From: Undaria pinnatifida
Lineage: Eukaryota; Sar; Phaeophyceae; Laminariales; Alariaceae
Assembly: GCA_012845835.1 (NCBI GenBank)
Contig: JABAKD010000108.1
Location: forward strand, 226,001 to 290,000
Direction: 5' to 3'
DNA: 64,000 nucleotides
Shown: positions 1 through 64,000 of the stretch, one piece after another
How positions within the stretch are numbered: position 1 is the first letter of the stretch
Layout: each line of letters begins with the position of its first letter
The notes under the pieces: generated by a model
Database searches by the model: none
Seen by the model: only the letters and a program-made list of their open reading frames with translations
What the model was told of the DNA's origin: nothing
Program-made: the position numbers and the translations under genes

Positions 1-2040
1 GTGCGTGTGCAGCAACGGGGCTGCACACGACGATTAGTCCGGGAGGGGACGCGGCAACGGGGCCGCGCAGAGCGACGGCGGTGAGGCCGCGGGCTCAAAC
101 AAACGGGGGGTGCGCGACAAAGGGGTCGCGCACGTTCAGGCCGGGGGAAACGCGGCAACGGGGCCGCGAAATGAAAGGGGGTGGGAGTGGGCGGCGATGG
201 GGCCGTACACGACCAAGGGGGGTGGGGAACGCGGCAACGGGGCCGCACGGGCAAAAAAAGGGGGGGGGGCGTGGGCGGCAACGGGGCCGTTCACGACCTG
301 GTCGGGGGGCGCGGCTACGGGGCCGCGCAAGAAAGGGGGGGTGTGCGGCAACGGGGCCGTACACGACCTTGTCCAGGGTGGGATGCGGCAACGGGGCCGT
401 TCACGACCTGGTCGGGGGGCGCGGCTACGGGGCCGCGCAAGAAAGGGGGGGTAGGGGCCGTTCACGACCTTGTCCGGGGTGGGATGCGGCAACGGGGCCG
501 TTCACGACCTGGTCGGGGGGCGCGGCTACGGGGCCGCGCAAGAAGGGGGGGTGTGCGGCAACGGGGCCGTACACGACCTGGTCGGGGGTGGGATGCGGCA
601 ACGGGGCCGTGAAAGAAAGGGGGAGTGTGCGGCAACGGGGCCGTACACGACCTTGTCGGGAGTGGGATGCGGCAACGGGGCCGTGCAAGAAAGGGGGGGT
701 TTGCGGCAACGGAGCCGTACACGACCTTGTCCGGGGTGGGATGCGGCAACGGGGCCGTTCACGACCTGGTCGGGGGGCGCGGCTACGGGGCCGCACAAGA
801 AAGGGGGGTTGTGCGGCAACGGGGCCGTACACGACCTTGTCCGGGGTGGGATGCGGCAACGGGGCCGTACACGACCTTGTCGGGGGTGGGATGCGGCAAC
901 GGGGCCGTGCAAGAAAGGGGAAGGCGTGCGACAACGGGGTCACGCACGAGCAGGTAGGGTGGGGACACGGCAACGGGGCCGAGCAAAAGGGGGGGGGGGG
1001 GGGGGGGGGGGCAACGGGCCGTACACGACAAAATGGGGGAAGGAACGCGGAAACGGGGCCGCGTAAACTAGGGGGGGGGGGAAGGGGCGGCAACGGGACT
1101 GTACACGACCTGGTCGGGGTTTTGACGCGGCGGCGGGGCCGCTCAAGAAGGGGTGAAAGGTGTGCGGCAGCGTGGCCGTAATTCACCAGGATGGGGGGGG
1201 GGCGGGGGGGCAACGGGGCCGCGCAAAGAAGGGGGGGGGGCGGGGGGGGGGGGTAGGGGCTGCAACAGGGTCGTACACGAATAAGCCGCCCGGGGGCGTG
1301 AACGTGGCATCGTGGGAGGGAAGGGGGGTGCAACAACGGGGTCGTAGACGACCAGGCACGGGAGATAATGCGGCAAGGAGGCCGCACAAATGAAGGGGGG
1401 GTGGGGGTGCAGTAACGGGGCTGTACACAACCAGACTTGGGGGGGGGCGCGAAAAGGGGACCGCGCAAACAGGGGGGGGGGGGGGGGGAGGGGGGGGGCA
1501 ACGGGGTCGACTTTGCCGGGGGGCGGGAGCACGACCTGGTCACGGAGGGGACGCAGCAACGGGGCCGCGCAAAAAGGAGGGAGAGGTGTGCGGCAGCGGG
1601 GCCATACACGACCTTGTCGGGGGTAAGACGTGACAAGGGGGCCGCGCAAGAAAGGGGGGGATACATGCGGCAACGGGGCCGTTCACGACCTGGTCAACGG
1701 GCGTGGCAACGGAGACGCGCAAGAAGTCGGGGAGGTGCGCGGCAACGGGGCCGTACACGAGCTTGTCGAGGGTGGGATGCGGCAATGGGGCCGCGCAAGA
1801 AGGGGGAAAAGGCGTGCGACAACGGGGTCATCACGACCAGGCGGGGGGGGGGGCACGGCAAAGGGGCCGCGCAAACAAAGGGGGTGTGGGGGGGGGTGCG
1901 GCAACGGCCTGTACACGACCAAGCGGGGGAAGGAACGCGGAAACGGGGCCGCGTAAACTAGGAAGGGGGGGGCGGCAGCCGGGCCGTACACGACCGGGTC
2001 GGGGGGGGAGGACGCGGCAAGGGGCCGCGCAAGGAGGGGG
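1..2040. repeat. G-rich minisatellite / higher-order repeat array
   Basis: The array runs in from the window edge. It consists of variants of a motif of roughly 30 bp built from CGGCAACGGGGCCG followed by TACACGACC or TTCACGACC and a G run. Blocks combine into higher-order repeats; one block of about 110 bp recurs near 309, 419 and 529. G runs of 7 to 20 are common, for example 989-1010. TA-containing stops are rare, so several frames on both strands stay open for hundreds of codons, including 413 codons on the minus strand at 425-1666. The predicted peptides simply repeat the DNA motif, so I do not call a gene. Confidence 0.9.
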
Positions 2041-3885
2041 AGGAGGTGTGCGGCAGTGTGGCCGTACACGACCAGGGGGGGACGGGGACGCGGCAACGGG
2101 GCCGTACACGACACGGCAGGGGGGGAATGTGACAACGAACCGCGCAAGAAGGGGACGAGGGGGGGGGTGCGGAAACTGGGACGTACACGACCAGACGAGG
2201 GGAGAACGCGGCAGAGGGGCCACACAGAACGGGGAACGACGAGGCAAAGAGAAGGGGGCTGAGGGGCGACGAGAGAGAACGGCCAGGACGGGGAAAGGGC
2301 GGAGAAAGGGGTCGCGCAAAGAGAAAGGGGGGGAGTGAGCGGCAACGGGACCGCACACGCTCATGGAAGGTGAGCCTGCGGCAACGGGGCCGAAGGGGTG
2401 AGGCGTGGAAAAGGAGCCATTTGGGAGAGAGGAGGGAAAGAGCGCAGCAACGGAACCGCGCACGAGCTGCATAAGGCAGAACGGGAGGTGCCCCTACTGT
2501 GGAGGGGTGCTATGGAGCGCCTGGGGAAGACAGGGGGAAGACGCAGATGAAAGGAGATCGACGGTTGGGGGTCGTGGCTGGTGTGGGGCGAGAGATGTGG
2601 ATAAATATAGGAGTGGGCTTGGGGAAGGTGGGGTGGGCGTTGGGAAGGGAGGGGGAAGAGGTGTGCGGCAGTGTGGCCGTACACGACCAGGGGGGGACGG
2701 GGACGCGGCAACGGGGCCGTACACGACACGGCAGGGGGGGAATGTGACAACGAACCGCGCAAGAAGGGGACGAGGGGGGGGGTGCGGAAACTGGGACGTA
2801 CACGACCAGACGAGGGGAGAACGCGGCAGAGAGGCCACACAGAACGGGGAACGACGAGGCAAAGAGAAGGGGGCTGAGGGGCGACGAGAGAGAACGGCCA
2901 GGACGGGGAAAGGGCGGAGAAAGGGGTCGCGCAAATAGAAAGGGGGGGAGTGAGCGGCAACGGGACCGCACACGCTCATGGAAGGTGAGCCTGCGGCAAC
3001 GGGGCCGAAGGGGTGAGGCGTGGAAAGGGAGCCATTTGGGAGAGAGGAGGGAAAGAGCGCAGCAACGGAACCGCGCACGAGCTGCATAAGGCAGAACGGG
3101 AGGTGCCCCTACTGTGGAGGGGTGCTATGGAGCGCCTGGGGAAGACAGGGGGAAGACGCAGATGAAAGGAGATCGACGGTTGGGGGTCGTGGCTGGTGTG
3201 GGGGGAGAGATGTGGATAAATATAGGAGTGGGCTTGGGGAAGGTGGGGTGGGCGTTGGGAAGGGAGGGGGAGGAGGTGTGCGGCAGTGTGGCCGTACACG
3301 ACCAGGGGGGGACGGGGACGCGGCAACGGGGCCGTACACGACACGGCAGGGGGGGAATGTGACAACGAACCGCGCAAGAAGGGGACGAGGGGGGGGGTGC
3401 GGAAACTGGGACGTACACGACCAGACGAGGGGAGAACGCGGCAGAGGGGCCACGCAGAACGGGGAACGACGAGGCAAAGAGAAGGGGGCTGAGGGGCGAC
3501 GAGAGAGAACGGCCAGGACGGGGAAAGGGCGGAGAAAGGGGTCGCGCAAAGAGAAAGGGGGGGAGTGAGCGGCAACGGGACCGCACACGCTCATGGAAGG
3601 TGAGCCTGCGGCAACGGGGCCGAAGGGGTGAGGCGTGGAAAGGGAGCCATTTGGGAGAGAGGAGGGAAAGAGCGCAGCAACGGAACCGCGCACGAGCTGC
3701 ATAAGGCAGAACGGGAGGTGCCCCTACTGTGGAGGGGTGCTATGGAGCGCCTGGGGAAGACAGGGGGAAGACGCAGATGAAAGGAGATCGACGATTGGGG
3801 GTCGTGGCTGGTGTGGGGGGAGAGATGTGGATAAATATAGGAGTGGGCTTGGGGAAGGTGGGGTGGGCGTTGGGAAGGGTGCCGT
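2041..3885. repeat. Three tandem 615-bp units
   Basis: Copies lie at 2041-2655, 2656-3270 and 3271-3885. The motif GTGTGCGGCAGTGTGG recurs at 2046, 2661 and 3276, exactly 615 bp apart, and copies differ by only a few bases. Each unit starts with the G-rich minisatellite motif and continues into non-minisatellite sequence with a short AT patch (GTGGATAAATATAGG). The third copy passes directly into the tyrosine-recombinase remnant, so the triplication lies upstream of, and may have amplified, the 5' end of that element. Confidence 0.93.
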
Positions 3886-3954
3886 GGCTTCTGCAGCTGA
3901 GCAAGCTGCATCTGAATGGGCGACAGAAAGGGGGGAGAGGGGGGGACGGTTCGT

Positions 3955-5180
3955 GACGCGGTTCAAGATGGACCTAGCGGAGTTGGGGGAAGAGGTGGGG
4001 ACGCAAGCGCTAAGGATGAAGAGGAGGGTGAACACGTGGCCGACGGCGGAAGAGGCCGGGCCTCTACCAGTACCGGAGTTCAAAGCAACGCGGGCGTGGC
4101 TGGACATGGCGCCCCTATACATGGATGGGGGGGTGCGAGGGAGGGCTGGGGGAGGGAGAAAGGGGGGGGGGGGGGGAGGGAAGAGGGCAACCGGCGGGGG
4201 CAAGCGGGGCGGGGGGGAGGGGTGTAGGAGGAGAATGCAAAGGAGTGGCGGTTCACTTTATCACGAGCAGTGGGGCGGCTGTCTCTGCCGCTGCAGCACT
4301 TCAGGATTCAGGGATTGAAGAAAGGAATCAGGAGGGCGCATGCGGAGGCGAGGAACCAGGCACGGGTAAGGAGGCCGCTGACGTGGGAGATGATCAGAGT
4401 GTTGGAGGAGAGTATCGGCGCGTGGGGGGTAGGGGGGAGGATCGTGGGGATCGAGCTGGCACTGACGTATCAGCTGCTGCTGAAGGCCTCGGAAGTATTC
4501 GCGGAGGAAGAGGAAAGGTGCATGAGGTTTACTGCTTGAGTCGGGGGGATGTGGCTTTCTTCGAGAAAGGGGCGCAGCTGGGACCGGGAGGGAAGGAAGC
4601 CGCGGATACGGTGGGGGTCCGTTTCAAGGGGGAAGAAGGGAGACCAGGGGAGACAAGGCGCGGTAGCCGTGAGAACTAAAGGATCTGGGGGGGGTCGGGG
4701 GGGGGGTGGAAGGGAACGTAGTGGATCTGATGGCGGAGCTAGTAGGCTACTACGCGAGGACGGTTCCGGGGGGGGGGGAACGCCCCGCCGATGACATACA
4801 GTAGCGGGGGAAGATGGAAGGTATGGACGAAAGGGCAAGCGATGATTTGCTTAAGGAGCGGGCTGGAGAGAGTGGGGAGGAAATGGAAGAAGCAAGGGAA
4901 GGGGGCAGTGGGAGAGCTGGTTCCACAGGAATTCGCGCTGCACTCCCGAAGGATAGGGGGAGCGACAAGGCTGGCGGAGATAGGAACATAGCCGTGGGTG
5001 ATCAAGATAGAAGGAAGGTTGGCGGCGCAGGCATTCATGGGGTACGTGAGATCGAATATGGAATACCCCCTTTGGGTGTCAAGGATATCGGTAGGGAGGT
5101 CAGGAGCGCCGGGCAGATAGCCGGGGCAAGGGACGAGATGGGGGGGGGCAGGGCGGGGGTGAGGGTAGAATAGCGTAGGC
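3955..5180 (+). pseudogene. Tyrosine recombinase (Crypton/DIRS-Ngaro type), frameshifted remnant
   Basis: Several consecutive plus-strand frames together resemble a tyrosine-recombinase (phage-integrase-fold) protein. The piece at 4270-4539 contains LPLQHFRIQGLKKGIRRAHA and RRPLTWEMI, followed by a helical segment (ALTYQLLLKASEVFAEEE). A shifted frame near 4520-4680 continues with VYCLSRGDVAFFEKGAQLG. The piece at 4791-4991 has FALHSRRIGGATRLAEIGT, which matches the catalytic H-x-x-R box. The next frame (4993-5110) reads PWVIKIEGR then AFMGYVRSN, placing the nucleophilic tyrosine. At least four frameshifts and G-run indels separate the parts, so it is not translatable. Family knowledge: such recombinases mobilise Cryptons and DIRS/Ngaro retroelements. 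No adjacent RT decides between them. Confidence 0.75.
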
Positions 5181-5206
5181 GCGGGCGTAGAACGCGGCTT
5201 CCGAAT

Positions 5207-6065
5207 GGGCTTCTGGTTGTTGAGGTTATCTGTCGGGAAGGGGGGCAGGTCAGCCGCGTACAATAGCCGGGAGAGGGAGCGGGGGAGGGAGAGGGGGGCA
5301 AGGAAAACCGGACGAGGGTGAGCCGTCAGTTTCCACCCCCCCGCCCTCCCCCGCGGGGCGGGGGAACACCATGATAATAATGAACACGCACATTTTCGTG
5401 AAGAGGGGAGCAAAATGTAAGAATGTCGGAACAGTCTGGAGTTTGGCGGAACGAAGAGGAAATATCGGAGAACCGGGTAGCATAGGGGGGGCGGGGTGGT
5501 TCCAGGGGAAGGAATAGCGGAAAATAGGAGGACCTCAGCAGCAACAACGTAGCACACCAGCAGCACACCAGCAGCGAGTATCGGACACAACAACCGGTAG
5601 AGGAAGAAGGGAGTAGCGCCCACGCAGCAGCGACAGCAGCAGCAGTAGCAGTAGGGAGAACACGTCGGCAGGAGCATAGGGGTAGAGAGGTGGCACGGGG
5701 AGACACCAATAGCAATCTCCCACCCTCCCACCCGATTGCTTCACGAGCAGGAGGGCTAAAGCGGAGGGAGGGGGAGGAGGGGCGAGAGGAGGGAAGGAAG
5801 GAAGGGCATGGATTGATTCCTTCATCTTCCGGTGTGTGCGTGCCTTCGCGGGGGGGGGGCTTCTGGTTGTTGAGGTTATCTGTCGGGAAGGGGGGCAGGT
5901 CAGCCGCGTACAATAGCCGGGAGAGGGAGCGGGGGAGGGAGAGGGGGGCAAGGAAAACCGGACGAGGGTGAGCCGTCAGTTTCCACCCCCCCCACCCTCC
6001 CCCGCGGGGCGGGGGAACACCATGATAATAATGAACACGCATATTTTCGTGAAGAGGAGACCAAA
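5207..6065. repeat. About 209-bp direct repeat pair flanking a 440-bp CAG-rich spacer
   Basis: The segment 5207-5415 recurs at 5857-6065 with an offset of 650 bp and almost no differences. Both copies start at GGGCTTCTGGTTGTTGAGG and end near CGTGAAGAGG. The spacer holds imperfect AGCAGC/AACA repeats at 5528-5650. The pair lies just downstream of the tyrosine-recombinase remnant. Ngaro/DIRS elements carry split direct repeats at their 3' side, so this could be that terminus, but a simple local duplication explains it equally well. Confidence 0.8.
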
Positions 6066-6169
6066 GTATACATTTTCAAAAAATAAGACCCCTCCCAATT
6101 AAAAACTCACCGACATATCATAGTATATTGCAAGTACCAACAACGCAGCATGTAAATATGAGTATTGAC

Positions 6170-6270
6170 CCGAACTTCGTCTAACTCACAGCTGACGTTC
6201 TGAAAATATTCTTGTATAATCTTCGATCTCACAGCTGGAGGAGTGTATACTGCGTATATATTTTTATGAC
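6170..6270 (+). repeat. Dispersed repeat family A, 3'-end variant
   Basis: It contains two TCACAGCTG motifs about 60 bp apart and ends GAGTGTATACTGCG then ATATTTTTATG. It matches the 3' end of family A (full-length copies at 7956-8373 and 14303-14660) and is closest to the variant at 37668-37745. Confidence 0.6.
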
Positions 6271-6310
6271 ATATTCGGGCTAAACTTCCACACACCCTTA
6301 GCAACCCTTC

Positions 6311-6454
6311 CTTGTTGTTGTTGTTGATTGTTGTTGTTGTTGATTGTTGTTGTTGTTGATTGTTGTTGATGTTGATTGTTGTTGTTATTGTTGTTATTGT
6401 TGTTAGTGTTGTTTTTGTTGTTGTTGTTGTTGTTGTTTGTTGTTGTTGTTGTTT

Positions 6455-6500
<46 letters not shown>

Positions 6501-6515
6501 GGTTGTTGTGGTTGT
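6311..6515. repeat. (GTT)n microsatellite with GATT interruptions
   Basis: About 200 bp of nearly uninterrupted TTG/GTT trinucleotides with a few ATTG and TTTTG interruptions. Frames through it encode poly-Leu/Val on the plus strand and poly-Asn/Thr on the minus strand. There is no gene signal, so I treat it as simple sequence. Confidence 0.95.
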
Positions 6516-7955
6516 TCTCTCGCATACTAATCGATTCCTGTATATGATATTCATAACAATTTCACTTTTTTACTTCTTTTCTTCTGCAACTATTAACTCG
6601 CTGATAATACCTACGAATACAACGAATATATCATAGTTGTTGTCGCACATTAACGTTTGTGAAAATTTCGTGGTCACTCAAAAGTGCTGGAGCCCTAGGA
6701 AGATCCGAACCCCCAAGTGAAATCAAAATTCGTCCGAGAAATACTGCGCCTTCCCACTTAAACACCCGATACGAGGAAGGCACATAAGTGAAATGATCCA
6801 ATGTGCAAACTGGACTCACATGGCCGCGGGTATCCACTTAACTACAAAATGGACAGCATACAATTCCCCCGTTCCCACAACTAACCAACTTGCGGCTACA
6901 AACTACAGCGGTTGGGCTGCCTGCACCGTGCGAACGGCACGGTAATCGTGAGCACAGACGAACGCGCCTGCTGTCTGGAGTGCTGTCAGAGTTACGACCC
7001 GCGGGCATGCAGTGAAAAAAGAGCAATCGAACAAAAAGCCACCATACAAACATCAATGATCGCCCCGCTTTCCCGAGTTACCTGACAGGTTGCAGCGCAG
7101 CTACGATGCCCGTGCGTGAAAATTGCCGGTGGTCGTTCCCCATGAAAAAAGGGTATAAAACTCAGTGCCGTGAGTAACATGTTGCACACTTTGGGAACGA
7201 CCCTGCTCAGTCTCGTGTGCTGGCGAGTGGTGGCACAGATCGCCTCTACGCGTTTTTGTAACAAAATTATAGTTTTTTTACCTAAACAAATTGCAAAAAT
7301 CTTGCAAGACCAGTTTTTCCACCGGGGTAAAATGGTATGTTTTTTCTATAGATAATTTCGAGAAAAAACGAAAATTTCGGTAGAAACCGAACTAATATTA
7401 TAATACAAGATTAGCTTCGTTACGAATGACCTTTTTTTTTCCCCCCGCATTATAGTAGATCGGCAGCAGCAACAGTTAGTGCTAACGTAGCAGTACCATT
7501 GCAGATTGGCAGGACCAAAAATAAAATATGAAGGCAGGCGACAGAATCAGTCTACCGCCATCATTCCGCGCCACCGTACGATACAGCAGAATACTCCTAG
7601 GTTTTTGATCCCGATCCGCGACGCTGATAAGTCAATTCGAGGGTTAGGTCTGTATGGATGGCGGGGAAATAGCCGGGGCAGAGGGACAAAGAAGCAGTGA
7701 AAGTCCCACCACACGCGCATGACGGTCGACCCTGTTGACCCACACATGCATCCGATGACGTCCGCCATCCGCCTCGCGAGTTCGTGCACCGCATTATGTT
7801 GAAATCCACGCAAGAAGAAGACGCCACCACTCGAACTTGGTAGTCAAGAACCTGTTGAGCACACTTGAGGTCCTCCGAAAATACCCGGTAATACCACGCG
7901 TGCAGCAAACCCCTGCACCTATTCGACCTATTTAGTTGCTTGAAACCTTTTGGCC
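6516..7955. other. No gene recognised
   Basis: AT-moderate intergenic sequence with only short random frames. It contains the left arm (7549-7635) of an inverted repeat pair. A T/C homopolymer tract lies near 7431-7446 and a C-rich tract starts at 7956. A tRNA B-box-like string near 6690-6710 is too weak to call. Confidence 0.6.
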
Positions 7956-9090
7956 GCCCCCCCCCCGTCTCCCTCCCCCCGTCCCCCCCTTACCCACCCC
8001 CTCAACCACTCCGCCCTCTCCTCACTGATTGTACGACTTACGGGATGTACGTGATAAACTACCCTCCCCTCACTAGTTATACAACTTACAGGATACACTT
8101 GATAAGCTGATGCATTTCCTTCCACAGCTGTCAGATTTTGTCCCCTCAAAAACGTGTTTTATGGTTTCCGCGTACAGACTGCCTATCATAACCCTGTTGA
8201 CCCTGATAGCTACACTGTAGTTGCAAGGGGAGTCGCCGACCTATATCCTTAGACTAAAATGAGGACACACAACCCGTAATACGCGCGATCGGAGTATCAC
8301 ACACAGTTTGCAAAGATGAGTTTCGACAAAATATTTGATCTCACAGCTGGAGTTTATTTTTATTTTTATATTAATACACTACCCATACCCTAAACCCTAT
8401 TGAGCAAAAAAAGCAAAAAAAATGGTGGCGCCATCTTTCTGGTTGTGTACACTGTTGGTTATGTACGAAACATCGGCTTTCGACTATTATGAAAATGTGG
8501 ACCTTGAAAACATTGGGAGTATATTACATGTAGTCTAGTCTTGTACGTCGCCTTCTACATGTATTCTTGTAGCCATGTGCAGTCGGTCTACCCACACAGA
8601 CATGGTGCAGGGCAGGTTTGTTTTAGCCTGAGGTACAAGGGGTATGGATGCATGCTCCGACTTAGAAGCGTTTTGCCGAGGCGAGGGAGGTGGGTTGTTG
8701 AGTGTCCAAAACGTGAGATTCCTTGGGGGTAGGTATATCCATATCTCCGAAGGGATCTGCAAAATGAACGAATATGAAAGCGCGTCGTTCTATGGATGCA
8801 TAGTCTAATGTTGTGCTCATGGTTGAGATTCGGTCAGATATTGGAAGGCTATGGGCCGTGAAAAGCTAGGGGCAAAGTCGGTCCGCATGGTGTATTCTGC
8901 GACAGAAAGCTATATGGATCACGTCAGGAAACGACTACGGCCAAGCTGAGAAGCCGCGGCACGATGTGCCGTGAGGAGTTAGTGTCAAAAACCGGTACGA
9001 GGCTGGGTTGACCAAGTCAGCGTCGCGGATCGGGGTCAAAAACCTATGTGTATTCTACTGTGCCGCACGGTGGCGCGGAATGGCGGTGGT
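7549..9090. repeat. Inverted repeat pair (arms 7549-7635 and 9012-9090)
   Basis: About 80 bp at 7549-7635 is the reverse complement of 9012-9090, with scattered mismatches. The shared core reads TTCCGCGCCACCGTACG then TTTTTGATCCCGATCCGCGACGCTGA in the left arm. The 1.4 kb between the arms includes a family A copy. The arms may be two copies of another dispersed repeat or the ends of a larger foldback element. No target duplication was recognised. Confidence 0.7.
7956..8373 (+). mobile_element. Dispersed repeat family A, longest plus-strand copy
   Basis: A C-rich head (7956-8016) is followed by a unique-looking body containing TGTTGACCCTGATAGC and ACCCGTAATACGCGCGATCG, ending TCACAGCTGGAGTTTATTTT plus an ATTTTTATA tail. 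The same order occurs in reverse at 14660-14303. Shorter copies (16939-17130, 16702-16775, 15765-15838) keep the same 3' end but start at different internal points. This pattern is typical of 5'-truncated non-LTR retroposition. No ORF is present, so it is probably a SINE or the tail of an unseen LINE. Confidence 0.7.
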
Positions 9091-10198
9091 ATTCTGCTTC
9101 CTGTTGTGTGCTCATTAGTCTAGATAATTATTCCAGTACTCTGCAGTACTGCTGTAGTACTGCCAGTAGTAACATACACCCATTGTTGTGGCTGTCACGG
9201 AATGCGAGTAGGGGAAGGAGTGACCTTCATTTCAACCCAGCACGACCGCCAACATCACCAAGCGGCCAACATCAATAAAACCCGGGGTCATACTCTCCGC
9301 CCCACTCTCATCACATCAAATGCGTCAACAACAAACTAATTGCCCTGACAAGAGGAGTGATGCCACAGCAAATTGACGACATGCGTGGCGCACAAGGAAG
9401 CCACCTTCTTGACACCACCGGGCGGAAAACACTACACGGCGGCGAGCTGTTTTCGCCGGTGCGAGCACAGGAGGTGAGTGATATAGCACAAGCGCGATCG
9501 AAGTGTCACCCATTGCGTGCAAAGATGCGATTCGAGTTTGGATGGAATGCTCGATTGTCCTCGCGCCCCCGCCCGACCGCAACAAACACTAGGCAACTAG
9601 GTACCTTTTATGCCCAGAGTTTTACACCTGGTAAACGTTTTATATACACAGCAGTCAAACGCTTTGTTGGCTACCTGGTACCGGGTATGTGTTTGTCTAG
9701 CGTAGCAACACCTTATCTGAGTCCGCTTGCTCGGCAAGACGACCGCCGCAAGAGTAGTTGATTACACTATTGAATTTGTTCAATTCGTCTATATATGAGG
9801 CCCTCCGTGTAAGGCTAACTGGGCGCAGTGAACATTTTTGGATGCCCTAAAAGCTTACAGACGGTGTCGACCAAGAAGCGCTAATATCGTACTTATCTCA
9901 ATATGAAAAATACACTTCGTACGCTGACTCCCGATTTCACTTTAAAACGTTTCTGGTGGAGGCATGAATTGCGTCAGCTGTGATATATGCGTGTACCACC
10001 TTTGGTTTGTTTGTGTTCTTTCCCTTGGGGTATCCCTCAGCTCCAGAGTGACTGGAGCCTGTCTTGTGACCACGGACTTAACTATGCGAGTTAATGTGAG
10101 AACAACAACAAAACAACAACGCGTCCCGGCCGCCATGCCAATTTCCACCTCAAAAACCGCAAAACTGCTCTGCGAAAATCCATTTTGCTCTCGCGGCT
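8374..10198. other. No gene recognised
   Basis: It holds the right arm of the inverted repeat (9012-9090) and a short AGTACTGCAGTACTGC-type palindromic cluster at 9132-9165. The sequence 8378-8405 includes CCCTAAACCCT once only, which is not enough to call a telomeric tract. Frames up to 134 codons (9357-9761) show no recognisable domain or repeat structure. Confidence 0.55.
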
Positions 10199-10330
10199 GG
10201 CTCTAAGCCAGACCAGCTCGTAGTGTAGTAATAGGTTGCTGGTCGCCCCGGTGGCGTATCAGGTTATCCTCGAGACTGGTACAGGTCAGTTTCGTGAGTT
10301 CGAGCCCCGCCGAGGGCATACTCGTATAAA
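10199..10330 (+). repeat. tRNA-derived SINE-like sequence
   Basis: A box-A-like GGTGGCGTATCAGG at about 10250 is followed roughly 50 bp later by a box-B-like GAGTTCGAGCCCC at about 10300. This is the internal RNA polymerase III promoter layout of tRNA-derived SINEs. The head is repeated in reverse at 21013-21075 (CAGTGGCGTGTCAGG on the minus strand followed by TTATCCTCGA), which shows it is dispersed. It does not fold into a convincing full tRNA. Confidence 0.5.
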
Positions 10331-11548
10331 TTCGTTGGGACTTTTTCTTGCGCACAAATTATCTTGCGGAAAGCGCGAGAGCGTGAGGTAGCAACACTCG
10401 ATGAAAAATCGACGAGCAGCGGGATTTGTAATTGAGTGTCGGTATATCTGGCAATAGATTCGGTAAGATCGCCCGCAGAGTCGTGGTCTGTTGGCCACAA
10501 CAAGAAGATTCTCTCAAACGGAATATTCTTACGATATTAGAGAAGACAACCCGTAGAATCTAGCTACGAAGCTTATACCACAAAAGCGTTCTCGGTAATG
10601 GAACGTGCCTCCTCTGGACAAGGTAGGTAGAAGTGAACGCGTTAACCCCTTTACAACTAGAAACCCGTTTTTAGGGACAAAATTACTTGGATTGAGTATA
10701 GGGAGGGGTTAGGGGGCTCTAACGAGGTTAAGCGCTCATGGGAATATAGAACACCTTGGAGAACGTTCCTTGTACGTTGCATATGTAAATGTCCAGAAGA
10801 GCGCACAGCAGCAATGCTGGAGGGTGAAGGGAACTCTGTGAGCCTCACCCCACCCCCATGCTCTCACTCCTTCTCCTTTCCTGTCAACTCGAGCTTCCCA
10901 TAGCTCATCGCCAATAATAATAAGAAATCGACAAAGAAGAACCGGTGCTGTCTCCATACGAAGATGATACCCCCGCGTCCTTTCTCTCTCACCTTCCGGC
11001 ATCACGACTCCTTCACAGATTGGCGTCGTCGGCAGGACATAATGCTGAACAACACGATAAAAATTGAAGGCAAGAACCGGGGGTGGGAAGGAACGACTTT
11101 TTCTTTTTTGTATCCTCCGGCGGATGGGGAAAAATCAAGCTTGAGCTCACCACACGTCCACGTATTTTTATACGCGTCGTGTAACGATGAACTCAGTTGC
11201 TTTCGCAACCCAACGCTACCTCTGACCAAGGCTTGTCAAGAAGCTGGAAAGTAGAAGTGTGAAATATCATTGAGAAAAAAATAAAAAAAAAGAGTGACAC
11301 GAAAACATTTTTTTATTTTTCGTTCCAGCTTGAACACCTCGGAAAATGCGCTTCGAATAACGTCTCAAATTTCCAGGTCAAAGTTCGTAAAATTACGCTG
11401 CAAAAACCAGATTTTGTGTCTCGCATCTCGTAGTATCTTATTTTTTGGAGAGGATATCTTACGCGCCATATCTCTTGATAGAGAAGGAATTAAGTGATGA
11501 GACGGGTATCGATCGTTTCCCCATGCCCAAGAAACACTCACTCCCATC
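10331..11548. other. No gene recognised
   Basis: Only short frames, the longest 96 codons at 10964-11254, with no recognisable domains. A-rich runs occur at 11273-11295. Confidence 0.5.
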
Positions 11549-11676
11549 CCGCGTATTACGGGTTGTGTGTCCTCACTAAGAATATAGGTCGGCGACTCTC
11601 CTTGGAACTACAGTGTAGCTATCAGGGTCAACAGGGTGATGTTGGTCAGATTTTCGGAAGACTCCACAAGAAGACG
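11549..11676 (-). repeat. Dispersed repeat family A, internal fragment
   Basis: Reverse-oriented match to the middle of family A: ATTACGGGTTGTGTGTCCTC, then TAGGTCGGCGACTC and CAGGGTCAACAGGGT. Both the 3' tail and the 5' head are missing. Confidence 0.75.
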
Positions 11677-12090
11677 TCACCTGTGTGGAAACACTTCTCG
11701 AAGTTTGAGCCGACACAGGGCTAAAAACAACACGTGAGTGCACGGTAGCAGCGAAGTTTCCTGCCAAACATGATATATATCGTCGTCCCACCGTGATCAA
11801 ATATACCTTCCCGTCCCAGCGAAAATTATTCGAACAGCTTTCAAAGATCAGTTTCGACTATAAATAGGCGTTGAAAAAATATATTTTATCTACTGCTGTC
11901 CAGTATTAATAGTAGGTCTTTTATTTCTGAAGTACAAGGGCGCACAAAAAAATGTTTTCGATACCTACGTGCACCAAAACGTTTTTTCCGCCCCTCCAGA
12001 GGGCGGGGGAGGGTACGAAGACCCCACCCCCCCCCCCATTACGCCACATAATTTCGTATGCAAACAACCCCTATACTAAATCATACTCCG

Positions 12091-12100
12091 GAGTATATAA
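12091..12100 (+). promoter_or_regulatory. TATA-box candidate
   Basis: GAGTATATAATAAAGG about 125 bp upstream of the ATG at 12221 is a strong TATA-like element and sits where a core promoter for the 12221 gene would be expected. This is inference from position and sequence only. Confidence 0.5.
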
Positions 12101-12599
12101 TAAAGGGGCAGGGGGTGTACAATAGAGCAGACACGCAGCCCCCTGGTCGCGCAGCAGCAGCCTGCGTACCAGCTACGCACAGCGCAGAGCAACGGAGCAA
12201 AAAGGAGAGAGCAAGAGAGAGTGGCCACAATGAGCACAGCCTCCACGGTGAAGGGACCCCTGCTACAACCCTCCTTCGACAAGACAGCCTGGCTACAAAG
12301 CGTCTGCGGAAAGCCAACTGATGGCGAGGACTTCATCGTCTGCTGCGGGGCCAACTTCGGTGACGGTTCAGGAAAGGACAAGGTCCAGGCCAATGAGAAT
12401 GAGTGTTCGGCACAGCACAGAGAGTGAGTGGAGAGGCATGAGCGATGTAGTGTGACATTGGAGGGTATCGTGTACCTCGCAGCAGCAGCAGCAGCAGCGG
12501 CGCGAACTGGAAAGACAAAACTCTGGTTTATCATGTGTGAAAATGCTCACCGTCGAGCAGTGTGTGTCGTGCTGCCTCCTCCCCGATAACTGACAACAT

Positions 12600-12665
12600 C
12601 AGCAGTAGTAGCAGAAGCCTAGATTCGGCAGCAGCAGCAGCAGCAGAAGCAGCAGCAGCAGAGCA
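12600..12665. repeat. (CAG)n-like microsatellite
   Basis: GCAGCAGCAG runs with AGAAGC interruptions, inside intron 1 of the proposed hAT-like gene. A second short CAG run lies at 12479-12498. Confidence 0.85.
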
Positions 12666-13463
12666 GCAATACCAGAAGCCGTAGCCGCATGATCGAAACC
12701 GCCAAACAAACGCGCACGAAATGCGAACAAACTAAGTTAATACGCGTCTCTGTTGGTCCCTGCACGGCTTTCGCATGCGAGCAGGGCACTTTTGCCTATC
12801 GGAAATATCGCCGCGAAGACAAGCAGCGGCAACTGGGTGTGCAAGAAGTGCAAGCGCAATTTCGGACACAAAATAGAGCAACTGAGCCGAACCCACGTGG
12901 AGACTCACGAACAGTCACTTCAACACAAGTGAGGACTCGCGAGGACAGCAGTTGTTGCATTCGCTAGCACAAGCAGTGTCGATATAAAAATGAAAAACGT
13001 CATCTGTGAGTACGACCGATTGAATGATTGAAACTCAACTCTGCAAGCTGCGTGGTACGTTAGATGTATGTTTTACTCATGATATGGTGTTTGTGAAATA
13101 TACCTGGTTGTTAATACGCTGCTTCACAATTTTTACGGGAGGTCGTTCGCGCGTGTTCAGCACTTTGGGCACTGCCACGCTGGACGTGTTTCAGTCGTGT
13201 AGTGTATGAGGCTGCAGGCCTTGTCGATTTGTGTATGTGAAAAGCAGGAGCAAGTTCGATTTTTTTTTCCGCGGCTGATCAATGCTATTGCTCATGTCGC
13301 AAGTTGCATGTCCACCAACGTGTGTCGACAGGGATGCTGGTGGCGCGGCGGCGGTGGAGAGCGGGCGCACATTGCTGGATTTTTTCAAACCGAAGGGCGC
13401 CACGGACGGCGCGAAGGAGTCGCCGGTGTTGATGGACATTAGTAGCGGCGGGGGGCAAGCGAT

Positions 13464-13640
13464 GACGCTGACGTGGTGGCGACGGGAGTTGTGAGCAGGG
13501 GTGAGGGTGGTGCGGGCGCGGGCAGTGACGCCGACGTGGGTGTGACGGGAGTTGTGAGCAAGGGTGAGAGTGGTGCGGGCGCGGGCAGTTTCGCTGACGT
13601 GGTTGCGACGGGAGTTGTGAACGGGCTTGAAGATTGTGAG
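13464..13640 (+). repeat. Three 63-bp tandem repeats
   Basis: The unit GCTGACGTGGTGGCGACGGG, then GTTGTGAGC and a GGTGCGGGCGCGGGCAGT segment, occurs three times in frame with small changes. It encodes a roughly 21-residue unit with the cores ADVVATGVVS and GAGAGS. Confidence 0.85.
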
Positions 13641-13790
13641 GTCCCGGGAATTGATATGGATGGTGTTTTCCCTGACGCTGTATAGACGGGAGTGGTCCCG
13701 CCGATAGGACGCTTGTCCACGCTTCCATCTATTGCGCGGGACTACGTCCGGCTGTCCGGGAGCCTGTTCTCCAACACTACCCATCAACTC

Positions 13791-14302
13791 TCCATGGTAT
13801 TGGCAACCAGGGGGTGTCGCGGGAGGCTCGGATAAACCTGAATCGCGTATCTCTCCACCCGGTGCCGTCTGCCACCCGCGTCATCTTGAGCCCAGGCTGT
13901 GCGGAAACGGCGGAACAACCAGGAGGAACGTGCGCGCCGTGCTTGGACATTAGGAGCACGAAGTCTTACAGGGTTTCGTGCCCAAGCGCGGCGCTTGCCC
14001 ACCATTGATTTTTCCGAGTATACATTGACCACCTTGCATTGACGCAAGGATTTACACACCTAAACAACCTAAAGTACAGTTTGACATCCCTTGCTCTTGC
14101 AATGTTGGCTTTCTTGCCAAGCCCCTTTGTTAACGCAAGAGTGTGCAGTAAACCATCCACAGGGGCACAGCCAAGCAACGAACCTCTAAGCAATGAAACA
14201 AAGTAAAAACAAATAATCTTAAAAAAAACATTTAATTGGGCCTCCGGGATGGGCGGGGGGGTAGGTTTGCGAGATAACTTGCCTTGTGCGCCCTCGTATA
14301 GT
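13791..14302. other. No gene recognised
   Basis: The sequence following the hAT-like remnant has several overlapping short frames on both strands but no assignable domain. Terminal inverted repeats for the hAT-like unit were not found here. Confidence 0.4.
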
Positions 14303-14660
14303 ATGTTATAGAAAAAAAAATACGCTCCAGCTGTGAGATAAAAGATTTTGTCGAAACTTTTATTTGCAACCTGTGTGTGATACTCCGATCGCGCGTGTTA
14401 CTGGCTGTGTTTCCTCATTGAGGATATAGGTCGGCGACTCCCCTTGGAAGTACAGGGTAGCCTGTGCGAGGGTCGACAGGGTGATGCTAGTCTGTCTGTG
14501 CGCGGAAATTATCGAGCCCTTTTTCAAGAGGGACAAAATATGACAGCTGTGGAAGGAAGTGTATCAGTTTATCAAGTGTATGCCGTAAGTCGTACAGCCA
14601 GTGAGGAGAGGGCGGTGTGTTCGAAGGGATAGGGTGGGGGGGGGAGAAGATTTCCGACAG
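14303..14660 (-). mobile_element. Dispersed repeat family A, longest minus-strand copy
   Basis: Reading on the minus strand it has the same order as 7956-8373: C-rich head, CTCCTCACTG then TGTACGACTTACGG, a CACAGCTGTCATATTTTGTC segment, a body with GTAACACGCGCGATCGGAG, and the terminal TCTCACAGCTGGAGCG with an A/T tail. Co-linearity over about 320 bp with a copy 6 kb away in the opposite orientation shows a real mobile family. Confidence 0.75.
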
Positions 14661-14773
14661 CCTTAGGTAGCATATATGTAAGGACTGGCTATACACGTGG
14701 TGCTAGGTCTAGGCGATGGTTCGGATGGTGGGGAAGGAGGTGGCATTTGGGAGAGGGAGGGGGAGGGGGAAAT

Positions 14774-15083
14774 GAATTGGAGCCACGGCATGGATGGCTA
14801 GAAATATAATGAGGTGATATCAACTGCCTGGTAGTGTTTATTACTCTGGCATATTATGATTTCAGGTGGGGTGTTGGAACAACAGGGAGCGGAGGGAAAA
14901 ATAAGATAAAATAAAATAAAAAGCGGGGTAGGGGGGGGGGAGGGGGGGGGAGGGGGGGACGTGGGAATTGGAACTACGGTATGGATGGCTAGGTAGATGA
15001 TGAGGTTATATCAGGCGCCTGGTAGTGTTTCTTACTCTGACAGAATTTGATTTTAAGCGGTGGCGTTTGATACAACGGTACAT
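14774..15083. repeat. Imperfect tandem duplication (about 191-bp offset)
   Basis: GAATTGGAGCCACGG...GGATGGCTAG...GCCTGGTAGTGTTT at 14774-14890 recurs as GAATTGGAACTACGG...GCCTGGTAGTGTTT at 14965-15083. The units are separated by a G-rich tract at 14926-14958. Confidence 0.75.
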
Positions 15084-15764
15084 CGTCTCGTCCCGGGTTC
15101 GGGGTGAAACAATATTTACACCGGTCACAGCCGTAGGGAAACCAAAAAGTCGTTGTGGGCTACCGTCCCGTCCCGCTCGGAGTTTCTACTCCAACAGTCC
15201 CGTTCCGCCCCGCCAATACTTTTATTTAACTTTCACCGTCGTGCCCGTCTTCATTTTTTATCCCGTCAAACGGGCTAAAACTTTATCGTGCAGTCTCATC
15301 TCAATAACTACTCTAAGTTATAGGCCTTGGACGGTTCCACCAGTCCCACGAAGCCTTAAAAACGTGATTGGGATGGACGTAAGTTCTCTTCATGTTTCCA
15401 TGCAGAGGGAACGAAGCTGTGGTTCACGAGGCTTGACGCTTTCCGTGAGGCGTGGTTCATATGTCACTTTACCGCGGGTATTATCCTGGAGACATGATAG
15501 AGCTGTGGCGGAAAAGACAAGTTAATCCACACAAATATAGCCTAGTATAATAGAGAGTAAAACGGTATGGCGACCTCAACCCTTTAAACGCCCAGCCATG
15601 TACATTTTAGTATAATGCTATCAACCAATATGTCCCTCGGGCACGTGCCCACTTGTCGTGCAAAACTACTGCCTGCCAGGGCGCGCTTGATGCATCGTTG
15701 ATCAACCCCGACGCTTGTTCCAAACAGTCGAGAACGAAGATGGAAATATCTCGTGCGGCTATCA
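15084..15764. other. No gene recognised
   Basis: A 166-codon plus frame (15025-15525) starts inside the preceding repeat and shows no recognisable domain. A CCCGTCCCG-rich stretch lies at 15165-15215. Confidence 0.45.
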
Positions 15765-15838
15765 CAAAAATAAAAGTACACTCCAGCTGTGAGAACGAAG
15801 TTTTTTCGAAACTCATACTCGCACACGCTGTGTGATGT
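15765..15838 (-). repeat. Dispersed repeat family A, 3'-end fragment
   Basis: On the minus strand it ends TCTCACAGCTGGAGTGTACT then TTTATTTTTGTG, the family A 3' terminus. The 5' truncation point is just upstream of TGAGTTTCGAAAAAAC. Confidence 0.7.
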
Positions 15839-16701
15839 GCATCTATTTATCGTTGCTGCTACCATTATTTCTGTAAAAGTAAGTGCTGACCAGTGCTGAC
15901 CACGGTAGTTAGTGCTAAGCTAGGCTTGGCTACGGTAAGGTAGGGTTCCCCTATTTTCACTCTTAATAGCCAAATTGAGCCACCGGTATTAGTGCCTCCG
16001 TGTACCTCACGGACGAGAAGATGTTTGGCGGTTATTTTATCGCAGAGAAGTTTACCATTTCAATGCGGATTGATTGATATCGCAGTTTCGTTCAAAACAG
16101 CACGAAAACTTAAGGCCGCAGAGGCATCTGGGTTACGTTACTGGCGCGAGGGACCTCGAGTCACTGCTGAGAAGCCCCCAAAACGTGACCAAGTGACATC
16201 ACAAAATACGTACGGTAGCCCGGGTCCCTGCAGCAAATACTAACACTACTACTGCAAAAGCGCTCATCTGTCTGATCTCTCCAAGGAGCTCGAGACATCG
16301 AGCGAGGTAGGCCCGCCTGAGAAGTAGCGATCCTGGTCTGTCTGTTGATTGGTCGAAAGCTGCACCATCTCATGTGGGCCGCACTTTTGAGTTTGTTTGC
16401 AACAAAGCCAAAAACCAAAGGGATCAAGTGCCGAGACCGCCTCTAGCACCGTGTATCTGGGCGTAATTTGATGCGAGTCGAATAGGGGAGAAATGGCTGA
16501 GTTATCATCGGAACAGAAATGAAGGCGCACACCCCAACACCGTCGTAGTGGGGAGGGGGAAGAAGAGCCGGCCCAACCCCGGATCTGATATACAGCTTCT
16601 TTATATAGGGAGGGAAGGTGAAAGGAGACAATTAGCGCGAGGACCATAGCAATGGAAGGGATGAGCACAAAATAATGGTACATCCCAGGTTCCGGGTACT
16701 A

Positions 16702-16775
16702 TTATAAAAATGAAAATACACTCCAGTTGTGAGATCGAAGATTTTCTCGAAACTCATGTTTGCAAGACCGAGTAA
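16702..16775 (-). repeat. Dispersed repeat family A, 3'-end fragment
   Basis: The minus strand reads TTGCAAACATGAGTTTCGAG and ends ATCTCACAACTGGAGTGTAT then TTTCATTTTTATAAT. It is truncated shortly upstream, at a different point from other copies. Confidence 0.75.
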
Positions 16776-16839
16776 GAGCGACATACGCAGTACAACGTTT
16801 TCGGGCTTTCGTACAGACTTTAGTAATATGAGAAAACCC

Positions 16840-17270
16840 ATGATCATGGTCGGCTTGCTCGCGTGGCCCGCCGCATGCGGGGGCCTTGGTTGCGCGGTGG
16901 CAGCGGATAAAATAGAAGTCCCAGGTGCTGATCACTATATATTGACTGCCTAACATCACCCTGTTGACCCTGATAGCTACACTGTAGCTGCAAGGGGAGT
17001 CACCGACCTATATCCTTAATGAGGACGCACAACCCGTAATACGCGCGATCGGAGTATCACACACAGCTTACAAAGATGAGTTTCGACAAAATTTTCGATC
17101 TCACAGCTGGAGTGTATTTTGATTTTTATAATATAGAATAATCCGCTATATTGTCGCGTAGATCCGAGTATATTATCACAATCAAGACATGGGATGAGTC
17201 AAGATCGGCCAGAAGCCCCCCACAAATCAGGGGCAAAACCTAGACCAAACCTAGACTGGTAGCATCTCCT
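16840..17270. repeat. Dispersed segment, occupied-site copy (partner 20378-20612)
   Basis: The flanks 16840-16938 and 17131-17270 together match 20378-20612 almost base for base (TTGCGCGGTGGCAGCGGATA on the left; GACATGGGATGAGTCAAGAT on the right). Here the match is interrupted by about 190 bp of family A. The partner copy lacks this insert and is the empty site. Confidence 0.85.
16939..17130 (+). mobile_element. Family A insertion, 5'-truncated, in an occupied site
   Basis: It begins around GACTGCCTAACATCACC, keeps the body and ends TCACAGCTGGAGTGTATTTT then GATTTTTATA. The left flank ends ACTATATA and the right flank starts ATATAG, so a short TATA-type target duplication is plausible. Comparison with 20378-20612 defines the insert directly. 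Confidence 0.8.
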
Positions 17271-17279
17271 TGCTATATC

Positions 17280-17600
17280 TAAAAAGGACAGGTTTTTAGC
17301 GTGCGTCCGCTGTGAAGGCGATCGAAGCACCGCGACGCCCTCTCCGCTTCGACTTCAGCTCTGCGACGCCCTCTCCGCTTCGGCTTCAGCTCCGCGGCGC
17401 CCTCCCCGCTCCGACGCCAGCTAAGAGACGAGCACCAGACCTCCAGGACCGCCCTCTCCACTTCGATATCAAGACCCGTGAGAGTCCAGGCCTCATAGTG
17501 GTGACCACTGTGGGATTCGAACCCTCGACTACGAATACATGGCGACCTGAACGCCTGCTTGTATGTCTGCCTTGATAGCAGTGCCTTTACATATGAAGCA
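17280..17600 (-). mobile_element. tRNA-derived SINE-like element with 36-bp body repeats
   Basis: On the minus strand GGCGTTCAGGTCGCC is followed by GGGTTCGAATCCC (17511-17523), which matches the tRNA box B consensus. The downstream body (17336-17425) is three tandem copies of about 36 bp with the core GAAGCGGAGAGGGCGTCGC. The layout fits a Pol III-promoted SINE. The upstream A-box is degenerate and the cloverleaf is incomplete, so it is not called a tRNA gene. Confidence 0.5.
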
Positions 17601-18371
17601 TTTATCCCGAAAATATAACACGGTTCCCTCATTCTACCAGCACATAGGATATTTGACATTGCATACTTGACATACCCCGGACATGGATCAGGCACAAATC
17701 CAAAACCCAAATAAATAATAGCGTCAAAAAGTCAAATCCAATACCTCCACAATAGTGATCTGTACCAACAGAGTTGACAGAAAAAAACAGTTTTCAGCAC
17801 TGACCAGATGATCAGGCAATCAAATATCACATATTTTATCATATCATATACCGTAATGAGGATTGGAGGATTGCACCAAGACACCCATTGGAAGAGCACC
17901 TGATGAGTGATATCATACCACAAATAACCCGAACTCAACCGACCATAAATTATCATTCGTGACATACGTGCATATGCGCGTATGCTTGCGCAATGACTAT
18001 CACCCATGTTACTGATTCAAGAACAAATTGTCCACAATTTATTCGTGTGCACTTTCACCCAATACTAGTATACGTACCTAATATCTTCCATAAAACAACG
18101 AAACCCCGAAAAATCCCAAGACAAACCAAATCGTATCATAGAAGATACCTTGTAGAGATGGTAAACCACAACACCAATGATATAACCCTAATTGGGAAAT
18201 CATGCAGCATAGCTGATCAACTCTCTGCTGTCTCATGGCGGGAGCGTGCTACATATATTATGTGGTCATACGTTACCTACCAGCTCAGTCACGGGGGGCG
18301 TTACTATGTATCCCCAACCTCTAATTTTGATACACGTATTTAGAAAGCGCGGATATAATGAAATAGTTTCA
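17601..18371. other. No gene recognised
   Basis: AT-rich sequence with a 116-codon plus frame (17993-18343) that has no recognisable domain. Confidence 0.5.
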
Positions 18372-19134
18372 ATTATTTCGTCGGACTGCATACAAGTGCC
18401 ATTTCCTGCAGCCAGATACGTCGTCAGCAGCCTACCACTTCAAGAAGCACACAAAAAGAACACAGAAAACAATACAAAATAGAACGACCGTTGAAAAGCC
18501 ATAAACATTTCATATCGTAGAACATCCATCCCTCTCTAGTATTACTGACCCCGGCCGTCAGGCCGGCCTTCCCTCCGCCTCATGGGTCTCATGGCCGAGG
18601 CTGGGTCCTTTTTCCCACCTTATCCACCTAATCTGGGGTATTGCATGTTGTCGCCCCAAGTGGCTTGACACAAACGGAAAGACATTTGGCAGGTAGAACC
18701 ACAAATGAATGTACCATCTTTCTCAATCTTGCAGGGTGTCGTGGTCATACATTTCACCTATTATTTCGTCGGACTGCATACAAGTACCATTTTCTGCAGC
18801 CAGATACGTCGTCAGCAGCATACCATTTCAAGAAGCACACAAAAAGAACACAGAAAACAATACAAAATAGAACGACCGTTGAAAAGTCATTCACGTTTCA
18901 TCTCGTACTACATCCATCCCTCTCTAGTATTTCTGACCCCGGCCGTCAGGCCGGCCTTCCCTCCGCCTCATGGGTCTCCTGGCCGAGGCTGGGTCCTCTG
19001 TTCCACCTTATCCACCTGAGGTATTGCATGTTGTCGCCCCAAGTGGCTTGACACAAAGGGGAAGACATCGGGCAGGAAGAACCACGAGTGAATGTAGCAT
19101 ATTTCTCAATCTTGCAGGGTGTCGGTCATTCACA
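18372..19134. repeat. Tandem duplication of about 385 bp
   Basis: Copies 18372-18750 and 18760-19134 are offset by 388 bp. Both start ATTATTTCGTCGGACTGCAT and carry a CCGGCCGTCAGGCCGG hairpin and the string GTATTGCATGTTGTCGCCCC. Scattered substitutions separate the copies. No ORF is conserved between them. Confidence 0.9.
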
Positions 19135-20377
19135 TATGCGTTCACACCACAGTTTAGTAATTGATTCATAGGAACAAACGTAGACCCGTTCAAAATGCAA
19201 CCAAATAATGCTCGACCTATTGAAGCTACATGGCTACTTCTGCAATACGTACAAGCACCAGCACCACCTCTTGTCGAGGGATCACATCATACACGCAAAC
19301 AAGCTCATACCTCCTACAAGTACATTCATTGACAATTAAGTGTTGTATTCCAAAATACCCGCAGCGTACATATTGCCACCTGCCTGCTTGACGTTCACAG
19401 CCTCACTCAGTACTTAGTTCCCTGTGGTTTAGTACCGATGCTATTGCATGTAGAACAACTGCTGTTGAGCCAGAACTAGTGCAATTGCTGTTGAGCCAAG
19501 CAAAATCCTCAAAATAATATCCAACAACTAAAAACCCATTCATCAATGAGCGAGCACCCTCTCAGAAGTATCACGTAGGTCGTGCCACTTTATGCGCCCC
19601 TAATACAGAATCATACCGTGTTATTATGTACCTGGCATATCATATGTGCCTTAGTAAACGAAAAATCGACTTGAACTCTTCCGGAACTAACGACACTACT
19701 GAAGTGTGTATGTACCACCTGATACACACGCAAACAAAACAACACATCAATCAACTCTAGAGAGAAACATGGAACAACACGTGTATAACAAAGGGAAACG
19801 AATACGCGCCTTTTGTGAGCCGAGGCTCGTGCTGGCGCGGAAGGGGCGGTCCCCTCCTCCCTTGCTTTGTCCTGCTCGCTCTCTCCTCTGAACTTACCCT
19901 AGTCTCCTGCTGTGCACATGTATGCTGCTGCTCCACGTTCATTCCCATCGGCTTCGCTGGCTGTTCTTCCACTGCCATCCCCCCTTTCCCAATAATCGTC
20001 GCGCAGAATTGCTCGTATCCGCAGCTCAAACATCAGCTCCGAAATCGCTCGCTCAATGCAAGCACGTGCAAGGAGGTCTGGCTAGCAGGTGAAGGACCGT
20101 GACTCTTCTCGCTCACGCTGTCCATCCCTGACTGCTCCGCCTCTTCCTGTACCTGGTTGTCTTAGGCTGCGTCTCGATGGCCTTGCTCTCTGCTGCTGCT
20201 GGTGTACGTACGGGTTCCGTCACTGTCGTGGGTGGAGGTCGATGACGAAGAAAAATCGCTCCTGAAGCATCCCGGGAAAAATGTGTCTTGATTCAGCCCC
20301 GGTCCAGCGCGTTCACCTCCCCGAGCACTGTTCCAATATGATGGCCATCGTTGACACTAGTGTGATGGCAAACCCAT
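19135..20377. other. No gene recognised
   Basis: Low-information intergenic sequence. A small frame at 19815-20102 (95 codons) is Cys/Pro-rich and unassigned. Confidence 0.5.
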
Positions 20378-20612
20378 GCCCATGGTCGGCTTGCTCGCTT
20401 GGCCCACCTCATGCGGGGGCCTTGGTTGCGCGGTGGCAGCGGATAACATATAAGTCCCAGGTGTTGATCATTATGTAGAAGAATCCATTATATTATTGTC
20501 GCGTAGATCCAAGTATATTATCACAATCAAGACATGGGATGAGTCAAGATCGGCCAGAAGCCGCCCACAAATCAGGGGCAAAAGCTAGGCCAAATCTAGA
20601 CTGATATTAAGG
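20378..20612. repeat. Dispersed segment, empty-site copy
   Basis: It matches 16840-16938 plus 17131-17270 continuously, without the family A insert (junction GTTGATCATTATGTAGAAG). It serves as the pre-insertion reference. Confidence 0.85.
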
Positions 20613-21718
20613 GCGTACCCCATCGGAAATAAGCCAGAACTATTAATAAACACACCGTAAAAAGCATTCTTCCAGAGGGGTGGCTGACATTCTGACAAAC
20701 ACACCAACCACCATCCAATAGAAAACACTCATTTCCCAATACCAAACATCCTATATCGCTCGTACATATGTACGTGAATAATGGATCTCGTCTCCGTTGA
20801 TTTCAAAACTACACGGCTCATCGGGCAGGCTGCAAGTAGTACTAGGTCTTTTGTGACGGGATCTTTTTTATTCGTAATTTCTCGGTGAAAAAAACTCGGA
20901 TTGAAACAATTCCAACGCCAACTAACGCGGTACAAACCCACACGCGCAGCTCCATAATGTGACGTCGAAACACATGCTTCCGAACGATTGCGAAAACGCC
21001 TGAAAACAAGTTTTAAGGCTGGTCAAGCTCGTAGGGTCGAGGATAACCTGACACGCCACTGGGGGGCTCGGCTCTTAACACCTTCCAGGTATTATTCCAA
21101 AGAGTGGTGTTAAGGAACATTTGCACCTATCCTTCAGGGCAAGACGATAGTGATATTTTCTGCGCCAGTAAATTATTGGTGTATTTCCGCCGGGCTGTTG
21201 CCAAACCAAGAATCGTGTTGAGATCCCCAAAAAAAGAAGGTAAAACAGTGCAGAGCGCACGTGTCAAACTCTGTAGCCCAACATGAAAATAATTTTATGA
21301 AAGAGCTTTTCATGTGCCGATGGTGCGTGTCGGGCCGAGGCGGGAGGAAAAATTTGAACATGTGATGGGGCGGGCCTGGCCGGGCCGGTATGATTTGATG
21401 GGCTTGACAGGCCCGCAGCCCATGATGTGTGGGCTTTGTACGGGCCGCTCGCGCTCCACCCCGTCCATGACGCCGGACACGTGTTTTCTCGGGCCTGACC
21501 GGGCCCCGGCCCACGTTAGGTGGTGCACTTTCGCTACTACGATGACGACGTTCACCCGGCCAATGAGACGTATGGTGTCTTCGCACGAAGAGCATCTCAA
21601 CACCTATACTCCTGAACTCAATAGAAGTGCGGGGGGCAGCATTGCTGCAACTCTGGGCTCGGTAGATGAACGGCATTAGTCAAAAGGAAAGGAAACAGAG
21701 TGAATTTATGCTTGGTGG
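20613..21718. other. No gene; SINE-like fragment and GGCCC-rich patch
   Basis: 21013-21075 is a reverse fragment of the tRNA-like repeat at 10199-10330. 21314-21530 is dense in GGGCC/GGCCC words (GGGCCTGGCCGGGCCGG), and a similar patch lies at 26690-26910. Overlapping open frames in the GGCCC patch on both strands reflect composition. Confidence 0.5.
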
Positions 21719-21835
21719 TCGCCGAGGTTCCCAATAGCGGTTACTTGTTGCGGTTCACGTAGCATGAATGCCTACAGTCGGCGAGGTTCCCAATAGCGGT
21801 TACTTGTTGCGGTTCACGTAGCATGCATGCCTACG
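21719..21835. repeat. 58-bp tandem duplication
   Basis: CGAGGTTCCCAATAGCGG...GTTCACGTAGCATG...GCCTAC occurs twice (21719-21776 and 21778-21835) with about two mismatches. Confidence 0.9.
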
Positions 21836-22582
21836 TATCAGTACTAAACCCGCGGATATGCGAGAGGATCATCCCCAGACGCCACAGCAACACCCCAGAG
21901 TAACCCACAAGGCTTGAAGGGACTTGGGGAAACTTGACAAAAGAAAAATGACTGAACAAAAGAAACATCCACGGCAGATTAACACCTGAAAATAATCCTC
22001 TAAAAAAAGCTACTCGCTGATAAAATGTGATAAGTACTAAGGTATTACCGCCCCAACCGAAAATTGTTCGATGTTTCAAAACAGATACGGCGTCAAGATT
22101 ACAACCCAAGACGAAAAAAAGCAGTATAAACCGCGAGATATCTGAGTAATTTATGCCACCAAAGAAGATACAATTCTCAACGGTCGTTACAAGTATGTCG
22201 AGGGTCGTTCTCCCAGCCAGCGAAACGACCCGAGGGTCGCTTTAAAGGCCTGAAAACATATAAGACGGAAACAAATTCGCTATAGATAAATTCAACCTAC
22301 TGAGCAGATGTTTTTTCGATTGCACATACCAGCACGGCAAACGCACACGAATATTTTATGCCACCTTGAGAGCAACAATGACGGACTCTTGAGCAACACG
22401 TACATCCAACGGTTACCATTGGAAAGATTCTCATCAACTAACCATTGGATGCCGTGCTCTTAACGCTCCTCCGAAATATCTACAACAGCAGAAGAAGCAC
22501 AGCAGCAGCACGTAAATATATACTAAACGTTCATGATTAGCCATCGTGTGACCATATCATCTTGGCCTCAATATAGCGGTGA
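21836..22582. other. No gene recognised
   Basis: AT-rich intergenic sequence with only short frames. Confidence 0.5.
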
Positions 22583-22838
22583 GACCCAGGCTACGGTAGG
22601 GGGGTCCCCTTTTGGGCCTTTTATTTCAGTGGCTAGGGGTCACTCGCGCGAGTAACCCCTTTGTTCCCACGAGATCTTACGTTTTCTTCATGTTTTACAT
22701 TGACGAAATCAATCCGCAATGCAAAGGTGATCTAAGCTGCGCCAAAACAAGTGCCTAAACCATCTTCATTCGTGGGGTACAGAGTCACTCGTGCGAGTGG
22801 CTCAAACACACCGGGGTACCCCCCCTACCGTAGCCTTG
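22583..22838. mobile_element. MITE with about 24-bp terminal inverted repeats
   Basis: The left end AGGCTACGGTAGGGGGGTCC is inverted at the right end (GGTACCCCCCCTACCGTAGCC), giving a unit of about 256 bp. Inside each end lies a near-palindrome, TCACTCGCGCGAGTAA and TCACTCGTGCGAGTGG, so the termini are nested inverted repeats. It has no coding capacity. A related end (GGCTACGGTAAGGTAGGG) appears alone at 15924-15950. No target duplication is clear. Confidence 0.7.
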
Positions 22839-23030
22839 GTCGGGACACAAACGTAACTCAGTGCACGACGTTACCATCAGTAGGCGTCGACAACCGCGAT
22901 GCTGCGCCAGAGCTGATGCGAATATCGTGACGTCGAAGAATTTCCTTGCTGGTAGTTAGGGGAAGATGTTCAAAGAGATGTTATAAAAAGCTATTTTACG
23001 ACGTAGGAAGGGCGTCGCGGTACCGAGTAG

Positions 23031-23255
23031 CTAGGGGCTCCACAATCTCTCGGATTCCGAGATGCTCTGCCACTGTACCGACGCCTTGTACGCCACATTA
23101 GGGGCGCGCCTGATACTAAACTCTTCGATGTGGTATCCCCCTTGGTTGAAAAGGTGTTGGAACGCCTGTTGGACATACTCGGTGATTCCTATCGAAGAAT
23201 CCTTGTAGAACTTTGGGATTCGTGACATGGGCATTGGTCGCCTTGCCACTGTCAA
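23031..23255 (-). pseudogene. Ty3/gypsy chromodomain-like C-terminus (decayed)
   Basis: The minus frame reads YHIEEFSIRRAPN, then VQWQSISESERLWSP. This is the shape of a chromodomain (hydrophobic strand, KWxGL-like segment, SExxxW) at the tail of chromovirus-type integrases. It follows the integrase and linker remnants in the correct order on the same strand. Chromodomains on such integrases target insertion to marked chromatin. The frame is broken upstream and downstream. Confidence 0.6.
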
Positions 23256-23319
23256 GCTATACGTGCGGCCTCCAACCGTTGGTTACCCGCCACGGCCCCG
23301 TCCACGTGGACATCATTTT

Positions 23320-23529
23320 CTACGTTTTACTCATCGACCGCAGTCGCGCCATCAGAACGTGATCGCCTACCGTAAAGTTCGGTAACACCCCTTTGCTCTC
23401 ATGCCGCCTGCTGGCAGCCCGCACGGCCTGTACGTGGTGTGTCACCTGTTTGTGCATGACATCCACAGCAACAACCAGATCTCCGACCATGACTCTGACA
23501 GCGTCATTGGTGAGAGGGACCACATCCAC
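23320..23529 (-). pseudogene. Ty3/gypsy integrase C-terminal linker (GPY-like region)
   Basis: The minus frame contains VTHHVQAVRAASRRHES and then GVLPNFTVGDHVLMARL. This matches the segment that follows the integrase core in Ty3/gypsy elements, with the characteristic FxVGDxVLxAR strand. It lies between the core (23648-23974) and the chromodomain remnant. Confidence 0.65.
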
Positions 23530-23599
23530 GACTGTGTGTTGGTCGCGGACCAGAGACGCAAGAAGGGTTGTCGGCTCACGACCAAACCTAGCCTCGTAC

Positions 23600-24460
23600 G
23601 GCGAGCATCAAAAACGCGCGCGATACGACGAGTTAAGGCCCACCGCACTATGGGCACAAAATGTTCCCGCAGCCGGTTACGGCGATGCGATATTCAACCA
23701 GCAAGGCTTTCAACATTCGCAGAGTTTCCTTCATAACGTTCTCGACCGTGCCGTTGGTCCAGGACGAGTTTGCCGCCGAAAATCGGCGATCCACGTCCAG
23801 AACAGTCGTAATCTTGGCTAGCAGGTGGCGCTTAAAATGGGTTGCTGTTTCACTCACTAGAACGGATGGGACCCCTAGTGGGTTACACCAACCTTGCAAC
23901 GCCGCCGCCGCGTTTGCAGCATTGGCAGCGGAAGCAGGCTCTAACATAACGAAACCCGCGATGTCGTCCTGCATGACAAATATTAATCTAGTGTCTTCTT
24001 CTACCGGGAGGGTGTGCTCTCGGCACGGGTTTCCCCCGATCCCACGTGTACCTTGCTTATCATCGCTCCGGCGACCGTCTACTGTATTCCTTGCATTGGT
24101 TTGTGTTTGAACAATGCTGACTCCGGTTGCGATATATATATAATCGAATATGCAAGCACGAATCCACGTCAGTTCCGTTGGTCGTCTCCCCGAAGGGGCG
24201 CGGGATTCTGCCCCCTCCGCGGGAATCTACGCAGGTAAGGCCCAGTCATTGATGAACGTCCCCACGTCCTGTTACATTTGCGTCCAGTAACTTGCAGGAC
24301 GAAGCGTGTCCATGGTGGCATCGTTCACGCGATGTCAGGCCTCCTCACAGTGGCAAAGATCAGCAGGTGCAATTAGAGGTCTTTTGCACCCTCCCGAGAC
24401 CACAACGCTCCTGTGCCGGACACTGTATAGACGCCTTTGGCTGCGCGGCTTACCAGGTTT
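23600..24460 (-). pseudogene. Ty3/gypsy integrase core (decayed)
   Basis: The zinc-binding N-terminal domain is recognisable near 24240-24350 as YWTQM then DVGTFINDW. The core at 23648-23974 reads LVSETATHFKRHLL and NGTVENVMKETLRMLKALL. The family normally has aspartate in the S-D-T/R-x-x-HF box; here it is glutamate (SETATHF). The last catalytic Glu (NGTVE) remains. The first catalytic Asp is lost amid stops. This is a non-functional relic of a DDE integrase. Confidence 0.7.
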
Positions 24461-24689
24461 CTGCCGTCCAACTCGAAAGAGCTAGGAAAGCCAGAGCCAT
24501 CGTGCTTGCAGGGAAAAAAGTATACTGTAACTGAACTCCCTGAAAAATATCGACGGATGACCGGGAATTTGGGTTTCGGCCTATTTCACCGTCCATGTTA
24601 GGAATCTCAGGAAGCGGCGTTCGCACAGCCTGCGAGCGCGTACACACGAGATCAATAATAATCCAACGCGATAAAAGTAGCCTCACATG

Positions 24690-24960
24690 TTTTCCGTACC
24701 GGCAATACGCCGGATCGAGTATTTTAAATTTCCAAGATATGTACTGTAGTCCAGTTTAGTAAACGTTGACTGATTTCCTAGTTCAGTTTTGGCACAGCAG
24801 TTTGCGGGTCGAAGATATACTTCAGGTTCCGATGGTCATTGCAGATAATTGGTCCAGACCAGAGCAGCCAATCCAGCCTCCGAAATGTTTCCACAACGGC
24901 GAAAGCCTCGTTATTCAAGGTAGCCCAGCGTGTTCTGGAGTTCGTAAATGACCCACTCAC
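24690..24960 (-). pseudogene. Ty3/gypsy RNase H domain (decayed)
   Basis: The minus frame 24778-24960 reads SGSFTNSRTRWATLNNEAFAVVETFRRLDWLLW, then CNDHRNLKYIF. This is the Ty3/gypsy RNase H segment with the E-A-F and D-H-R-N-L motifs (split here by a few residues). The next frame contains LLSRW, the usual end of the domain. Confidence 0.75.
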
Positions 24961-25309
24961 AAAGCAAGCGGGGCGTGTTGCATTTCTACTGGATGGACGC
25001 CCGACAACAGATCGGCGTCGGGAACTTGGGCGACTATGGACCCCCAGTGGAGGAGGTCAGAGTATCTGTAAAGACTATAACCGCGCATGCCATGCACACG
25101 GTTGCGCCAGAGTGACGCGTTCTCCCAGAAGGTGTTTCACCCGCGCCCACGCCTGCTGGGAATCAGTCGTCCACTCCGCGGACGTAATTGATTCGGTTGT
25201 GGCGACGCGCTTGGTACGTCAACTTACGTGTAGGAACAACGTTTCCATCAAATTCCGGAGATGGCCATTCATTTTTGCTAGTTCAGGCAGATGCGTGTCC
25301 ATCCAGTTC

Positions 25310-26160
25310 ACTGCCGCCAAATATATTCCAGATCACCTCCCGTCTCCGGACGTCGAAGAGACAGCAGACCCTCGATGCGTGCAGGATCATGCCTCAACCG
25401 GGATGCCGAACAAATGTTGCCGCACCAGTTGACTTCCGTTGTATAAAATACGTTTTTTCCACTGATGCATACAGACCATGGCGTTAACCCATGGTGGTGC
25501 AGACGCTCCAGCACCTTTCGAGCGCGCAGAACCAACCCCTGCCCAACCTGCGCAAAACTCTCCGATTAGTCGTTCTGAACCATCGTTCATGACCCATGAA
25601 CTACGCGGTGACATTGCAGCACCCTTGCGGCATTCGTCGTGGGATCCACAGGCCTTCCGGAGTTATGAAAGTAAAGATTTCTTGGCTGTCTTCGTGCAGC
25701 GGGATCTGCCAGAACCCCTTATAAATACCCAGGGGACGTATAACGGGGATGACCGGCGAGAAAGAGGCCTTGCTCGTCCAACAGCTGTAAGGGATACGAA
25801 TCCGGCTCCGTGTGCGAGTTGACGACGTTGTAGTCGATGACCATACGGTGCTGCACCGGTTTATTGTCGGCCAACCTCTCGGCAGATTCAAAGAGAGCGG
25901 GGCATACGGAAGTGGCTGCTTCCCAGACGCGTGAATTCTTGGCCCGTAGCCCACAATGCACGTCCGAAGCGCTCGGGCTGTCATCCTGCACCTTTGCCTT
26001 TACCAATGATGGCTTTACGACCGCCATTACCGGCCTGGCACAAAACGATCCCAAAGCCGCTACCACCATCCCAGCATCGACGAGGGTAGCTACGAAGGTT
26101 TTGATTAATCTCGCCTTTTCATGGCCACCATATACACACTTGTTACGTTCAATATTGTTG
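25310..26160 (-). pseudogene. Ty3/gypsy reverse transcriptase (decayed, catalytic YxDD missing)
   Basis: N-terminal RT motifs are visible at 26069-25719 (RPVMAVVKP, HRMVIDYNVVN). A shifted frame follows with GFWQIPLHEDSQEIFTFITP and RMPQG, matching the LxxGFWQ...TPxGLxxPxRxPQG block. The C-terminal thumb (KVLERLHHHGL, WCGNI, RRPETGGDL) is at 25535-25310. Between them the segment that should contain the YVDD/WVDD active site is not present in any frame. No LTRs were found around 23.0-26.2 kb. Confidence 0.75.
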
Positions 26161-27141
26161 CAAACATGATGTTCACTCAGATTCTCCTTTGAAAAAAGAA
26201 TAAAGAAAATAATATCGCGTTTTCATATCGAGGTAAAGTTTTACCTTTCTTGAGCTCTCCCCTCTCTAGGTGCAGCTGTTACGCGTGCCTCTCTGCGTAA
26301 ATGTTTCGCTATTTGAGTCATCCTACGGTAGGGGTTGCATGTTTTGCGCCGAAACGTCCCTGGGCGATTGAGTTCCTCATGTGAGGAACTGCCGGTCAAT
26401 GAAGCAATTTCACGAGTACATTTTATTTTTGGACTAAGGCATTGAAGCTTGGTCGGGTTGTGCAACCGAATGCCTTCGAAGTTATTTTCGGGTGAGATGT
26501 TGAGTTCCTCATGTGAGGAGCTCAGGTATGTCTCATTTAGTAACGAGTTATCGTAGGACGTACATTATAAGTAGTCCAAGCACTGGAGCCCCGGCATCCC
26601 CCTCAACCAGTCCAGGAGTACTGCCAGTACCATACTACTGGCAGCATGTACTGGACCAGGGCCCGGCCCTGTAAAGAAAACGGGATAGCATGCGGGCCGG
26701 CCCTTCAAATCCACTGGCCGGCCCACAGATAGAGCAAACCGGCCCATCTAGAGCCCATGCCATGGGCCTCGCTGCGAATGTCATGGGCCTGGCCGGGCCG
26801 GGCCGACAACTCAAACAATGGTGGACCGGGTGGGGAAGTCTGTATTCGCCACAGCCTGGCACTACCACGGTAAGACATGATGGGCAGGCCCACCAGCGTC
26901 CCCGCCCACGACAAGCTCTAATAAAAACGGACTGAGATGGTTAGTAGCGACCAGCCCAACTCGTTATGATGGACATCATCAGAAGCCGGGACCGCTGTCT
27001 ACTGTAAAAAATCCATTACATACTTTTTCCATATAATTTTTCGAACGCACACTGGTGGGGGTCCTTCCAACGCACACTGTGTCGGGCCCCTGCCAACGCG
27101 CACTGAAGGGCGTCCCGGGGGTGGGGATTCGGGGGGGGGCG
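26161..27141. other. No gene; two identical-type hairpins and a GGCCC-rich patch
   Basis: GTTCCTCATGTGAGGAAC-type foldbacks occur at about 26372-26391 and, with one arm varied, at about 26503-26522. A larger AGTACTGCCAGTA foldback lies at 26613-26652. GGGCC-rich sequence lies at 26690-26910. Confidence 0.5.
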
Positions 27142-27380
27142 CAAGCACCGTTCGGATGCCCTGCCAACCCAGCGCTGGTGGTTCATTTTGGGACACACAC
27201 CAACACCAACACACACTGCACTGCTAGTAGCATCCAAGCACCGTTCGGCTGCCCTGACAACCCAGCGCTGGTGGTGCATTTTGGGACACACACCAACACC
27301 AACACACACTACACTGCTAGTAGCATCCAAGCACCGTTCGGCTTCCCTGCCAACCCAGCGCTCGTGGTGCATGCGCTGGA
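27142..27380. repeat. 93-bp tandem repeat, 2.6 copies
   Basis: Copies start at 27142, 27235 and 27328 (CAAGCACCGTTCGG...CCAACCCAGCGCTGGTGG...CACACCAACACCAACACACA). The third is truncated at about 27380. The array lies immediately left of the copia 3' LTR. Confidence 0.92.
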
Positions 27381-27423
27381 ACGTTTGCGCCTGTGCTGAT
27401 CGACCCTGCACGTGCGGGGAATT

Positions 27424-27658
27424 TGTTTAAAATGTGGTGGTGCCTGACCGATGACGGTCCTCAGAGGCTAACAAAGAGTCGTGGCGAGACGAGCTCGAGC
27501 CAGACTGATGATGGTTTAGACGATGGTGGATCACTTTAAATGGGCTCTCGTTGGGCCAACGACAACTTATGTCACTATGAACTGTCCAAGTCCAGATGCA
27601 GATGTGAAAAGTGAACTCCATGTGCAAGTACTCGTGTCTCTTCCTTTGTACTCTAACA
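27424..27658 (-). repeat. Ty1/copia 3' LTR (235 bp)
   Basis: It begins TGTTTAAAATGTGGTGG and ends CTCTAACA. It matches 34420-34654 over its whole length with few mismatches. TGTTAG...CTAACA is the terminal inverted repeat in the better-preserved partner. Outer flanks of the two LTRs (GAATT, AGTTT) do not match, so no target duplication survives. For this minus-strand element this is the downstream LTR. Confidence 0.85.
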
Positions 27659-28474
27659 AATTACTTCGTATGGTGGTATGCACTACATACGACAACCAGG
27701 TCAATCTTACGCACGAGACGTAGTAAACACTTCGATCTTAGGCACGTGACCTAGTCAACGCTTTGATCTTACGCACGTGCCCCGTCAACGCGTTATTACT
27801 TGGTCGAACGCAGTACCATATATGTGTCCTCTTCCATACCAAAGAAAACAACTTCTATCACATGGTTCGACAGCTTACCCAGTACTCTGCATACACATAT
27901 TTGACTATGTAATGAACATCTATCTATATACGATGGATTCCTTGTGAACCGTACTCTTTAACACTCCTCCTTAACGTAGATGAAATTGCCATACCAAATA
28001 TGTTAGGCCATAATTACCCTTGAAGCAGACTGGTTTAAACCGTAGTTTGGCAAAAATACCGTGTCAGAGTGTGTTATCTTTCTCTGCTCGGCTTTACTCT
28101 ACTTTCCTTGCCTAAGGCGTTATTTGCAGAAACGAGATTGCGTTGGAGTGTGTTCCTGTTTCCGCTCAGCCTGCGTATGCTATCTTTTAGATCTTCCGAA
28201 GATCATTTCACCGTCCCCCCCCGTTGGCCGGTAGGTTCTCTCTAGCGATATGGTGTAACTCAGCTCTCACATCCTCAAATAAATTCGATCTGGTTGTACT
28301 CCGTACGCTGCACGACGAGCCACACGAAGCGGCTGAATCTTTTGCCCTACTCAAAAACTCAATTTCGTATAACCAAATTGCTCTCCGAAAAAACTGACGA
28401 TTAAAATCCGTACCCTGAAATCAAAATATAACTATCCTCAATCTGAAAAAAGAAAACGCATAAAATATTCATCA
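27659..28474. other. Copia-flanking sequence with short tandem repeats
   Basis: 27690-27800 contains three imperfect units of about 35 bp (ATCTTACGCACGTG...CGTCAACGC type). The remainder has no recognised coding content. Confidence 0.5.
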
Positions 28475-28860
28475 GAAATCCCGGTGATAGCAAAAAACCG
28501 TGTAGTCAAGCATCTTTGTCAAGACGTCTGCATGCTGATCATCCGACTCGGACATGAGTAATAACAAACTCCCCCCCAAAAATAAGCTCCCGCAAGACGT
28601 GGTGTCGTACATCAATGTGCTTCGAGTTCGACGTGCACACTGGGTTTTGCGCCAGGTTCTTCGCCCCCTCGTTATCCTCGAAAACCGTAATGCACGACGT
28701 ACCAAACCCCGGAAAAATGAGATTCCATACATACCGCTCCAAGTGACTTATCGGAGTAGTCTTCGACGCTTTGCTTGACGGTCCAGTTGGCCATCTCCGC
28801 CGCTGCCTCTTTTCTGTGTTTTCTTGAAAGAAAAGAAACCTGTCGTACAAGCGTGTTCGC
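28475..28860 (-). pseudogene. Ty1/copia RNase H, fragment of a second element
   Basis: The minus frame reads VFEDNEGAKNLAQNP, then SNSKHIDVRHH and EFVITHVRVG. A neighbouring frame gives SDDQHADVLTKMLDYTVF. These are the copia RNase H motifs (DNxGAxxLAxNP, KHIDxRxHF, DQxADxxTKxL). A different RNase H is found at 29144-29600, so two copia lineages contribute to this locus. The sequence upstream at 28860-29143 is Lys/Arg/Asp-rich and unassigned. Confidence 0.8.
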
Positions 28861-29143
28861 GATTCTTGTCCCGTTCGTTGCTATACTGCCGTCGGAAATA
28901 TCCCCGGTGTGAACCTCCTCGCGTTTCGGGTTGTCGGACATGGTGTAGATGTTGGTATAGAAATGTGTGATGATGACGTGTGGCTTCGTATAAAAGGCTC
29001 TTCCTGATTTCGGTCCATCTTGCTGTCGAATTCGTGTATTTGTAAAATATAGGCACGTCGTCGTCACAACTTGGTATCCGTTCAGGTCGATCTTGGATTA
29101 TTTCCTTTTTTTCTTTGTCGTTTCTTGACGTGTAGTCATTGTC

Positions 29144-29600
29144 GTCTTCATTGTGGAATCTCTTCCTTTGGGTCGATCTTAAGTTGCTCGGTTCCTCCTG
29201 AGATCTCATTTCTTGTGGTGTATGCCTCGATAAGGTTCAGTAGGTGCCGATGCGTGTTCTTCGTGACGAACTTAGTCCCTACGTCTGTCAGTTGTTTCTA
29301 TGTTGCCACGTGGTGGATGGTGATTTTTCCGTTCTTGATTAGCTTCTTCAAGTAAAAAAGCGCAGAGCGATGTGTTTCGTGCGGGAGATGTAGGTGCTGT
29401 TTCCTGCTATGTGTAGGGCTCCGGTATTGTCGCCAAAGAGCGGTACACTTTCAAACAGCTTTCCAAATCCCAGCTCGGCCATCATGTTGGATAGGTACAC
29501 CGCCTCCTTTCTTGCTCTGGATACGGCATACTGGTGCATATGTTCAGCCACAGTCGATTCCCGGTACTTTTTCCCAGCCCTGAACCACAACTCTACCTTT
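29144..29600 (-). pseudogene. Ty1/copia RNase H of the LTR-bounded element
   Basis: The minus frame 29348-29590 has VAEHMHQYAVSRARKEAVYL, then LFGDNTGALHIAGN and SRTKHIALRFF. After a frameshift at the A-run near 29355 it continues LKKLIKNGKITIHHV, an in-frame stop, and QLTDVGTKF, the usual C-terminus. Key acidic positions (VAE, GDN) remain. The stop and shift make it non-functional. Confidence 0.8.
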
Positions 29601-29927
29601 CAGCGGGTGATCGGCTTCGACCTTAAAGATCCATTTGGTCCCGACCACCTTTTGCTTCGGTGGTACTGAGTCTGGAGATACCAGGTCGAAGACTGCGTGT
29701 TTCTGGAGGCTGTCCACTTCCTTGTTTGTGGCTTCTTTCCACTTGGTCGTCTGTGGCGATTCCATCGCCTCCTCGAACGTGTTCGGGATCGTAATGACCT
29801 CCCCATCCGAACTGTGCTCACAGACGTGGTTTCCAGTATCTAGGGCGTAGTCAAGGTATACTTCTATCCTGTGCTCTTGTGCCCCATCTGACCTGTGTTC
29901 TGTCTCACCTACCAGCGCGTATTCCAT
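29544..29927 (-). pseudogene. Ty1/copia reverse transcriptase, N-terminal part only
   Basis: The minus frame reads NTFEEAMESPQTTKWKEATN, then KEVDSLQKHAVFDLV and VVGTKWIFKVEADHPLKGR, ending GWEKVPGIDCG. This is the conserved start of the copia RT (RVT_2). The sequence then jumps directly into RNase H in another frame, so fingers/palm motifs including YVDD are deleted. The 5' neighbour (29909-30277) is the integrase-RT linker. Confidence 0.8.
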
Positions 29928-30279
29928 CGTGCATCTTTCTCGTGCGCTACCTCTGCGTCACTTACCATTGGGCTAGTGAGCAATCCCAGGTTACGCAGTT
30001 CTCGCTGCTGGTGAAGGTATAGTCCTTTGCGTGAGACCGGAGTTACGGCACAATTTGCGCGTGTGCCCAGCCATGTTACGCCTCCGAGTTCGTGGTCTGT
30101 CGGCCATGCTCCTGTCCGGAATATTTCGAGCGTCTCGTCACTGCCGGCGCCTTCGGCGACCGGCTCCTCCTCGCCAGCTGATGTTGAGTGGTCCAAACTT
30201 CCACAGGCGCGTTCTGTAGGGTACTCACAGACCGGTACCGGGGGTACTTTCCTTTGTAAGTACCGACAGATCACCACAA

Positions 30280-30595
30280 TTCAGTTCTGTATCAACCCAG
30301 TAACCTACAGAGATTTCACAGAAAGTTCTGTATCACCCCAGTACCCTACAGAGATTTCACAGACAGTTCTGTGAGACCCCCGTACCGTACAGAAACGTTC
30401 TGTGAGACCCCAGTAACCTACAGATATTTCACGAAAGGTTCTGTGGGACGCCAGTACCCTACAGAGATCTCACAGACAGTTCTGTATCACGCCAGTACCC
30501 TACAGAGATTTCACAGACAGTTCTGTAAGACCCGAATACCCTACAGAGAAGTACCCTACAGAGATTTCACAAACAGTTCTGTACCCTCGGCAAAT
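30280..30595. repeat. Minisatellite array 1, period about 35-45 bp
   Basis: Around eight units of CCTACAGAGATTTCACAGA followed by CAGTTCTGTATCACCCCAGT-like sequence. Each unit contains the ACAGA...TTCTGT inverted pair. A homologous array lies at 31800-32185, and the two flank a plus-strand ORF. Confidence 0.92.
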
Positions 30596-30602
30596 CGGAG
30601 GT

Positions 30603-31310
30603 ATGACGTCAGGATCGCGCCGAACGCCGAAAAAGAGAAGACCCCACAGCCACAGCTTACAGGCAATCACACAACAATGCCCTACAGAACGCCTTCCTGT
30701 ACAGAGCTTGAGAGGGAACATGAGCGACGGTGCAGACCTCAGTAGCGTCTCCCCGGCGCAAAGTACAGCAGTTGGGGGTGGAGGAGGCCAGGGTGAAACA
30801 TCCGAGGGCGCGCCCGCGGCGAGGGATCAAGTTGGAGACAGCGGCGTGCAGGAAGGCTCGAATGACACTGGAGACGCTGTCGCAAGCAGCAGCAGCAGCG
30901 GCGAAGGCGTGCCGGTGAAACACCCGGCGGCCGTCTACAGCAGTCCGGCGGCGATCGAACTGCAGGTCCCTGCCGCCACCGTTGCCGCTGTCGACAATTT
31001 CCAAGTGCCGTCTGGTTTTGTGAGAAAGGGCTGTCGCATGGACTCGTACATGTACTCGCTTGGAGTGTACATGGAGCAGATCTCCTCACACGCCACAGGA
31101 GCCGCATGGACACCTACTGGGTAGAGATGATCATGTTCCTCCACGCCAATTACAAGCACATCCCTGACTTCAAAAAACATTCCCTTCATCGCCGACGAGG
31201 ACATTCGCAAGGCTCTCCCGGCACGGTTCACCGGGGTGGATGCTGACCTGGCAGCAGCTGAGGCTGCCTTCGACATCGGGCACAACACTAGCACGAACCT
31301 CGGCCTGTGA
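30603..31310 (+). CDS. Hypothetical protein, cargo-like ORF between two minisatellite arrays
   Basis: The plus-strand frame from 30603 (or the internal ATG at 30720, MSDGADLSSV) runs to 31124. It is Gly/Ser/Ala-rich at first (SSSSSGEGVPVKHPAAVY), then compact (VPSGFVRKGCRMDSYMY, LGVYMEQISSHA). From 31106 a second frame reads MDTYWVEMIMFLHANYKHIP. After a one-base shift at an A-run near 31170 a third reads IADEDIRKALPARF, then AAEAAFDIGHNTSTNLGL and TGA at 31310. The pieces look like one GC-rich gene with two small indels or an unrecognised intron. It is antisense to the surrounding copia genes. I recognise no family. It could be captured host sequence or a separate inserted element. Confidence 0.4.
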
Positions 31311-31799
31311 AAGTCGCGGGTGTCGGATGACCGGCCTTTTTTTGCTCTCTTTATGTATCAGATTGAACTGGTTTGTGTGTTGAGTCGGATTGCCAAGAGT
31401 GGAAAGGTGGAAGAGTGAGACGTACGTGTTTTGGTGCACTTCTTTTTCGTGATAAACCACAATGGCTATGTGCTGCACAGCTACGGCGGTTGATTCTCTT
31501 GTTGTCGTTTTTCGCGGTTTTGATTGACCATTGCTGTACCGCAGGGTAGAGACGCGTCAACAGCAGGTGTAGTCCAACTGTTTTTTTTCGTGGTATTTAG
31601 CTTCAAGTTGAGGAAGGCCAACACTTGTGGGCGCCGCTGTAGGGTGGGGTAGAATGAGCCACGTTAATCTCTTCAGTATAAGTATCAGTATTGTGTTTCA
31701 TGCAGTGCAGACGTCCTTTTGTGTGGTACAGGACGTGATGTTCTATCACGCTGTTACTTGTCGGGGGTAAGTACCGGGTTCGTTTGTAGGTACGTTGTT
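31311..31799. other. No gene recognised
   Basis: T-rich and G-rich sequence between the cargo ORF and minisatellite array 2. It may hold the 3' region of the plus-strand ORF. Confidence 0.4.
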
Positions 31800-32185
31800 C
31801 GTGTACCCTATAGAGAAACTCTGTGAGACCCCAGAACCTACAGAAATTTCACAGAAAGTTCTGGATCACCCCAGTAACCTACAGAGATTTCACAGAACGT
31901 TCTGTATCACCTCAGTAACCTACAGAGATTTCACAGAAAGTTCTGTGAGACCCCCGTACCGTACCGAAATGTTCTGTGAGACCCCAGTAACCTACAGAGA
32001 TTTCACAAAAAATTCTGTGAGACCCCAGTACCCTACAGAGATCTCACAGACAGTTCTGTATCACGCCAGTACCCTACAGAGATTTCACAGACAGTTCTGT
32101 ATCACCCCAATACCCTACAGAGATTTCACCAAGAGTTCTGTAACTCTCCTAGTACCCTACAGAGGTATCTGTACCCTACAGAACC
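31800..32185. repeat. Minisatellite array 2, homologous to array 1
   Basis: About nine units of the same CCTACAGAGATTTCACAG / TTCTGTGAGACCCCAGTA motif as 30280-30595, in the same orientation. The array directly abuts the end of the copia integrase C-terminus. Related GTAAGTACCGGG and GGTACCGGGGGTAC strings lie at the outer edges of the two arrays. Confidence 0.92.
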
Positions 32186-32499
32186 TGCCTTTGCAAATTT
32201 CTACTCGTGAGCTTCGACACTTTCTTCAGGAGGCTGTCTATCTCTTCGCTGTACGTGATACAGATGTCTTGGGTGTTTTCTCCCAGCGAGCTGTCTTCGT
32301 GAGTACTGACGGCGTCGCCAGTGGTGTTGCCCCCTGTGGAATCAGCCAGTGTCGATGCTGGGGTCTCGATGAAGGCAACGTTGCGGCTCTCTGTCACTCG
32401 CGCCGTCTTGTTTCTATAAATCTGGTATGCTGTGCTGTTCAAGCTGTACCCACAGAGTACCCCTTCGCAGGTCGTGTTGTCGAGTTTGGGCAGCAGCAA

Positions 32500-32545
<46 letters not shown>

Positions 32546-33171
32546 GCTAAGAAACGATTATGTCTCCCAGGTGAGACCAAACCTGCATGTTCTACCGGAT
32601 GCTTGTTGCCGTCCGTATCGATGATTTTTCCCGAAATCGTACCGGTCGCTGTTCCCGGTAGAACGTGTCGTCCTGCTGTCAGTATCTTGTGGGGTTTCTC
32701 GAGTGGCTTGCAGTTTAGCAGCTTGTCTTTCAGACCCGGGTAAAGTTCATCATCGAAGTAGTGCCCGGATGTTCCACTATCCATCACCATGGTCAAGGTT
32801 TTCGGAGCATATCTGGATGTGTCAGCACTAGTCTCCCTTCTCTCGGTTGGTTGCGCAGTTTCCTGAAACTCTGCTGATGGGGTCCACCCAGCCGTCACGA
32901 AGGCATACCCAACGTCGTCTTCTTCTTCCGTCGCCGCCGACCCAGTCGCTGTGTGAGCACTTTGTACTTCTCCCTGCGGTTGGTTCTCCGTATTGTGCTT
33001 CTCTTTCTGAGCGTTGCACTCGGCATCGCTGTGTGTCGTAGAGTTGTGTAGCGAGCACCATTTTGGTGTATCAGATCGCTTCTTCTTGTTGTTTGTGCAG
33101 TCTCGCTGCATGTGTATGAATTCTTGACAGTTGAAGCATCGTACCTTCCGTGATCCTTTGGTGGGTGTCAT
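32176..33171 (-). pseudogene. Copia nucleocapsid-protease fused to integrase tail by a poly-Leu (CAG)n tract
   Basis: One 331-codon minus frame. Residues 11-25 form a CCHC knuckle (CFNCQEFIHMQRDC). Around residue 130 is the protease site MVMDSGTSGHYF. After HAGLVSPGRHNRF the frame enters about 20 leucines encoded by the CAG/CTG repeat at 32493-32545, then continues PKLDNTTCEGVLCGYS and YQIYRNKTARVTESRNVAF. That is the region after the integrase core in copia elements. The GAG-pre-integrase motif and the whole DDE core are missing. The deletion junction is exactly the microsatellite, and the frame stays open through it. The upstream junction with gag is frameshifted near 33200. Confidence 0.85.
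32493..32545. repeat. (CAG)n microsatellite at a deletion junction
   Basis: CAGCAGCAACAGCAGCAG-type run of about 18 triplets. On the coding minus strand it gives poly-Leu. It joins protease to post-integrase sequence. Confidence 0.95.
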
Positions 33172-33197
33172 TGCCGCTCCTCTGCCGGCTAGCTTGT

Positions 33198-33872
33198 TTA
33201 ATGTCCTGGTCTCGAGAGTCGGTCGATGTACAAGTTTTTCATCATTGATTGAATCTCGTTAATGCCAAAGTTTGGGCTGTGAAAGCTCGTCATCTCTACG
33301 AACTCGTAGTCGTCGGTCAGGCCTTGCAATAGAATGTCTTCAAACCTCTCGTCCGAGCTTTTTTCTCCCATTTCATACAACCGCCCTCGAATCTCCAATA
33401 GCTTGATAGCATAGTCATCAGGATCTTGCCCTTCCTCCATCCGGAAGCTCACAAGCTTCTCGTAGCAGGCTGGACGTGCTTCCTTGCTGTTGCTGTTGTA
33501 CTTGGTATACAAAGCGTTCCACGCCTTCTGTCCGTGTCCCAGACCCCCTGCCGAAGCCATGTCTTTATATTGTCGAACGAGTGTAGCTGCAGGGCCTCTA
33601 GTGACAAGGTAAAGTACGGAGAAGAGGGTCTCGCACGCTCGATTCCAGCATTGAATTTCCACCAGATTCGTCGGAATGTCCGGGGTGTCACTGTCTGTGA
33701 CTGCTGGTACCGGTTCAATCGATCCGTTCAGAACATCAAACACGTCTTTGTTTGACATAGACAAGACTACGCGGGTCTTTGAGCTCCATTCGCGATAGTT
33801 CTCCGGTTTGGTCCCATCAAATCTGGGAATATTCCTTATGGTCGATGTCACGACGTTACCGGGCTCCTCCAT
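33198..33872 (-). CDS. Ty1/copia Gag capsid-like protein
   Basis: 224 codons from the ATG at 33872. It reads IPRFDGTKPENYREWSSKTR near the N-terminus, a middle helical part (WNALYTKYNSNSKEAR, FRMEEGQDPDDYAIKLLEIR) and DILLQGLTDDYEFV. This is the order seen in copia-type Gag (UBN2/retrotran_gag families), whose product assembles the particle that packages element RNA. The frame ends at TAA (33198-33200); the CCHC knuckle continues in the next frame, so a 1-base shift separates capsid from nucleocapsid-pol. It lies after a 540-bp leader containing 67-bp repeats. Confidence 0.8.
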   Translation of the reverse strand: MEEPGNVVTSTIRNIPRFDGTKPENYREWSSKTRVVLSMSNKDVFDVLNGSIEPVPAVTDSDTPDIPTNLVEIQCWNRACETLFSVLYLVTRGPAATLVRQYKDMASAGGLGHGQKAWNALYTKYNSNSKEARPACYEKLVSFRMEEGQDPDDYAIKLLEIRGRLYEMGEKSSDERFEDILLQGLTDDYEFVEMTSFHSPNFGINEIQSMMKNLYIDRLSRPGH

Positions 33873-33934
33873 GACTTCTCTAGGTGCGTTGCTTGCGCTG
33901 GCTCTGTACTGTCGTGTTTATTCTCGCGCTTGTA

Positions 33935-34277
33935 GCTCGATCCTGTCCGTGGGACGCCTGACGCGTGCCGACCCGCTCGCCGGGCTTCACTCTTCCCCCT
34001 TTACTTTCAACTCGATCTTGTACGCAGATCGCCTGAAGCGTGCCGGTATGTCCACCGGGCTTCCTTTTTTCCTTCAGCGCGTTCTTGTACGCAGATTGCT
34101 TGAAGCGTGCCGGTCTGTCCACCGGGCTTCCTGTTCTCGTTTAGCTCGATGTTGTACGCAGATCGCCTGACGCGTGCCGGTCCGTCCGTCGGGCTTCCTA
34201 TTCTCGTTCAGCTCGATCCTGTACGCAGATCGCCTGAAGCTTGCCGGTCTGTCCACCGGGCTCCCTTGTTCTTCGTG
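33935..34277. repeat. 67-bp tandem repeats in the copia leader (5 copies)
   Basis: Units start at 33935 (divergent, 75 bp), 34010, 34077, 34144 and 34211. The core is GTACGCAGATCGCCTGAAGC followed by GTGCCGGTCTGTCCACCGGG. They lie between the primer-binding site and gag. Confidence 0.9.
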
Positions 34278-34408
34278 CACGTAGTTCCAGTGCCGTTCGA
34301 CTCGACTCACGTTTGGTTCCAAGTTTCTTGCGTAGTGTTCCAGCAAAAACACCAGTCTTGTGCTCCACCGCAGGGGATGTTGATGCGCTGTGTGTTACAC
34401 GCTAACGA

Positions 34409-34419
34409 GGCTCACAACC
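34409..34419 (-). promoter_or_regulatory. Copia primer-binding site, half-tRNA type
   Basis: The minus strand immediately after the 5' LTR reads GGTTGTGAGCC. This is one mismatch from the complement of an initiator-Met anticodon arm (GGCTCATAACC), the internal tRNA primer used by copia-type elements. Confidence 0.55.
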
Positions 34420-34654
34420 TGTTAGAAATGTGGTGGTGCCTGACGATGACGGTCCTCAGAGGCTAACACAGAGTCGTGGCGAGACGAGCTCGAGCCAGAC
34501 TGATGATGGTTTAGACGATGGTGGATCACTTTAAATGGGCTCTCATTGGGCCAACAAAAATCTTATGGCACTATGAACTGTCCAAGTCCAGATGCAGATG
34601 TGAAAAGTGAACTTGATGTGCAAGTACTCGCGTCTCTTCCTTTGTACTCTAACA
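34420..34654 (-). repeat. Ty1/copia 5' LTR (235 bp)
   Basis: It begins TGTTAGAAATGTGGTGG and ends GTACTCTAACA, with a 6-bp terminal inverted repeat. It pairs with 27424-27658. The short string CGTATGGTGGT follows both LTRs on the right, although one side is internal and the other external. This may indicate recombination between related copies. Confidence 0.85.
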
Positions 34655-34674
34655 AGTTTTCTCGTATGGTGGTT

Positions 34675-35666
34675 AGCAGCACGCCGCAAACAATAAGTCT
34701 CGTGAACTCGTAACCGGGTTTCCGGGAACATTTTTGACGCGCAAGTCATGAGACAGAACGAAGCGCACAGGGCTGGCCACCAAACACGACCCCCGCCACG
34801 CCACGTGAGGATCGCTCGCTGAAGCAGATGTACGAGACGAGGGCCACTCCGCAAGGAGATTTTGCAGCTTGACGTGCTTATGGGACGGCGACGTAAATGT
34901 AAGCGCCTCTGTGTCAATGATCCAACCCAACATCTCCAGTTGCGTGTCCCGGTCAGTGATTTTTCTGGCGGACAGGAGAGGCGGATCAGAGACACCACGT
35001 TTGCCGAACAAGTGAAAATGTTCCGGTGCCAGCGACTGGACAGCGGGCAAACAACGGCGACCGTCCGGCCACCATTGCAACTCGACAAGAATGCCATCGT
35101 CTACGTAATACCTCACAAAGAAGTAGTTCCCGGCGTTGCCACCAGAGCCAGAATCAGGCCCACAATCACCTGGGATATAGACAACTGGAACCCCTCGCGG
35201 CGGGGAAATTCCGACGTGCGCGACGGTAGCAGCCCCTTGTTGGGAAACATCTGAGCCTTGAAACTTAGAGTGGGCGTGAGCATGCTCGAGCGCGGATGCC
35301 ATCAACCCACAAACCTCCGGGCTATGCGCGGCCGTACACGACGTCCTCGCAATTCATTCCGTGGATCACGACGTCGTGATGTGCGATTCCCGGGTGATTA
35401 CCGTCAGCGATTTCAGCGGTCAGATCCCCCCCTCCTGATACCCCCACTGGTGGGCCCGGCGCCAACACGCGAAATAGTAAGGGAATAGAGGGAAATTGCT
35501 TGACGGATCCAAACCAGTGCCGTACGGTGGCCACGTTAATATGCGGCGGAAAAAGTGAGGGGCCGATGGTGGACGTGAGTAGGGCAACACTGCCCTGGCA
35601 CTGTCTCAAGAGGGAGGAGCTTACCGAGGCGAGATGACCGAGGCTCGCGGAGCCTTGCTTGGCCAT
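34675..35666 (-). pseudogene. DIRS/Ngaro-type reverse transcriptase fragment
   Basis: The minus frame 35305-34673 reads FFVRYYVDDGILVELQW, then RKITDRDTQLEMLGWIIDTE and KLQNLLAEWPSS. This is the YVDD palm and following segment typical of RT from tyrosine-recombinase retrotransposons (DIRS order) in oomycetes and algae. The frame upstream (35666-35322) has VGVSGGGDLTAEIADGNHPG, matching the N-terminal part of the same RT. The two parts are in different frames. The element is cut off by the copia LTR at 34654. Confidence 0.7.
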
Positions 35667-36695
35667 CTACTGCACCACAACCGCACGAGCATCCAACCAA
35701 GCGTCGACCGCAACGAATCGCAAGGCACCCGAACGTACGCCATCAACCGCCCCTTGTACACGCAGCAAGTTAGACGGCAATTCACGCACACGCACACAAG
35801 AAACCGTAATTATCTCTCTTAAGCAGATCGAGCCCGGAGCCACCGCCACGCGAGCACGCCCCACACTCTCTTCGCCAGCCAAAGCTACCAACGCACGCCC
35901 ACGCAGCCCCCCCCCCGACGCCTTGGGTGGCCGGCCGGGCACCCACTCCCCCTCTGGCCCCCGGCGACGTCGCCGCTCTACCAACGGGAAGCTCAGCAGC
36001 CGCCCCCCCAGGTGTTGGCCCAACCGACAGCAAGGGTCAGTGTCCTCATCCAGATCCAGCGCCAATAATACCACCCCCGGACCCACCGCGGGGCGCTGAG
36101 CGCAACACCAACGCCCGCGACCCACCAGTCGGCGCCGCCGAACTGCCACTGTCGCGAAGAGCATCAGATAAAGTGGCATCGGCCGGGGGAGCCGAATGCA
36201 AGAATTTGCAGTTGGAGAACCGGCATCGGCCCAGAGAAGAAAACTGCCGGCACTGGGCAGCGATTTTTTTTCGTGGTGTACTGGGGCTGGCCGGGTTGCT
36301 TTTCCTCTTGGACGGCCCGTCCTGGTTGTCGCGGGGGACGTGCAATCCTTCGACAAGCTTGAGCACGCCACCCCCGCTAGAGCAAAAGGCGCTCGTGCGC
36401 TTGAACGAGGGCACGGGCGGCATCGAGAACGTAAAGTCGGACGGAGGGGGGACCATCGATGGACGAACTTGCTGTGCAAATCGCATGAGGTCGTTGATCC
36501 ACAGGCGAAGCCGTTTACCATCTCGCTCATGACAGCCCGCGCCGCGGAGCCAGAAAGCAGGATAATATTGCTAAGGGTGTCCCGGCGTAGGTCGGTAGAC
36601 GCTGACGTTAAGGCGGCATCGATCGTTGCTACCCTCTTCCGGCAATGGCGGTCGCCGTCGCTGTCGAGGGAAAACCCAACAGACAGGACCGCCAC
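35667..36695 (-). pseudogene. Gag-like ORF with CCCH finger upstream of the DIRS-type RT
   Basis: In the frame 36486-36046 the segment AAQCRQFSSLGRCRFSNCKFLH forms a C-x8-C-x4-C-x3-H finger after a Pro/Ser-rich region (MVPPPSDFTFSMPPVPSF). It lies directly upstream of the RT remnant, where a gag-like nucleic-acid-binding protein would be expected. A second, overlapping 342-codon frame spans the region but looks compositional. Frameshifts at both ends separate it from the RT. Confidence 0.5.
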
Positions 36696-36699
36696 AAGA

Positions 36700-38599
36700 G
36701 CAGTGTATATCCATCAGCATTTTGTATACTCATTGTACTTCCCTTGTATAGGCAGTGCACAGCAGCAGTGTATATCCAGTCCGCCCCGCCCTTCATGACT
36801 TGTTGTGGTCGCTCCAATATGTATGCTTGTATCCCATCCATGACATGTCATTCTCGTTTTTCTTGGATCGCATTTCTTTTCAATTCTATTCACTCGTACA
36901 GTAAAGTCCTTCCTCACAAAATGTTCACTTGGATGTTTGCTGCAGATGAAGGAAGTTTTTCAGTTTTCCAGCACGTGAACAGCTTAGCGATGCACTTGAA
37001 CATGTCACTAAAGCTCCCTGGTTCACCTCAGTCACTACCGGACGGTATTTTAGAACACAAGGCTGAGCTCAAAGGCTTGATTCCGCACACAACGAAGGCT
37101 GAAGCAAGGAACCAATACCGACTGAATGTACAAGTGCATTGCCTATTTTTTATGTAGTTGTTTTCTATTATCTTGCTTGAAGTACCTGTGTACGAAACAG
37201 AACTACAAAAGGATTAGATGTACTAGACAGTAAGAGGCAGATCATTTGGGACACCAGTCATGATGTTACTTATTATTGTACTTATTTCCAGCGTGGGGTT
37301 GGTTGTGTTGGTAAGTACATACAGGTTTCCCCTTCGGAGGCAGGGTGACGCAGGAGGCGGATGTTTTTTTTGCATTTTACACCCACGTGCGTTCGCTCGC
37401 ATCCTTAAGGCAGATAGAGCATGCAGCTATTATACTGCGATGTAATCGATCCGGGTGTAGTATCGGAAGTGAGGAAGGTATGTATTTGTGATACTACTGC
37501 TGTATAGACAGCCCATATCAATTATATGGTGATCTGATGCTGTTTTAGCCTACCAGGTATCTCCAGATCTTCCTAAAAAATACCCTGACTGGTCGATGGG
37601 TAACCGGCCATGTGCAACAATTTGCGAGTACGTTTGATGTATGTGCGATTTGACTGCTGTCTAGGTGTGAATTCGTCGAGCTCACGGCTGACGTCCTTGA
37701 AATATTCTTTACAAAATACTCGAAGCTACAGCTGTGTTGGGCGATCTGAAACCAACGATGCCGAGTTCGCGCAACACGTTGCGGCAGCAACGGCGACCTC
37801 CGCAGCCAGCACTTACTTGAGTGCCTTCCCCTAAGGTGCCCAGTCACAGATAGCACTAGTGCCAGTATCACAGCCAGCTCCCTCCCTCCCATGCTCCCCA
37901 CGCATAGGCACTCCGCCATGGAACGAGTATCTAGCGAGGAAGATAGGCTTGGCGAGGTCATGACCACAGACAGCCAATTTTCTACCATTCAAAACTTACG
38001 CAGTATAGACACCAACAGTTAACAGCAGCAGCACCAGCAGCACCAGCGGCTGACGCGGCTGCGCAGGGGTGCTGGCGGTGGCACTGGAAGCTTTGGCAAC
38101 AGCGCTGTGGTAACGCGGTAAACATTTAGCGCCAACCACGACGCGGAATCTGCTGACGTTGTGAGCAGCAGCGGATAGGGGGGGGGGAACGAACGGCAGC
38201 AGCAGCTGATGAAACATTTGCAGCCTTAATCATCACCACCAGCATTGAAAATACAAATTATGGCTGTTGTTCTGACGTTCTGAGACAGCCGTTCGAATAG
38301 CCCAGCAGCTGCGGGAGCTGTTCGAAGGGTCAAGCAGCAGCTGCAGCTTTGGAAGTCTGTACAGCCCAAGAGTCCAAAAAAACGAAAGTGGTCGGAGATC
38401 GATAATGGTAATTATGTTTATAAGTACATACATTTCACAATCTTGAGGTTGGTTCTGTTGAAAAATAAACGAGTTAGTCTAGAGTTTTATCTTGGATATA
38501 TAGAAGGCCATCCCAAATCTCACCCAACCCGGAGGACTTCGCGCAAAAAAATAGGAGCCGTCCTTGTTGGCCGTTCCTCGATCGACGTATAATCGTGAC
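36700..38599. other. No confident gene
   Basis: A plus frame at 36645-37157 has a plausible second half (DEGSFSVFQHVNSLAMHLN, KLPGSPQSLPDGILEH) but no recognised family. A family A variant lies at 37668-37745. 38020-38060 is AGCAGC-rich. Confidence 0.4.
37668..37745 (+). repeat. Dispersed repeat family A, variant 3' end
   Basis: GAGCTCACGGCTGACGTCC then GAAATATTCTT and GAAGCTACAGCTGTG parallel the copy at 6170-6270. Confidence 0.6.
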
Positions 38600-38822
38600 A
38601 TGTTTTTTCAGTCCAACATCAACGGAGAGAATGACCAAGACGGGCAAGCCGAAGACCGGACAGCCCGTTCTCATGAATCCGGAGCTGCCGACTTCCCCAC
38701 CCAATTTGTGGCCATCCTGGTGATATGCATGGCGTTAAACTGCTACACCTTAGCCAACCTCTTCCCGTACGTCGGATTGATGGTCAAAGATCTGCTTCAG
38801 CTGCAAACGACAAACGAAGCAG
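38600..38822 (+). CDS. Putative first exon of an MFS transporter
   Basis: ATG at 38600. After a polar head (SNINGENDQDGQAEDRTARS) the frame reads FPTQFVAILVICMALNCYTL, then ANLFPYVGLMVKDLLQLQTT. This is a hydrophobic first membrane helix followed by an FPYxxxMVKDL segment, as in the N-terminus of major-facilitator transporters of the ZIF/peptide-exporter kind. It ends at GAAGCAG/GTATGA, a good splice donor (GT at 38823). The next acceptor candidate is TTTACACAG/TG at 38939, but the following frame is low-complexity and not MFS-like, so the gene may be truncated. Family assignment rests on one helix. Confidence 0.4.
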
Positions 38823-41039
38823 GTATGATAATGTGTCATGTACATTGTGATCGGACAGATCATCGATCCTCACTGCATGACGTAAATGTTACGGGGAAGG
38901 TCTGCATTGTCTCTTAATACGATAGCTCATTTTACACAGTGGGAGCCGTGCGATCTGCAATACCTAGCAAAGGTTTCCACGGTTGGCCCCCTTGCGTTTT
39001 ACATGAATTTCCTGCACAAAATCTCCGTAAATCAGATACAGTTGTATCTAATGTACATGATCTTGATAATCTAGATGGTCTAGATAATCTAGATGGTCCA
39101 GATAATGTAGATAATCCAAATGACCTAGGTTGTGCTCTGTCTCAGGCGTGCAACCTTCCCAGTACAGGTCGGGCTAAAGCGACGACCGAAGCAGGTGTAG
39201 AACATCATGCTTCAAAGATCTAGTCGGGTTTCAAATAACAAACGGAGCGGGCAAGATGCCGAAAGCTGTCGCTGGGAGAAGTATTTTCAGTATGGCGTTG
39301 GTAGATGCATGATACATGCAACTTTCGCCATCTGTGTGCGTTGGTAGGAAGCACAAAAGTTGTGTCGGGGATATAGAACGACTCGACTGCTCGCGTCTTG
39401 CTCTTTCTGGAAAATTCCGGCTGTCGAACGGGACATGGATACGGTCACACTACACTGGAATTGTGCCCTTGTTGGTTAGGGCCGTCGAGAACTGGAAGAT
39501 CTCTCCCCTCGTCTCTAGGGGGGGAGGGGGGGTATTGTCTTGAGTGCCCGCCATGTTTGGTGGACACAGGCAAACGACGAGCGTATTCCAATGTGCACGT
39601 GAACGATAAGGTCCGCAAAGTAGATCTTGAGTAAATAGGGTAAACATGGCGTGAAAGCTCCTCAAAATATTTTCCGGACACAACGGTATCAGGTGCAAGG
39701 TAGCTCCGGTAGGTACAGGGTTCCAAAGCATCCAACCCTTACGGTACCGAGCCTATAACAAACAGAGTTCGGGACGTATAAGTAGAGGGGATACCTATGG
39801 TGTTCCTCCTAAATTTGTTATTCATGCGTAAATGCTCCTCCACGAGCTCATTCATGCTATCTGGCAAGTCCAGCATCTAGAATAGAGCCGTCGCCAAATT
39901 GTTTCCACAACGACACGCTCAAGCGATATCTTCCTCTCTCTCGACTTGCTGTCGGCAGTTATCATTCCCCAAAAGCTATCGGCCCCAAGCCTTTCCATGA
40001 TTGCCTGGTCCCCATTCGGGCGAGCATATATCTCGTTTGTACCACTCTGTGTACGACCTCTGTAGTCGCAGCAATTACGCAATGCTATAAGTCGCCCCAC
40101 ACAGCAGTACGTAATAGTGGTATGGAAGGCCTATATGAAGCAGGGGGGCCTGGATCTCTAACGTCCCCTACTTGAAGTTTTATTTACTTGTTGTTTAGTC
40201 TTTGAAAGGTGGGAACGCTGCCAGGTACACCCCCCCCTGTCTGACGCTCAAAGTTGAGTAATCCGACGTGTGGTGTCGGGACAAAAAAAAAACGGCAGGC
40301 CCTTGGGAAGTGAGGTGAGGTTACCTTACTCTTTTTCCCATCCGCTTGAAGATTGAGCACGCAAAAACAAAGGTAAGATAGAAAACGGGCATCGATCAAG
40401 GAAGTTAACTATAACCGTGTTATAATATTTATATACTGTCACGAGCATGGACTGAGTAGCCGACACGTGGTCAACGTTTAGTACAAGTAGTCGCAGCCTG
40501 TGCAGCAGAAGCGACGGTGAGCAGTGGAGTTGATGAGTTCAGCAAGTCTTTGGATATCTAGTCTGAGGAGGTGTATTGTCGCGAGGGTCAACAGGGTGGT
40601 GCTAATCAATCGGTGCACGTAAACTACGAGGGGTAGAACATCTGACGGCTGTGCAATGCACCAGTTCAATATGTATATTATGTACGAAGTAGTATGCAGT
40701 AGTATGGCCCGTGAGGGAAGGAGGGCAGGTAAAGGAGGATTGGTCGCATAAATTAATAGGAGCTTACTGCATGCGTAGTCTAATGCAAGTGGGTGATGGT
40801 GGAGGCGGCGAGGAACCAGGGGTGGGGGGTGGAGGCGGGGGGGTGGGGACTCATTTGGTGATTGCCTTAGACTAGTCATTTGACCATTGACCACGCATCC
40901 CTTTCGAAACGGAGCATCACTCCAACTCCTAATAGAGACACCTCCAACGTTTGGGCGCTCATTACGCCTTATCAATATACTAAAAAAATATAAACTGTTT
41001 TCTTATCCAATCCCCATCATATTTCACTGTATGCGGCCA
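38823..41039. other. No confident gene; small repeats
   Basis: 39058-39125 carries GATAATCTAGATGGTCTAGA-type 9-18-bp repeats. 39852-40100 (minus) encodes 82 residues (RERKISLERVVVETIWRRL) of unassigned type. A C-rich/G-rich patch lies at 40800-40850. Confidence 0.4.
40563..40735 (-). repeat. Dispersed repeat family A, diverged 5' part
   Basis: GCGAGGGTCAACAGGGTGGTGCTA, then CTGACGGCTGTGCAATGCACCAG, and a GTATGGCCCGTGAGGGAAGG segment parallel the order seen at 14470-14620. The 3' half is absent. Confidence 0.5.
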
Positions 41040-41433
41040 CCATCTATCTCCTGAGACAGCGATCGTTTATTCGATACGCTCTAGTCTACCAAACTCTTCC
41101 ATGTCACATACGCCTAATTCCTCAACTCATCATCCGCAAACATCAACCTCGACACCGTATCTTCCCCCACCGTGACTCTTCGATTTGCTGCTGCGATTGC
41201 TGCTATCATGTCATCTGTATATACCTTGAATAGATTAGGTGATTATGTACATCCCTGTGCAACTCCTTTTAAAATATCAACACACTTGAATATTTCCCCG
41301 TCCAGCATCACACACAGCACTTTTCGCACTTTCCGTCATATTTTGCATCGTTCTCCGCATCTTTCCTCTGATCCCAGTTTTTCAAATATTTTCCCACAAC
41401 CCATTCCTCTAGTCTATACTCTTGTCATATTAA
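41040..41433 (-). pseudogene. LINE reverse transcriptase, 3' half (split by the gypsy insertion)
   Basis: The minus strand reads YD, a few degenerate codons, then RNGLWENI, KTGIRGKMRRTMQNM, VMLDGEIFKCVDILKGVAQG, CT-stop-SPNLFKVYTDDMIAAI and SRLMFADDEL. These are the palm motifs of a LINE RT, including GVAQGCxxSP and the FADD catalytic site. It starts exactly at the left end of the gypsy 3' LTR and continues the sequence that stops at the right end of the 5' LTR (56623). In-frame stops show it was or became inactive. Confidence 0.85.
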
Positions 41434-41702
41434 TGTTAAATTCAAGGTGGGGGACACAGAGTGCCCCCTGCAGGTCTGCCAATTGAGCAGGTCCTCGGAG
41501 AGTACTCACTTTCGTTCCTTCGTAGAGATATAGCTTTATTCGTTTCCACCAGAGCCCGGGATAGCTTCTGAGATCGGAGGCGCGTGCCTCCGATCTAATT
41601 CCTAACTTCCCCGAATATAAACCGCCAACCTTATCATACAAAACCCATCCTAATGATCTCAAATTCGGATACCTACAGGCCTTTCGAGGCCGTATCTTAG
41701 CA
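41434..41702 (-). repeat. Gypsy 3' LTR with TATA, hairpin and AATAAA
   Basis: TGTTAA...TTAGCA ends (the partner LTR ends TTAACA). On the coding strand it shows a TATA-like TTATATTC (41620-41613), an 11-bp perfect hairpin stem (41571-41581 with 41586-41596, 4-nt loop) and AATAAA (41540-41535). This is the order expected for promoter, R region and polyadenylation signal. Confidence 0.9.
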
Positions 41703-41706
41703 CTAG

Positions 41707-41714
41707 CCCACCCC
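41707..41714 (-). promoter_or_regulatory. Gypsy polypurine tract candidate
   Basis: The coding strand reads CGGGGTGGGCTAG directly before the 3' LTR. This purine run would prime plus-strand synthesis. Confidence 0.5.
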
Positions 41715-41908
41715 GATGAGTCGCATATGCAGAAATATGGGAGATTCGGGGAAACTACGGTTCTACGAACTAGACCATGAGTCGAAGATGCGGCTCCTCA
41801 AACCCCACTCCCACACCTCTAACCGTCTGGCTATGGAGCCAGGAACACGCGAAGAAAAACAGTAAAAAGAAAGCAGACCCTACAGCAAGGCAATAGTCAC
41901 CCATCAAA

Positions 41909-42005
41909 AACCTGCCGCATGCCGCCGGTGTGGCGGGGGGGGCAGAAAAGGCTCTAGAACCTGCCGCATGCCGCCGGTGTGGCGGGGGGGGCAGGAAAGG
42001 CTCCA
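41909..42005. repeat. About 49-bp tandem duplication in the gypsy 3' UTR
   Basis: AACCTGCCGCATGCCGCCGG followed by TGTGGCGGGGGGGGCAG and AAAGGCTC occurs twice with two mismatches. Confidence 0.9.
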
Positions 42006-42556
42006 CGGTAAACCAACCACAGAAAAGTTACTATGGCGAGGCGAGCCCTCGTCGATATGGAGGGGAACACAGGCGCTAACACAAGGGAGAAGTCATGCGA
42101 AAAACCTCCCGCGGGCCATCGGCAAGGCGGGGGGTTAGACGAGGAAACGACGAATACCCGGGATGGAAGGTGTCAACACCTACAGCCCCCCTAGGGGAGG
42201 AAGTATTTAGACAAAAAAACACAAAGCAGAACAAATACAACACACAAAACATAAAAGAAGACACACAGACCCGTACACTGGTCGCCCCCCGGCTCTGGGC
42301 TGAGGAGGGCGTCGGCAGGGCGAAGTTGAACAATGACCAAATATCGACAGCCCTGCGCCTCAGATAGCGGCGTTTTACCCGAACCCTGACCCGGCACTGA
42401 GCAGGGAGTTCGGCAAAACAGAAAAAAAAAATGGCAAGAACCGCCCCAAAACTAGATGAAGACCCTCAGGACACTACGAACGACACAAAGACAAAGACGC
42501 AAAACTCATACCTAAAAGTAATGAAGAACTATCGAGAAGCGGTGGTGGCTTGGAAG

Positions 42557-43315
42557 TCAACTGGCCACGGCCGCGCCTCGAGATTCGTCTACGTTACGTT
42601 GGATTCCTCGAGGAAACGCACTGGCGATGTGAACTTGCAAGCACCATGAGCCTCGTACGGCTCCCGTTGAAGTCGTGTGGCGCGTCGGGGGAAGAGGGAG
42701 TTTAATCGGTCTCGGGTCGTCCAGAAAGCGGACCAGGTATACCTTGTCCTCGGTAGTGCTCGCGCTGATTTTTCCTAGCCCCCATAAACCATCGTCTTCC
42801 TTGTACCAAAAGTGGGCTCCCTTAGGGAGTACTGTGTCGTGGTAGCGACGGAGCCAATCGGTGCGGGGAACACAGGAGTAACCCGGCGCTAGGAAACGTT
42901 CCCCGTTGTTGCGGGAGAGCTCACGCTGTGCCGCCTCGATCCGCATTCGGCGGTAAAGGCGGTTGGGTTGGCGGTGCTGGTCCGGGGTTCCGGGCCAATA
43001 ACGCAAGATGTGGGAGCGAGAGAGGTGAAGGTCCATTTCCCGCTCCCAGGACGGTTCGGAAAGTCCCGCCCAGTGCGTCTTGTATAGCACCGCGATGACG
43101 CCACCTCGCCCCCGTACCGACTGATGACCAGTGATCTGCTCCACCTCCAGCCGTTGGAGGGGAGTCGAAACGTCGTGTTGAGTGACGTGGTACGGCGGGG
43201 ACTTCTTGGAAAATTTGTTGAGCACATACTGTGTCAGCCCCGCCGGTAGGTATTTGGGCATGTCCCCGCTGTCGTGGGGGTTGGCACAGGGTTTGCAGGC
43301 GCTCGATGGCCACAC
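42557..43315 (-). CDS. Gypsy integrase tail: chromodomain plus Tudor-like domain
   Basis: In a 252-codon frame, residues about 56-107 read EVEQITGHQSV, then LYKTHWAGLSEPSWEREMDL and ILRYW. This is a chromodomain with the Y-x-x-HWxG and PSWE box. Residues about 160-215 read GAHFWYKEDDGLWGLGKIS, then VYLVRFLDDP, resembling a Tudor/PWWP-type barrel (WY...W.LGKI...Y.VRFLDD). Both folds bind modified histone tails in other proteins, so the pair likely guides integration. It follows the integrase after a +/-1 shift near 43280. The frame ends at a stop near 42557. Confidence 0.75.
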   Translation of the reverse strand: MWPSSACKPCANPHDSGDMPKYLPAGLTQYVLNKFSKKSPPYHVTQHDVSTPLQRLEVEQITGHQSVRGRGGVIAVLYKTHWAGLSEPSWEREMDLHLSRSHILRYWPGTPDQHRQPNRLYRRMRIEAAQRELSRNNGERFLAPGYSCVPRTDWLRRYHDTVLPKGAHFWYKEDDGLWGLGKISASTTEDKVYLVRFLDDPRPIKLPLPPTRHTTSTGAVRGSWCLQVHIASAFPRGIQRNVDESRGAAVAS

Positions 43316-45530
43316 GCCGACGAGCGTCCGAACCAGGCAGGTCGGAAGGGAGATCCAAATAAAGGAGGTTGCTTCCGAGCGGCGAGCCGTCCGGGGTCTC
43401 GGCGGCGGAGCAGGGACCGACGGCCAGGACCTTGCATGGGCCCGGCCAGTTAAGCGCGAGTTTGGCCTTGAGTACCTTGGCGTCGGTATTCGCCTTCACA
43501 CCCTGGCGGATGGTAGAGGCAGAATTGTATACCCATGCCCAACCACCCACAGTAAAGTTAGGTGCTGGACGCAGCGCGTTCGCGAGGGCGGAGTTTCTGC
43601 GGTTAACACGGGAAACGGTGAGGGCGTGGTGTGCGCGGACAATGTCGTTCGGGCGCTTTTGCCGGTCGGTGGCCAAATCGCAATAGGCCAGGTGGTCACG
43701 GGCCAGACTCTGGTGTCCCACGACACCTTTGCGGTCGAAAATCGTCGGGGGGAGCCGTGGGAGTCTGCCCATGTGGACCTTGTTGGGCGCCAAACCCGTC
43801 GCCGCGCTGACAGAGTTGTTGTAAGCGAATTCGACGTGGGGCAGATGCGAGTCCCAGTCGTCTTGTTGCTCGTTGACAACCATAGCCAGCATTTGTGCCA
43901 TAGTGTGATTTACCCGCTCAACGCCCCCGTTACAGTTGGGATGATATGAGCTTGTAGCAAGCTTGTGTACACGTAACAGCTGATATACAGCTTGTGAAAG
44001 CTTGGAGCAGAACTGCAGTCTGTTGTCCGAGAGTATGGTGCGCGGGCACCCCCACAAGGGGATGTATTGGTTTACCAGGATATTGGCTGCACCTTCCGCG
44101 GTGAACTCAGCGGCAGTGACGGGGAACATGTCGGCCCGACGACTGAAGCGATCGGTGAACAGCAGGATGTAGGTGTTGCCTCGTGGTGTTACCGGAAGGG
44201 GGCCGAAGTAGTCAACACTGACGGCGATACCTGGACCTTCCGGCAGAGGCATTGTGATGATGGGCCAGCGGACAGTCAACCGTGGGGTTTTCCGCGCTTG
44301 GCACTTCAAGCAGTGGCAAAGCCACCACCGGGTACACACACTCATGCCAATCCACCAATAAAAACGCTCCAGCATGCGCAACGTGCGCGTGGTGCCAAGG
44401 TGGCAGGAGGCCGTCGGGTGGCAAGCTTGCATGATCCAAGGGCGCATGAGCAGGGGAACGTGGATGCGAACTGGCTCGTCGTTTTGCAAGCAAGCAGCTC
44501 GTCCCACAGAGTTCGGTTTGTCAGAGCTTGTTGGCGGTAGTGTCGGGTTACGGACGAGTAGGACGATGTCGTCGTCGGTTGTATGTAGCCGACCCTTACC
44601 CGCCAGTTCCTGGATGCCTGAGGGGGAGGGACGCTTGGGCGAGGGGTAGCTTGTCAAGAAGTCGGGTGGCAGGGCTGACGGCCGGCCGATAGAGATGTAA
44701 CGTATCGTGGCGTGGCACGTCCGCTCTGCGTGTTGTTCGCGCTTCCAATCGGCACGTGAATACCGCGCGACGGAATCCGCGAACCGCGACTCAGCAGCGT
44801 CGCCGAGGGCATCCGACCTTGTAAGTGTAGCCGGCGTTTTACCAGGAGGAGGCGTAAGCCGTAGAAGCGGAGTTCCCATGGGCTCTGCGTGGTCGTGGTC
44901 GGACGGAAGTGGTACCGTGCGGGCCGGCGGGTCGGCAAGAGTAGGGGTCGCGGCGACTGGCGGAGCCGGCCGCGGCCGTCGGGCTCGCGGCGGAGTTGTA
45001 ACTCGTCTGGACGATGGCTGGGGGACCCCGCCGGGCCCGAAGCCATAGTCGACAGCAGGGGGTGCCTTACCAGCTGCTGTTGCTGAACGCCGGCGCGTCC
45101 GAGTGGAGATGCGGTCCGAAAAGGGCGTCATCGTCTGGGGCGCCGGAGATCCAGGCGAGATTGGGACGGACGCGGTCGGGCCCATGGGCTCGACGGGGTT
45201 TGTCCCTTGTACCGAGCTCCGGGAAGGAGTCGGTTGGGCCACTGATGTCGTGGTAGCCGGGGCTTCGGCGGAGTCCTCGTTGGTCACGGTGGGTACAGCA
45301 AAAACCGAAGCGAAATCGTAGTCGGCTGTACGCGAGCCCCCACCTCGGCCGGGCGAGCTATCGACGGTGGCGGTGGATGCAGAAACACGAGCGACGAATC
45401 TCCTGGAAGGAGTAGGAAGGTCTTCAAGCCTCATACGTGGCCCGTGTGTGCGAAAATTGCAAAAGGCGGTAAGAGAGAGAGGAAGCCCACCCAAAGCATT
45501 ATTTTTGGTGCGGGGCATTAGCCCACCCAA
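42921..45530 (-). CDS. Gypsy integrase (catalytic core intact)
   Basis: An 869-codon frame. Residues 50-270 are a low-complexity Pro/Ser/Arg linker between RNase H and integrase. The zinc finger is H371, H377, C407, C410 (CHPTASCHLG, CHCLKC). The core follows with all three acidic residues: D440 (VSVDYFGPLP), D502 (LSDNRLQF) and E538 (NGGVERVNH). Residues 640-760 hold the GPY-like strand (FTVGGWAWVYN, LNWPGPCKVLAVGP). The frame passes into unrelated translation after about 43280, where the true protein continues in another frame to the chromodomain. An in-frame TGA at 45570-45572 separates it from RNase H. The enzyme inserts element cDNA into the genome. Confidence 0.88.
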   Translation of the reverse strand: MGGLMPRTKNNALGGLPLSLTAFCNFRTHGPRMRLEDLPTPSRRFVARVSASTATVDSSPGRGGGSRTADYDFASVFAVPTVTNEDSAEAPATTTSVAQPTPSRSSVQGTNPVEPMGPTASVPISPGSPAPQTMTPFSDRISTRTRRRSATAAGKAPPAVDYGFGPGGVPQPSSRRVTTPPRARRPRPAPPVAATPTLADPPARTVPLPSDHDHAEPMGTPLLRLTPPPGKTPATLTRSDALGDAAESRFADSVARYSRADWKREQHAERTCHATIRYISIGRPSALPPDFLTSYPSPKRPSPSGIQELAGKGRLHTTDDDIVLLVRNPTLPPTSSDKPNSVGRAACLQNDEPVRIHVPLLMRPWIMQACHPTASCHLGTTRTLRMLERFYWWIGMSVCTRWWLCHCLKCQARKTPRLTVRWPIITMPLPEGPGIAVSVDYFGPLPVTPRGNTYILLFTDRFSRRADMFPVTAAEFTAEGAANILVNQYIPLWGCPRTILSDNRLQFCSKLSQAVYQLLRVHKLATSSYHPNCNGGVERVNHTMAQMLAMVVNEQQDDWDSHLPHVEFAYNNSVSAATGLAPNKVHMGRLPRLPPTIFDRKGVVGHQSLARDHLAYCDLATDRQKRPNDIVRAHHALTVSRVNRRNSALANALRPAPNFTVGGWAWVYNSASTIRQGVKANTDAKVLKAKLALNWPGPCKVLAVGPCSAAETPDGSPLGSNLLYLDLPSDLPGSDARRRVAIERLQTLCQPPRQRGHAQIPTGGADTVCAQQIFQEVPAVPRHSTRRFDSPPTAGGGADHWSSVGTGARWRHRGAIQDALGGTFRTVLGAGNGPSPLSLPHLALLARNPGPAPPTQPPLPPNADRGGTA

Positions 45531-45569
45531 GCCGACACTCGGTATCGGGGAAGAAGGAGTGTACAGCCC

Positions 45570-46278
45570 TCAAGCCCGTATGAGGTAAATACCACCATCC
45601 TCAACAGGGGTAAGGCTCGTCGAACCATTTCGGTCGTGTTCCGTGGCAGGCTCCGGCAAGCCAGACAGGAAGTCAGCGTTGCCGTTTGCGCTTCCTTTTC
45701 GGTATTCGAGGGTGTAATCGAATGCGGTGAGGAACTCGAGCCATCTCTGGACTCGGCCGTTGTGATTTCCCACTTTGCCTATGTTTTCCAGAGCCTTGTG
45801 GTCTGAGAATACTCGGAACTTGGTGCCCCAAAGGTAGCCGCGGAGGCGCTTGAGAGCCCAGACGATGCTGCCAGCCTCCAAATCGAGAGGAGTCCAGTGC
45901 CTTTCCGAGTCGAGCGTAGCTCGACTGATGTACGATGGGTTTTATGGAGCCGTCCGTCTGCTCCTGTTCGAGAGCGGCTCCGAACCCGTCGATGCAGGCA
46001 TCGCAGTACACGTGGAACGGGCGTGTGCCGTCGGCGACGGCGTCCCAATCAGGGTAAACGAGGACTGGCGGGGTCGTGAGCTCCGCCAAGATTTCTCTTA
46101 CCAACTTCTCCATAGCAGGCGTAAAGGCAAACTTTACCCCCTTCCGAAGGAGTGCGTTAATAGGACGAAGCCTCTTCGATAAATCGGGCAAAAAATTGCG
46201 GTAATAGTTGATACCGCCCATGAGTGCGCGCGCCTGCTTAACGTCAGTGGCCATCGGCATATTGGTCAATGCCGACAC
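45570..46278 (-). pseudogene. Gypsy RNase H domain (frameshifted)
   Basis: The first part (frame 46278-45673) reads MGGINYYRNFLPDLSKRLRP, which is the RT thumb/connection, and FHVYCDACIDGFGAALEQ with the first catalytic Asp. After a 1-base shift near 45890 the frame 45881-45570 continues MEAGSIVWALKRLRGYLWGT, RVFSDHKALENI and YRKGSANGNADFLSGLP. The catalytic set D...E...D(SDHKAL)...(NADxLS) is present across the two frames. Confidence 0.82.
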
Positions 46279-47510
46279 TTTTTTCCGAATTTGGGCGTAG
46301 GCCTGCTGGAGAAATGGAGTGGCCTAGAAAGTTCGCATCGGTAGCGCCCAAACGCGCCTTCGAGGGGGAAAGCTTGAGATTGTGCTTTCGAAGGCGTTCG
46401 AAGAGAGCGAATCGTCCGAACATGCGTTACCGGGTCGGAGTCGAACACGATAACATCGTCGAGGTAAGCTGCCACCTGTGTCAAGACCTTGATCACCTCA
46501 TTGATAACCTTGACGAACCACCCAGCCGAGGCGCTGCTGCCCTGGGGCATAACGAGCCACTCATAAAGGCCCGTGGGTGTGCAGAACGCTGTAAGGGGAA
46601 CTGTGTCCTTGTGTGCCGTTATCTGGTGGAACGAGGAAACCAAGTCGAACAGGGAACACCCGACCTGAGCCCAAGGAGTCCAGGACCTGGTCCCAGCGCG
46701 GAATCGGCAGTTGGCTGAGTTGCTAATTTGGTTGAGCTTCTTGTAGTTCACCGTGATCCTCACACCGCCAGATTTTTGCGGGATGACCACCAGCGGGTTC
46801 GAGTACGGCGAGGTCGAGTGCTGAATCAGCCCAGCCGCGAGGTACTGGTTAAGGGTCGCGTCCACTTTTCTGGCCAGTATAGGCTTTATGCGATGGGGTC
46901 GTGAAGTGACCGGAGCGCTGCCCTCCGGAACCGAGATTTCAAAGGGCATTAGGGAGCATGACCCAAAATCCGTCTTCGAGGTGGAGAACACGTCAGAAAA
47001 GTCGCAGAGCACATCCCCCAGTTGCTCAATGGTCGGGGGGTCCCAACCAGGGTCGTGTAAGTCGAACGCAATCTCCCGCAGGTGCGGTGGGAGTCGGGCC
47101 CAGACGCGTAGAAATGCAGAACGTTGGACCGGGTTCAAACGTTTCATAAGCGTCGGCGAGGGCGACGGTACGGCGAAAACTATCCCCTCCGCGTCCGTCG
47201 GGCTCGCGACCGCAGAGACCTGGCTGTCCGAAGTCTGGCCAGGGTGGGGACCCGCAGCCTTGATAGTGTGTTGCAAGGCACCCAGCGGGATGCGCAAAAG
47301 TGGAGCGTCGGCGACCCCGATAAGGTCGCGTGGCTCGAGGTCCGCGACACCTATGACGGGAAGCACCTGTTGTCCTGAAGCAACAAAGTGTTTCTGTTCC
47401 GAAAGAATATCCGGCTGCGGCAGTATGTCGACAAGATAGTGTCCTGTGAGCGCAGGAGAGCCGTTACTGCGCACCAAGTTGACCGCGAGCAGTTGGGGCT
47501 CGTCCGACAA
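46266..47510 (-). CDS. Gypsy reverse transcriptase
   Basis: A 414-codon frame. Motifs in order: PHRIKPILARKVDATLNQYL, GLIQHSTSPYSNPLVVIPQK, GGVRITVNYKKLNQIS, LFDLVSSFHQI, TAFCTPTGLYEWLVMPQG and the catalytic YLDDVIVF. About 23 residues between NQIS and LFDL (near 46640-46730) are out of frame and then restored, so two compensating indels are likely. The first catalytic Asp (FDL) and both Asp of YLDD are intact. The last 40 residues are read in a wrong frame; the true continuation is at 46278. The domain copies element RNA into cDNA. Confidence 0.88.
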   Translation of the reverse strand: MSDEPQLLAVNLVRSNGSPALTGHYLVDILPQPDILSEQKHFVASGQQVLPVIGVADLEPRDLIGVADAPLLRIPLGALQHTIKAAGPHPGQTSDSQVSAVASPTDAEGIVFAVPSPSPTLMKRLNPVQRSAFLRVWARLPPHLREIAFDLHDPGWDPPTIEQLGDVLCDFSDVFSTSKTDFGSCSLMPFEISVPEGSAPVTSRPHRIKPILARKVDATLNQYLAAGLIQHSTSPYSNPLVVIPQKSGGVRITVNYKKLNQISNSANCRFRAGTRSWTPWAQVGCSLFDLVSSFHQITAHKDTVPLTAFCTPTGLYEWLVMPQGSSASAGWFVKVINEVIKVLTQVAAYLDDVIVFDSDPVTHVRTIRSLRTPSKAQSQAFPLEGAFGRYRCELSRPLHFSSRPTPKFGKKCRH

Positions 47511-47584
47511 ACTGACGCCTGTAGAGCCATCATAGCGAAGGTGGAAAGCACCGTTCGATGCTGCGGGGTCGACGGCATACGCCG

Positions 47585-48300
47585 CTACGCCTGCTGTGGC
47601 GTGGTGGGCAACGTCAGCTCGCCCAAAACCCGATTATCGAGAGGACGAGGGGGCAGGGCGCGGTACGAACTGGTGTTGAAGCGCATCCACCTGTCGCGGC
47701 CCAGCAAGACAGCGTGCTGCATGACCGAAGGAGGGACCACGCATGCCCACACCGCGAGAGAGCATGTTGGTTCTTTTTCGAGGAAGAATTGAACGCTCAG
47801 ACGGATGTGGGTCGCGGTCCGTAAAGGGGCGGATTCGCCAAAACCACCCCAGGAGCGAGGGCTGCTGGGCCGCTCGCACGCCGACGAGGCGGCGCCTACC
47901 GATAGCATACGATCCAACACGTCACGACGGATGAAGGTTTGGGGGGAGCCAGTGTCAAGCAGCGCTGTACATATGTAGGGCGCAATAGCGTCCCCTCCGC
48001 TATGTATTGCAATATCGGTAGTGAAAGAATCGTCGTCCAGCGTCACGGTACCCCCGACGAGGCAGGGGCCATGTTCTGGCAGTGCGCGGTCTGAGGCGCC
48101 GCGAGAAGCTACCGCCAAAACCTCCGGGCTTTGATCGGCGGGTGTACCCGAAAAATAGGCCGAAGGAGGGCCTTGGGCAGCGCCGACCGCGGTCCCCGAG
48201 CGCGACTGCTGAGCGGACGAAATTTCATGGGTTCCAGCATTCCCGGTGGGCCTGCGGAATCGACGAGGGAAGGCCGGGTGTGGCGATCCGTCCTCGCTGT
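47585..48300 (-). CDS. Gypsy aspartic protease with NADAR C-terminus at its start
   Basis: In the frame 48409-47585 residues 14-35 (QDPHKWRGKHLLGEALSAVR) are the C-terminal end of the NADAR domain. After a linker, residues 149-160 read TALLDTGSPQTF, the DTG active site of a retropepsin. Later AVLLGRDRWMRF matches the second conserved strand (LLGRD). The protease normally cleaves the polyprotein as a dimer. The NADAR end and protease share one uninterrupted frame, which shows they were encoded as one polyprotein. Confidence 0.85.
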
Positions 48301-49182
48301 CGCGAATTGCTTCGCGAACGGCAGAGAGTGCCTCACCGAGCAAATGTTTTCCTCTCCACTTGTGTGGATCTTGGCGTGGGGGTCGTCCGCCCGGAGACCT
48401 ATACCCCACACTGTGTCTAGAGGACTGGCCTCTGCCAGAAATTTGTTGCCAGTGCTCAAAAGGTGATTTTTCATGGTTGGGTTATGCGTAAATTTGGCAT
48501 AGTTGCCAGATAACACGGCATTTTGCTTCTCCCTGTCCCAAACGGCGGCGTCAAAATTGCGCACGCCTCGACCAACGCGTTTGCGCGTGCTGGGGTCAGA
48601 CGATGACATGATGAGCTCCACTGCGCGATGGTCTTTAAAAAGCCGAGCCTTCTCAGCCATCATAAACTGCTCCGCGCAAGAATATGATACGTCGTCGACG
48701 ACAAACGACGAAGGAGACCACTGCGAGAAAAAGGAGGGCGGTTGCCAGAACAACACTACTCTGTCTGTAGAGTATTCGAGGGAAGGGTCAAAAGTCGACG
48801 GTGCCAACCCGTCGGAGGCCGTGTTAGGCATATGAGCTTGAAATGTCCCCGTCTGGGGACACCAGTCTCTGGCACTTTGGGCCTGCAGCGTCCCCGTCTG
48901 GGAACGCCCGGCCTCGGGAGCACGGCGCGAGCCCGAACCCACGGGTGGTCGCGTCGTGGCCTTGTCGCTCTTTGGCGTAAAATCGCAAGGAACTGCTCTC
49001 ACTGCACCCGAAGGGACAGGGGGCTCGGAGCTGTTACTGCTTGACGAGAGGCGCGATTCTTCCGTATCTTCACGGGAATAGCGTCCAGCTGATCGGGCTG
49101 GAGGCCGTGGCGTCACCACTGGCCCGTTGCGCAGTGTCGGATCTATATTCTGTGCCACTGGGGCAGACGTAGCCTGATGCAC
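48109..49182 (-). CDS. NADAR (YbiA-like) domain in the gypsy polyprotein
   Basis: In the frame starting at 49182, residues 141-271 read VVLFWQPPSFFSQWSPSSFV, VDDVSYSCAEQFMMAEKARL, KRVGRGVRNFDAAVWDREKQ, NYAKFTHNPTMKNHLLSTGN and EASPLDTVWGIGLRADDP. This matches the NADAR/DUF1768 family motif by motif: F-W-x-S-Q-W, Y-x-C-A-E-Q-x-M-M-A-x-K, W-G-I-G-L. After a 1-base slip in a C5 run near 48378 the domain ends in the protease frame with WRGKHLLGEALSAVRE; the usual Asn of G-K-N-x-L-G reads His. Known family members hydrolyse N-glycosidic bonds (YbiA in riboflavin-intermediate removal; DarG1-type NADAR removes ADP-ribose from guanine). The residue 1-140 head is Ser/Pro/Arg-rich with two QTGT-Q-A repeats. 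Its role in a retroelement is unknown. Confidence 0.85.
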   Translation of the reverse strand: MHQATSAPVAQNIDPTLRNGPVVTPRPPARSAGRYSREDTEESRLSSSSNSSEPPVPSGAVRAVPCDFTPKSDKATTRPPVGSGSRRAPEAGRSQTGTLQAQSARDWCPQTGTFQAHMPNTASDGLAPSTFDPSLEYSTDRVVLFWQPPSFFSQWSPSSFVVDDVSYSCAEQFMMAEKARLFKDHRAVELIMSSSDPSTRKRVGRGVRNFDAAVWDREKQNAVLSGNYAKFTHNPTMKNHLLSTGNKFLAEASPLDTVWGIGLRADDPHAKIHTSGEENICSVRHSLPFAKQFATARTDRHTRPSLVDSAGPPGMLEPMKFRPLSSRARGPRSALPKALLRPIFRVHPPIKARRFWR

Positions 49183-49189
49183 GTGGGTT

Positions 49190-49970
49190 AGCGTGCTTAA
49201 AGACGGAGCAGGGCCCGTAGACCCTGTGGGCGTCTTCGAGAGCGGGGCTCGGGCAAGTGGAAATAAATTCTTCGCCCGAGGGGGCTCCTTCCCGTTAGCC
49301 CTCTTGGAGGAGAGAGACGAGGTAGCTAAGCTTGTCGGCTCCTCCTTGATGGGAAAAGGATAGAGCGCCCGCTACTATCGCGAGGAGACACCGGATCAAA
49401 TCTTGGAAAATATCTCGGTGCATATGGGTTGGCTTTCCCACACCTCAAACCAACCGCCGCTTTACGGTCAGGAAGAGGTGGAGACGAACCCGCTCGCGTA
49501 TGGGGGCGACGCGTCGTCGCCGCAGTCTTCTTGCTGCGCGACGCGTGCCTGGGGGGAGCGTGCAAGGTACAGGCTCCTTAGTCATGGTTGAGAGGGGCAG
49601 CGTTAGGGGCGCGTGCCTCCGTTGTCGAGCTAGAGCCACGGCAGGGGTTAACGGCGTTGGAAGTGCTGGTCCCCATTGCCGAACTCGGACCATGATCGAG
49701 GGGGGCATCACTGTGGGCGCGCACCCCCTTCGTTGAAAATGTAACCTGGCTGGGGGGGGGCATGCTGGGAGCACTGGTCCCCACCGCGGGCACTGCGCCG
49801 TGAAAGTCATCAGGCGACGTAGGAGCCCGTGGGCTCTTGACAGAAATAATTTGTGCCGCGCCACGTGTAAGGCGAACGACAGGCACTCGAGCATCTTGTG
49901 AAAGCAAAGGAAGTGTCCCCGACAGTGCCGTCGGCGTACGGATCGGGTGTGCCGTACCGCCGTCGCCCTG
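49190..49970 (-). pseudogene. Gag-NADAR linker region of the gypsy element
   Basis: The gag frame remains open after its stop at 49971 except for stops near 49578 and 49326. It is Pro/Ser/Ala-rich (SVKSPRAPTSPDDFHGAVPA) and has no recognisable domain. Whether the stops are damage or natural ends of gag cannot be told from one copy. Confidence 0.4.
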
Positions 49971-51485
49971 TCAGTTGCCAGTGCGAAAGGTACCTGGTTG
50001 TCGCGCGTTGGGGTTTCCGCTCGGATTGTGGGTTGCCCCGAAACGCTTCCCCGGAGCAGACACGGAAGCCGAGGAAGCTGGCGAGGGCGGGACAGCACCT
50101 TGTTGGCCAGGCGTGTATGTGCTGTTGTTACCGCTGTGGCTGTTTGTCTGTCCCTGGTCCCGTGAATACCCTCGTGATTGGTTTGAACGATTTCGGCGAT
50201 TTTTGTTGTACATTTGCGAGCGAGAAGACCGTCCGTCGCGGCGGTAGCTAACCATACGTGCTTGCCACCGTCGGAAAACGTCATGATCGCCAAGTTGGCC
50301 AAGTTCAGGGTTTAGACAGCCGCTGGCGTTGATAAAGGGATGCCTACAGTTGCGTAAGGAGTGAGTGTCTTCGTGACAGTTGAGGCAATGACCCCTGTTT
50401 TCTCGGAGAACCGCGGCGCGGGCAGAGGGCGTGAGGAGGCCGCTCCAGAGGGGAGGGTCGTCGGTCTTGAACGAGGCACTAACATCGAAAACTTCTGCAT
50501 AGTGTTGTTCTTTTAGAGGCCAGCAGTTGGACATTTTGTCGAGCCAGGGGTCGGTGGAATCAACAATCGGCATGACAATCGGATTATGGCTCGAACCCGT
50601 CTGCCAAGAAGGCGACTGGGACAGCACTCGGCCCTGGCCGCGCTCATGAACGGCGGGCCGGGGCCCCGACGGGGCGGATGACCGCGATCCCGTCGAAGAA
50701 ACAGGTAGAGAAAAATGTTTTTCGCCGTTGACGGCAGGTGTCTTATTGTGCGCCAAGTCACTAAACGCTTTCCACATGGCATCTAATAAGGCGTATGGCC
50801 GTGGGTCCGTAGCCTTCGAGCCAGGGTATAACGTAGGCATGAGCGTCGGAAACTACTCGTTGACCGCCATCCTAACCACCTCCAGCACGACATTCGTCCC
50901 CGGGGAAAAAACACGCTCACTCCCCGTGACTGCCGATACTAGCACACGGAACTCCCGACTGAAATCAGAAAAAGGCGTGCCGTTACACACTTCAAAAGTG
51001 TGCAACTTATTGTAGCCTTCGCCCGTGTCGACCCGGTCAAAGTGCGTCACGAGCAGGCGTAGCAGGAGGGTGAAAGCCTCGGGCCCAGATGCTCCTCCGT
51101 CCAACGCTCTTGACACCTGTCCAAAGAAATCGTCGATCAAGGTGGTCATGCGAGCGGTCGTGGGCCTGTCAGGTGTTATGGCACGGTTGAATGCCAGGCG
51201 GAGGGGGTGGATCCAACCGGGAACCCACGTGGGGGCACGTACACCCTCTTGGCAACGGTCGTCACAGCGCATGAGTATGTCAGTCATGGCAGCCCGAACC
51301 GAACGCGTGAGTTGCTGTGTGCCGTCAGACTTGTTCAAAGAGGCGGGGAACGGTAGCACAGAAATGCATGATACGTCCTTGTGGGAGAGCTTAACATAGG
51401 CGCGCCAAACCGAGTCATCGAGCGTGGATTTAGCTAGAGCCGCGGCGGTAGAAAGTTCGGCGGTACGCTCGCGGGCCAAATCCAA
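49971..51485 (-). pseudogene. Gypsy Gag capsid and nucleocapsid (one in-frame amber stop)
   Basis: Two co-linear same-frame parts: 51485-50853 (helical, SVWRAYVKLSHKDVSCISVL, FEVCNGTPFSDFSREFRVLV) and 50840-49971 (MPTLYPGSKATDPRPYALLD, then the CCHC knuckle CLNCHEDTHSLRNC and an Arg/Ser/Asn-rich tail YNKNRRNRSNQSRGYSRDQG). Only a TAG codon near 50850 interrupts, flanked by RMAVNE and FPTLMPTL, so it is most simply a Gln-to-stop mutation. The product would form the particle and bind RNA. The second part ends at a stop at 49971. Confidence 0.8.
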
Positions 51486-52918
51486 AGAAACAGGTTGGTG
51501 TGGTCACCCGACACGGTTAGTTTGCTCAGCCGGTCGGCGGAAGAGGCAATATCCACCAGGGAAGGAGTTACTTGCCTCCTGCCAGCTACCACGGTCAACC
51601 TCGCCGTGGTCCGTGTTCGAGCTCGAAGACGAGCAGGAGGACGTTGACCAGTCGTCCCACGCTGAGGGCCCTCGTGTGCTCTTTCGCCGTCCTCCGGTCC
51701 CTCCTCCCGAGCTGCGACCGCCGCCCCGGTTGGTTCGGGCCTAGTTGCTCCCTTGGCGGCGCTGTGGGCCACCACCAGTACCCGACGCTCCTCCCGCGCT
51801 TCCACCACCGTTGCCACCACCGCGGCGGTTGTGGTGGCCACCACTCCCACCATTTTCCCCGTTTCCCCCACTCTGGCCGCCACCACCCCCGGAGTTGCCA
51901 TCTCCACGGTTGCGGTCCCCCCGATCACCGCTGCCACCGCGCCGCTGTTTGGTGGAGCGCCTTTCTTCCAGCGCTTCCTTTGGAGTCGGCCACAGGACTG
52001 GGTCAGGGGCGTCGTCGTGGGCCAATCTTAAGGCATTGACCAAAGCGAGGGTAGGTGCTCGCCTCATCTGCCCTAAGGCGGACGAGTTGTCCCGGCGAGC
52101 CCAGACTGCTCCGACCGAAAGGTCGTCCGCATTGAACGACGACCGTCGCTCTGAAGTTAGAAGGGCCGTGGCCGCTGCTATCACCGCCTCCGCCAGATAC
52201 GCCGAGAACTCGACCCTCGGCGTGGTAGCCATGTACTGGACGCTGCCAGACATGAAAACGTCGTCCCCGGGTCGTGTATCTTGGGAAGCGACACTCAGCG
52301 GGCGCGCCGAGGAAGGGGCAGCTCTCGCCGGAGTCGATGTAGCTGAGAGGGCAACGGCTTGGCGTGCTCTCTCTACCGCGCGGGACGCCTCGCGAGCAGT
52401 GGCCCTCGCCTGATCGATGGCGTGATCCTCACGGCGTCGACGTTCGTCATCGAGCCGTTTGCGTTCCTCTCGTCGAAGCAGGGTCGCGTTGGCGTCGTCG
52501 AGAGCTCTTTGGGCCCGAGAAATTCAGACTCTGAGTCTGAGGGGCCGGCATGGGAGCGCTGGTCTCCGTAGCTCTGGGGAAGGCACTCTGTCGAGCGCGC
52601 AGAGGTCAGATGTCGACGGTGGTGCTCTGAGGACAGCTGGAGATGCTCCCTCGAGGCTGGGGATATTTGTCGTCGTTATGTCTCCGCGCCCGGTAGGAGT
52701 TTTTCCGCGTCGTCGACCGGCGAGTCGGGGTGGTCGGTCGGTGTGCCGTGTTGTTGACTCGTGTTGGAGTCACTATCGTCGTCAAGGTTTTTGGCGCGTC
52801 CTCCTCGTCTCGATTCGCGGAACCTCGAGCGTTCCCGTCCTTCTCCCTGGGCCTCCTGGATGGGGCGCGTGGAGGACCGCAGCCTGCCCGAGTAGCCCCC
52901 ATCGTCACTGGTGGACAT
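51434..52918 (-). pseudogene. Gypsy Gag N-terminal region (frameshifted, low complexity)
   Basis: The start candidate is ATG at 52918 (MSTSDDGGYSGRLRSSTRP), an acidic/Arg-rich head. Frame 52253-51741 has a helical part (VEFSAYLAEAVIAAATALLT, NALRLAHDDAPDPVLWPTPK) then a Gly/Asn/Arg-rich tract (GGSGDRGDRNRGDGNSGGGG). Frame 51937-51434 carries the junction to capsid (SADRLSKLTVSGDHTNLF). At least two shifts are needed to join these to the capsid frame. Confidence 0.55.
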
Positions 52919-53033
52919 GGTGCCTAGGTGTAGTGAAGGGGGGGGGGGGGGAAGGGATAGGAACGACGCGTGAAGAAGCTATGGAGACAGATAAATTCTT
53001 GTGGTGTTCCTGCTCCAAGTAGCGGTATATCTG

Positions 53034-53115
53034 TGTTTCAGCAAACAGCAACAATATGGGCCTCGGCTCCGTCCAGTGTTTCAGCAAACAGCAACAATAT
53101 GGGCCTCGACTCCAT
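53034..53115. repeat. 41-bp tandem duplication in the gypsy leader
   Basis: TTTCAGCAAACAGCAACAAT followed by ATGGGCCTCGRCTCC occurs twice. Confidence 0.9.
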
Positions 53116-53354
53116 CCAGCATCAATGATGGTAGCAGCCACGCCAACTAGCCGTATAAGAGGAGTACAGCAGTAACAAGGTACCAACCATCAAAACCGCA
53201 ACATAAGAGCAGCGCCCAGTCGGACCGTTGGGTGTATGGGTAATGCCCGCACGAACCGCAGTACAAGGAGCCAAAACTGGGCAGCACTGACCCTAACCGC
53301 AGTGCAGGGGGTGCAACACAGTAAAGGTACGTCTGCAGCCATCGCATTTAAACA

Positions 53355-54480
53355 GGCATCATTCAACCTAGGCGGGGGGGTAGCACAGGAAATCGTCGAC
53401 CAAAACGCCCACGCTCATCGGACCAAAACAGGCAGAGTTTAACCTAGGTGTAGCGTGAGGGGTAGCACAGTGAAGGGTCGCCCAACACGCCGACACTCAT
53501 TGCACCAAAACAGGCGGCATTTACCCTATGTGTAGTGTAGGGGTTATCACAATAAAGGTTCATCCAACACGCTGACACTCATCGTACCAAAACAGGCAGC
53601 ATTTAACCTAGGTGTAGTGTAGGGGGGTAGCACAGTGAAGGGTCGCCCAACACGCTGACGCTCATCGCACCAAAACAGGCAGCATTTAACTTAGGTGTAG
53701 TGTAGGGGTGGAAGCACAGTGTAAGATCGCCCAACACGCTGACACTCATCGCACCAAAACAGGCAGCATTTAACCTAGGTGTAGTGTAGGGGTGGAAGCA
53801 TAATGAAGAGTCGCTCAACACGCTTACTCTCATCGCACCAAAACAGGCAGCATTTAACCTAGGTGTAGTGTAGGGGTGGAAGCAAAGTGTAAGAGTCGCC
53901 CAACACGCTGACACTCATCGCACCAAAAACGGCAGCGTTTAACCTAGGTGTAGTGTAGGGGTGGAAGCACAGTGGAGGGTCGCCCAACACGCTGACACTC
54001 ATCGCACCAAAACAGGCAGCATTTAACCTAGGTGTAGTGTAGGGGGGGAGCACAGTGAAAGGTCACCCAACACGCTGACACTCGTCGCACCAAAACAGGC
54101 AGCATTTAACCTAGGTGTAGTGTAGGGGTGGAAACTTAGTGAAGAGTCGCTCAACACGCTGACACTCATCGCACCAAAACGGGCAGCATTTACCCTAGGT
54201 GTAGTGTAGGGGGGCAGCACAGTAGAGGATTGCGCACCAACCGTATAAAAACAAAAACGGGCAGCATCCGCCCCAACAAGAGTGTAGGGGGGGGGGGGGT
54301 AGCACAGTGAAGGATCGCGCAGCCAACCGTGTAAAAACGGGCAGCATCTGCCCCCACAGTAGTGTAGGGGGGGGGTAGGACAGTATACGTTCGCGCACCA
54401 ACCGTCTAAAAAACGGGCAGTATAACCCCCCCAAACAAGGTAGTTTCCCCCGACCGCACTAAAGGGGGACGCTCGCGCCT
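53355..54480. repeat. 83-85-bp minisatellite in the gypsy 5' leader (about 10 to 12 copies)
   Basis: TGTAGTGTAGGGG recurs at 53531, 53613, 53696, 53780, 53864, 53949, 54033, 54116 and 54200. Units include GGTCGCCCAACACGCTGACA and CACCAAAACAGGCAGCATTT. Diverged units continue to about 54480. Open minus frames through it are repeat artefacts. Confidence 0.95.
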
Positions 54481-55960
54481 ACAGTAGTGCTAATTGCTGC
54501 AGTATCATTTCTGTGTTCACAGGTAACGGCAATTTCAACCGCACCAAGATGGGTAGTGTAGTACCAACACCAGCTGTAGAAAAATGTGCACGCCCACAGT
54601 CGAATAGAAAGGCTGTTTGCCCCCAAAGGTACCGCATCAAAGGGGCTGATCTCCACTGCACTAGTAAAAGCTGTGAAGCGCAGTATCTCCGCGAACTGTG
54701 TAGTAAGCGCTCTGTAGCGGGCAGTAGCTGTCCGAACATGTGCAAAGAAGAAAAAAAAGAAAATCCAGCGTAGACCCTAGCAATATAGTGAACGGCAGCA
54801 CATGTACCGGCAGGAAGACGGCCTAACGCCCGGACAGCTGAAAAAAAATCCGTACCCACTGCCACCGATGAAGGGACAGTTACGTTGACAGCAGTGCGGA
54901 GTGCCGCACGGTCACAGCTGTGCATACACAGAAAGTGGTATTATAGTCCCCGCGTACCCATGAATGGGAGAATATAGGGCATCGCACACACCAACAGCCT
55001 TGCCCAAAAAAGCCAGCACAGAGTTTCAGCGTTCACTAGGTTCACGTTCTAGTCACGGAGGGGCCAGAACGAAAAAAAAAAACTCTCCAATCGAACTTGC
55101 AAGGAGCACTTGCACAGCAGTGGGGGGTGTCAAAGCTGCGGTGCTGTAACTGTGGACGCTGCGGCAGTGAAGGGTCGAGCTATGCGGTGGATGGGCAGGA
55201 GCAAAGTAGGCGGCTTGGCTGCTGTACAGAGACTTCTACAGCACAGAATCCGGCGGTATATGGCAGGCATTGACAGCGAGCCCATTGTGCTGCACTGTAG
55301 TTGGTACCTCTGCAAAATGATGGTGGTTGAAGCTACGCGACGCACAGCAGTAGTGGAACGCTGTTGATCGGGAAAGATCGGAGAGGGGTCCGAGGTGCGT
55401 CAAATTTGTAGCTTGTACTAATTTCGGCAGAAAGGGAGCAGCTGTTTGTTCGACGCACAAGACGGAACGACGTATGTACTGAAACCCATACGATAACGCG
55501 TGTACTGGAAAATTCGCCAAACGAAAAAGCCCAAACATTCCACGAGCACCGCCTGTTCCTTCCCAGGTAGATAAAAAAAAGGAGCCCCGACATGAGCTCC
55601 TAGAGCACGGTGCCCGTAGTCCAAGGGGGTCCCGCGAAGGGCGGTCTGGCTCCGACAGCAAAGGTGTATGCTGGTCGATGGGCTCTCTCAGCAAGCGAAG
55701 TCCCCGTCGAAGGTCATTCGAAGGGTTGATTCCAGTATGCTTGTCCGTGGCGTGTCGTGCATATGCCTCCGAGCCCCAAAGCGCGAAAAAAAAAGAATGA
55801 GTCGATGGCCGATCTTGGGGCTTGTGCTGGCAACTCGCGGAGATGTGCTGTGCAACATGCTGGCAGAGCACGGAGCAAACAAGTCTGATGGGTGGGGCTC
55901 GGGCAGTTCCACTGCGTAGTGGTCTATGACCAGCTGGCGGTGAACTGATGCGGCCAAAGG
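54481..55960. other. Gypsy leader without recognised gene
   Basis: Contains frames up to 268 codons on the minus strand (55236-56042), none with a domain. Between the LTR/primer site and gag this is probably untranslated leader. Confidence 0.5.
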
Positions 55961-55966
55961 CCGGGA

Positions 55967-56160
55967 CGAGGGGTGTGCTCCGAAGAGCAGTGTCGTCCGC
56001 CCGTACTCGGAAAGTGTCCTCTGTGTGGTGCGTGCCCAGCAACCAACAGGAGGGACCAAAATTCGAGACGAGGAGTGTGCTCCGCAGAGCAGAGTCGTCC
56101 GCACGTACTTGGAAGGTGTCGTCCGTGTGGTACGTGCGAGGCGACCAACAGGAGGGGCCC
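55967..56160. repeat. About 98-bp tandem duplication in the gypsy leader
   Basis: GTGTGCTCCGAAGAGCAG...GTCCGCCCGTAC...GTGTGGTGCGTGC...CCAACAGGAGGG occurs twice (about 55967-56064 and 56068-56160) with about a dozen differences. Confidence 0.85.
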
Positions 56161-56337
56161 CTGCCATCTCACTGCTGTTGTGGTCGCCGTTGTAGGAGGA
56201 AGGGCGCTCCCTCCATTGAGAAGCCACCCGAGAAGGAACAGGGGTTGTGGGCTCGATGGAACGCAAAAGCAAAATCGCTACGAAAAAAAAATCGGAGAGA
56301 TTTGAGGAACGCTGCCACAATAGCATATCAAGATCAA

Positions 56338-56351
56338 GCTCGTCGACGCCA
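56338..56351 (-). promoter_or_regulatory. Gypsy primer-binding site
   Basis: Two bases inside the 5' LTR the coding strand reads TGGCGTCGACGAGC. It starts with the TGG complement of a tRNA CCA end, in the expected position. The matching tRNA (3' end GCTCGTCGACGCCA) is not identified. Confidence 0.7.
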
Positions 56352-56353
56352 CA

Positions 56354-56622
56354 TGTTAAATTAAAGGTGGGGGACACAAAGTGCCCCCTGCAGGTCAGCC
56401 AATCGAGCAGGTCCTCGGAGAGTACTCACTTTCGTTCCTTCGTAGAGATGTAGCTTTATTCGTTTCCACCAGAGCCCTGGATAGCTTCTGAGATCGAAGG
56501 CGCGTGCCTCCGATTTAGTTCCTAACTTCCCCGAATATAAACCGCCAACCTTATCATACGAAACCCATTTAAATGATCTCAAATTCAGATACCTACAGAC
56601 CCTTCGAGGCCGTATCTTAACA
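56354..56622 (-). repeat. Gypsy 5' LTR (269 bp)
   Basis: TGTTAA...TTAACA perfect 6-bp terminal inverted repeat. AATAAA on the coding strand is at 56460-56455. It pairs with 41434-41702. Confidence 0.92.
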
Positions 56623-57130
56623 ATAATAGGCCTTAAATCTAGCAAGGAACAGTACGCCGTTAACCCGGCGTCTTTCCTACCTTGAATTAACTTACCTAAT
56701 GTGTACACGTGGTCTACGCAACTACGGTCTGGCCTCAATCCTGCTTGCTTTCTTTGCTTATTTTTTCGTCCTTCTCCAACATTGATCCCTGTCTATCGTT
56801 CAAAGTCTTGCAGAATGCGTTGCCTACGGTACTTAATAGCGTTTTCCTCGGCAATAATTCCCCAGGTCAGTCTCACCTTCTTTCTTAAATAGATTCACTA
56901 CTGCTCCTTCTCTCCACCTCTTAAGCGCGTGCTCGTTTTTCCATATCCAGTTATGCAACACGACCATCATGCTAAGCATGTAAATACCTTCTCCCCGGTA
57001 CTTCATAAGTCTACTCACTATTATATCTCGTCCTGCTGCCTTTCTATTGTCAAGTTGAGCTACACAATTATTTACTTGTACTGTTGTGAAGTGTCTGTCT
57101 CTGCAACGCGTCTGAACCACGGTCTTTCCT
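56623..57130 (-). pseudogene. LINE reverse transcriptase, 5' half (split by the gypsy insertion)
   Basis: The minus frame 57120-56833 reads NNCVAQLDNRKAAGRDIIVS, LMKYRGEG and LHNWIWKNEHALKRWREGAV followed by VNLFKK, the first RT blocks of a LINE. Shifted frames then give VGNAFCKTLNDR and RPDRSCVDHVYTLGKLIQGR, ending AYCSLLDL and a KAY-like codon string directly at the LTR. The next expected residues (YD...RNGLW) are found 15.2 kb away at 41433. No upstream ORF1 or endonuclease was seen. Confidence 0.85.
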
Positions 57131-58918
57131 CACTGACGCACCTACCTTCGCCTCTGCCCACCACGCGTTGATGTATATATAATGGGCGGGCGGGGGGGGG
57201 GGTTACTTGGAACTTAAAGACCACGCGAGGATAATAAATGAAATGGGGCTAATGCGTGGGTGGCTCGAAATACATGTGAAAAGGTGGTATCACCTGTCGG
57301 ATAGTGCTAAAATACCTCTGGCGAATTTTAGCTTCAGGTGGAGGGGAGGGGGAGGAGGGGGGGAGGAGGGGCACAATATTCTACCTGAATGCTAAAAGCA
57401 CATGTCCGATATTTCAAAGAAAAACTATGAGGTGGATGGGAGCAAAACATACATCGCGTACATTGTTTCGTTCATGTTATCAAAAATGCTGGTTATTGAT
57501 TTCCATACAATACTTCGAAGTACGAGTACTACGAACGATAACTATGATGATATCCTGTTGCGTTGTTTATTCCGCATGTGCGTTGTACCAGGGCATTAGC
57601 TCGTGGTTCGGTGTCTGTTGAGCGCCCCAGGCCCGCAAGCCCCCGGAGGAGCCCGGGAGGGCTGCCGGATGCGGATCAAATGCGATATAGGCGCGAATAC
57701 ACGCCTGAAAACCAAGTTAAACGGAACTTTCGCCTACTACTGCGTTTTTGGAAAAAAAAAAGCCGGGAGAAAATGGGCCCAAAAGCCAAATTCGCCCATG
57801 GTGAGCAAAAACGCCCAACCTTTTTTTGGTCGCAGTTTTTGTCGCTGCGGCGAACAATGCTCCGCCCCAAAAATCTCGTGCTGCGCTACCAGCCTTGCGG
57901 TCACTGGTTTGGGCAAAACTGTTATTATGTTGACTCAAATGTTGCGCCGGCGCAACAACGCAACAGCTATTTAATAGTTTGTGCCCTCTGGTATGTCGTA
58001 CCGTTGTTTTGTTTTCTCTGTCTTCGTCCCATTTAGTTTCCTTGCGCACTACTCTCGCACTCCCTCGCAGTAGTAACTCAGATCCGGGGTCACATAGCGG
58101 GCCTTCTCCTCCCCCCTTCCCACTACGGTACGTGCACGTGCCTTTTGTTGTTATCACGAGAAGACCTCGGCATTTCCTTCCTTCGACGACTGGCGTCAAA
58201 TTATGACATGAATAGATTGAAGCGTAATATTGTAACAGGTTCGACGGATTCAGTTGCAACGGAACAATACATAAATACTTCTCATACTGCTGTTCGGCGA
58301 GATTACAGCCGTAGCACAGTTAGTATCCTGTTCGAGAAAAGATAACATAGCATAGTCTAGACCGTTGTTAAGTCTAGTCGTTGCTGGACAAGAAGACGGC
58401 ACGCACATAGGCCTAGCCGTTGTTGCACTGAATGACAGCCCCCCCCAGCCCTCATGGTTCGCTACTCTTTGCTACACGTCTCTGCTCCTCAGACCACAGA
58501 TGTAGACTCCAGCAGTCCAGTGCTGTCAGACATTCTTTGGCGTGCCCGAAGACGAACAAGATGCTACTCGCTCTATTATCAGTACAAACTATATATATTC
58601 ACCTTTCGATTTGTGTTGTTTATTACCAAGGTATCATTTTCTGTGGCTTGAGAGGGAGAGCTACTGGCTGACATATCGATTGCAATATCCACCTCTGTGC
58701 CATGCCCACACGTCTTGGCCAATAAACACGCATCTCCCTCTCTTCGCTATCTGGGTTGTACTGTACCTATTCCCGTACTACCGAGACACCGAAATGGTGC
58801 CCCACCATCCCACTCCACCACCTACGAGGTTCTGCCGGGGCTCCTACAGTTTACCCCGTACAGACAGTATCGTCACCTATCTACCTCTGCAAACCCTATT
58901 GGTTCATGTGTTGAAGAA
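57131..58918. other. No confident gene
   Basis: G-rich patches at 57186-57202 and 57340-57370, an A-run at 57752-57762, and several overlapping plus frames without domains. Confidence 0.45.
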
Positions 58919-59949
58919 TCGACAATCTGTACGCCCGATGTAGGGTGGCTCACGGGGAAATTGCTCTCGGTACCCGACGAGAGGCCATCAGGCGGAGGAG
59001 AAGACAAGAAGGTGAAATATATGTATCAAAGTACCGGAGTCCCGGAGGCCACTCTGAACATGCACACCCGAAGAACACAAAATGGTAGACTGAGTAACAA
59101 CAGTAGCACTAGTACACTGCGCCAAAGGGGGCTCAACTCGAACATATTGAAGATTGGGACCGCTAATTATATCAATAATTCTACTCCACCATCTCCGCAG
59201 ATTCTATGCAGCCATACACATCATGCATCAGACTTGTACGCAGGAATAAACCAACACATAAACCAACATTCCCCCTGCCTGTGTGCACGTCATGATAACG
59301 TTCATCCAAAGCGCACCATCCGAACCTTGCCTATTCCAAACAAAAGTACCAGCCTCAGATTCAAAAAAAAATGTAAGAGCATCGCCTTTAAATATTTTAT
59401 GACCAAAAATATGAGCTAAGATACAACTAACTCCCTCACTCCGAAGTCAAACTCCCCCACTCCGGAGTCAAGCCACATTTTGTCCAACCAGCTCCGCTCT
59501 GGTTAGTCCATACCAAGCTCTCAACCCGTGTTGGTATTTCAGGACACTTTGATTAGGACATGCGCTCTTTCAACTAAGTATAGAAACCAGCATTCATCAT
59601 ACCTACCTACTCTACCTGTTCAAATAAATCAAGCATCTTACCAGCTCGACCTCCAATTCATATCACCAGGAGTTCATCGCAAGGCTACGGCGGTGGTGAC
59701 GTCTCTGCGACATGAAAAAAAAATGTCACGTGGACGAACGATAACTCTTTCCGCCCCACCAGCTCAAAGATAAAAACCTCAAATTTCCTTGTCAAACGCT
59801 CCCAAAAACAACAAATATTTTGCTCGTACCCTTCTGCTGTGCGTTCGTTCGCACATGGCGTGTGATCACCTTTAAATAGTATAAGCCTTACATCTATCTA
59901 CTTCGTATCTACCCTTCCCCCCTGATCACTCGGTTTTGCACGGCATTAA

Positions 59950-59975
59950 GGGGGGGGGGGGGGGGGGGGGGGGGG
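59950..59975. repeat. Poly-G run (26)
   Basis: Uninterrupted run of 26 G, prone to slippage and G-quadruplex formation. Its length may be unreliable in assembly. Confidence 0.95.
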
Positions 59976-60924
59976 TGAACACAATCCTATCATCCACTAT
60001 TGCCCAGAAATTACGTCAATTAACTACGATTCTCATGCCTGGTACCAAGGGTACTGCAGGCATAACACCAGGCAGGGTTGAAAACTCAGTTGTGTGTTAA
60101 AAACACAACCACCGTGTCCATCACCTTTCGTTGTTGCAACAAAAAAATGAAGCACAGATGCATATATCATATTATATGTGAACTTTTCCCGGCCTACCAA
60201 AACAAATATTCACCACCACGACCACGTACCAGATACCATCTATCAATAGCATAGAGCGCTAACACACCAAACAATACCATGATATTTTCCAACGACCAGG
60301 ATCAAAAGTCATGCTTTCGGCAGTAACCATTTTTTCTTGACTCTTTGGAACCGAGGGAAAATGATTGTTGAAAATGAACCAAAGTGCCAACTCATATAAT
60401 ATACGACAGAAAATTCGACTATCACAGGCAAGCGCTGTGTATCACTGATCATAGCTAGTGTATCATTCCCCGACAAACATCAGTACTATGAACATCAATC
60501 GCCCATCCCGAAAAAAATCCAGCATTTCATTCCGTAGCTGCGCTTGATGAGCAGAGTATCAGCCGCTAAGTATACCAGTTGTAGTATTGCATCATTCGAC
60601 TGACCCTACCTCGAGCAAGCAGCGCTACACCAACAGAAAAAATCGTAATCGCCATGAACCGCTAGTCATACCAGTTGCAGTGTATCATCATTCGACGAAC
60701 AACCATGTTTTGATTCTACTACGTATTGCTGTGGTACTTGAAAATAGTACATGCCTTTCGATCTCAACACCCGGTAGTGAGGTCGCCGCTTTTCGCGTAC
60801 ACGTGATCGCCGCGGACGGGTAAGACGCCGACTAGGCGTCTCATGCCCCCAACCCCCGAAGATGCTGAAGGACCAACCAGTGTCAATGCCTTCTCGCTTC
60901 CAATCGTTTCCATTCTGCTCGCGA

Positions 60925-62100
60925 TCACTCTGGCCTCCCTTCGTTGCGCATTTTCTTCCGAAACGCAAACGACCCTGCTGTTGCTCTGCCTCCCAAAACA
61001 AAAACCTGAAAACCATGGCTTGCGATCTCCCAATCGCTGTTGCTCTCATCAACAAGACCTGCTGCCATTGCGGGTGGCCACGGGCCTGGGTCGGCAGCAC
61101 CAAGTAGCTGCTGGTTCGGCTGCTGCTGAAGCAGCTCTTCCTCCTTGTTCATCTCCATCATCCCTTTTCCCCCATCACACGCCATTACTCCTCCAACCTC
61201 AACCACCGTATTCATAGATGCCATCACCTCTTCGTGATCATCTCCGCCAAAATCCTGCGGTGGCGACAGCAGAGGAAGCTGCTGCGCTTCCACCAACTGC
61301 TGCGACGGTTGCGGTGCCTGTGGCGATCGCCATGGGTTTGGGGCGGCAGCACCAGGTAGTTGTGGCTGCTGCTGGTGCGGCTGCTGCCGAAGCAGCTCTT
61401 TCTCTTTGTCCATCTGCATAGACTCCATCATCCCTTTTCCCCCATCACACGCCATCACTTCTCCAACCTCAACCACCATGTTCTCACATACAATTACCCC
61501 TTCGTACTCATCTCCGCCAACTTCTTCCGGTGACTACAGGAGGGCCAGCGGCTGCGCTGCCAGCGACTGCTGCGGCGGTAGCGGCTCGGGCGGTTGCGGT
61601 GGCGTTTCTTGCTCTGCCGCTTCAGCGTCCTCTTCCAACATTCTCGACTCGGGTTGGTTTGCGCTTATTTTCTCCGATCGCTGATCCTCCAATGTCTACG
61701 CCATTACTACTCAAGCCATTGTTTTGTGTAGCTCTTGCTGCTGCTCATGAAGTCCATGCCTTCTTTGCCATTTCAACTGGCCGACGATCTCCTGGAGAAT
61801 TCCCTCTAGAAATTCTTGAGGCGTCGAGAATGCGGCGTTCCCTTGGGCGTCTGTCCATTCCTCGACTGGCTCCTCTCCACGGAGGATTGTGTTGGCAAAA
61901 TCCTGCATATGCAATGCAGCAAACCAAGCCATTCGCTTGTAGGTCAAGCGTTGGGTCTCGACCTTGTGGTCTTCAAAGACTGCGTAACTTTCCCAGCAAA
62001 TTGGCTCCCCTCCATTTCGACTGTAGCCTCCGCAAACGCCGCTGCAGTCGACAATCATGCTCGTCCCGAGCTCCTCAAAGCAATCTACGTCCGAAGGCAC
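60925..62100 (-). pseudogene. Unrecognised Gln-rich repeat protein gene, probably broken
   Basis: The part 62100-61711 reads DCFEELGTSMIVDCSGVCGG, YKRMAWFAALHMQDFANTIL and TPQEFLEGILQEIVGQLKWQ, a compact globular-looking segment. After stops near 61711-61690 the same frame continues EDAEAAEQETPPQPPEPLPP, a TAG near 61540, and then two copies of a unit containing VVEVGxVMACDGGKGMME and LLxQQPxQQ, ending at 60925. The unit is also visible as DNA repeats (61079-61209 and 61331-61480). Comparison of the two units suggests the TAG arose from a Ser codon. Frame conservation across about 1.1 kb argues for a real gene. No family is recognised. Alternatively an intron removes the stops. Confidence 0.45.
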
Positions 62101-62371
62101 AAGTTGTCTTGTCGTACGATCATACTAGCATAATCGACAATCTGTATGCCCGATGTACGGTGGCTCACGGGGAAATTGCTCTCGGTACCCGACGAGGGAC
62201 CATGAGGCAGACGAGAAGATAAGAAGAGATAATATATAACGGAGTATATAACGTACCGGAGTCCCGGAGGCCACTCTGAACATGCACACCCGAAGATGAC
62301 AAAAAAATAGACTGAGCAATAGCAGTAACACCAGTACACTGCGCCAAAGGGGGCTCAACTCGAACATATAA

Positions 62372-63667
62372 GCTACTTGCATTAAGGATTTTAAATCGTA
62401 ATTTTGGCTGTGGGGGGAGAAAAATCGAGAAAATAATAACTTGGTTAATGTAGGGTCATGGCCCAGTTTGAGAGGAAAAAAAAGCATAGTAGAATCCCAT
62501 ATAAAAAAATTGAACAATCGACCAGCCAGCCAGGACACCAACACATCGAGGCACACATCATCTTCCACAAAGCATCCCGGACACACCAAACGGCATCCAC
62601 AACACCCAAGCACCCTCCCGAAGAGGCTGCCAGGTTCCTGGTGGACGATCTGCGGGATTGCCCACGGCAGACAGGCTGACGCGTCATCAAGAGTGCCCGA
62701 AGCGGCGCAAATTCAGCTCTTTGCTACGAACACGTAGCAGCCAGCAAGCAATTTTCGAAATCAGAAGGCTCTTCTCACGTTCTTTGGAGACCGACGAGCT
62801 GTGGCCCACACACAAACGCAACGCGCCACAAGTGCTCCACACACGCCAACGCCACAGGTGCGGAAGGTTCAACCGGCCCCATACCTGGCCCGCAGCAAAG
62901 CCTGTTTGCAGCCCACCAACAACAACAGCAGTAGTAGTGCGGCCTTTCGGCGTTTTTGAATATTTTGAGCAGTCTGCTCAATAATCAAAAAGCCACACCG
63001 GTACATGAAAACCCGCGAACAGTTTGAAATTCAAAAGCTCGGAGATCGGAAGACAGGAGGACGACACCATGCAAGGCATACATGTACCATAGACACGGTG
63101 GTGCGCCTTTCTTCACCATGAAGCAGCTCGTCTCTACCCCTGAGGCAGCCGGTCTCCACTCTTGAAGAAGCCCGTGGTCTCCACCGTTTCCACCGTTTCG
63201 AAGCCTCGAGTTTTCTCCTTTGGAACCCTCCTTGTTTTGCGCGGCCGTTTCCCATGTTACACCATCGGTGTATCGACCACTTCCGGTCTTGCAAGGAGGA
63301 CGGCACAGATGCAACTTTTGGTCTTCGGCTAGACGATCCAGCCAGATGTTTGTGGCTCGCGAGACGTCGGCCGGATGGCCAGGAGTGGTCAGGGAAACAT
63401 TCGAGAGTTTTATCATTTATTGATGTTACAAACGAGATCGTCAAAATCGGCAACACAGATCTTGCCTTTAAATATCTACTGCTGCTGTACATCATGACGT
63501 GGTAATCGATGACCCGTCCTAGGTGTTTACTTGTAAATCGTTTCATATTGTTTTTAGTCTCTGTCCCGTCTCCCCCTCCTCTGGCATGAAACCCAATCCA
63601 ACCACATTATCAACATACATCAAACATCATTGTCATCAGAGCCTTCAAACCGTTTTGCCTCGTTCCC
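62372..63667. other. No confident gene
   Basis: A minus frame at 62985-63416 (143 codons, Gly/Asn/Arg-rich) overlaps another of 171 codons, and neither has a recognisable domain. Confidence 0.4.
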
Positions 63668-63735
63668 AGCAGTTGAGCACATATCAACAGCAGTTGAGCA
63701 CATTATTAACAGCAGTTGAGCACGTCATCAACGCA
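63668..63735. repeat. 22-bp tandem repeat, three copies
   Basis: CAGCAGTTGAGCACATATCA-type units repeat three times with small changes. Confidence 0.9.
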
Positions 63736-64000
63736 CGAGAAAGAGTGAAAGAAAATTGCGCCGCAGAAACCCACACAGCAGCAGCAGCACAGCAGCCTGT
63801 ACGCGGTCGGTAGTCAGCGTGGAGGGTAGGAACCGGTCGCTGGGCTCCCTGCCGTGTGTACTTATACCCTGCCGTGATGTTTGCTGCGGTGCAATTTTCC
63901 GTTCTGCAACAATACCTCTTGTTCATACTCCTAGCCTAAACTTCCCAGAATCATAAAAGTATACCACAGCACAGCCAGGGTAGCATGACCAGAAGGTTGT
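63736..64000. other. No gene recognised
   Basis: Short terminal stretch with a CAGCAGCAGCACAGCAGC tract at 63776-63794 and nothing else assignable. Confidence 0.5.

What the first reader, a model, noticed from the sequence alone, without database searches (positions are those of the whole stretch)
48290..48762. NADAR (ADP-ribose/N-glycoside hydrolase) domain built into a Ty3/gypsy polyprotein
Seen: a near-complete NADAR domain lies between the CCHC gag and the DTG protease on the same strand, and its C-terminus (WRGKHLLG) shares one open frame with the protease. One slip in a C5 run separates the rest. Known: NADAR proteins cleave N-glycosidic bonds, including removal of ADP-ribose from guanine in DarT1/DarG1 systems, and YbiA acts on riboflavin intermediates. 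Inference: the element may use it to strip ADP-ribose marks from its RNA or cDNA, or to counter a host ADP-ribosyl-based defence. This would be an anti-defence enzyme carried by a retrotransposon. I am not sure whether such fusions have been catalogued.
Basis: partly seen in the sequence, partly recalled or inferred. Interest (0 to 1): 0.9.

Follow-up and report, generated by a model that had tools for sequence, protein, structure and literature searches.

The report
ADP-ribose enzyme domain inside kelp retrotransposon
A family of jumping genes in a kelp genome carries, inside its own replication polyprotein, a domain that in bacteria and elsewhere removes ADP-ribose from DNA and RNA; the same fusion has already been reported in another brown alga, so this is a well-preserved new member of a known kind whose purpose is still untested.

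Summary
A YbiA-type NADAR domain (PF08719, E 8.6e-40; frameshifted near its end in this copy) lies at window 48302-48750, minus strand, between a CCHC gag and a DTGSP protease of an LTR element. It is no private insertion: the same genome, very probably Undaria pinnatifida, gives 150 NADAR matches over the Pfam cut-off (capped search), nine of them in uninterrupted 2,473-codon pol frames; one such copy has identical LTRs. Residues that published work calls catalytic are kept. Codon changes between families A and B show constraint. Against six elements of unnamed source the domain is more conserved than the protease region; against Ectocarpus and family B it is less conserved than RT. Pol follows gag in the same frame behind a conserved UGA, so NADAR is probably made by readthrough, as part of Pol. 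[quoted passage not shown] Added here: kelp, intact native frames, the UGA junction, a link to brown-algal single-domain NADARs, and a second, divergent NADAR type. The anti-defence role is plausible but untested.

The parts
41434..41702 (-). 3' LTR of the element (TGTTAA...TTAGCA)
   Evidence: repeat D3 (93%); 254 of 273 compared positions identical to the other LTR; exact ends set by eye
42921..45569 (-). integrase part of pol: H2C2 zinc domain 44286-44456, rve core 43941-44234 (27.6 bits, below its cut-off of 32.6), C-terminal tail
45570..46323 (-). RNase H region, in two overlapping frames (45570-45941 and 45673-46323)
   Evidence: PF17917 E 7.1e-19, PF17919 E 2.3e-9
46266..47633 (-). reverse transcriptase frame (RVT_1 46395-46784)
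   Evidence: PF00078 E 1.1e-13
47933..47956 (-). aspartic protease motif DTGSPQTF
48361..48750 (-). NADAR domain, profile positions 2-144; catalytic-type residues E at 48670-48672, K at 48649-48651, E at 48430-48432
48302..48376 (-). NADAR C-terminus, profile positions 139-163, in the frame shared with the protease
   Evidence: E 0.014 alone; continuous in intact copies
48751..49970 (-). Pro/Ser/Thr-rich linker between the gag stop and NADAR
   Evidence: the native linker has no match in other elements at E 1e-3
49971..49973 (-). in-frame UGA between gag and pol, candidate readthrough stop
49974..50852 (-). C-terminal part of gag with CCHC zinc knuckle at 50346-50387
50853..52523 (-). upstream gag frames, interrupted in this copy
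   Evidence: one stop-to-stop frame of 970 codons up to the UGA in the C20 copy
53377..54213 (.). 84-bp tandem repeats in the 5' leader
   Evidence: arrays of like period and other length near other copies
56354..56622 (-). 5' LTR (TGTTAA...TTAACA)
   Evidence: exact ends set by eye

Best explanation
The window holds an old, decayed copy of a Ty3/gypsy family whose Pol polyprotein normally carries a YbiA-type NADAR domain just upstream of the protease. SHOWN: the domain belongs to the family and is kept across families; native intact pol frames exist; the residues named as catalytic are conserved; NADAR lies downstream of a conserved UGA that ends gag. INFERRED: ribosomes sometimes read through the UGA, so NADAR is made as part of Gag-Pol, enters the particle in low amount with RT and integrase, and is released or flanked by the protease. 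INFERRED and untested: as an ADP-ribosylhydrolase it removes ADP-ribose from guanine in the packaged RNA or the cDNA. Such adducts would block reverse transcription or mark the element. They might come from host or microbial ADP-ribosyltransferases, or from stray chemistry. The source of NADAR was most likely an algal cellular gene, or a myxobacterium-like gene that also gave rise to the algal one (inference from the trees).
For: Family-wide: 150 of 150 scored NADAR places over the cut-off, nine in 2,473-codon and five in 2,371-codon frames without a stop. Recent movement: copy C20 has identical LTRs (271 of 271 compared bases) and CTTC on both sides. Order gag-UGA-linker-NADAR-PR-RT-RH-IN. 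Of 30 family A loci, 26 keep the junction: 25 UGA, 1 UAA; the other 4 lack it. Catalytic-type E, K, E are invariant in alignments of 23 and 32 proteins; all five tallied positions are intact in 34 of 40 genomic copies examined. Constraint: family A against B, pN 0.379, pS 0.737, pN<pS in 1000 of 1000 bootstraps. Against P0183 (unnamed source), NADAR 56%, RT 55%, PR region 49%, linker no match. Model mean pLDDT 96.3. Published: NADARs, including a Phytophthora one, remove ADP-ribose from guanine in DNA (PMC11543638, passages); the NADARs tested also do so in RNA (PMC11833690, passages).
Against: No biochemical or cell evidence for this domain. No source of guanine ADP-ribosylation in this alga was found or could be sought (the DarT-family search did not complete). 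NADAR is less conserved than RT against Ectocarpus (61% to 72%), and against family B less than RT (48% to 79%) and than the protease of B-like copies (56%). dS between A and B is near saturation; B against C shows no clear constraint (pN 0.038, pS 0.057, 781 of 1000 bootstraps); the eight intact A copies vary too little to test. Two family A copies have changed one catalytic-type residue (L043, L045). Copies without gag and NADAR sit at three or more sites, so NADAR is not needed in cis by every copy. Readthrough is not shown; re-initiation at a Met about 70 codons downstream is possible.
Confidence: 0.45

Rival explanations
1. NADAR acts in RNA metabolism rather than in defence: it processes or binds ends or modified bases of the element's RNA to help packaging, reverse transcription or translation, without a host ADP-ribosyl attack.
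For: This is the published guess for the Ectocarpus elements (PMC12477816). [quoted passage not shown]
Against: No substrate is named. NADARs tested were inactive on RNA phosphate-end ADP-ribose (PMC11833690, passages).
Confidence: 0.25
2. NADAR acts on a metabolite (N-glycosidase on riboflavin intermediates or an NAD-derived nucleotide), changing the host cell or particle rather than the element's nucleic acid.
For: E. coli YbiA is an N-glycosidase on riboflavin intermediates (as told in PMC9303266). The domain here is of the glutamate (YbiA) type.
Against: A low-abundance Pol domain inside a particle is an odd place for a metabolic enzyme (inference). YbiA proteins tested also act on guanosine-ADP-ribose (PMC11125620, passages).
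Confidence: 0.12
3. A non-catalytic role: NADAR is kept as a folded nucleic-acid or nucleotide binding module of Pol.
For: Many invariant residues beside the catalytic-type ones; catalytic-type residues are lost in a few copies.
Against: The E, K and E named as catalytic are invariant across retro, algal and bacterial NADARs that share 43-75% identity with the first row.
Confidence: 0.12
4. Passenger: NADAR was caught once and is carried without effect.
For: Some copies without NADAR and gag have spread.
Against: Six of six elements of unnamed source keep 55-59% of NADAR, more than of the protease region, while the linker is not alignable; pN below pS between A and B; present in Ectocarpus too.
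Confidence: 0.05
5. A cellular NADAR gene that an element landed in, or an assembly chimera.
For: Only the frame slip in the window copy.
Against: The same order in native intact copies and in an Ectocarpus protein.
Confidence: 0.01

Closest known systems
NADAR-bearing Gypsy lineage of Ectocarpus sp. 7 (Gypsy-12_Ec32 and kin), PMC12477816, Genome Biology 2025
   Same: [quoted passage not shown] The paper reports putative C-terminal chromodomains in three of its four Gypsy lineages and names Gypsy-12 as an example. An Ectocarpus protein found here (P0182, 1,398 aa, NADAR-RT-RH-IN) shares 61% of NADAR and 72% of RT with family A.
   Different: Kelp instead of Ectocarpus. Described here and not met in the passages and first part of section 5 that were read: the gag UGA junction, two divergent NADAR types, copies without gag and NADAR, and grouping with brown-algal single NADAR proteins. 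The paper favoured possible horizontal transfer because of bacterial blastp hits. Whether P0182 is a Gypsy-12 copy was not tested (the paper's sequences were not fetched).
NADAR hydrolases that undo guanine ADP-ribosylation (E. coli C7 NADAR of DarT1 operons; Phytophthora nicotianae NADAR), PMC11543638; nearest PDB chain 8bau
   Same: PF08719, same E and K, glutamate in the last strand as in Phytophthora. That 8bau is the Phytophthora protein is recalled, not from a call.
   Different: Not paired with DarT in anything seen here; sits in a retrotransposon polyprotein; activity not tested.
Tx1 LINE ORF1 NADAR domains of Crassostrea gigas (PMC12477816, section 5)
   Same: NADAR in a retrotransposon protein.
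   Different: Non-LTR element, ORF1, divergent; not compared here.
Roniviridae (nidovirus) NADAR (one sentence in PMC11287256)
   Same: NADAR in an RNA-genome element.
   Different: Exogenous RNA virus; not compared here.

Membership tests
NADAR superfamily (PF08719) | profile match over the curated cut-off | tested here: met
   137.1 bits in the window, 171.8 in L009, cut-off 35.1
NADAR superfamily (PF08719) | YbiA-like fold | tested here: inconclusive
   confident model (pLDDT 96.3, pTM 0.90) and profile matches by sequence to 8bau 1.3e-37 and 2b3w 9.1e-18; the structure comparison did not complete
NADAR superfamily (PF08719) | conserved E and K of the active site (P. nicotianae E43, K50) | tested here: met
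   the numbering was mapped by motif and spacing on the 8bau chain (offset of 2 assumed)
YbiA subfamily | glutamate, not aspartate or histidine, in the last strand (P. nicotianae E125) | tested here: met
   E112 of the domain invariant in 32 of 32 aligned rows; definition from PMC11543638 and PMC11125620 passages
guanine-ADP-ribosylhydrolase | removes ADP-ribose from guanine in DNA or RNA | not testable with these tools
   needs an assay
Ty3/gypsy LTR element | PR-RT-RH-IN order between LTRs | tested here: met
   protease by the DTGSP motif only (PF12384 11.5 bits, below cut-off 21.2); rve 32.0 bits against a cut-off of 32.6 in the intact copy
Ty3/gypsy LTR element | TG...CA LTRs and short target duplication | tested here: met
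   C20 copy: identical LTRs, CTTC on both sides (read by eye); no exact duplication at the old window copy
[quoted passage not shown]
   P0182 of Ectocarpus sp. CCAP 1310/34: NADAR 61%, RT 72%; identity of P0182 with the paper's families not tested
Ectocarpus NADAR-Gypsy lineage (Gypsy-12_Ec32) | C-terminal chromodomain on integrase | tested here: inconclusive
   tail alike to P0182 by eye, but no Pfam hit at E 1 or better

The most novel reading that the evidence does not exclude
A retrotransposon-borne anti-defence enzyme: packaged NADAR strips ADP-ribose that host or microbial ADP-ribosyltransferases put on guanines of the element's RNA or cDNA. Its NADAR has been replaced or driven to fast change in one family (B), as in an arms race: A and B share 79% of RT but only 48% of NADAR, while the more distant element P0183 shares 55-56% of both RT and NADAR with A.
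Probability: 0.25. Interest if true: 0.85.

Novelty: new member of a known kind. Interest (0 to 1): 0.5.

Why it matters
Reversible ADP-ribosylation of nucleic acids is known mostly from bacterial toxin systems; its role in eukaryotes is open. A multi-copy family that has kept a NADAR with its active-site residues, with young native copies, gives a concrete place to ask what a eukaryotic NADAR is for and whether retrotransposons meet ADP-ribosylated guanine. Because the Ectocarpus paper reported the fusion first, the step forward is the broader, sharper anatomy and a likely link to algal cellular NADARs.

Tried and rejected
NADAR swap in family B. The RT of the very copy that gave L067 is 79% like A's (C22:20731770); over 183 common columns, with L054 (a B-like copy without NADAR) standing for B, A-B is 0.776, A-Ectocarpus 0.732, B-Ectocarpus 0.721; yet NADAR A-B is only 48%. 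Held A+B clade: p-AU 0.0247 with 60 rows and 0.002 with 39 rows from which long and degenerate rows were dropped, but 0.345 with 59 rows, 34 of the earlier ones plus 11 phage and 14 bacterial NADARs (chosen from 160 loci). A+B+Ectocarpus: p 0.0033, 0.369. So a swap is not established; fast change of B is as good. All retro as one clade was not rejected (p 0.223, 0.082, 0.13); all retro plus algal single proteins gave p 0.133 and 0.026. B rests on one intact piece (L067); one search also used a degenerate piece (L068) and a fragment (P0123).

Bacterial origin by direct transfer: not favoured over a shared origin with algal genes. The retro NADARs other than B group with brown-algal single NADAR proteins (99/89, 95/93, 99/97). 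A set with the named myxobacterial (Nannocystis) proteins comes next (90/88); that fork is open. Whether algal genes gave rise to the retro domain or the reverse is open (retro without B as one clade: p 0.534). No close cellular NADAR stood out in the kelp genome itself (150 scored of 1,679 candidates, all at 57% identity or less; introns not modelled).

Family without NADAR: of 20 RT copies fetched (of about 50, counted by eye, with no NADAR listed nearby), 4 have NADAR upstream and 16 have none within about 3.5 kb. Of the 16, 9 lack the protease too, 3 keep only its C-terminal part, and 4 (L053, L054, L055, L064) keep the protease, with no NADAR and no sequence shared with each other beyond about 630 bases upstream of it, so that gag and linker seem gone too (gag itself was not searched there). 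No copy was found that lost NADAR alone.

Selection within family A: eight intact copies give NADAR piN 0.0035, piS 0.0046, too little to judge. The 19-copy figures (linker 0.80, NADAR 0.45) rest on few sites, and the region after NADAR there (1.21) is spoiled by frame slips; not used. Hairpin at the UGA: z -3.6 in a 59-nt window chosen after the fact, -1.08 in 121 nt; suggestive only. A viral-contig search with one protein confirmed no relative; one with an alignment did (108).

Never answered because machines were busy: the structure comparison, the DarT-family search and the genome search with the L054 LTR-like stretch.

Full report
WHAT IS THERE. The frame 48109-49371 (minus strand) matches the Pfam NADAR model at E 8.6e-40 (137.1 bits against a cut-off of 35.1), profile positions 2-144; the last 25 positions lie in the overlapping frame 47585-48481, which goes on into a DTGSPQTF protease motif. 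Around it, all on the minus strand, are a CCHC box (50346-50387), RT, RNase H, the H2C2 zinc domain and the integrase core. The whole lies between two 269-bp LTRs at 41434-41702 and 56354-56622; 254 of 273 compared positions are identical, so this copy is old (ends set by eye). It carries a frame slip inside NADAR and other breaks.

THE GENOME. The window's assembly has 511,146,479 bases in 68 contigs. One contig is 16,510,065 bases long, which is exactly the scaffold N50 given for Undaria pinnatifida in PMC7058681 (passages; total 511,280,173 bases, 114 scaffolds). The host is therefore very probably that kelp; no call named it.

A FAMILY TRAIT, NOT A PRIVATE INSERTION. A search of the genome with the window protein gave 104 matches from 100 scored of 3,385 candidates. 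A search with PF08719 gave 150 matches from 150 scored of 1,454 candidates, all over the cut-off; nine lie in frames of 2,473 codons and five in frames of 2,371 codons without a stop. In a native intact frame (L009/L010) the pieces give NADAR at 408-557 of P0001 (E 1.9e-50), and RT, RNase H, H2C2 and rve (just under its cut-off) in P0002; the protease is seen by its DTGSP motif. Copy C20 has identical LTRs (271 of 271 compared bases), CTTC on both sides, a 970-codon stop-to-stop frame with gag and a 2,473-codon pol frame: this family moved recently.

THE UGA JUNCTION. In four of four copies read across the junction, gag and pol are in the same frame and separated by one UGA; the window copy has it at 49971-49973. 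Of 30 family A loci, 26 keep the junction (25 UGA, 1 UAA; in 3 of them a one-base slip lies between it and NADAR) and 4 are truncated or rearranged there. NADAR starts 402 codons after the stop. By analogy with gammaretroviral gag-pol readthrough (recalled), I infer that NADAR is made only in Gag-Pol amounts; re-initiation at a Met about 70 codons in cannot be excluded. A hairpin that encloses the UGA folds better than 199 of 200 shuffles in a 59-nt window picked afterwards, but a 121-nt window is unremarkable.

ACTIVE SITE AND FOLD. By the alignment to PDB chain 8bau, the residues that PMC11543638 names E43, K50 and E125 in the Phytophthora protein correspond to E32, K39 and E112 of the domain (offset of two in the chain numbering, assumed; that 8bau is this protein is recalled). 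They are invariant in alignments of 23 and 32 proteins that mix retro, algal and bacterial NADARs. Together with D117 and W120 they are all intact in 34 of 40 genomic copies examined; the exceptions are L043, L045, L060, L062, L065 and L068. AlphaFold2 gives mean pLDDT 96.3 and pTM 0.90. A profile of the family finds 8bau (1.3e-37) and E. coli YbiA 2b3w (9.1e-18) by sequence; the structure comparison did not complete. The glutamate in the last strand makes it YbiA-type by the published rule (passages of PMC11543638 and PMC11125620).

CONSTRAINT. Between family A and family B the domain differs at codon positions 1, 2, 3 by 66, 50 and 93 of 151 codons, pN 0.379, pS 0.737 (near saturation), pN below pS in 1000 of 1000 bootstraps; A against C 69, 54, 90 of 150, likewise 1000 of 1000; B against C, 91% alike, gives 7, 6, 6 and no clear signal (781 of 1000). 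Against six element proteins of unnamed source (P0180, P0181, P0183, P0185, P0187, P0188) NADAR shares 55-59% and the region with the protease 43-57%, NADAR being the higher in all six; RT is 55% in the one with a long overlap (P0183); the 402-aa linker has no match at E 1e-3 in any, a fair test only for the three that hold over 200 residues upstream of NADAR (P0181, P0183, P0188). Against the Ectocarpus protein P0182, NADAR shares 61% and RT 72%. Against family B, NADAR shares 48%, RT 79% and the protease of B-like copies 56%. So NADAR is held about as tightly as RT in one comparison and less tightly in two, but always far better than the linker. Within the family the intact copies are too alike to test.

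COPIES WITHOUT NADAR. An RT search scored 150 of 1,899 candidates. I fetched 20 of the roughly 50 RT copies (counted by eye) that had no NADAR listed near them. Four do have NADAR; sixteen have none within about 3.5 kb, of which nine lack the protease as well and three keep only its C-terminal part. The remaining four (L053, L054, L055, L064) are family-B-like: in the first three the same LTR-like start follows three different flanks and runs through a short leader straight into the protease, with no room for gag, linker or NADAR. These look like a deletion derivative moved in trans (inference; the search that would have shown LTR pairs did not complete). They suggest that NADAR is not needed in cis, nor is gag; no copy read here lost NADAR alone.

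WHERE THE DOMAIN CAME FROM. Searches found 1,172 relatives of the A domain (best 120 listed), 57 of the B domain and 21 proteins of polyprotein size. Trees were built from 60, 39 and 59 rows, picked by me from 121 rows that cover at least 85% of the query and, from 160 viral and bacterial loci; long or degenerate rows were dropped. In all three trees family A, the Ectocarpus element, P0180 and the P0183 group fall together with single-domain NADAR proteins of brown algae (Pylaiella, Ectocarpus and Scytosiphon; one more without a species name) (99/89, 95/93, 99/97); a set with Nannocystis proteins comes next only. This fits one origin shared with an algal cellular gene; direction unknown. Family B stands apart on a long branch. 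A held A+B clade is rejected in two sets (p 0.0247, 0.002) and not in the third, broadest one (p 0.345). A swapped-in NADAR and a fast-changing one are both open.

WHAT IS KNOWN. PMC12477816 (Genome Biology, 29 Sep 2025; [quoted passage not shown] Five paper searches bear on the fusion or on NADAR; among the listed hits this is the only paper I recognised as reporting NADAR in a Gypsy element (one search listed 20 of 104 papers, 20 of 1,360, all of 1, 4 and 2). In its main text 'readthrough', 'stop codon', 'kelp' and 'Undaria' do not occur. Its supplements could not be read.

MECHANISM, WITH LIKELIHOOD. Most likely (0.45): a Pol-encoded, particle-borne ADP-ribosylhydrolase that cleans guanine-linked ADP-ribose from the element's RNA or cDNA. 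Biochemical precedent: a Phytophthora NADAR and bacterial ones remove guanine-ADP-ribose from DNA (PMC11543638), and the NADARs tested do so from RNA (PMC11833690); passages seen. Whether the adducts are a host defence, an attack by microbes, or background is unknown; the anti-defence reading deserves about 0.25. Rivals are a general RNA-processing role, with SNA-3 as precedent (PMC9303266, passages), a metabolite N-glycosidase, and a binding-only module.

VERDICT. It is a new member of a published kind, with added anatomy. Interest 0.5.

Noticed in passing
window 49971-49973 and L009:6517-6575: The conserved UGA between gag and pol lies inside a strong predicted hairpin (z -3.6 in a window chosen afterwards; -1.08 in a longer one), a possible readthrough signal in a brown-algal element.
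   Followed up: partly
L053, L054, L055 (and L064): Family-B-like copies in which an LTR-like start and short leader run straight into protease-RT, with no NADAR and no room for gag or linker; three different flanks; L053 and L055 about 99%, L064 95% like L054. Probably moved in trans.
   Followed up: partly
L067 against L009: Two NADAR types in one genome: 48% alike although the RTs of their families are 79% alike.
   Followed up: partly
window 53377-54213: 84-bp tandem repeats in the element's 5' leader; arrays of like period lie upstream in other copies.
   Followed up: no
L010, end of the pol frame: The polyprotein ends in a tail that by eye resembles a chromodomain followed by a Tudor-like stretch and is shared with Ectocarpus P0182; no Pfam match at E 1 or better.
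   Followed up: no
window 1-6000: G+C 62-71% with strong GC skew and purine-rich tandem repeats, unlike the rest of the window.
   Followed up: no
P0055, P0080, P0104, P0119: Single-domain NADAR proteins of brown algae with a Cys/His-rich N-terminus by eye; closest non-retro kin of the element's domain.
   Followed up: partly
L069-L148: 108 NADAR relatives in viral contigs, 80 kept, several on contigs over 300 kb; the 11 used in the tree have no stop in the matched stretch.
   Followed up: no
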